From Treponema sp. (GTDB taxonomy: Bacteria > Spirochaetota > Spirochaetia > Treponematales > Breznakiellaceae), in the NCBI GenBank assembly GCA_031255615.1, contig JAIRSD010000106.1:1-29666 (forward strand): a stretch of DNA of 29,666 nucleotides, written 5' to 3'. Positions 1-29,666 of the stretch are shown here, one piece after another (the first letter of the stretch is position 1; each line of letters starts with the position of its first letter). The notes beneath the pieces are model-generated. The model made no database searches. It had not been told where the DNA came from and saw only the letters and a list, made by a program, of their open reading frames with translations. The position numbers were made by a program, and so were the translations under genes.

Positions 1-358
1 AAACGGCGGCATCATACCTGTCGGCGGTTTCAAGGTTATTTTCGAATACGCAAATAGGTTTGTAAACGATAACGCCGGGGATTATTCGGTTTTTCTGGTA
101 TTACCGTCATGTCTCAACATAAACGAATTGAATATTTTAGGCCGGGTATGGAGATTTATACGGTTTCTTAAGAACAAAATAAGGAAATCCTATATATGCA
201 GAACTGGTTCAAACTCGATCCACGGATAAAAGGGTTATGCCGATCTTTGTAAAAACAATGAAACGGCCCTGTTATGCGAAACGGCCAATTCAACGATCCT
301 GTCGCAATCAGTTATGAAGTTAATCACCGATTTAGATCCTGCATTGAGGGATACATAA
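1..358 (+). pseudogene. Broken family-4-type glycosyltransferase remnant (5' end outside window)
   Basis: From base 2 an open frame reads like the N-terminal domain of a GT-B glycosyltransferase, with a glycine-rich GGIIPVGGFKVIFEYANR segment. It hits TAA at 227-229. A different frame from about 200 continues with a plausible homologous stretch (NWFKLDPRIKGLCRSL), so loss of one A near 200 is the simplest explanation. A third frame gives LLCETANSTILSQSVMKLITD, which resembles the C-terminal tail of GT4 enzymes, and stops at 356-358, one base before the next ATG. I infer a gene that lost its middle and carries at least one frameshift. The family call is from pattern recognition only, and what lies upstream of the window is unknown. 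Confidence 0.5.
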
Positions 359-359
359 A

Positions 360-1148
360 ATGAATCTCTATGTTTATTACCGAATCTCCGATAAGGGACG
401 CCCCAAAGAAAAACTTGCTTATGCCGACAAATTTACCTGTCTTTCAAATGCTGTTCGTACATTTGGCCTTGAATATTTCTATGTACTGGCCGATAATTGC
501 TCAGAGTCGACCATAGATTTTATTGAATCCCTGGGAATTTCCTATGAAAAAACGGCTTTGGGAAATTCCGCGTCGTTTATCTATATGATGGATATAATAT
601 TGGAAAAACACAAACCGGATGATCGTGTTTATTTAATCGAGGATGATTATCTGCATCTCAAAAATAGCAAACAAATTCTGCATGAGGGACTCGAGATCGC
701 GGATTATGTATCTCTATACGATCATCCTGACAAATATTTCCTTAAAAAAGACGGGGGAAACCCATTCAATTATAGGCGCCTGCAAAAAACAAGAATTTAT
801 ATTACAAAGAGCGTCCATTGGCGGGAAACCAATTCTACAACCATGACCTTTGCCTGTCGCACAAAGACATTGCGGGAAGATCGTAAAATCTGGAAAAAGT
901 ATTGCGGCACATCAAAAACCCCCAAAGACTTTTATGCTTTTATAACCCTGACTACCAGGGGTTTTGGGGAGATGTGTAAACTTATTCCTCAATTTAAAAA
1001 TCATAAAAGAGAAGTCCTAATTCTTTTTATCAACTTCATACTTCGCCGAAAAACAAGAAGGCTAATATCCGTTATACCTGCCCATGCTACCCACACTGAA
1101 ATTAACTGGATTGCTCCCGGTGTTAATTGGGATTCGGTTAAATCATAA
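360..1148 (+). CDS. Putative glycosyltransferase of the polysaccharide cluster
   Basis: A 262-residue soluble protein with no signal peptide or membrane segment. The N-terminal half has alternating beta/alpha character. An acidic IEDDY motif near residues 93-97 sits where GT-A enzymes carry the DxD metal/nucleotide-sugar motif, followed by a long basic region and a C-terminal HATHTE segment. I infer a GT-A-fold sugar transferase; donor and acceptor cannot be told. The start is supported by GAGGG at 346-350, nine bases before the ATG. The gene is AT-rich like the next three and precedes a GT2 gene by 40 bases, so it is probably co-transcribed. It could instead be a non-catalytic polysaccharide accessory protein. 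Confidence 0.6.
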   Translation: MNLYVYYRISDKGRPKEKLAYADKFTCLSNAVRTFGLEYFYVLADNCSESTIDFIESLGISYEKTALGNSASFIYMMDIILEKHKPDDRVYLIEDDYLHLKNSKQILHEGLEIADYVSLYDHPDKYFLKKDGGNPFNYRRLQKTRIYITKSVHWRETNSTTMTFACRTKTLREDRKIWKKYCGTSKTPKDFYAFITLTTRGFGEMCKLIPQFKNHKREVLILFINFILRRKTRRLISVIPAHATHTEINWIAPGVNWDSVKS

Positions 1149-1188
1149 GACATCGCAACAACTGCTTGAAACGACAAAGTAACACAGA

Positions 1189-2235
1189 ATGAATATATAT
1201 CAATATCGTAATAATTTTAAAAAAATCGCCAATGTTGATTGTGAGTTGTTATATGGAAGCACGGATGGCATGTGTGAGCCAATGCTTTCAATAATTATAA
1301 CTCTTTACAAACGGCGTGAGTATTTTATGGAGGCTGTTCATAGCGCGGTACAACAGAAGGATATTGATTTTGAGTACGAAATTATAATTATCTGCGATGA
1401 TCCCGAGGGATCATGCGATATCAGCGATCTTGAAGACATTAAAAATGTTTACTTCTACAGAAATTCTAAAAACATTGGTCTATATAACAGTTGCAACATG
1501 GGGGCAAAAATTTCCAGAGGCAGGTATATATCATTTCTTCATGACGACGATCTTCTTTATCCAAATTATTTATCCGAGGTTTATGAATTTATTATTTCAA
1601 ATGATCCACACACCGAATGTATTTTAGTTAATCGCGACATCATCGGAAATAATTCAAAAAAAAATATTATAAAAGAAATAGCAAAAAATGTTATAAAAGT
1701 CTTATTTTTTCATCTTTATTTTATACGATTGTTTCTCAGAAAATCATATAAAATGATAACATTAAAGGAGGGATTGAAATATCAGCTCAGTAATATCTAC
1801 AAGGCTCCGTCCTGCGGGGCTTTTTTTGAAAAAAGAATATTTATAGAATCGGGGGGGTTTAATCAGGAATTTTGGCCTGTTTCCGATTATTTCTTTTTTC
1901 TCCGTTTTAATCGTGATCATAAAATATATATGCTCAGGAAAAGGCTGGCCTGCTACCGATGGTTTGACAATTTATCGCAAAACAAGGAAATTCAATTTTC
2001 AAGCCTGGATATGCTTACTAATTTTTTTAAGTCCCGGCAGCCGGTCGAATCGGTCGAAAGATATTTTAATTTTTTCAGGAACGAACTGGTTTATGTCAAA
2101 TATTTAATGATAAGCGAATCTTTTTGCGACGAAATTAAACACCGGTATCCGGAGATCGCAAAGGTCAATAAAATACGTTGGATTATATTCAAGATTTATA
2201 ATATTTCCCTTCGATTTTTTCATGATATTATATGA
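1189..2235 (+). CDS. Family 2 glycosyltransferase (GT-A)
   Basis: A 348-residue protein with the GT2 layout. The opening strand is MLSIIITLYKRREYF at about residues 32-46, then a substrate-binding CDD near 66-68, NIGLYNSCNMGAK (nucleotide-sugar region), and the metal-binding FLHDDD near 116-121. An acceptor-side segment (CGAFFEKRIFIESGGF then PVSDYFF) follows, typical of the second half of GT2 domains. There is no membrane anchor. It would add one sugar to a lipid-linked glycan at the inner face of the membrane; the sugar is unknown. Its stop overlaps the next start (ATGA at 2232-2235), indicating translational coupling. Base composition is extremely AT-rich, unlike genes after 16.9 kb, suggesting acquisition. 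Confidence 0.85.
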   Translation: MNIYQYRNNFKKIANVDCELLYGSTDGMCEPMLSIIITLYKRREYFMEAVHSAVQQKDIDFEYEIIIICDDPEGSCDISDLEDIKNVYFYRNSKNIGLYNSCNMGAKISRGRYISFLHDDDLLYPNYLSEVYEFIISNDPHTECILVNRDIIGNNSKKNIIKEIAKNVIKVLFFHLYFIRLFLRKSYKMITLKEGLKYQLSNIYKAPSCGAFFEKRIFIESGGFNQEFWPVSDYFFFLRFNRDHKIYMLRKRLACYRWFDNLSQNKEIQFSSLDMLTNFFKSRQPVESVERYFNFFRNELVYVKYLMISESFCDEIKHRYPEIAKVNKIRWIIFKIYNISLRFFHDII

Positions 2236-3452
2236 ATATCCTTTTTGATTTATCTGCCGCGCAGCCAATCCACACAAACGATTTTCACGGGGGAAGCGAA
2301 TACTGCAAAGCAGTCTTCTTTTCGCTATGCGGAAAGATTTCCTCCAATCCCAATCGCAAAGTAGATGTTTTTTATAATCATGGTAAGTACCTGGATCCAA
2401 AGATAGAATATCTTTGTCGGACTTTAAAGCTCAAGACATTTGATTGCAAAAGCGGATTGGATATCAATCGGGTTCTTCAGAATAACGATTACGCTCTCTT
2501 TTATTCAGCTCTTCCTTATTCTTATATTGATATTATAGTCCCCGAAAGAACAAAGTTTGTTTACACAATACACGGACTTCGCTCCCTCGAATACCCGTGG
2601 GACTGTTTTACGCCAAAGTATAAAAAACTAAATAAAAGAGACATTCTGAAGCATATTCTCTATCGCGTGTGTCCGAAATTTTTTGTTTTTCTATCAAAAA
2701 GAAGAAACCGGCAAAATTTTTCCAGATTATTTCTGGCGGTTAAAAATCAGAATATTATCACTGTTTCCGGACATTCCAAGTATTCCTTGTCCTATTTTTT
2801 CCCCGAATTCTCCTTTTCAAAAGTAAAAATATTCTATTCACCGCAAAAACAAACAATGCCAATACAATGTGATGAACACGGGATGCTTTCTTTTTATAAA
2901 ATTGAAAAGGGAAAGTATATCCTAATGATTTGCGGAGACCGTGGCGAGAAGGGGGCATATCGGGCATGCAAGGCCATTGTTGGACTATTCGAAAAGAAAA
3001 ACCCTATCATGCCGGACGATCTAAGTGTCGTGGTGGCCGGTGTAACATATGATAAATATTACAAAAAACTGATAAAAGGTCTAAACCGGTTTATTTTCCT
3101 TGATTATATTTCTTCCGAACACCTTGAAGTCCTATATAAAAACGCCCACTTATTTTTGTATCCGACCATGAACGAAGGTTTTGGCTATCCGCCCCTTGAA
3201 GCAATGAAATATGGTACGCTGTGTGCATGCTCCGCCAATTCGTCCATAACCGAGGTTTGCTCGGATGCGGTCTTTTATTTTAATCCGTTCGATGAGACAG
3301 AAATGAGCATACGAATATTAGAAAGTTTTGACACGGATATTGCCGCCGAAAAGAGGAAGAAAATGGAAATGCAGTACAAAAAAATACACGCGCGGCAAGA
3401 AAGTGATTTAGAGGAACTTGTTCGATTTTTAATAAATCGGGATACATTATGA
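2232..3452 (+). CDS. Family 4 glycosyltransferase (GT-B)
   Basis: A 406-residue GT-B enzyme. The N-terminal domain begins MNILFDLSAAQ and includes a glycine loop (FHGGSEY) and an IHGLRSLEYPWD acceptor-region segment. A linker TVSGHSKYS leads to the nucleotide-sugar domain, with YILMICGDRGEKGAYRA (equivalent of the G.....KN/RG binding strand), LDYISSEHLEVLYKNA, and the GT4 signature TMNEGFGYPPLEAM with its catalytic EGFG..xxE. It is expected to be a retaining sugar transferase of the cluster. It overlaps both neighbours by ATGA (2232-2235 and 3449-3452), so the four genes from 360 look like one operon. Confidence 0.85.
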   Translation: MNILFDLSAAQPIHTNDFHGGSEYCKAVFFSLCGKISSNPNRKVDVFYNHGKYLDPKIEYLCRTLKLKTFDCKSGLDINRVLQNNDYALFYSALPYSYIDIIVPERTKFVYTIHGLRSLEYPWDCFTPKYKKLNKRDILKHILYRVCPKFFVFLSKRRNRQNFSRLFLAVKNQNIITVSGHSKYSLSYFFPEFSFSKVKIFYSPQKQTMPIQCDEHGMLSFYKIEKGKYILMICGDRGEKGAYRACKAIVGLFEKKNPIMPDDLSVVVAGVTYDKYYKKLIKGLNRFIFLDYISSEHLEVLYKNAHLFLYPTMNEGFGYPPLEAMKYGTLCACSANSSITEVCSDAVFYFNPFDETEMSIRILESFDTDIAAEKRKKMEMQYKKIHARQESDLEELVRFLINRDTL

Positions 3453-4447
3453 CCTATGTATATGTTTTAACTTTCTCCCGGAATGATACTTACTATGAAC
3501 AGTTTTTTATGTCCCTGGTATCCCTTCGCATGCATAATCCCGATAGTTCTGTTGTTGTATTGGTTGATGAATTTACAAATAAAAATCTAATACATAGCAA
3601 TTTGGAGTATAAAAAATATTCTCCGGAAATAAAAGTTGTTGATGTGCCGGACCGGCTTACTCAAAAAGAGTATTCCCGTTGGATCAAAACTTCTATGCGT
3701 CAACATATTGTTGGTGATTTCCTTTATCTTGACTGTGATACTATTATTGCCGACAATCTTGAGTATAATTTTCCGGATAGTGTAATTATTGGGGCTATTC
3801 GTGATTGCCACATGCCGCTAAAAAACCATCATTATTACCGGCAATTTCGGGATGAAAATTTAAGACTTGGTTTTCGATCTATATTGGAAACCGATGCTTA
3901 TTTTAACGGTGGTGTTATTTTTTGTAGAAATGCACCGGAGTCTTATGCTTTTTTTGAGCGATGGCATTCTCTCTGGAAAGAAACCTTAAGCAAAGGCAAC
4001 TCCCAGGATATGCCTTCGTTTAATCGCGCAAACCATGAATTATGCAATATTATCTCTGAAATAGGAGGAGAATGGAACTGCCAAATAGGAAATAATGGCC
4101 TTCTTTTTCTATATCGGGCTAAAATTATACATTATTTTGCCACTTCCCTTTTTTTTATGGAGTCTCCATTTATCTTTGCCTCAGAGGATGTTTTAGCTTC
4201 GATAAAAGAAACAGGTAAAATTTCCAATGAATTGTATGAAAATTTAAAGAATCCAAAAACGGCCTTCGAACTGAATTCAAGAATTATTTCAGATATGGAT
4301 GTTCTTGGAATTTTAGACAGTTCTTTTTTTTCCGTATTAAGACGATTTGTAAAAAAGAACAAAAAAACATTTGAATTGGTTGATAGTTTTATTTATCGCA
4401 TGACCTTATTTCTAAAACGGCGCGGGGTGAAAAATAGTAAATTGTGA
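3449..4447 (+). CDS. GT8-like glycosyltransferase
   Basis: A 332-residue protein with a GT-A/GT8-like arrangement. VYVLTFSRNDTYYEQFFMSL lies at the N-terminus, DFLYLDCDTII near residues 90-100 holds the DxD metal site, YFNGGVIFCR near 150 is the NGG motif, QDMPSFN near 190 follows, and HYFATS near 229-234 ends the core. The last 100 residues are basic and may contact the membrane. It would transfer a sugar in a retaining reaction, with unknown donor. It overlaps the previous gene by ATGA. About 100 bases without a gene follow, so the first transcription unit may end or weaken here. Confidence 0.78.
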   Translation: MTYVYVLTFSRNDTYYEQFFMSLVSLRMHNPDSSVVVLVDEFTNKNLIHSNLEYKKYSPEIKVVDVPDRLTQKEYSRWIKTSMRQHIVGDFLYLDCDTIIADNLEYNFPDSVIIGAIRDCHMPLKNHHYYRQFRDENLRLGFRSILETDAYFNGGVIFCRNAPESYAFFERWHSLWKETLSKGNSQDMPSFNRANHELCNIISEIGGEWNCQIGNNGLLFLYRAKIIHYFATSLFFMESPFIFASEDVLASIKETGKISNELYENLKNPKTAFELNSRIISDMDVLGILDSSFFSVLRRFVKKNKKTFELVDSFIYRMTLFLKRRGVKNSKL

Positions 4448-4547
4448 AAAAATCTTTAGGCGGCTATTCTCCGGGAATTGATATTTTCGAACATCACCAT
4501 TAAAGAAAATACTGGGTTATGGATCTAAAAAGGCCAGAACGGTAAAC

Positions 4548-5777
4548 ATGTACCCGCTTTATATTGACCCCGGTACGGGGAGTATGATTTTTTCTATCCT
4601 GATTGGAGCGGCGGCAACGGTTTACTTCCTTGCCCGGGCCTTGATTATAAAAATAAGGATTGCGTTATCCGGCGGACGGGCCCCGGTCAATAGGGATTTA
4701 GTCCACCCTTGTGTCATCTATTCCGAAGGTAAACAATACTGGGATGTGTTCAAACCTGTTCTTGATGAATTTGAATGCCGGAGAAAAGATCTTCTTTTTC
4801 TTACCTCGTCAGAGGACGATCCAGTCTTTTGCGCCGGGTATAATTTTATCAAGGCGGAATATATTGGCGAAGGGAACAAGGCCTTTGCCAGATTGAATAT
4901 TCTTCAGGCCGATTTTTGCCTAATGACCACTCCCGGTCTTGATGTATATCAACTTAAACGTTCCAAAATGGTTAAACACTATTCGCATGTCCTCCACGCA
5001 CCCAGCGACGCTACGATGTACCGTCTTTTTGGGATAGACTATTTTGATTCTATTCTTCTTACCGGCGATTATCAGGCAAGGGATATTAGGATCCTCGAAG
5101 AACAACGCGGGATCCGGAAAAAAATGCTGGTAACTGTAGGTTGCACTTATCTCGATGTCTATTCCGCCCGGATAAAAGAGATCCCAAAAGAGGAAAAGCG
5201 CGGTTTTACGGTTCTTGTTTCCCCTTCCTGGGGTCCTTCGGCCCTGCTGTCCCGTTACGGTGAAAAACTTCTCTCTCCCCTGGCAAAGACCGGGTGGCGT
5301 ATAATTATTCGTCCCCATCCACAGTCAAAGAAATCTGAGGCATCAATGCTGGACTCCCTGGGTGCAAAATACAGGAATGCGGCGAATATAGAATGGGATT
5401 TTGATCGAGAAAATATTTATTCCCTGATAAAGGCGGACATAATGATCTCCGACTTTTCCGGGATCATCTATGATTACGCCTTTCTTTGCGATAAACCTGT
5501 TGTCTATGTGAAACAGGGTATTGACATAAGGGTTTATGATGCGGACGATCTGGGTAAAGGTCGAATAAGTGATCTTTGGCAGTTCAAAACCCTGAGTAAA
5601 ATCGGGATTGAATTAAAAGAAGAACACTTTGATCGCATTGAGGAAGTAATAAGGAATACGGTCGATAGTACAGAATTGCGGCAGGCCCGGAAAAAATCCA
5701 GAGATGAAGCATGGCAGTATCGGGGTGAAGCCGGAAGACGTATCGCCAGTTTTATGATTGAGACCGCCGGGATTTAA
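4548..5777 (+). CDS. CDP-glycerol glycerophosphotransferase family protein (TagB/TagF-like)
   Basis: A 409-residue protein. Residues 4-35 hold a YIDPGTGS opening and one hydrophobic helix (MIFSILIGAAATVYFLA), i.e. an N-terminal membrane anchor. The rest matches the Glyphos_transf GT-B fold: HAPSDATMYRLFGIDYFDSIL, LVSPSWGP, the active-site-like RPHPQSKK, and the signature ISDFSGIIYDYAFL with its S-D-x-S/G nucleotide-binding stretch. Known members transfer glycerol phosphate or ribitol phosphate from CDP-polyols in teichoic acids, and others act in Gram-negative capsules. Here it probably decorates or links the cluster glycan. The CDP-glycerol donor enzyme (TagD-like) is not in the window. The start is chosen by the conserved DPGTGS N-terminus; the ribosome binding site is weak. 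Confidence 0.8.
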   Translation: MYPLYIDPGTGSMIFSILIGAAATVYFLARALIIKIRIALSGGRAPVNRDLVHPCVIYSEGKQYWDVFKPVLDEFECRRKDLLFLTSSEDDPVFCAGYNFIKAEYIGEGNKAFARLNILQADFCLMTTPGLDVYQLKRSKMVKHYSHVLHAPSDATMYRLFGIDYFDSILLTGDYQARDIRILEEQRGIRKKMLVTVGCTYLDVYSARIKEIPKEEKRGFTVLVSPSWGPSALLSRYGEKLLSPLAKTGWRIIIRPHPQSKKSEASMLDSLGAKYRNAANIEWDFDRENIYSLIKADIMISDFSGIIYDYAFLCDKPVVYVKQGIDIRVYDADDLGKGRISDLWQFKTLSKIGIELKEEHFDRIEEVIRNTVDSTELRQARKKSRDEAWQYRGEAGRRIASFMIETAGI

Positions 5778-5807
5778 ATTTGGGTCGTCGGAAAAGGTAA
5801 AGAAAAA

Positions 5808-6842
5808 ATGATTGTTCGTTCCAAAGCTCCCCTTAGACTGGGCCTTGCCGGCGGAGGGACCGATATTGCCGTCTATTATGATCTCTACGGCGGTTATGTG
5901 CTTAACGCCACTATTGACCTTTATGCCCATTGTACTATAGAGACTGAAACCAGTGGACATATTTCATTCAACGCGGTTGATATTGGTATCCAGGAAGAAT
6001 ATGATTCACTCCCCTTTCTGGAAAGATCGGAATTTCTCCCCCTTCATGTCGGCGTCTATAATCGCATTGTTTCGGATTATTGCGAAGGCAGGGCACTCTC
6101 GTTTAGGATGACTACTTTTTCCGATGCTCCCGCTGGTTCAGGTCTTGGATCCTCGTCCACCATGGTGGTTGCCATGATTAAGGCATTTGTAGAATGGCTT
6201 AATCTTCCTCTTGGCGAATATGATATAGCGGACCTTGCCTACCGGGTAGAAAGGGTGGATCTTGGCATGGCCGGAGGAAAACAGGATCAGTACGCAGCTA
6301 CCTTTGGCGGACTCAATTTTATGGAATTTTTTGAAGGGGAAAAAGTAATTGTAAACCCCCTGCGACTCAAACGGTGGATCAGAAACGAATTGGAGGATTC
6401 GCTAATTCTTTATTATACCGGCGTATCCCGTGAAAGCGCGAATATAATTGACGAGCAAATTGAACACGCCAAACAGGGGAAAAATAAAAATGTCGAAGGG
6501 ATGCATAAAATGAAACGCCAGGCGATACTAATGAAAGAATCCCTTTTGAAAGGTGATTTTAAATCATTTTCCCGTTGCCTTTTTAACGGTTGGCAGGCCA
6601 AGAAGACCGCCGCATCTTCTATAACCAATTCTTTTCTTGATGCGCTATATGATTACGCTATCGCCAACGGTGCTGAATCGGCAAAGATATCCGGTGCGGG
6701 TGGCGGTGGATTTATGATGATCTATTGCAACCCTTGCAAACGATTTGAGCTGACACAGGCCCTAAAGGAGAGGGGCGGACTTGTGTTGCCCGTATCTTTT
6801 ACGGAGACAGGAACCCAGGCATGGACTATTTACAGGACCTAA
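5808..6842 (+). CDS. hddA: D-glycero-alpha-D-manno-heptose 7-phosphate kinase
   Basis: A 344-residue GHMP-family kinase. RSKAPLRLGLAGGGTDI at residues 4-20 is the substrate loop typical of HddA and related sugar kinases, PAGSGLGSSS near 109-118 is the GHMP ATP-binding motif, and KISGAGGGGFMMI near 292-304 is motif 3. Known HddA enzymes phosphorylate C1 of D,D-heptose 7-phosphate with ATP, giving the alpha-1,7-bisphosphate of the GDP-heptose route. The neighbours (isomerase, nucleotidyltransferase plus phosphatase) fix this role against fucokinase-type relatives. It overlaps gmhA by 22 bases, so the two are translationally coupled. Confidence 0.88.
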   Translation: MIVRSKAPLRLGLAGGGTDIAVYYDLYGGYVLNATIDLYAHCTIETETSGHISFNAVDIGIQEEYDSLPFLERSEFLPLHVGVYNRIVSDYCEGRALSFRMTTFSDAPAGSGLGSSSTMVVAMIKAFVEWLNLPLGEYDIADLAYRVERVDLGMAGGKQDQYAATFGGLNFMEFFEGEKVIVNPLRLKRWIRNELEDSLILYYTGVSRESANIIDEQIEHAKQGKNKNVEGMHKMKRQAILMKESLLKGDFKSFSRCLFNGWQAKKTAASSITNSFLDALYDYAIANGAESAKISGAGGGGFMMIYCNPCKRFELTQALKERGGLVLPVSFTETGTQAWTIYRT

Positions 6843-7441
6843 TTGCCCGCTACCCGATTCTTGAGCATAACGGATCGGCTATCCGTGGCGTGTTTGAACT
6901 GCTTAAAAACGCATTTGCGGAGGAAGGGAAACTACTTATTGCCGGCAATGGCGGCAGTGCCGCTGATTGTGAGCATATTGTTGGCGAGTTGATGAAAAAT
7001 TTTGTCAAAAAACGCGGCTTGCCTCCGGATTTCACAGCCGCGTTGAAGGGCAGTCCGGCGGGTTCTTATCTTGTCGGGCATCTACAGCCCGGTTTTTCCG
7101 CCATTGCCCTTACTGGACATCCCAGTCTTTCCAGTGCCTGCATTAACGATATTGACGGTAATATTGTCTATGCCCAGCAGGTTTATAACCTTGGAAAACG
7201 GGGGGATGTTTTCTGGGGAATATCCTCATCAGGGAACGCGAAAAATGTTTGCTATGCCCTTTTTACAGCGAAGGCATTAGGATTAAAAACAATCGGACTT
7301 ACCGGCGGATCGGGAGGAATCATAGCAGAGGCGGCGGATATTGCAATCGTTGTCCCCGAAAAGGAAACCTACAAGATTCAGGAACTCCATTTGCCGATTT
7401 ACCATACCCTTTGTCTTATGTTGGAGGAATACTTCTTTTGA
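6821..7441 (+). CDS. gmhA: Sedoheptulose 7-phosphate isomerase
   Basis: A 206-residue SIS-domain protein, a normal length for GmhA. Visible are LLIAGNGGSAADCEHIVGEL (residues 38-57, sugar-phosphate loop), the family insert with SAIALTGH and INDIDGN, the second phosphate loop WGISSSGNAKNV, and LTGGSGG. GmhA converts sedoheptulose 7-phosphate to D-glycero-D-manno-heptose 7-phosphate, the first committed step. Conserved acid/histidine positions are retained in VGELM and ELHLPIYH near the C-terminus. It starts inside the 3' end of hddA and its stop overlaps the TTG of the next gene. Confidence 0.9.
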   Translation: MDYLQDLIARYPILEHNGSAIRGVFELLKNAFAEEGKLLIAGNGGSAADCEHIVGELMKNFVKKRGLPPDFTAALKGSPAGSYLVGHLQPGFSAIALTGHPSLSSACINDIDGNIVYAQQVYNLGKRGDVFWGISSSGNAKNVCYALFTAKALGLKTIGLTGGSGGIIAEAADIAIVVPEKETYKIQELHLPIYHTLCLMLEEYFF

Positions 7442-8736
7442 AAACCGTCATCATGGCGGGGGGCAGGGGAAAACGGATAGCTGAAATTGCCGGTCATATT
7501 CCCAAACCCATGATCCCCCTCTGGGGCAAGCCTATTCTTGAATACCAAATAGACTGTTTAAAACGTTGCGGCCTTACGGATATTCTTATCGTAACCGGAT
7601 ACATGGGTTCAGTTATTAAAGATCATTTTCGGGGCGGCGGATATTTCGGATGTGCGATAAGTTATTTTCATGAAGAAGAACCCCTAGGTACGGCGGGTGC
7701 CTTGTTCCGTGTTATCCATTCCTTAAGCGAAGAGTTTATTTTGCTGAATGGAGATATCATCTTCGATCTCGATTTTGATCGTCTCATTAAATTCCATCGT
7801 GAAAAAAACGCCGCCGCTACTATCGCTGTTCATCCCAATAATCATCCATACGACAGTGCCCTTATTATACCAGATCTGTCCTGCCGTATCACCGCATGGC
7901 TCAACAAGGAGGATCCGCGCCGCTGGTGCAAAAATCTGGTCAATTCCGGAGTGCATATCTTAACCAAGGAACTGCTCAACCTTTATCTTGCGAAAAATGC
8001 TTCAAACCATCCGGAAAAAGTGGATCTGGACCGGGATATTCTTAAACCACTGGTCGCGTCGGGCCGTATATACGCTTACAAAACGCCGGAATATATTAAG
8101 GACATGGGAACCCCGGATCGCTATACGGAAGTCAAGAAGGATATTATATCCGGACTGGTGAAGGAGAAGAATTTGTCCATCCCTCAAAAGGCGGTCTTCC
8201 TGGACCGGGACGGGACTCTTAACAAGATCAAAGGATTTATTAAAAAGAGTGAAGATATGGAGCTTCTCCCCGGTGCGGCGGAAGCGGTAAGGAAAATCAA
8301 TAATTCCGGCTATCTTGCCATCGTTATTACGAACCAGCCGGTTATTGCCCGGGGAGAGGCAAGCCTGGAAGATCTGGAAGAGATTCACGGAAAAATGGAA
8401 ACGGATTTGGGGAAAGAGGGAGCATATTTGGACGATATTTTTTTCTGCCCCCACCATCCCGATAAAGGTTTTTCCGGTGAAAGGCCGGAATATAAGATTG
8501 ACTGTCAATGCCGAAAACCTAAACCGGGTCTGTTTTTCCAGGCGGCGGAGAAATATCATATTGATCTGTCCCTGTCATATATGATCGGTGATGATCCCAG
8601 GGATATGGAAGCGGCCATAGCCGCGGGATGCCGTCCAGCATTTATTTCCCCTACCCCGTATAACGATAGTATTCCCTATTACCGGAGTCTACTGGATTGG
8701 TGTGGGGAATTTAGTACCTTTGAACTTATCCCATGA
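7438..8736 (+). CDS. hddC-gmhB: GDP-heptose guanylyltransferase fused to D,D-heptose 1,7-bisphosphate phosphatase
   Basis: A two-domain protein of 432 residues. Residues 1-240 are a nucleotidyltransferase: MKTVIMAGGRGKR with the NTP loop, IPKPMIPLWGKPILEY, and LLNGDIIFDLD with the metal aspartate. From about residue 250 a HAD phosphatase follows: AVFLDRDGTLN (nucleophile and acid aspartates), VITNQP, a zinc site CPHHP plus CQCRKPKPG as in GmhB, and IGDDPRDMEAA. I place the start at TTG 7438: it gives MKTVIMAGG directly, has GGAGG at 7423-7427, and overlaps the gmhA stop. An in-frame start at 7249 would add unrelated residues inside gmhA. The fusion supplies the last two steps to GDP-D,D-heptose in one chain. 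Confidence 0.87.
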   Translation: MKTVIMAGGRGKRIAEIAGHIPKPMIPLWGKPILEYQIDCLKRCGLTDILIVTGYMGSVIKDHFRGGGYFGCAISYFHEEEPLGTAGALFRVIHSLSEEFILLNGDIIFDLDFDRLIKFHREKNAAATIAVHPNNHPYDSALIIPDLSCRITAWLNKEDPRRWCKNLVNSGVHILTKELLNLYLAKNASNHPEKVDLDRDILKPLVASGRIYAYKTPEYIKDMGTPDRYTEVKKDIISGLVKEKNLSIPQKAVFLDRDGTLNKIKGFIKKSEDMELLPGAAEAVRKINNSGYLAIVITNQPVIARGEASLEDLEEIHGKMETDLGKEGAYLDDIFFCPHHPDKGFSGERPEYKIDCQCRKPKPGLFFQAAEKYHIDLSLSYMIGDDPRDMEAAIAAGCRPAFISPTPYNDSIPYYRSLLDWCGEFSTFELIP

Positions 8737-9821
8737 GAATCGCCATCGATTGCCGGTTCATAGAATCAAGCGGGGTTGGGGTTTACCTCCAGGGCTGCTT
8801 GCCCTACTTTTTCGCATCGGCCCATAGTTTTGTTTTGATTGGTCCGCGAGAAAGGATTGCACCCTTTACCGAAGGACATGATAATTGTTCCATAATTGAT
8901 TGTTCTGTAAAACCGTTTTCTGTCGCTGAATTGTTTTTTTTCCCCCGTCCTGTAAGGAAGGCCGTCAACTCATCTGATTGTTATTTTACTCCTTTTTTTA
9001 ATATCCCCTCTTTCATTTCCGTTCCTATTTATACCACTATCCACGATATTATCTTTCCCGATATGCCTGAACTTACGTCTCCCTTGGGGCTTCGTATTCG
9101 TCTGCATTTTTACCGGAGGGCTGTTAAATTATCAAAAAAAATCTTTACCGTTTCTTTTTTTTCTAAATCACGGATTGAATTTCATCTAGGAAAATCAAAA
9201 CCGGTGGTAGTCACTTATTCGGCGTTGCAGCCTTATTTACTACGCTCTCCTCCTGTCCCATACAAGAAAAACAATAGCATCATCTTCATCGGTAATATCA
9301 AGAAACACAAGGGGCTTGGCTGCCTTCTTGAGGCTTTCAGTCTGCTAAGGCGGGACTATCCCGTGGAAAAGAGTGATTTTCCTTACAAATTGCTCATTGT
9401 GGGCAAGCGGGATAATTTTAGGACTCGTGATTCCGCCATGAAAGAAAAAATCGCTGGGGTTGGCGTATCGGCGGTCGAATTTTCGGGACCTGTTGATGAT
9501 GAAAAACTAAAAGAGTTGCTGGGCGGCGCCGTTTTGCTGGTGCAACCTTCATTATATGAAGGGTTTGGACTCCCCCCCCTGGAATCCATGATCCTGGGGA
9601 CCAGAGCGCTGATTTCCGACATCCCGGTCTTTCAAGAAATTTATTCTGAATTTCCTGTCGTCTTTTTCCGGGCCGGAGACAGCTTAGATCTCAAAGAGAA
9701 AATGAAAAATATTCTGGATGGAAGCGGTGATCAACCCCTTGTACTGCCCGAACGTTTGGCTTTAAAATACACGTTTGAGAAGACTGCTTCTATTATTCTA
9801 CAGGAAATGACCGGGCTCTGA
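8733..9821 (+). CDS. Family 4 glycosyltransferase (GT-B)
   Basis: A 362-residue GT4 enzyme. MRIAIDCRFIESSGVGVYL at the N-terminus is the acceptor-domain opening, followed by TIHDIIFPDMPE, FTVSFFSKSRIEF, NIKKHKGLGCLLEAF (donor-phosphate strand with the K of the KN/KHKG motif), EFSGPVDDEKLKELLGGA, and the signature SLYEGFGLPPLESM. It is a predicted retaining sugar transferase, located just after the GDP-heptose genes and so a candidate mannosyl- or heptosyltransferase (inference from position only). The start overlaps the previous stop by ATGA at 8733-8736. Confidence 0.87.
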   Translation: MRIAIDCRFIESSGVGVYLQGCLPYFFASAHSFVLIGPRERIAPFTEGHDNCSIIDCSVKPFSVAELFFFPRPVRKAVNSSDCYFTPFFNIPSFISVPIYTTIHDIIFPDMPELTSPLGLRIRLHFYRRAVKLSKKIFTVSFFSKSRIEFHLGKSKPVVVTYSALQPYLLRSPPVPYKKNNSIIFIGNIKKHKGLGCLLEAFSLLRRDYPVEKSDFPYKLLIVGKRDNFRTRDSAMKEKIAGVGVSAVEFSGPVDDEKLKELLGGAVLLVQPSLYEGFGLPPLESMILGTRALISDIPVFQEIYSEFPVVFFRAGDSLDLKEKMKNILDGSGDQPLVLPERLALKYTFEKTASIILQEMTGL

Positions 9822-9822
9822 T

Positions 9823-10920
9823 ATGAAAGTCGCCATTGTACATTATTGGCTTGTCAATATGCGGGGCGGGGAAAAAGTATTGGAGGCATTGCTGGAGATG
9901 TATCCCGAGGCCGATATCTATACCCATGTGTATAATCCCAGGACGGTTTCTTCCCTTATCAATTCGCACCGGGTATACACATCATATATCAACAGACTTC
10001 CTTTTGCACGGAAATTATATCAGTCCTACATGCCGCTTATGCCTAATGCCCTTATGGATTTTAACCTCCAATCTTACGATCTGGTAATCTCAAGCGAGTC
10101 CGGGCCGGCAAAGGGGGTTGTACCAAACCCCGATGCCTTTCATGTCTGCTATTGCCATAGCCCCATGCGCTATCTTTGGGATATGTACCATGAGTATTTC
10201 AGAAAAACAAATCCTCTTGTCAGGTTTTTTATGAAACGCCTTATTCCGGGTCTACGGCTGTGGGATATAACATCCGCGAATATGGTTGATTGTTTTGTTG
10301 CCAACTCTCGTTATGTAGCCAAACGTATTGCCCGTGTTTATAACCGCCGCGCGGAGGTAGTATATCCCCCTACTTATATCGAGCATTTCCTTTCGGTCCC
10401 TCGAACTCCGGGGGATTTCTACCTCTACTTCGGCCAGATTACTGGCTACAAACGGGCCGATATCGCCATAGAAGCCTGTATTGCCAGCGGCCGTCGGATC
10501 CTGGTCGCCGGATCCGGAGCCCGGAAGAAGGATATCCGCCGTTATCAAAAATCGCCCCTGGTACGGTTCTTGGGAAGGGTAGATGACGAAGAAATTACCG
10601 TCCTTTTTTCCCAAGCACGGGCCTTGTTATTTCCCGGCATCGAGGATCTGGGCCTGGTACCGGTGGAAGCTAACGCCGCGGGATGCCCGGTCATCGCTTT
10701 CCGGCAAGGGGGCGCCATGGACACTGTAAAAGAGGGGGTTACCGGACTTTTCTTTGACGAACAAAGTCCCGCCGCCCTGATTCGCGCTCTGGATAGATTT
10801 GAAAGAATTGAAACCTCCTTTTCTAACAGGGATGCCTATGCGGAACATGTCCGCAAGTTTTCCCGGGACACTTTTAAGTCGAGGATGAGCCGTATCATTA
10901 AAGAAAATAAAAGAGTATAA
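9823..10920 (+). CDS. Family 4 glycosyltransferase, mannosyltransferase-like
   Basis: A 365-residue GT4 enzyme. It opens with MKVAIVHYWLVNMRGGEKVLEAL and has YSYMPLMP-like and CYCHSPMRYLWDMYHEYF segments typical of the WbaZ-type group of GDP-mannose-using transferases. NSRYVAKRIARVYNR, YFGQITGYKRADIAIEAC, and FPGIEDLGLVPVEANAAG (the EDxGxxxxE variant of the GT4 signature) follow. By family resemblance it may use GDP-mannose or the GDP-heptose made by its neighbours. It begins two bases after the upstream stop and ends six bases before the next gene, so it belongs to the same operon. Confidence 0.86.
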   Translation: MKVAIVHYWLVNMRGGEKVLEALLEMYPEADIYTHVYNPRTVSSLINSHRVYTSYINRLPFARKLYQSYMPLMPNALMDFNLQSYDLVISSESGPAKGVVPNPDAFHVCYCHSPMRYLWDMYHEYFRKTNPLVRFFMKRLIPGLRLWDITSANMVDCFVANSRYVAKRIARVYNRRAEVVYPPTYIEHFLSVPRTPGDFYLYFGQITGYKRADIAIEACIASGRRILVAGSGARKKDIRRYQKSPLVRFLGRVDDEEITVLFSQARALLFPGIEDLGLVPVEANAAGCPVIAFRQGGAMDTVKEGVTGLFFDEQSPAALIRALDRFERIETSFSNRDAYAEHVRKFSRDTFKSRMSRIIKENKRV

Positions 10921-10926
10921 TAAGTC

Positions 10927-12369
10927 ATGGATATTCAGGAATTTGGAAATTGGTACCATGCCCGTTACAGCAGGACTAGTTCGGCCCTGATTTCCACAGT
11001 ATTTATTATTTTCGATCTGGTTGGAGTCATGCTTGCTTTTGGCGTCGGATTTTTTCTGGTAAACCTATATGATATTTCAGCCATCAATTTTAAGTCGTTT
11101 GTTACCTATTGGCCCTATCTGCCGGTATTTATTCTCTTTTTCCAAGCAAACGGACTCTATCCGGGGATCGCGCTTGCCCCGTCAGAGGAGCTGCGTCATT
11201 TCACCGTTAGTTCCGTTCTGGCCCATGGGGGGATCATTTTTTCCCGCTATATCGAGGATCAGGAATTCGATGCCATTAGTATCGCCTTTATCATTAGTTT
11301 TGCCTGTTCTCCGGTTATCCTTATTCTGATACGGGATATAATTTCCCGCCTGTTAAGCCGTCTGCGGCTCGGGACCATACCGGCGGTTATTTTTGGCAGC
11401 GGTCCGGCGGCCACATCTCTTGTAGACCGGCTCCTGGAAAGCAGGCACGTCAATTATGTTCCGGTCCTCATCCTGGACGATTTACGGGATACGGAGCATA
11501 AGGATGAATATCGCGGGATACCTATTATTCACGATACTTCAACGGCCCCCGAAATAGTCAGGTGCTTTAAGATACGTATGGCTTTTGTCGCCATGCCTCC
11601 CAACGAGGATATAACCCATCTCCTCAACTATTCGGTTTCTGCCTTCCGGTACTCGGTGCTTATTCCCGGTTTGTATAATTTCACGAATATTTGGATGTCA
11701 GTGCGGGATTTCGACGGTGTTCTTGGTTTTGTGACCAGCCATAAACTCAGAATGTCCTGGAATCTTGCCATCAAGCGGCTTATGGATTTGTCCATCGTCA
11801 TTATCGGAGGAATAATTATTCTGCCCCTGCTGCTTTTTATCGCCCTACTGGTTAAGATGAGTTCCCCCGGACCAATACTCTACTGGCACCGGCGGCTGGG
11901 AAAAAACCATACATATTTTAACGCTTATAAATTCAGATCTATGGTGAATAATTCCCAGGAGGTTCTGGAAAAACTTCTTGACGGTTCCCCTGAATTGCGT
12001 AAAGAATGGGAACTGAATCATAAACTGAAAAACGATCCGCGGGTAACCCCCGTTGGACGGTTTTTGCGGCGTACCAGCTTTGACGAATTCCCCCAGATTA
12101 TCAATATTCTTAAGGGGGAAATGAGCTTGGTCGGCCCCAGGCCAGTGGTTGACGGGGAAGTGGAAAAATACGGAAAGAATTTCGATTTTATCTTCTCGGT
12201 TAAACCCGGCCTCACCGGCCTGTGGCAGGTGTCAGGCAGATCCGATACGGATTATGTGGAGAGGGTCGCCTTTGACACTTATTATCTCCAAAGCTGGTCG
12301 GTTTGGCTGGATTTGTGGGTGGTATTAAAAACCTTCGATGTTGTTATTAGAGGAAAAGGAGCCTATTGA
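10927..12369 (+). CDS. Undecaprenyl-phosphate sugar phosphotransferase (WbaP/WcaJ type, polyprenyl glycosylphosphotransferase)
   Basis: A 480-residue protein of the full-length initiating phosphoglycosyl transferase family. The first 140 residues hold several hydrophobic helices, then a Rossmann-like central domain ([18 protein letters not shown]). The C-terminal catalytic domain starts with a re-entrant hydrophobic helix near 285-310 and contains [30 protein letters not shown] (catalytic Asp-Glu pair region), [11 protein letters not shown] and [14 protein letters not shown]. It transfers a sugar 1-phosphate to undecaprenyl phosphate at the inner membrane and starts glycan assembly. It lies near the end of the cluster and overlaps the next gene by TGATG. 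Confidence 0.92.
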
Positions 12370-13163
12370 TGTATAGAAGGCTTTTATTTGTTTTTTATGT
12401 ATTTCTTCTCTATTCGGTATCTCTGTTCTCCCAAGACGATCTATACCGGATCCCGCGATCTTTTGACGATATTTTTCCCGACCTGGACTCGGAGGCAAGG
12501 CGGCAGTCATTTTCTTCCGGCGGTTATCTTGTTTCCCACAGGGACAACCGCCAAACGCTGAGATCCCCGGACATTGATCCTTTTGTACGCTCGGGAGTCA
12601 CCCGCATGACACCCACGGTGACAGTAGAATGTCTCCTGGTTATACCCTACTCCTCCGGCCCCTTGGATTCGATTGGTATCTACAATGGAATTCGCCGTAT
12701 CCAGGCCCTGGGAGGGCGGCTTTATCACTCGGAAACCCGCGGTGCTGATATTCCCCTTTTTGAGAATGTTACCCGTCTGAAAGGCGCGAAGGGATCGGCG
12801 GTCGAGGATCCGCCTCCCCAGAGCGGCCTGCCCGATTCGGAAACAATCTACATCAGGATGAAGGATGCTAATTTTGGTAATTCCTATTATCAGGCGGATA
12901 TTAAAAAGAATATCTCCGGTTTCACGTATACCCTTTTTAATAATAGGGATCTAACCTATTTTGTCATCCCGATAATTAAGTCTGGCTGTTTTGTTGCACA
13001 GTTTTATTTCGAGCCTATCAATGAGGGTGTCCTTGTCTATTGCGTAAGCGGGGCCGAAGTTTCCGGTCTTATTGCGTCACAGGTCGATATGCCTTCCGCC
13101 ATACGAAAACGACTGGAGGTTATCCTTGATTGGGTCGTCGAAGGAATAAGCGGCCGCCTTTAA
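12369..13163 (+). CDS. Secreted protein of unknown function, last gene of the polysaccharide cluster
   Basis: About 264 residues. The first 22 ([21 protein letters not shown]) form a clear signal peptide without a lipobox cysteine, so the product is probably periplasmic or exported. The rest is a beta-rich domain with no motif I recognise. Notable segments are VTVECLLVIPY, IGIYNGIRRIQALGGRLY, TIYIRMKDANFGNSYYQADI and GVLVYCVSGAEVSGL. It faintly resembles a treponemal domain of unknown function (possibly the DUF6675 type; not certain). I chose ATG 12369, overlapping the previous stop as TGATG, with GGAG at 12358-12361; TTG 12366 is the alternative. The position suggests a role in envelope glycan assembly, which is inference. 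Confidence 0.72.
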   Translation: MYRRLLFVFYVFLLYSVSLFSQDDLYRIPRSFDDIFPDLDSEARRQSFSSGGYLVSHRDNRQTLRSPDIDPFVRSGVTRMTPTVTVECLLVIPYSSGPLDSIGIYNGIRRIQALGGRLYHSETRGADIPLFENVTRLKGAKGSAVEDPPPQSGLPDSETIYIRMKDANFGNSYYQADIKKNISGFTYTLFNNRDLTYFVIPIIKSGCFVAQFYFEPINEGVLVYCVSGAEVSGLIASQVDMPSAIRKRLEVILDWVVEGISGRL

Positions 13164-13486
13164 CGAAACCGGTACGAAATAATTTCTCGACGACCTTAAA
13201 ATATACCTGCAATAATATTACGGATACTCTAGATCCATCTTCTTCGTTCGGAACTCTCATTTCTGAACGGCAACATCCTCAAAAAGCCACCGGGCCGTCG
13301 CCTTAAGACCAACCAATAATTCGGCGCAAAAGACCGACCGTCCGCCTTGTTTCTCCCCCCTACCCTGAAATCCCGCGGAACTCTTGCCCGGCACCGCGAG
13401 CAACGCAGCCCCTTCGCCGGACTTTGAACCGTACCGATGGGACGCAGCGTAAGTCTGTATCATAGGGACTTGAAAACAACCGTTTC
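13164..13486. other. Gene-free stretch between polysaccharide cluster and tRNA-Gly
   Basis: About 320 bases with no convincing gene. Short minus-strand open frames exist (around 13257-13463 and 13360-13578), but they run through the tRNA or lack a ribosome binding site and recognisable motifs. I see no T-tract terminator after the secreted-protein gene. Composition rises from the AT-rich cluster to a more GC-rich state within this stretch, so it probably marks the edge of the cluster. Confidence 0.5.
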
Positions 13487-13558
13487 AGCGGCTGAAGGGA
13501 GTCGAACCCTCGTCTCCAGCTTGGAAGGCTGGGGTAATAGCCGTTATACGACAGCCGC
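13487..13558 (-). tRNA. tRNA-Gly, anticodon TCC
   Basis: Read on the minus strand this is a complete 72-base cloverleaf. The acceptor stem GCGGCTG/CAGCCGC is seven perfect pairs, followed by U8 and a D-arm. The anticodon stem CCAGC/GCTGG surrounds the loop CTTCCAA (anticodon TCC), the T-arm has loop TTCGACT, and the discriminator base is T, as expected for tRNA-Gly. No 3' CCA is encoded (the following bases are GAAACG). It decodes GGA/GGG. It lies between the polysaccharide cluster and the IS debris, a typical place for horizontally acquired DNA to end, though no attachment-site repeat was found. Confidence 0.95.
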
Positions 13559-13640
13559 TTACATCTTGATACTAGCAACTATTTCCCAAGATTGTCAAGC
13601 GGCCGCATTGCCTCACGTAGAATCTAACCCAAGGGGTCGG

Positions 13641-13665
13641 GGAATCTCATGTTAAAAATCTAACC
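13641..13665 (+). repeat. Left terminal inverted repeat of the decayed IS
   Basis: GGAATCTCA followed by TGTTAAAAATCTAACC. It matches the reverse complement of 14931-14955 at 23 of 25 bases. A partial direct copy of its inner part plus the next bases (AATCTAACC then AAGGGGT) occurs 36 bases upstream at 13621-13637, compared with 13657-13673. Confidence 0.75.
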
Positions 13666-13713
13666 ATAGGGGTTCAACAGTTTCCCCCAACAAGAGTAGC
13701 GGGGGGTAAGCAC

Positions 13714-14937
13714 ATGAGGCTGTCTATGGCACGGAAGAAGGCACTGGCGATATTACCGGTCCGCGCTATCGGAAGGCGGGAAAGGCGAAGAAAAGCGCCA
13801 TCCTCGATGAGTTTTGCCAGAACACCGGTTATAACCGGCAAGTATGCGATTACCCTCCTCCGCCATGCGGGAAAGACCCAATTGCGGAGAATGGGCAAAG
13901 AGACGGTGAAGGTCAAAACCACCGCCCGCCGGCGCGGAAAACGGCTCTCCAAGAGGATGTACGACGAACCGGTGGAAAAATCCGTCCTTGCCGTCTGGAA
14001 GTTTTTCCACCGCGTCTGCGGCAAGCGCCTGGTCCCCATGATCCGGGCGAACCTGAAGGCCCTGGCCGCCGAGTTCATCATACCCCGGGAGGCACAGGAA
14101 AAACTGGCGCGGGCCAGCCGTTCCACCGTCGAGCGCATGCTGGGCCGGGAACGGAAACGGCGTAACGCCAGGGGGACCTCCCCGGCGCCCTCCTCAAACA
14201 GCACATCCCCGTCAGAACCTTCTGGCATTGGGAAGACAAAAAACCCGGCTTTTGCGAGATAGACGCCGTTTCCTACGACGGCGGCTTCGTCCACGGCGAT
14301 TATGCCTCCGCCCTGAGCCTCACCGATGCCACTACCTGCTGGTCTGAGTTCCGGACCCTCAAGAATAAGGCTCAAGCCTGGACCCTGAAGGTCCTGGCGG
14401 ATATCCGCGCCTCCTTCCCCCTCCCCTTACAATGCCTGGACAGCGGCAACGGAGCGGAATTCATCAACTGACGCCTCAAAAACTGGTGTGAAACCCACCG
14501 CATCACCTTCACCAGGGGACGGCAGCACCACAAACACGACAACGCCTTCGTCGAACAGAAAACGGCGATGTGGTCCGTAAAACGGTCGGCTGCGGCCGCC
14601 TGTCCGGAGACCAGGCCTTGGCCGCGCTGGAAGCCGTCTACACCGCCCTCAATCCCCTCTACAACTCTTCTACCCCAACTTCAAGTGTATCGACAAACTA
14701 CAGGCGGGTAAGAGAAAACGGTGGGTCTATGAAAAAGAGCCCAAAACCCCCTTCCAGCGTATTCTTGAACAACCGGAAACCGAGGCCCCTTTGGCGCTCA
14801 AGGGGCGGCTCATTGAACAAAAAAATCCCTGGACATCGTCGCACTCCAGAAAAAGCTGGATACGGCCCTTGAACATCTTGATCGCTTCGTTCACCGTGTT
14901 CCCGATACCGTTGAGTATCCAGAATCCCAGGGTTAGA
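13714..14937 (+). pseudogene. DDE integrase-type transposase, multiply frameshifted
   Basis: The protein can be followed through several frames. It begins MRLSMARKKAL, then RYRKAGKAKKSAILDEF and an HTH-like TGYNR/KYAITLLR; an extra C near 13839 splits these. A long basic region leads to the catalytic core, with CEIDAVSYDGGF (first Asp), LDSGNGAEFIN (second Asp), a TGA stop at 14469-14471, and HHKHDNAFVEQKNG (Glu; one A missing near 14562). A C-terminal tail with further shifts near 14667 and 14827 ends in TAG 14935-14937. The DDE residues are still readable, but at least six frame disruptions and one stop mean it is inactive. Confidence 0.8.
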
Positions 14938-14955
14938 TTTTTATCTTGAGATTCC
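14931..14955 (-). repeat. Right terminal inverted repeat of the decayed IS
   Basis: GGTTAGATTTTTATCTTGAGATTCC read on the + strand is the partner of the left repeat at 13641-13665. The transposase pseudogene stop codon lies inside it. Confidence 0.75.
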
Positions 14956-14956
14956 A

Positions 14957-15585
14957 CCGCCGCTATAGATGCTCTGGGGTGTCAGACGGTCATAGCGGAA
15001 AAAGATATACGGGATAAAAAAGCTGACTATGTTCTGGTGGTGAAGGAGAACCAGCCCACGCTGTTTAAGGACATTTAGGATTATTTTGCCTATCTGAACG
15101 AGGCTTCATGCCGGGACCGGGCGGCTGACCAGTGGACCGGCGAGCTGGAGAAAGACCAGAGGAGGATAGAACGAAGGAGTGTCGCCACGGTCAGGTCCCT
15201 GGGACTGGCTTGCAAGCAAAGGAAACTGGCAAGACCTGCCCTTATCCGGCATCGATGTGAGCGGACAGCGGGAGGGGCCATGACCGTGGCCGATCACTAT
15301 TATATTAGTAATATGACTGCGGTCGCTGAAGAGTTCGCCGCGGTGATGCGTGGTCATTGGTCTACCGAGAATCAGTTGCACTGGTCGCTGGATGTGTTAT
15401 TCCGGGAGGATGCTTCTCAGGTGAGGAAGGAGAGGGATTCCGAGAATCTGAACATCCTACGGAAGACAGTGCTGGGCAGATTATGGGCGACTGGTGTTCA
15501 CGGCCGACGGTTAAGTACGAAACGGAAGATATTCAAGGATTCGGTTAACCCGGATTTCCTCTACTCCGTTCTGTTTGGAAAGTAA
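14957..15585 (+). pseudogene. ISAs1-family transposase remnant (N-terminus missing)
   Basis: The C-terminal half of an ISAs1-type (H-repeat-associated) transposase. TAAIDALGCQTVIAEKDIRDKKADYVLVVKENQPTL covers the second catalytic region, then comes a TAG stop at 15076-15078. The central part is frame-disrupted (RRSVATVRSLG, LIRHRCERT). The intact tail from 15280 reads ADHYYISNMTA, HWSTENQLHWSLDVLFREDAS (catalytic Glu region) and NLNILRKTVLGRL. The first half, with the DGK motif of the family, is absent. The fragment begins exactly where the neighbouring IS ends, so truncation by or beside that IS is likely. It is not functional. Confidence 0.85.
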
Positions 15586-15920
15586 ATGCTTCTGCCCTGC
15601 CAGCACCGTCTTCCCGTGTTTTACCGCGGAGTTTAACCTGATGTTCCACCGGCAGCCGGCTTGCAAGGAGCAGACCGCCTTTGCACCGCTTCCCACAGGC
15701 TTCGACCTTGATGCCCTACTTGCCGTCAAATACACACGCAAAACCGACAACTGCGGCTTTTTCTCCTTTCAAAATTATACCTTTCAGGTTGACAGCCCCG
15801 TCCGCCGGTGAAGAAAAACATCGTGTTCATGTTCAGCGCGTATTATGACAAAAAGTATTACAGGGTGAAATTCCCTGAGTTCCTGACTAAAGACAAAAAA
15901 ATCACATATGCCACAAGTTA
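15586..15920 (+). pseudogene. C-terminal fragment of an ISNCY-like transposase
   Basis: Frames here resemble the tail of ISNCY-type transposases: FNLMFHRQPACKEQTAFAPLP, then DLDALLAVKYTRKTDNCGFFSFQNYTFQV, which is the conserved beta-strand tail of that group. After a stop at 15809-15811 another frame continues KKNIVFMFSAYYDKKYYRVKF, as the final barrel does in relatives. The catalytic core is missing. It abuts the ISAs1 fragment. The family call is from pattern memory, so moderate confidence. Confidence 0.55.
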
Positions 15921-16080
15921 CCATCCTTCAGCGCCATTTCCAGAGCGCGGACAGCCCCAGGGCGTCCCGGCATGGAAACCGACTACTTTTCTCGACCGCA
16001 AATCCATCAGCAGGCTGAGGTACAGAAAGCCCTGTCGGTGCGGATATAGGTGATGTCAGCCGACCACGCATGGAAGAGCC
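15921..16080 (-). pseudogene. IS3-family OrfB transposase fragment
   Basis: On the minus strand, starting near 16080, the sequence reads GLFHAWSADITYIRTDR, the start of the IS3 OrfB integrase core with its first catalytic Asp. After a one-base shift it continues FLYLSLLMDLRSRKVVGFHAG. Another shift gives LEMALKDG at the end. The order and spacing match IS3 OrfB closely, but the fragment spans only about 50 codons, has at least two frameshifts and lacks both ends. It points opposite to the other transposase remnants. Confidence 0.7.
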
Positions 16081-16113
16081 CGCGAGGATCGCGCCGCCAT
16101 GGAACGGGATCCT

Positions 16114-16266
16114 TGAGTTTTTGCCGTGCAAAAACTCACACGGTGAAAAAGGGCGGAGCCCCAGCCGGTCCGCGCAAGGGATAGGAGCGGTATCCTTTTG
16201 CCCGGTCCGCCGGGCAAAAGGATTTAAGCGGATAGCCCGGTCCCCGCCGGAGGCGGGGATGCGCCC
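16114..16266 (+). repeat. Hairpin-variable intergenic repeat, copy 1
   Basis: The core is 16171-16266. Island 1 is CGCGCAAGGG-ATAGGAGCGG (16171-16190). Hairpin B follows, with a 14-bp perfect stem 16192-16205/16210-16223 and TCCG loop. Island 2 is AGCGGATAGCCCGG (16227-16240). Hairpin C has an 8-bp stem 16241-16248/16252-16259 with GGA loop. Island 3 is ATGCGCCC (16259-16266). An extra 11-bp hairpin precedes it at 16114-16138 (TGAGTTTTTGC/GCAAAAACTCA). The islands match the other three copies, while the stem sequences do not. It lies between IS debris and the broken kinase remnant. Confidence 0.85.
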
Positions 16267-16302
16267 AAAACAAATTCTCACCCGGACTACCGAATTTTCA
16301 AA

Positions 16303-16358
16303 AACAGGAATTATCGCTAGCTTGCGCGGCGATTCTGATAGCTATTACAATTCCTGTT
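16303..16358. repeat. Inverted repeat between repeat copy 1 and the kinase remnant
   Basis: A perfect 10-base inverted repeat, AACAGGAATT (16303-16312) and AATTCCTGTT (16349-16358), with partial further pairing inside (CGCTAGC against GCTAT). The spacer is 36 bases. It could form a long hairpin or be an operator or IS end. No T-tract follows, so it is not an obvious terminator. Confidence 0.5.
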
Positions 16359-16369
16359 GGAGATGGGCG

Positions 16370-16734
16370 ATGAAGCGGGTCCTGGTTATGAAGAGGCTCC
16401 GTTGTTCCGGGGAAGAATCCTTTCAACTGGGCTTTGACGCCGGTCCGGGGTTTAAAAGTCCCGACATTGAAGGTCTGCGGGAATCCTTAAGGGGCCGCAG
16501 GATTACTGCCGCTGATGATGATTTTTCCGTTCGGGGGCTTGTCAAAAATACCTTTGAAAGCGCCGGGATTTCGACGGATTTTTTCCGACGGCGGTCCAGC
16601 GGGACACGGTGGTTCGGGATTTTCAAATGGGAATAAAAAGTTATGCGGCCAAACCGGTAAGGCCTTTGGATGCTTTCCAAAAAAACGTCGATGGTCTAAT
16701 CTTAGTTTTTGATCGCGGGAGGCGAAATGGGTAG
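16370..16734 (+). pseudogene. Receiver-domain remnant of a hybrid histidine kinase
   Basis: One frame reads SLRGRRITAADDDFSVRGLVKNTFESAG (acidic triplet at 16514-16522), matching the first strand, acidic pocket and helix 1 of a response-regulator receiver. The phospho-acceptor segment in the middle is missing. A different frame from about 16624 then reads QMGIKSYAAKPVRPLDAF, the strand-5 region with the conserved Lys-Pro, and stops at 16732-16734. It is therefore a receiver domain with an internal deletion and a frameshift. The leading segment SFQLGFDAGPG may come from the end of the kinase part. It cannot signal as it stands. Confidence 0.6.
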
Positions 16735-16918
16735 TGCCGGTACTGCGGCCGGGGGGCTCCGAATCGGAGCGGATCCTGGCGGCGGGGAGTTGTACGAGAA
16801 TTTAATGGGAAACGCAGCATTGATCAGATCCCTCCTCCCGCGTTTTATTGAACGGACGGAACGGCGGGCCGGGGAACAAAAATTTCAGCCCCCCGGCAGG
16901 GAATCCGGGGAACCATGA
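16727..16918 (+). CDS. Small ORF, HPt-like fragment, overlapping the PHP gene
   Basis: 63 codons from ATG 16727, preceded by GGGAGG at 16718-16723. The segment ELYENLMGNAALIRSLLPRFIERTE resembles the first helices of a histidine-phosphotransfer domain, which would follow the receiver in a hybrid kinase. The part that should carry the phospho-histidine is absent, being replaced by a Pro/Gly-rich tail. Its stop overlaps the next start (ATGA at 16915-16918), so it might be translated and coupled to the phosphatase gene. More probably it is the last piece of the broken kinase. Confidence 0.4.
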   Translation: MGSAGTAAGGLRIGADPGGGELYENLMGNAALIRSLLPRFIERTERRAGEQKFQPPGRESGEP

Positions 16919-17823
16919 AAAACAGCCTCCCCCGTTACGGCCTTTCCTGCCTCCATACCCATACCTTCTTTTGCGACGGTCAGGACGATGTGGAAACCTA
17001 CTGCCGCCGGGCCTGGGAGGGGGGATTCCACTCCCTGGGATTCAGCGCCCACGGGCCGATTACGAAAAAGACGGGCCTTGCGAGCGATTGGAATCTGCCG
17101 GAGGAGCGGCTGGAGGCGTACCTGGACGCGGTGCGGGAAGCCCGCCGCCGCTGGGAGGGGAAACTTCGAATATACCTGGGCATGGAGGTTGATTACATCG
17201 GCGGCCTTACGGGGCCGGCGGACAAAGAGTACCGGGCCCTGGGGCTGGACTACCTTATCGGATCGGTGCATTACCTTATCCCCCCCCGGTCGGTCCCTTT
17301 TACCGTGGACGGAAGCCGGGAAGAACTGGACAGGGGGTTAAGGGAAGGCTTCGGCGGCGACGGGGAAGCCCTTATGCACTGCTACTGGGACCAGGTGGCC
17401 GCCATGATCCGCGCCGGGGGCTTTGAAATTCTGGGCCACGCGGACCTTATCAAAAAAAACAACCGCCCCCTTCAGGGGGGGAAGCCTTTTTTTGATCCCG
17501 CCGGTCCGGGCTACCTTCAAAGGACCGGAGAAATCGCCGCCCTGGCGGGGGAAGCCGCCGGTTCCGGCATGGCGGTGGAGCTAAACACCGGCGGGATGAA
17601 CCGGGGAGGGGCGAGCGAGGCTTACCCCTCCCCCGCCATGCTGCGGCTGTTCCGGGAAAACGGGGTCCCCGCGATCATCAACGCCGACGCCCACCGGGCC
17701 CAGGACCTGGACGGCCATTACGGGGAAGCTCTGGAGATGATGCGGCAGGCGGGCTACCGCTCGACGGCGCTGTTTGAGGGCAAGGAAGGGGGCCGCCCCC
17801 GCTGGCGGCAATTCCAAATTTGA
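16915..17823 (+). CDS. PHP-domain phosphatase, histidinol-phosphatase type
   Basis: 302 residues with a PHP fold. CLHTHTFFCDG (His14, His16) holds the first metal ligands, FSAHGPI follows, and GMEVDY near 90 holds the metal-ligand Glu. LDYLIGSVHYL is the family-typical central His, then LGHADLIKK near 180 and NADAHRAQDL near 260 complete the trinuclear site. The layout matches HisK/HisJ-type L-histidinol-phosphate phosphatases of histidine biosynthesis. No other his gene is nearby, so another phosphoester substrate is possible. The gene is strongly GC-rich, unlike the cluster before 13 kb. The start overlaps the small upstream ORF; no independent strong ribosome binding site is obvious. Confidence 0.83.
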   Translation: MKNSLPRYGLSCLHTHTFFCDGQDDVETYCRRAWEGGFHSLGFSAHGPITKKTGLASDWNLPEERLEAYLDAVREARRRWEGKLRIYLGMEVDYIGGLTGPADKEYRALGLDYLIGSVHYLIPPRSVPFTVDGSREELDRGLREGFGGDGEALMHCYWDQVAAMIRAGGFEILGHADLIKKNNRPLQGGKPFFDPAGPGYLQRTGEIAALAGEAAGSGMAVELNTGGMNRGGASEAYPSPAMLRLFRENGVPAIINADAHRAQDLDGHYGEALEMMRQAGYRSTALFEGKEGGRPRWRQFQI

Positions 17824-17826
17824 GGA

Positions 17827-17842
17827 CCGGGGAGGCCCCCGG
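17827..17842. terminator. Short GC hairpin between convergent genes
   Basis: CCGGGG/CCCCGG stem with AGGC loop in the 25-base gap between the ends of the PHP and DksA-like genes. It could stop transcription from both sides, but neither side has a T-tract, so this is weak. Confidence 0.3.
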
Positions 17843-17848
17843 CGGACC

Positions 17849-18205
17849 TTAGCGGTTGCGGCGTTCTTCCGCGGTCTTACAACTGATGCACATCAATGCG
17901 TAGGGGATGGCCTCCAGGCGCTCCTGGGGAATCCGTTTGCCGCACTTGATACAAAGTCCGTATTTACCCTGTTGAATCCTCGTAAGGGCGGAGTCGATCA
18001 GCCGGAGCCGTTTCATTTCCTGGGATCCGATGGCTTCAATCATTTTCCGATCTATGTCATCGGAGGCGATATCCGCCAGATCCTTGGGGTCCAGCCCCTC
18101 CACGATTTCTTTAAAATCTTCATTGTTCACCAACAGGTTAGAGATTATTTCTTTTTTAAGATCCGTCAGGGATGTCTCCATCCGATCAACGAAGGCCTGT
18201 TCCAT
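17849..18205 (-). CDS. DksA/TraR-family zinc-finger transcription regulator
   Basis: About 118 residues: an acidic helical region (coiled-coil-like, MEQAFVDRMETSLTDLKKEI through IGSQEMKRLRLIDSALTRI) followed by a C-terminal zinc finger, YGLCIKCGKRI then ALMCISCKTAEERR (four cysteines). The family binds RNA polymerase through the secondary channel and tunes transcription, often with ppGpp. This member has the length of short treponemal DksA-like proteins; the coiled-coil tip has no clear DxxDxA motif, so true DksA activity is uncertain. I place the start at ATG 18205 (GAGG seven bases before); a TTG at 18220 would add five residues. Confidence 0.85.
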   Translation of the reverse strand: MEQAFVDRMETSLTDLKKEIISNLLVNNEDFKEIVEGLDPKDLADIASDDIDRKMIEAIGSQEMKRLRLIDSALTRIQQGKYGLCIKCGKRIPQERLEAIPYALMCISCKTAEERRNR

Positions 18206-18279
18206 ATCCTCCCCTCTCAATTCCGCCTTGAATTCGTAAGTTTTGGGCTTTTAAATGAACCTTTACTTTAAGTCTGCGT

Positions 18280-18308
18280 ACATTGCCGTATGTTGGCTTT
18301 TTTGTCAA
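18280..18308 (-). promoter_or_regulatory. Candidate sigma-70 promoter for the DksA-like gene
   Basis: On the minus strand a perfect -35 TTGACA (18308-18303) is followed after 17 bases by CAATGT (18285-18280), which keeps the important A2 and T6 of a -10 box but is otherwise poor. A start about 65-70 bases before the DksA-like ATG would result. Confidence 0.35.
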
Positions 18309-18373
18309 GTCGTTCTACAATTTTTCCATCGTTTTTCTCAAGGTTTTTTGGATAATTTTTACGGAGGATCATC

Positions 18374-18961
18374 ATGGCGAAAAAAGCGGTTGTCCTGCTG
18401 GCCGGCGGTTTTGAAGAGGTGGAGGCGGTAACTCCCATCGACTACCTGCGGCGGGCGGGGGTTGATCTTGTCAGCGCGGCCCTTGGGGAGGAGCGCATGG
18501 TTGCCGGTTCCCACGGCATAGTCCTGGAGGCGGATACCACCCTGGGAGAACTGAAAAAGCGGGCCGGAGACGGAGATTTCTGGCGGGATTGGGACGCCGT
18601 AGTGGTCCCCGGCGGACTGGACGGGGCCGCGAATCTGGCGGCTTCCGAAGAAACCGGGGCCCTTTTGCGGGGTATGGCCCGGGAGGGAAAGCTGGTGGCC
18701 GCCATCTGCGCCTCCCCGGCGGTGGTTCTGGCCCCCCTGGGGCTGCTGGCGGGGAAAAGTTTTACCTGCTATCCGGGGATGGAGCAGGGCCTTTCCGAGG
18801 GACTCTGGTCGCCGGACCGGGTGGTCCGGGACGGGAACCTTATCACCAGCCGGGGGGCGGGGACCGCCGGGCTCTTTGCCGCCGCGGTCGCCGGCGCCCT
18901 CATGGGGGAAGACGCGGGGAAGAAGCTGGCCCGGTCCGTCCTGTTGGATTTGGAGGGCTGA
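18374..18961 (+). CDS. DJ-1/PfpI (ThiJ) family protein
   Basis: 195 residues, full length for the DJ-1 subgroup. AVVLLAGGFEEVEAVTPID (residues 5-23) contains the conserved Glu, VVVPGGLDGAANL near 77-89 follows, and VAAICASPAVVLAPLGLL places the reactive Cys in the nucleophile elbow. ITSRGAGTAGLFAAAVAGAL is near the C-terminus. Members act as glyoxalase/deglycase-like or redox-protective proteins; the exact role cannot be set here. GGAGG at 18362-18366 supports the ATG. Repeat copy 2 starts 31 bases after its stop. Confidence 0.88.
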   Translation: MAKKAVVLLAGGFEEVEAVTPIDYLRRAGVDLVSAALGEERMVAGSHGIVLEADTTLGELKKRAGDGDFWRDWDAVVVPGGLDGAANLAASEETGALLRGMAREGKLVAAICASPAVVLAPLGLLAGKSFTCYPGMEQGLSEGLWSPDRVVRDGNLITSRGAGTAGLFAAAVAGALMGEDAGKKLARSVLLDLEG

Positions 18962-18991
18962 TACAGCCAAGGCGGGCAGCACACAGCGTAA

Positions 18992-19118
18992 GGCGAAAGC
19001 CGCGCCGGCCGGCGCGGCTTTCGCCCGCGCAAGGGCTAGGAGCGGAACAAAAACCCGCAGGGTTTTTGTTAGAGCGGATAGCCCGGTTTTTTGCGGCGGA
19101 GCCGCAAAAAATGCGCCC
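18992..19118 (+). repeat. Hairpin-variable intergenic repeat, copy 2
   Basis: It starts with a perfect 34-base palindrome (18992-19025, 17 bases per arm). Island 1 is CGCGCAAGGG-CTAGGAGCGG (19026-19045). Hairpin B is an 11-bp stem 19046-19056/19060-19070 (AACAAAAACCC/GGGTTTTTGTT, GCA loop). Island 2 is AGCGGATAGCCCGG (19073-19086). Hairpin C is an 11-bp stem 19087-19097/19101-19111 (TTTTTTGCGGC/GCCGCAAAAAA, GGA loop). Island 3 is ATGCGCCC (19111-19118). It fills the gap between the DJ-1 gene and the ABC ATPase gene, same strand as both. Confidence 0.88.
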
Positions 19119-19234
19119 AAAAGACCAAAAAAACGCGGCATTCGCCCTTTTATGCGTCCCTTCCGGTTTAAAACGGGGATCCGGTCAAGGCGGGAATCCT
19201 CCTCAATGTTCCCGGCCTGTGATAGAATGGAAGG

Positions 19235-20215
19235 ATGCCGGTTATCACTGTAAAAAATTTGGAGAAGCGTTTTAACCTAGAGGCGGGTTTTTTTGCTTCC
19301 TTCGGTCGTTTTGTCCACGCGGTGAGGGGGCTTTCTTTTTCCATTGGGGAGAACGAAAGCTATGGTCTGGTGGGGGAGTCGGGCTGCGGCAAGACTACCA
19401 CCGCCCGGCTTCTGGTCAGGATGTACCGCTGGGATGGGGGGACTATCCGCTACGGGAATGATACCGATGTGGCCGCCCTTTCCGGCCCGGCCCTGAAGGA
19501 CTACCGGGAAAAGGTAAAGTATGTCTTCCAGGATCCCGCCCGCTCCCTCAATCCCCGGATGACGGTCAACGACGTGTTGATTTCCGGGTACCGCCATTCT
19601 TCCCATTTTCCGGGTGAAAAGACGGCCCGCGACGAGGCGGCCCGGATCCTGACGGAGGTGGGGCTTTCCCCGGCGGATCGGGAAAAGCGGCCTTCGGAAT
19701 TTTCCGGGGGCCAGCGGCAGCGGATTTCCATTGCCCGGGGGCTATTGATGCGGCCGGAGCTTCTGATCTGCGACGAAGTAGTGAGCGCCCTGGACGTGTC
19801 CATTCAGGGGCAAATTCTGAACCTTCTTTTGGATATCCGGGAGAAACGGGGGCTCTCCTTCCTTTTCATCGCCCACGATTTGAAGGTGGCCTGTTATTTT
19901 TGCGATCGTATCGGGGTCATGTACCAGGGGGAGCTGATGGAGGAAGGGCCGGCGGAGAATCTTTACCGGGATGCCCGGCATCCCTATACCCGGCTCCTCT
20001 TTTCTTCGGTAAGCGGAACCGGGGATCCCCGGCATTCCTTTTCTGTTCCGCCGGGCCCCCCGGCGGGGGGATCCGCGGAAACGGAGGGTCCCCGCTGTCC
20101 CTTTGCCCCCCGCTGCATCAGGGCGGAGGCCCGGTGTTTCGCCGAACACCCGGAACTGCGGGATCTGGGGCCGGGCCGCCGGGTTCGCTGCTTCTTTATG
20201 GCAGAGGAACCCTAA
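19235..20215 (+). CDS. Oligopeptide/dipeptide ABC transporter ATP-binding protein (OppF/DppF-like), orphan
   Basis: 326 residues. Walker A GESGCGKT is at residues 47-54, the Q-loop at FQDPARSLNPR, and the signature SGGQRQRISIARGL near 155. Walker B is ELLICDEVVSALD and the H-loop FIAHDL. The C-terminal oligo/HPY region has GELMEEGPAENLYRDARHPYT and a cysteine cluster (CPFAPRCIRAEARC ... RCF), the classic OppF/DppF tail that can hold an Fe-S cluster. It would energise peptide or nickel uptake with partner permeases. None of the partners (OppA, B, C, D) is adjacent, so it is either an orphan serving a distant system or a leftover. Confidence 0.88.
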   Translation: MPVITVKNLEKRFNLEAGFFASFGRFVHAVRGLSFSIGENESYGLVGESGCGKTTTARLLVRMYRWDGGTIRYGNDTDVAALSGPALKDYREKVKYVFQDPARSLNPRMTVNDVLISGYRHSSHFPGEKTARDEAARILTEVGLSPADREKRPSEFSGGQRQRISIARGLLMRPELLICDEVVSALDVSIQGQILNLLLDIREKRGLSFLFIAHDLKVACYFCDRIGVMYQGELMEEGPAENLYRDARHPYTRLLFSSVSGTGDPRHSFSVPPGPPAGGSAETEGPRCPFAPRCIRAEARCFAEHPELRDLGPGRRVRCFFMAEEP

Positions 20216-20233
20216 TCCGGGTATGACTCGGGT

Positions 20234-23200
20234 ATGACGCCTTTTCATCCCCTGATAACCGCCTGGTTTACCCGGCGTTACGGGAAGCCGACCGCTATCC
20301 AGGGGGCCGCCTGGCCCCTTATCGGGGAGGGGCGGCATGTGCTGGCCCTGGCTCCCACGGGGAGCGGCAAAACCCTTACCAGTTTTCTTTCCGCTATTTC
20401 CCAATTCTGCCGGGGGAGCTATCGGGCGGATGAACTATCGGTCCTTTATATTTCTCCCCTTAAGGCCCTGAACGAGGATATCCGGCGGAATCTCCTGGAA
20501 CCCCTGGCGGAAATTCGGCGGGTCTTTGAAGAAGCCGGGGAATTGTTCCCCCCCGTTACCGTGGAGACCCGGTCCGGGGACAGCTCCCAGGCGGAGCGGC
20601 GGCGTTTTTACCGCCGTCCCCCCTCCATTTTGGCAACTACCCCGGAAAGTCTGGCCCTTCTCCTCCTGAATCCCCGGGGCCGCAACGTCCTTTCTTCCCT
20701 GTGCTGCCTTATTCTGGACGAGGTCCACAGCATCCTGGGGACCAAGCGGGGCAGCTTCCTGTCCTGCCAGGTGGACCGGCTTTCCCTTATCGCCGGAGAG
20801 AGGGGGGAATTTCAGCGGATCGGCCTTTCCGCCACCGTACATCCTCCGGCGGCGGCGGCGGAATTTCTGGGGGGGCTGCGAAAAAACGGAGAAGGTCTGG
20901 AAGGGCGGCCTGTCAGCATCGTCGCCCCTCCGGCGGAAAAGGAGATCAGCTTTGTGGTGGAGGATCCCGGGGAGGACCCTGCTTTGCGGATTCTCCGCCG
21001 GGTGGAGGCGAACCGGACCACCCTGGTTTTTACCGGTTCCCGGCGGGGGGCGGAGCGTTTAAGCTACCGGATCAACCAGGCCGCCGGCCGGCCCCTTTCC
21101 GTCGCCCACCATGGGAGTTTATCGAAGGAATTGAGGCGGGCGGTGGAGCAGGGCCTGGCGGAAGGAAGGATCCCCTGCGCGACGGCCACATCTTCCCTGG
21201 AATTGGGAATCGACATCGGCAGCGCCGACGAGGTGATTCTGGCGGGAAGCCCCTCCTCGGTTTCCGGGGCCCTCCAGCGGATCGGCCGTTCCGGCCACGG
21301 GGTGGAACGGATCAGTAGGGGAAGGTTTATCCCCCTCCATAGTTCCGATCTGTTGAACGCCGCGGCCCTGGAGACCGGTATTCGGGATCGGGAGATCGAA
21401 GCGATCCGCCCTATCGAAAATCCCCTGGACATTCTTGCCCAAATTATCCTGGCCCTCTGCGACGAGGGGGATCGCCGGATTGACGAACTCTACCAGACGC
21501 TCCGGGCTTTCTACGCCTTCCGAACCTTAAGCCGTCCCGCCTACGACTCGGTTCTGGAGATGCTGGCCGGCCGCGGGAAGGGAGGGCGGCTGCGGGATCT
21601 GAAACTTAGGCTCTACTGGGACAGGGAAAGCGGCGTCCTCAGCGCGGCGCCGGGGACTCGGCTGCTCCTGTACGCCGCCGGCGGGGTGATTCCCAGCCGG
21701 GGACTCTACAGTCTGCGTCTGGCGGGGGAGCAGACAAAAATTGGGGAACTCGATGAGGAATTTGTCTGGGAACGCCGTTTGGGGGACAGTTTCAGCTTTG
21801 GGAACCGTTCCTGGCAGATCAGCGCCATAGGGCACGAGGCGGTGGAGGTGGTTCCCCGGGACAATAACTCGGATTTTATCCCCTTTTGGCGGGCGGATCC
21901 CCAGTTCCGCAGCCCGATCCTGTCCCGGCGAATCATGGAGATTCTGGACTCTTTTAACCGGGACGGCGAATTGCCCGCCGTCCTGCTGCCGGGATTCACC
22001 CCCGCCGCCCTGGAAGCCCTTAACCGCTACCTGGATTCCCAAAAAAGGGCCCAGGGGATGGGGGGTGATTTTCAACGGCCCGTCCCCCTGCCGGGTTCGG
22101 CCTGTATACCCTGCGAGATCATTGAAAAACTGCCCGCCGGTGGATCCGTTGCCGGGAGGCCCGTTGACGGAAACCCGGAGGGGCGGCAGGCGCTGCTCCA
22201 CAGTTTTTGGGGCGGGGCAATCAATTATCCCCTTTGTATGGCCCTTGCCCAGGAGCTTGAAGACCGGACCGGAGGACGGATAGAGAGTTTTTCCGACGAC
22301 AACACGATCCTTTTCCTCCTGCACGGCGGGGAAAAAACGGGGCCCGGCGAGTTGGAGGGACTTTTTACCGGCATATTCCGGGACCTTAACAGCCCCGGGC
22401 CGGACTCTCCGGCTTTTTCACGGTTCGGCGGCCTTTCCCGGGGGGAACTGCAGTTTTTCCGGCGTCTGGAATCGGGGAGCCGTTTCGGCGCCACTTTTCG
22501 GGAGGCCGCGGAACGGAGTCTTGTCCAGCCCCGGGGGAGTTTTGGAAAGCGGATTCCCCTGTGGATTATCCGGCAGCGGGCGAAGCGCCTTTTTGACGCG
22601 GTCCGGGGGGAGGAGGATTTTCCCCTTGTCGCCGAGGCCTGGCGGAGCTGTCTCCAGGACGAATTTGATCTTCCCGGTTTTCGGAGGCTCATCGGCGCCC
22701 TGAGCACCGGGGCCGTCGGGGTCCCTTTTTTTCATACCCTGGGGGGAAGCCCCTTTGCCCGGAGCATCATCTGGCAGGAGACCAATGCCCTGCTCTATGA
22801 ATACGACGAACGGAAGGATCTCCGCTCCCGCGTCCGGGGGTCCGGCAAGGGGGGCTTTGCCGGTTCCCCCTCCGGCCCGGAAACTTCCCTTTCCGACCGG
22901 GTGATCGCCGAAGCCCTGGGGGACGCATCCCTCCGTCCGGTCATTCCCCGGGAGCTGGCGGAGGGTTTTTCCGGACGCCTGCGGCGGGAATTGCCCGGCT
23001 GGGCCCCGGAAGAAAGCCGTTCCCTGGCAGAATGGGTCAAAGAACGGATCGCCATTCCCGCCGACGAATGGGAGGTCCTGCTGCGGGTCCTCCCCTCCCC
23101 GGCGGCGGAGGAACTGGCCGGGGATCCCTCCCTGGGGGGGAAGATCCGATCTGTCAAACGGCAGGGGGCGGCCCTCCCTTCCATGGTGCACCGGGAATGG

Positions 23201-24859
23201 GAAAAAACCTGGCTTCAGGAAGCCCCGTCCCTCCTGGACCGGTGGCTCCGTTTCCAGGGCCCCCTGCCCCTGTCCTGCATCGGCGCCGTTTTCGGCCTGA
23301 ATCCGGGGGAGCTTGAAGACTCGGTAAACGGCCTGGCCCGGGAAGAAAGCGGCGGCGGACCCGTGCTGATCCGTTCCGTGGCGGTGGAGGGCCGGGGGAC
23401 GGACCTGATCTGCGACGCGGAAAACCTGGATCTCCTCCTCCGCCTAAAACGGGCCGGCGCGAGGCCGGAGATTAAAGAACGGTCCCTGTCCCTCCTGATC
23501 CCCTTCCTGGCCCTGCGGCAGGGCTGGTCCTTTGACGATTCTCCCGGCCTCCGGACCGGAGAACCGCAAAGGGATTCCTCCGCCGACGCCGCCTTGGGGC
23601 TTGGACTCTGGGCGGCGGGCCTCAGCCTGCCGGCAAAACTTTGGGAAACGGAGATTCTCCCCGCCCGGCGGAAGGACTACCGGAGCGAGGATCTGGAAGA
23701 GGAACTGCGGGAGGGACGGCTCCTCTGGTATGGCGCGGGGAAGGAGGCGGCCTTCTGCCGTCCCGAAGATCTGGATTTGACGGCCCCCGAAACGGGGAAG
23801 GCCGGGTTCGGTGAAGATCCTTTCCCTCCGGGTTTCTTTGACAAGCCCCGGGATTACTGGGAGATCAAGGAGGTCTGGAGGAACTCTGCGGCGGACCGGG
23901 GAGGGGATCGGATCCTTATGCCGGTTATCAAAGAGCAGATCCGAAAGGGCCGCCTCAGTTCGGATTCCTGGGAAGCCCAGCGCCGCGGTATTCTGGAAAA
24001 CGACGGCGCCCGGGAGGATAGCGATATTGAGGCCGCCGGGTCCGGTCGGGGCGGTTTTGCCGCAGAACCGGCGTATGACGCTAATCCCGGGGCCTTTTTC
24101 CCCTACCGCCGGATTCCCCCCGCCCTGCGCGGCCGGGCGGCCCTGCGCAGCCGCTGGAAGCAGGGCCCTCCCCTGCCGGGGTGCTGGTTTTCCCTGGACC
24201 GGGAGAATGTCCCCGAAGCGGAGGACCCCTGGTACCAGGAGGAACTGGACAGGGAACGGGTACGGCTCCTCCTCCGCCGCTGGGGGGTCCTTTGCCGGCC
24301 GCTTTTGGAACGGGAGAACGGCGCCCGGGGGGGACCCCTTTCCTGGGCCCGGCTCCTCCCCGCGATGCGGCGGATGGAACTGGCGGGGGAACTGACGGCG
24401 GGCCGTTTCTTTTCCGGGATCAATTCCCTCCAATTCGCTTCCCCCGCGATTCGACGGGAACTGGAGGAAGCGGAAGCCCTTGCCGGATGCGGGAGGGAGG
24501 CCCCGGTCTTTCGGATGAACGCGGCGGATCCCGCCAGCCCCGCGGGCCTCGGCGTCGAAAACCCCGATCCCCGGATTCCTCCCCGTTCTCCCCGGAACCG
24601 GCTCTATTACCGGGGGCGGGAACTTATCGCCGTGTCAAAACGGAACGGAAGGGAACTGACCGTTTTTATTCCCCCCGAGGACCCCGCCCTGGGGACGTTG
24701 GCGGCCCTCATGCAGGCTCCCCGGCGGCGGAACGTTGCGCCGGAGAAAAAAATCGTCATAGAAAACGTCAACGGGGTTTCCGCGGCCGCCTCCCCCTACG
24801 GCCTCCAATTCATTGAGGCGGGTTTTATAGCGGACCGGGGCAGACTCTACCTGTGGTAG
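20234..24859 (+). CDS. lhr: Lhr-type large superfamily 2 DNA helicase
   Basis: 1541 residues, the size of full-length bacterial Lhr. Walker A APTGSGKT is at residues 40-47, LYISPLKALNEDIRRNL is motif Ia, ATTPESLALLL is motif Ib, LDEVHSILGTKRG is the DEVH box, and LSATVHP is motif III. In domain 2, TLVFTGSRRGAERLSY, TSSLELGIDIG and QRIGRSGHGV form motifs IV-VI. Winged-helix and beta-barrel Lhr-core parts follow, then a long GC-rich C-terminal extension as in Lhr-CTD. Known Lhr enzymes are 3'-5' helicases linked to DNA damage response. It begins 19 bases after the ABC gene; an upstream ATG at 20224 ends after four codons. Loosely conserved Gly/Arg/Pro-rich stretches near residues 870-900 and 1270-1290 look like linkers. 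Confidence 0.92.
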   Translation: MTPFHPLITAWFTRRYGKPTAIQGAAWPLIGEGRHVLALAPTGSGKTLTSFLSAISQFCRGSYRADELSVLYISPLKALNEDIRRNLLEPLAEIRRVFEEAGELFPPVTVETRSGDSSQAERRRFYRRPPSILATTPESLALLLLNPRGRNVLSSLCCLILDEVHSILGTKRGSFLSCQVDRLSLIAGERGEFQRIGLSATVHPPAAAAEFLGGLRKNGEGLEGRPVSIVAPPAEKEISFVVEDPGEDPALRILRRVEANRTTLVFTGSRRGAERLSYRINQAAGRPLSVAHHGSLSKELRRAVEQGLAEGRIPCATATSSLELGIDIGSADEVILAGSPSSVSGALQRIGRSGHGVERISRGRFIPLHSSDLLNAAALETGIRDREIEAIRPIENPLDILAQIILALCDEGDRRIDELYQTLRAFYAFRTLSRPAYDSVLEMLAGRGKGGRLRDLKLRLYWDRESGVLSAAPGTRLLLYAAGGVIPSRGLYSLRLAGEQTKIGELDEEFVWERRLGDSFSFGNRSWQISAIGHEAVEVVPRDNNSDFIPFWRADPQFRSPILSRRIMEILDSFNRDGELPAVLLPGFTPAALEALNRYLDSQKRAQGMGGDFQRPVPLPGSACIPCEIIEKLPAGGSVAGRPVDGNPEGRQALLHSFWGGAINYPLCMALAQELEDRTGGRIESFSDDNTILFLLHGGEKTGPGELEGLFTGIFRDLNSPGPDSPAFSRFGGLSRGELQFFRRLESGSRFGATFREAAERSLVQPRGSFGKRIPLWIIRQRAKRLFDAVRGEEDFPLVAEAWRSCLQDEFDLPGFRRLIGALSTGAVGVPFFHTLGGSPFARSIIWQETNALLYEYDERKDLRSRVRGSGKGGFAGSPSGPETSLSDRVIAEALGDASLRPVIPRELAEGFSGRLRRELPGWAPEESRSLAEWVKERIAIPADEWEVLLRVLPSPAAEELAGDPSLGGKIRSVKRQGAALPSMVHREWEKTWLQEAPSLLDRWLRFQGPLPLSCIGAVFGLNPGELEDSVNGLAREESGGGPVLIRSVAVEGRGTDLICDAENLDLLLRLKRAGARPEIKERSLSLLIPFLALRQGWSFDDSPGLRTGEPQRDSSADAALGLGLWAAGLSLPAKLWETEILPARRKDYRSEDLEEELREGRLLWYGAGKEAAFCRPEDLDLTAPETGKAGFGEDPFPPGFFDKPRDYWEIKEVWRNSAADRGGDRILMPVIKEQIRKGRLSSDSWEAQRRGILENDGAREDSDIEAAGSGRGGFAAEPAYDANPGAFFPYRRIPPALRGRAALRSRWKQGPPLPGCWFSLDRENVPEAEDPWYQEELDRERVRLLLRRWGVLCRPLLERENGARGGPLSWARLLPAMRRMELAGELTAGRFFSGINSLQFASPAIRRELEEAEALAGCGREAPVFRMNAADPASPAGLGVENPDPRIPPRSPRNRLYYRGRELIAVSKRNGRELTVFIPPEDPALGTLAALMQAPRRRNVAPEKKIVIENVNGVSAAASPYGLQFIEAGFIADRGRLYLW

Positions 24860-24860
24860 C

Positions 24861-24986
24861 ATGAATAACGCCGCCGCCCCTCAGTTTGCCGTCGGCATGG
24901 ACATCTGCCGCGGCCCGGGCCGCGGCGCTCCACAGAGGGAGGAGATTCCGGCGAAAGCCGAAGGCCGCCGCCCGCGCAAGGGATAG
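24861..24986 (+). other. 41-codon ORF ending inside repeat copy 3, possible truncated gene start
   Basis: ATG 24861, two bases after the lhr stop, opens a frame whose first residues MNNAAAPQFAVGMDI look like the start of an actin-fold sugar kinase (xxVGxDIGGT style). The similarity stops at the first base of a GC palindrome belonging to repeat copy 3. The frame then runs through the repeat and ends on the TAG of island 1. I read it as a gene start cut off by the repeat, or coincidence. There is no good ribosome binding site. Confidence 0.25.
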
Positions 24987-25068
24987 AAGCGGAATTCCCC
25001 GCCCCCGGCGGGGGCGGGGAATTGGAGCGGATAGCCCGGTCCCCGGCCCCCGGGCCGGGGATGCGCCC
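24907..25068 (+). repeat. Hairpin-variable intergenic repeat, copy 3
   Basis: A perfect 20-base GC palindrome at 24907-24926 and a CGGCGAAAGCCG hairpin lead into island 1, CGCGCAAGGG-ATAGAAGCGG (24973-24992). Hairpin B is a 14-bp stem 24993-25006/25010-25023 with GGC loop. Island 2 is AGCGGATAGCCCGG (25026-25039). Hairpin C is a 10-bp stem 25040-25049/25052-25061. Island 3 is ATGCGCCC (25061-25068). It sits between the convergent lhr and mannosidase genes, in the orientation of lhr. Confidence 0.87.
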
Positions 25069-25108
25069 ATCGATTCAGGAGAGACGCGGGGCCTTCGGAT
25101 CGAGCATA

Positions 25109-25126
25109 CCGGCATCCGGCTGCCGG
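25109..25126 (-). terminator. Hairpin after the mannosidase stop
   Basis: CCGGCA/TGCCGG stem with a six-base loop, starting seven bases beyond the mannosidase stop codon on the minus strand. No T-tract follows, so a terminator role is only possible. Confidence 0.3.
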
Positions 25127-25132
25127 GGGGGC

Positions 25133-28100
25133 CTAGAATTCCACCAGCACCGTCTTGATTTCAAAGGGCCGGAATTCCAGGGCGATTTCGTCTCCGGCGC
25201 GGCTGAGTTCCGCCCGGGGCCGCTCCAGCATGTCGGTTTCCCAGGCCCCGGAGATCCCGCCGCCGGGGGGGTTGAAGCGAAGCAGGGCCCGGGACCGGCC
25301 CCCCAGACTTTCGTAGAGCCGCAGCACCAGGGCCCGGTCCTTTTTTTGTTTTGTCAGTCCAAAGGGGCTTTCCGGGGCCTTGAGGCACTCCAGGATCACG
25401 CCGGGGTTGTCTATTGTGAGGGGGGAATAGCGGGAGGGATCCGCCGCGGCTGTCTCGACGGGGGCCGCCGCGCCGGAGCCGCATTCCCAGATTCCGGGGG
25501 CGTTGAGTTCGTAGGCGGCCCGGACGGTTCCTGACCGGGCGAAGGGCCCCGCGAAGGGGAACAGGGCATAGGTAAAGCTGTGGCGGCCCTGATCCGCCTC
25601 CTCGTCCGGGGCGGCGGGGGAACGGAGCAGGGTAAGCCGGATATTTCCGCCGGAAACGTCGCAGCCGTACTTGCAGTCGTTAAGCAGGGCCAGCCCCGAA
25701 GCGGCGTCCTCCACCGAGACCCACTTATGGGCGCAGATTTCGAACATCGCCCGGTCCTGGGGCAAATTTTTGTGGGTGTTCCGCAGGAGATGGCCGTACT
25801 GCACCTCGCAGCGGACCTGAGCCGCATCAATGTCGCTGTCGAAGCAGACTTTAAGGAGCCGCCGCTTTTCATGCCAATCCACCCGGGTAACAAAATCCAC
25901 GCGCCGGTTCCGGGCGTAGGCGATCATGTCCTGGGTCAGGACGGAGGCCCGCCCGATACGGTAGACCCGGCGCAGGATAAAACACTCGCTCCCGGCGGCG
26001 GCGACGGCGGTCGATTGAAGTCCGGTTTCATCTTCCAGGAAGGCGGTCCAGTCCGCGTCGATGTCCCAGGCTTCCCAGAGGACCGGCAGATCCTGGGCGC
26101 CCACGAAGTAATTGAAGCGGCCCCCCGCGCGGACCAGCTCCCGATCCCCCTCCTTATCCCGCATCCCCCGGATTGCCCCGGAATCGTCAAACTGAATCCG
26201 GTAGAAGGGGGTGTCCAGGACGCCGCCGTCGTAGGCGAAGGGGGAAGGCCCCTCGGCCTCGCCGCCCGCGAAATGGGCCCAGCCCAGGGCCGGCAGCCTG
26301 GGGGAGAAGGCCGCCGTTTCCTCGCCGTCGATGTTCCGGAAACGCTGGACGGGGAAGGCGGCGTCCCCCGGGACCGCGCCGGCGGGCCGCAGGGCCCGGA
26401 GTTCCGGCCCCAGGAGGGAGGCGGGCATAAAGACCGGATCCTCCCGGTCCCAGGAAAGGCTGTTGAACAAGGTAAGCGGCGCCTTGCCGGGCCCCCCGGC
26501 GTGGATCTGCTCCCGCAGGGTTTTGGCAAGCGCCGTCAGGGAGCCTTCGATCTCCCGGTAGGATTCTTCGGCCTCCCGGTAGACCCGATTGATCGAGGAA
26601 CCGGGGATGATGTCGTGGAACTGGTTGGTCAAAAGGGCCTTCCAGTTTTTCAGGAGCTCCCCCTGGGGATAGGGGGCCCAGCCGTTGAGGGCGGCGACGG
26701 CAAAGAGGGCCTCGGTATGGCGCAGGGCGAATTCCAGGCGGCGGTTCCAGCGTTTGGTCCTGGCCTGGGTGGTATAGGTGCCCCGGTGGAGTTCCAGGTA
26801 CAGTTCCCCCCGCCACTCGGGCCACTGGATTTCCCCATCGGGGCCGAAGACGCTGTCCAGGGCGGCGGAGATCCGGTTCCACCGGGCCCGGGGGGCCCCT
26901 TCCAGGTCCGCCAGACGCTTCGCCATCTCCAGGTCCCCCCGGGCCGTGCCGCCGCCGCCGTCCCCCTCCCCTACGGCGTTGACCGCCTGGGACTGAATCT
27001 CCTTATGCTGAATCTGATCCCAGATCTCCGCCAGGAATTCGGGCCCCGCCTTGCCGTTGTAGCCCCGCAGCCGGGAGGAGATGTAGTGGGTCTTGATTCC
27101 CGTGCCGTCTATGCCCCGCCAGATAAAGGTGTCGTAGGGGAAACGGGTGGTATCGTTCCAGTTGATCTTGCTGGTAACAAAATATTTGATCCCGCAGCCC
27201 GCCAGAATTTGGGGCAGCGCCGCGGCGTAGCCGAAGACATCGGGAAGCCAGAGGGTGTCCGCCTCGCGGCCCAGCAGTTCCCAGTTCGCCCGCTTCCCCA
27301 CCAGGAATTGGCGGACCAGGGATTCCCCGCCGGAAAGATTGCAGTCCGCCTCCACCCACATGCCCCCGTTGGGATCCCAGTTCCCCTTCCGGCAGGCCTC
27401 TTTCACGGCCTCAAAAATTGAGGGGTACTCCCGCTTGATGATCTCCAGTTGGGCGGGCTGGGTCTGGATAAAGACAAAGTCGGGGTACTCCTCCGCCAGG
27501 CGGATCATGTTGATGTAGGTCCGGGCGGCCTTCCGCACGGTTTCCCCGATATGCCAGAGCCAGGCGTGATCGATGTGGGCGTGGCCGATAAGGTGAATCT
27601 CCGGAACCGTGGGGCCGTTTTTCGCCTCCAAAAGGGGGGCGAGTTCCCGGGAAGCCGCCGCCGCTTTCCGGTCCAGATCCTCCCCGGCGGAATCGAAGGG
27701 GATCTTCAGCAGAGCGTCGTAAAGGCCCTTGATAATCCGGGCCCGCCGCAGGGAATTATCGGGCAGGATCCCGGCCAGGTCAAACAGGCAGGCCGCGTCG
27801 TAGTAAAGCCGGTACACCGGCTCCACCCGCTCCACCAGGGCGCCGCCCTCAAAAATATTCGGGTATCCGGGAATCTGCCGCTGGAGGGTAAGGATAACCT
27901 TTTCCCCCTCAAAGGGATGGACCCCCGGATAGGGATGCCCCGCGTAGGATTCCAGATAGAGGCGGTGGACCTTCCCGTCCGCCATGGAGGGAGGAATCTT
28001 GACCTTCTTGTGGGCGGGATTAAAGGCCCCCGCCGGCTTTCCGTCCAGAAAAAGAAGGGAATCCGCGTTGGGGATGATCCGCAGGTACCGGGGATAGCCA

Positions 28101-28345
28101 TTCCCCGCGTAGTCCCCGGCAGGAAGGGCAAACTCCGACCGGAACCAGTAGCAGCGCCAGGGCTTCCCGTATGCCCAGGGACAGGATATTTTTTCCCAGG
28201 CTTCCGGGGGAAGCTCCCCGGGCCCGCGAAAACTCTCCTCCGTGGACAGGGCCTCAAATTCAAGCCCCCCGATTTCCCGGTAGCGCCGGGATTTCAAAAC
28301 AGAAAGGTACTGCCTTATCCGCTGCTCCGCCTTTGGAATCAACAT
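25133..28345 (-). CDS. Glycoside hydrolase family 38 alpha-mannosidase
   Basis: About 1070 residues, normal for bacterial GH38. After an N-terminal beta domain, IHLIGHAHIDHAWLW carries the zinc-binding His and Asp, and GGMWVEADCNLSGGESLVRQFL and LWLPDVFGYAAALPQIL (catalytic nucleophile Asp) follow. Next come YFVTSKINWND, LYLELHRGTYTTQARTKRWNRRLE and QFHDIIPGSSI, all family landmarks; the C-terminal half is the beta-sandwich. It releases alpha-mannose from glycans in a retaining, metal-dependent reaction. There is no signal peptide, so it is probably cytoplasmic. I chose ATG 28345 (GGAGG five bases before, giving MLIPKAEQRIRQYL). The frame stays open to 28501 with ATG 28417 as alternative, but the longest version starts in repeat copy 4. 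Confidence 0.9.
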   Translation of the reverse strand: MLIPKAEQRIRQYLSVLKSRRYREIGGLEFEALSTEESFRGPGELPPEAWEKISCPWAYGKPWRCYWFRSEFALPAGDYAGNGYPRYLRIIPNADSLLFLDGKPAGAFNPAHKKVKIPPSMADGKVHRLYLESYAGHPYPGVHPFEGEKVILTLQRQIPGYPNIFEGGALVERVEPVYRLYYDAACLFDLAGILPDNSLRRARIIKGLYDALLKIPFDSAGEDLDRKAAAASRELAPLLEAKNGPTVPEIHLIGHAHIDHAWLWHIGETVRKAARTYINMIRLAEEYPDFVFIQTQPAQLEIIKREYPSIFEAVKEACRKGNWDPNGGMWVEADCNLSGGESLVRQFLVGKRANWELLGREADTLWLPDVFGYAAALPQILAGCGIKYFVTSKINWNDTTRFPYDTFIWRGIDGTGIKTHYISSRLRGYNGKAGPEFLAEIWDQIQHKEIQSQAVNAVGEGDGGGGTARGDLEMAKRLADLEGAPRARWNRISAALDSVFGPDGEIQWPEWRGELYLELHRGTYTTQARTKRWNRRLEFALRHTEALFAVAALNGWAPYPQGELLKNWKALLTNQFHDIIPGSSINRVYREAEESYREIEGSLTALAKTLREQIHAGGPGKAPLTLFNSLSWDREDPVFMPASLLGPELRALRPAGAVPGDAAFPVQRFRNIDGEETAAFSPRLPALGWAHFAGGEAEGPSPFAYDGGVLDTPFYRIQFDDSGAIRGMRDKEGDRELVRAGGRFNYFVGAQDLPVLWEAWDIDADWTAFLEDETGLQSTAVAAAGSECFILRRVYRIGRASVLTQDMIAYARNRRVDFVTRVDWHEKRRLLKVCFDSDIDAAQVRCEVQYGHLLRNTHKNLPQDRAMFEICAHKWVSVEDAASGLALLNDCKYGCDVSGGNIRLTLLRSPAAPDEEADQGRHSFTYALFPFAGPFARSGTVRAAYELNAPGIWECGSGAAAPVETAAADPSRYSPLTIDNPGVILECLKAPESPFGLTKQKKDRALVLRLYESLGGRSRALLRFNPPGGGISGAWETDMLERPRAELSRAGDEIALEFRPFEIKTVLVEF

Positions 28346-28493
28346 ACGCGCCTCCGCAAAAACCTTGGCCGCCGCGCTGCCGGCATAGCGGTTGGACCCG
28401 CGCCGAGGTTCTCCCATTCTTATATCTTGGGAAGCAAATTGCAAGAAGCCGGGGGGAAATGCCGCGTATCGAGTGTATGTTGGGTGTATTTTT

Positions 28494-28619
28494 GGGCGCA
28501 TATTTTGCGGCGGGCCGCAAAAAACCGGGCTATCCAGGGCTCCGCTTCGCTCCGGCCCCGCCTCCGGCGTGGCTGCTCCGCACCCTTCCTATCCCTTGCG
28601 CGGGCAATGCCGCCCGCGC
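28494..28619 (-). repeat. Hairpin-variable intergenic repeat, copy 4 (inverted)
   Basis: On the minus strand, an 8-bp hairpin GCGCGGGC/GCCCGCGC (28619-28612/28605-28598) overlaps the start of island 1, CGCGCAAGGG-ATAGGA (28602-28587). The middle hairpin is longer (about 28586-28536) and branched, closed by AGGG/CCCT. Island 2 is reduced to GGATAGCCCGG (28535-28525). Hairpin C is TTTTGCGGC/GCCGCAAAA (28522-28514/28511-28503, outer pairing imperfect). Island 3 is ATGCGCCC (28501-28494). It lies between the kinase gene and the mannosidase gene, both on the same strand. Confidence 0.85.
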
Positions 28620-28683
28620 TGCGCCGCCGAAAACCGGCAAAACTTTTAGTCCGGCCCCCAGCGGCGCGGCGGTACGGGGAGCT

Positions 28684-29666
28684 TCATTCGGCGGCCCCCG
28701 GAGAATCCCGCGGGGGGCCTTCGCCGCACCGGACCTGCTCAAAGCTCCCCATCTCCTGGTAGCGGCGGTACAGGGCGTCGTAAAGCTCCCGCCGGGCCGG
28801 ACAGGGGGCGTAGGTTTTTTCCACCGCCGGACAGAGGACCCCCTGGGCCGCGGGAACGTCGGGGTACAGGCCGGCGGCGACCGCCGCGAATATGGCGGCC
28901 CCCAGGGCCACCGACTGATCGCTTTTCCGCACCTGAATAGGCATGTCCAGCACGTCCGCGAGGATCTGCATGACCAGGGAAGATTTACGGGCCACCCCGC
29001 CCACCGCGTACAGGACATCCACGGGGATCCCCTCGTCCCGGAAACGCTGAACAATGGCCCGGGCCCCAAAGGCGGTGGCCTCCACCAGGGCCCGGTACAG
29101 TCTTACCGCGTCCGTGCCCAGATTCAGCCCCATGACGGCCCCCTGCACCAGGGCGCTCACATCCGGGCTGCGGCGGCCGTTGAACCAGTCCAGGGCCGCC
29201 GGAGCGTCCCGTCCGGGCTCCAGCTTTTCCGCCTCCTCCTCAATCCGGGGGAGCAGTTTTTTGGCGATCTCCCTTTTCAGATCTTCCTTGATCCGGGGGC
29301 TGAGGGCCCCGGATTCCGCGCCGGGGAGCAGCTTTTCCAGGGGCCAAAGCAAAAGATCCCGGAACCAGGCGTAGACATCCCCAAAGGCGCTCTGGCCCGC
29401 CTCGTAACCAATCATGCCCGGCACCACGGAACCGTCCACCTGTCCGCAGATACCCCTGATGGGTCTCTCTTCCCCCTCCGGTCTGGGGCCCACAATCATT
29501 TCGCAGATCGAGGTTCCTACCACCATTACCATCCGTCCCGGACGAACCCCGCCGCCCACGCCGCCGAAATGCGCGTCGATGCCTCCCACCCCCACGGGAA
29601 TCCCCGCCGGAAGGCCCAGCTTTTCCGCCCATTCGGCGGAAAGACGCCCCGCCGTGGTGTCGCTGG
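28684..29666 (-). CDS. araB: FGGY-family carbohydrate kinase, L-ribulokinase-like (5' end outside window)
   Basis: The minus-strand frame is open to the window edge, leaving about 327 C-terminal residues of an expected 550. LSAEWAEKLGLPAGIPVGVGGIDAH is the FGGY central region with the conserved Asp. MVMVVGTSICEMIV is the ATP-side strand, and IRGICGQVDGSVVPGMIGYEAGQSAFGDVYAWF is very typical of ribulokinase AraB rather than xylulokinase. NGRRSPD and AVGGVARKSSLVMQILADVLDMPI form the C-terminal adenosine-binding motif. It would phosphorylate L-ribulose (arabinose use) or a related ketose in the cytoplasm. An internal GTG at 29595 is not the start because the homologous frame continues upstream. 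Repeat copy 4 follows its stop by 65 bases. Confidence 0.8.
   Translation of the reverse strand, partial: SDTTAGRLSAEWAEKLGLPAGIPVGVGGIDAHFGGVGGGVRPGRMVMVVGTSICEMIVGPRPEGEERPIRGICGQVDGSVVPGMIGYEAGQSAFGDVYAWFRDLLLWPLEKLLPGAESGALSPRIKEDLKREIAKKLLPRIEEEAEKLEPGRDAPAALDWFNGRRSPDVSALVQGAVMGLNLGTDAVRLYRALVEATAFGARAIVQRFRDEGIPVDVLYAVGGVARKSSLVMQILADVLDMPIQVRKSDQSVALGAAIFAAVAAGLYPDVPAAQGVLCPAVEKTYAPCPARRELYDALYRRYQEMGSFEQVRCGEGPPRDSPGAAE

What the first reader, a model, noticed from the sequence alone, without database searches (positions are those of the whole stretch)
16114..28619. A four-copy repeat with fixed sequence islands and interchangeable hairpins
Cores at 16171-16266, 19026-19118, 24973-25068 and (minus) 28602-28494 share islands CGCGCAAGGG-ATAGGAGCGG, AGCGGATAGCCCGG and ATGCGCCC in the same order. 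Between them sit two hairpins whose positions are conserved but whose stem sequences are unrelated (CCTTTTGCCCGG, CAAAAACCC, TTCCCCGCCCC in hairpin B). Every stem stays perfectly or nearly paired. Conserved loops or islands with freely drifting but compensated stems are the hallmark of selection on a folded RNA or on single-stranded DNA hairpins. I do not recognise it as a named RNA or REP family.
Basis: partly seen in the sequence, partly recalled or inferred. Interest (0 to 1): 0.85.

Follow-up and report, generated by a model that had tools for sequence, protein, structure and literature searches.

The report
Folded DNA repeat filed as RNA
The four look-alike segments in this termite-gut Treponema contig belong to a widespread bacterial repeat catalogued as a small RNA of unknown function, and the letter patterns in its hairpins suggest that what is preserved is a folded single strand of DNA.

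Summary
A model built without the four copies finds all four (E 2.8e-19 to 2.5e-11). They belong to Rfam RF01705 "Flavo-1" (copy 1: 43.4 bits, cut-off 42), listed as a Bacteroidetes motif without assigned function. The element is larger than the Rfam model: a closed three-way junction of outer stem P0, rod P1 with purine loops, and arms P2 and P3. It is dispersed and mostly extragenic: at least 74 matches in one Treponema MAG, matches in 69 of 195 family genomes (43 above cut-off), and 8 copies on 5 Paraclostridium plasmids. Stems covary (184 two-sided against 3 one-sided changes). Two features favour DNA over RNA. Inside the drifting arms 18 of 1705 pairs are G-T, against 29 of 388 in tRNAs of loci at hand. 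Of 112 triloops 73 are GNA, against 11 of 73 in control palindromes. A RAYT partner is not supported. Best reading: a REP/attC-like structured-DNA element with an unidentified protein partner. The DNA reading is statistical; mobility is inferred from distribution.

The parts
16169..16272 (+). Copy 1, whole element (P0-P1-P2-P3 three-way junction); Rfam Flavo-1 above its cut-off
   Evidence: RF01705, 43.4 bits, cut-off 42; R1 87.2 bits; R2 80.8 bits
16172..16175 (+). Copy 1, outer stem P0 5' strand GCGC, pairs with 16261-16264
   Evidence: Fold; pairs counted
16192..16223 (+). Copy 1, arm P2 (first hairpin)
   Evidence: Fold
16240..16260 (+). Copy 1, arm P3 (second hairpin), GGA triloop 16249-16251
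   Evidence: Fold
19024..19124 (+). Copy 2, whole element, downstream of a DJ-1/PfpI gene (18374-18961 +) and upstream of an ABC transporter ATPase gene (19235-20215 +)
   Evidence: 77.8 bits; 66.8 bits; genes
19046..19070 (+). Copy 2, arm P2, GCA triloop 19057-19059
   Evidence: Fold
19086..19112 (+). Copy 2, arm P3, GGA triloop 19098-19100
   Evidence: Fold
24971..25074 (+). Copy 3, whole element, between the 3' ends of an Lhr-type helicase gene (20234-24859 +) and a GH38 alpha-mannosidase gene (25133-28417 -)
   Evidence: RF01705 36 bits, below cut-off; 86.3 bits; 82.3 bits; genes
24993..25023 (+). Copy 3, arm P2
   Evidence: Fold
25039..25062 (+). Copy 3, arm P3
   Evidence: Fold
28488..28604 (-). 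Copy 4, whole element, variant with a longer branched P2; lies between an FGGY-type kinase gene (28684-29595 -) and the alpha-mannosidase gene. An element sits at the same place in relative L001
   Evidence: 56.3 bits; L001:233-356, 48.3 bits; 51.3 bits; sequences; genes

Best explanation
The four copies are members of the Flavo-1 family, which is a dispersed, non-autonomous DNA element. One strand, when single, folds into a closed three-way junction: outer stem P0; rod P1 with two symmetric purine loops (GAA opposite GGA); arm P2 on top of P1; arm P3 beside it. Islands and fold are preserved, while the arm sequences drift in matched pairs. The most likely mechanism is REP-like or attC-like: a trans-acting DNA-processing protein, not identified here, reads the single-stranded fold and spreads it into extragenic sites next to gene ends. 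Copies may then also recombine with one another. Shown here: membership by covariance models, the full fold and its covariation, high copy number, mostly extragenic position, and DNA-type loop and wobble statistics. Inferred: that the functional form is single-stranded DNA, that it moves, and that a protein reads it.
For: (1) Fold. 92.5% of cells paired in 30 copies (covariation 0.357 against 0.133 shuffled) and 94.7% in 29 distant Spirochaetota copies (0.520 against 0.131; that alignment is fitted to the model). RNAalifold finds the same architecture unaided on 25 window-free copies. (2) DNA rather than RNA. Two-sided changes number 100 against 6 one-sided, and 184 against 3. With the island boundaries fixed and G-T allowed as a pair, 18 of 1705 arm pairs are G-T (173 arms); tRNAs give 29 of 388 (21 tRNAs of the window, L001-L053 and L208-L267). 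Of 112 triloops 73 are GNA and 7 TNC, against 11 GNA and 14 TNC of 73 control triloops; counting each stem-and-loop once, 42 GNA and 6 TNC of 78. GNA and GNNA loops with at least two G-C pairs are described as extraordinarily stable in DNA (PMC4686876, passages). A second set (26 of 40 given copies) has 7 of 8 triloops GCA. (3) Dispersal. At least 74 matches in G001; 25, 21 and 27 in G381, G460 and G547 (E up to 0.01); 8 copies on 5 plasmids of Paraclostridium, a different phylum. Relatives lack an element beside the copy 3 helicase end (G001, G110) and before the copy 2 ABC gene (G110, G004). (4) Position. 5 of 83 copies overlap a predicted gene by more than 30%. The 3' end lies within 60 bp of a gene's 3' end in 35 of 48 cases, against 6 of 33 for the 5' end (p 5e-7). 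(5) In F. psychrophilum, Flavo-1 hits lie in sense or antisense of transcripts without pattern (PMC9723704, passages).
Against: No mobilising enzyme was found. The candidate tested, Y1_Tnp (RAYT/IS200), is absent from the matches of the high-copy genomes G001, G121 and G110; among 69 element-bearing genomes its number does not track copy number (rho -0.01), and 0 of 41 Y1_Tnp loci examined carry an element. No precise insertion with a target duplication was seen. Element strand shows no replication-strand bias (58 of 117), unlike what lagging-strand insertion would give. The wobble count depends on rules: a looser script that lets arms slide into the islands and accepts G-T gave 118 G-T of 2084 pairs. 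Most of these are probably one island G opposite an island T just outside P3, present in 94 of 118 copies, which in RNA would be a G-U pair. In the distant set only 2 of 7 P3 triloops are GNA. Copies within a genome share ancestry, so counts are not independent. Near-perfect palindromes could also be kept by template switching without selection. No transcription data were available. At copy 4 only 1 of 49 relatives' loci given to the model has an element.
Confidence: 0.5

Rival explanations
1. It is what Rfam says: a structured RNA (sRNA or untranslated-region element), transcribed at many loci and selected as RNA.
For: Strong covariation and low folding energies; purine internal loops also suit RNA (recalled); an island G-T pair just outside P3 could be a conserved G-U (94 of 118 copies); several F. 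psychrophilum 5' regions coincide with Flavo-1 hits.
Against: Few G-T pairs inside the arms (18 of 1705, against 29 of 388 in tRNAs) and few one-sided changes (6 against 100, 3 against 184). Loops favour GNA triloops; RNA-type GNRA or UUCG loops are rare (7 of 51 tetraloops). Orientation to neighbouring genes is mixed, and Flavo-1 hits in F. psychrophilum lie in both senses.
Confidence: 0.25
2. It is a host-maintained DNA site (for chromosome organisation, recombination or priming on single strands, or for insulating gene ends) kept at each place by selection on the host, not a mobile element.
For: Islands stay nearly identical while arms differ between copies, which suggests that copies are under selection. 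Some orthologous sites are kept in sister genomes (both flanks shared at 5 of 21 G381 elements examined: L402, L404, L406, L408, L419) and at copy 4 in L001. The polar position beside gene ends is strong.
Against: Presence is patchy: 69 of 195 family genomes; neighbours of copies 2 and 3 lack it in the relatives that could be checked. Copies also sit on Firmicutes plasmids. Matches vary from 0 to at least 74 among 15 relatives.
Confidence: 0.25
3. It acts in the messages of neighbouring genes, as a terminator or 3'-end protector, usually in antisense orientation to the gene whose end it abuts.
For: 35 of 48 copies whose 3' end faces an oppositely oriented gene lie within 60 bp of that gene's 3' end.
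Against: No regular T-tract follows the hairpins. The conserved purine loops belong to the strand that is antisense to the abutted gene. Copies also lie in front of genes (32 D+ cases).
Confidence: 0.12
4. Neutral palindromes: arms stay complementary only because template switching copies one arm onto the other.
For: In the orthologous pair L413/L436 two arm pairs changed together and the two-base loop reads as its own reverse complement, as template switching would give.
Against: P0 and P1, whose strands are separated by other hairpins, also covary; purine internal loops stay unpaired; islands are nearly invariant; GNA loops are strand-biased (73 against 7).
Confidence: 0.08

Closest known systems
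Rfam RF01705 Flavo-1 (Weinberg et al. 2010, PMC2864571)
   Same: Same islands (GATnGAAGCGGAA ... GCGGAnAGC) and the same P1-P2 pairing as the Rfam model. Of the loci found with RF01705, I gave 36 of 56 to R1, mostly better-scoring ones; 36 of 36 matched at 61 bits or more.
   Different: The Rfam model has 76 positions without P0 and P3. It is typed as an sRNA gene, and the source table gives Bacteroidetes only. Here the fold is completed, copies are found in Spirochaetota and on Firmicutes plasmids, and DNA-type loop statistics appear. I recall, without checking, an online description that mentions some Spirochaetes members.
REP elements with RAYT transposases (Di Nocera et al. 2013, PMC3733652; PMC6006769; passages of both read)
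   Same: High-copy, extragenic, palindromic, close to gene 3' ends, single-stranded fold; the CGTC class also lacks a dedicated transposase.
   Different: REPs are 20-40 bp palindromes tagged GTAG or CGTC. This is a roughly 100-150 nt three-way junction without such a tag, and no Y1 transposase partner was found.
attC sites of integrons
   Same: Works like: a folded single strand with drifting stems and conserved islands. PMC8632094 (passages) reports an attC-type structured DNA caught by an RNA search, so the confusion has a precedent.
   Different: No RYYYAAC at the 5' end (motif named in PMC8632094) in the consensus; copies are dispersed, not in gene-cassette arrays.

Membership tests
Rfam RF01705 Flavo-1 | Covariance-model score at or above the curated cut-off of 42 bits | tested here: met
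   Met by copy 1 only, with 43.4 bits. Copy 3 scores 36, and copies 2 and 4 are not listed at E up to 10. They join through R1/R2, whose other members include RF01705 hits above cut-off.
Rfam RF01705 Flavo-1 | It is an RNA (type 'Gene; sRNA') | tested here: inconclusive
   Wobble and loop statistics speak for DNA; no expression data.
REP / RAYT system | Terminal GTAG or CGTC tag at the hairpin foot | tested here: not met
   The consensus shows neither at either end; tags as described.
REP / RAYT system | Y1 tyrosine transposase gene flanked by copies | tested here: not met
   0 of 41 Y1_Tnp loci examined carry an element at E up to 0.1 (these are the loci handed out, not every Y1_Tnp match). 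G001, G121 and G110 show no Y1_Tnp. Draft genomes may miss genes.
REP / RAYT system | High-copy extragenic position near gene 3' ends | tested here: met
   5 of 83 copies overlap gene calls by more than 30%; 35 of 48 within 60 bp of a gene 3' end on the element's 3' side, 6 of 33 on its 5' side.
Integron attC | RYYYAAC / GTTRRRY core boxes and cassette arrays | tested here: not met
   RYYYAAC absent from the consensus islands by reading (GTTRRRY is recalled); copies dispersed. Integrase genes were not searched.
MITE | Terminal inverted repeats and target-site duplication | tested here: inconclusive
   Only the 4-5 bp P0 pairs the ends; no precise empty site was obtained.

The most novel reading that the evidence does not exclude
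Flavo-1 is not an RNA at all but a natural structured-DNA family: a single-stranded three-way junction with symmetric purine loops and arms often capped by GNA or GNNA mini-hairpin loops. It occurs across Spirochaetota, Bacteroidota (by Rfam's listing) and Firmicutes plasmids, and is recognised by a still unknown DNA-processing system that is neither a RAYT nor an integron integrase.
Probability: 0.4. Interest if true: 0.78.

Novelty: new variant of a known kind. Interest (0 to 1): 0.58.

Why it matters
A widely listed small-RNA family (named in the section on most abundant sRNAs of a 2022 survey, PMC9029176, passages) may be misfiled. If the DNA reading holds, annotation pipelines label DNA elements as sRNA genes, and a folding-dependent DNA element without a known enzyme becomes open to direct test. 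The wobble and GNA-loop counts are simple and could be run on other Rfam families of unknown function.

Tried and rejected
Named families: REP/RAYT membership was tested and not met. Y1_Tnp and element presence are weakly associated (51 both, 18 element only, 68 Y1 only, 58 neither, of 195; p 0.009), which shared ancestry or genome completeness could explain. attC was rejected on sequence. CGTC repeats, reported in Spirochaetes and Bacteroidetes, have 8-9 bp stems and 4-5 nt loops, so they are a different thing. A 2025 survey predicts REP palindromes in Flavobacterium and Spirochaetota genomes (PMC12306157, passages; no Treponema); whether they overlap Flavo-1 I could not see.

Composite transposon: elements often face inward around 1-7 kb, but the enclosed genes look like housekeeping genes (recognised by recall), so this was dropped.

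Replication-directed insertion: no strand bias (58 of 117 copies with enough flank, of 120 given).

Phages, viral contigs, plasmids: no match with window copy 1 in plasmids, none in phages, none in viral contigs (exact-pattern scans are narrow).

Empty sites: the copy 3 helicase end in G001 and G110 and the stretch before the copy 2 ABC gene in G110 and G004 carry no element, but homology stops before the insertion point; the G004 contig ends 115 bp after the helicase stop and the G001 contig starts in the ABC gene, so those two could not be judged. In the sister pair G381/G460, both flanks are shared at 5 of 21 G381 elements, one site holds elements on opposite strands (L421/L428), two G381 copies in L407 face one in L435, and some flanks change partner at an element (L405, L416, L418). 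The rest are unresolved, partly through contig ends. Draft assemblies may be chimeric at repeats, so I do not count rearrangement as shown.

Wobble count: the first script penalised every pair that is not Watson-Crick (11 G-T of 1950) and so understated wobbles at stem ends; a loose one gave 118 of 2084. I rely.

An inserted copy in an IS remnant beside copy 1 was considered and left undecided; the IS assignment is by recall.

Weak RF01705 hits in G004 (28-30 bits) include at least one inside a gene (L090) and are probably false, so the count of 69 of 195 may include false matches; 43 of 195 exceed the cut-off.
Full report
What is there. The window carries four copies of one element, on + at 16169-16272, 19024-19124 and 24971-25074, and on - at 28488-28604. 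Model R2 was built from 25 copies of two other genomes (16 of G001, 9 of G121) without the window and with RNAalifold's own structure. It finds all four at 80.8, 66.8, 82.3 and 51.3 bits, so the repeat is far beyond chance. The closest relatives of the alpha-mannosidase gene between copies 3 and 4 are termite-gut Treponema MAGs, best 75% identity (L001, Treponema sp. Cd354_bin128; that the MAGs are from termites is recalled). No whole genome is held for the window.

Name. Copy 1 reaches the Rfam cut-off for RF01705 Flavo-1 (43.4 against 42 bits). Copy 3 scores 36 bits; copies 2 and 4 are not listed. Flavo-1 was listed in 2010 for Bacteroidetes as a structure candidate, not cis-regulatory and no switch (PMC2864571, table passage; the meaning of the columns is recalled). 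It was later noted in F. psychrophilum as lying in either sense of transcripts or outside them (PMC9723704, passages). Searches of the paper library for 'Flavo-1' and for 'RF01705' found 3 and 4 papers. Of the three that I read, passages only, none assigns a function or a DNA interpretation in those passages; the other two RF01705 papers I saw only in the listing. Only open-licence papers are held.

Anatomy. In an alignment of 30 copies (4 window, 17 of G001, 9 of G121; a choice from the 64 cores found), the following structure holds. Outer stem P0 is GCGC at the 5' end with GCGC at the 3' end. Rod P1 is GGG-A-TA-[GAA]-GC-[GGA] against [GAA]-GC-[GGA]-TA-G-CCC, twofold symmetric with two 3x3 purine loops. 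Arm P2 sits on P1, and arm P3 lies in the junction. 92.5% of 808 cells pair, 17 of 27 pairs show two-sided changes, and the covariation score is 0.357 against 0.133 in shuffles. The Rfam model covers P1 and P2 only. In 29 distant Spirochaetota copies 94.7% of 696 cells pair, with 184 two-sided and 3 one-sided changes (that alignment is fitted to the model, and five U-G cells are among the two-sided ones). P0 itself changes in step, for example GGGTT with AACCC, GCGAA with TTCGC and GCGTG with CACGC. A G001 subfamily drops one base on both sides of a purine loop.

Copy 4 and its orthologue. An element lies at the same place upstream of the mannosidase in L001, and in none of the 48 other relatives' loci given. 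Between the window and L001, P1 TA/TA becomes TT/AA and an A-T pair becomes G-C (my reading). In the orthologous pair L413/L436 of two sister genomes, two arm pairs changed together in P3, none was broken, and the two-base loop is reversed. Other orthologues show uncompensated changes: one A-C mismatch in L285 against L283 (read) and one lost pair in L406/L422.

DNA or RNA. The first count measured 199 arms of 123 distinct copies (5 copies unparsed, 37 weak arms dropped): 1924 Watson-Crick, 11 G-T, 4 A-C and 11 other pairs. That script penalised all pairs other than Watson-Crick. With boundaries fixed inside the islands and G-T accepted, 173 arms gave 1672 Watson-Crick, 18 G-T, 4 A-C and 11 other pairs. 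A loose version that may slide into the islands gave 118 G-T of 2084; an island G and T just outside P3, present in 94 of 118 parsed copies, probably explain most of it. In 21 tRNAs of the window, L001-L053 and L208-L267, 29 of 388 pairs are G-U. Of the 199 loops, 112 are triloops; 73 of these are GNA (GCA 29, GAA 22, GGA 19, GTA 3) and 7 are TNC. Palindromes elsewhere in L208-L267 give 11 GNA and 14 TNC of 73 (Fisher p 9e-12). Counting each distinct stem-and-loop once gives 42 GNA and 6 TNC of 78. GNA and GNNA loops with at least two G-C pairs are extraordinarily stable in DNA (PMC4686876, passages). A second set (26 of 40 given copies of G381, G460 and Paraclostridium plasmids; the rest dropped as duplicates or too short) gave 179 Watson-Crick and no other pairs under the penalising rule, 7 of 8 triloops GCA, 5 of 6 tetraloops GNNA, and 8 two-base loops. 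Against this, the 23 distant copies gave only 2 GNA of 7 triloops, though no G-T among 162 pairs under the same rule. Copies in a genome share ancestry, so the p-values overstate.

Distribution. RF01705 matches: 6 of 15 genomes reached through loci, with 74 in G001 (150 of 459 candidates scored, so a lower bound); 69 of 195 genomes of the family, 43 of 195 above cut-off. R1 matches: 82 of 392 genomes drawn from the phylum (at most 9 candidates scored per genome). Among 72,556 plasmid records, five Paraclostridium bifermentans plasmids carry 8 copies; three of them carry an inverted pair around an amidase region. No phage record matched.

Position. With a hexamer gene finder of my own on 60 loci and the window (83 copies), 5 copies overlap a gene call by more than 30%. 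The element's 3' end lies a median of 30 bp from the 3' end of an oppositely oriented gene (48 cases, 35 within 60 bp); the 5' end lies a median of 115 bp from a gene's 3' end (33 cases, 6 within 60 bp). In 16 of 19 convergent intergenic regions the 3' side is the closer one. Strand relative to GC skew is even (58 of 117).

Partner. Y1_Tnp occurs in 119 of 195 family genomes, in 51 of 69 with the element, and not in G001, G121 or G110; copy numbers do not correlate. None of 41 Y1_Tnp loci examined carries an element. The partner, if any, is unknown.

Judgement. Shown: a Flavo-1 family member, a complete covarying fold, dispersal, mostly extragenic polar position, and DNA-type stem and loop statistics. 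Inferred: function as folded single-stranded DNA, recognition by a protein, mobility.

Noticed in passing
window 13800-16120: A stretch without intact genes except short ORFs; remnants that look like ISAs1- and IS3-type transposases (by recall of motifs, e.g. WSADITYI at about 16050 on -; Pfam gave no match for two ORFs).
   Followed up: partly
window 16303-16358: A separate imperfect palindrome (AACAGGAATT ... AATTCCTGTT) just downstream of copy 1.
   Followed up: no
G001 loci L148-L187, up to 170 bases upstream of the elements: Further hairpin repeats recur directly 5' of the element (for example GCTAAAAAATGGCA..TGCCATTTTTTAGC), so elements sit in mosaics of several repeat families.
   Followed up: partly
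G121 loci, downstream of GCGCCC: A tail close to ATTCCGAATCGAA follows several copies, and two of them (L190, L195) have its complement about 40 bases upstream of the core; the element may have an outer stem in this genome.
   Followed up: no
L405/L429/L431, L416/L432/L427, L418/L424/L433 (G381 and G460): Between two sister genomes, flanking homology changes partner at or near elements, as if copies were rearrangement endpoints; draft assemblies, not settled.
   Followed up: partly
L421 and L428, around 4000: The same intergenic region holds an element on opposite strands in the two sister genomes.
   Followed up: partly
L465, L466, L467 (Paraclostridium plasmids): Inverted pairs of the element, 5' ends inward, enclose an amidase region of 2-3 kb.
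   Followed up: partly
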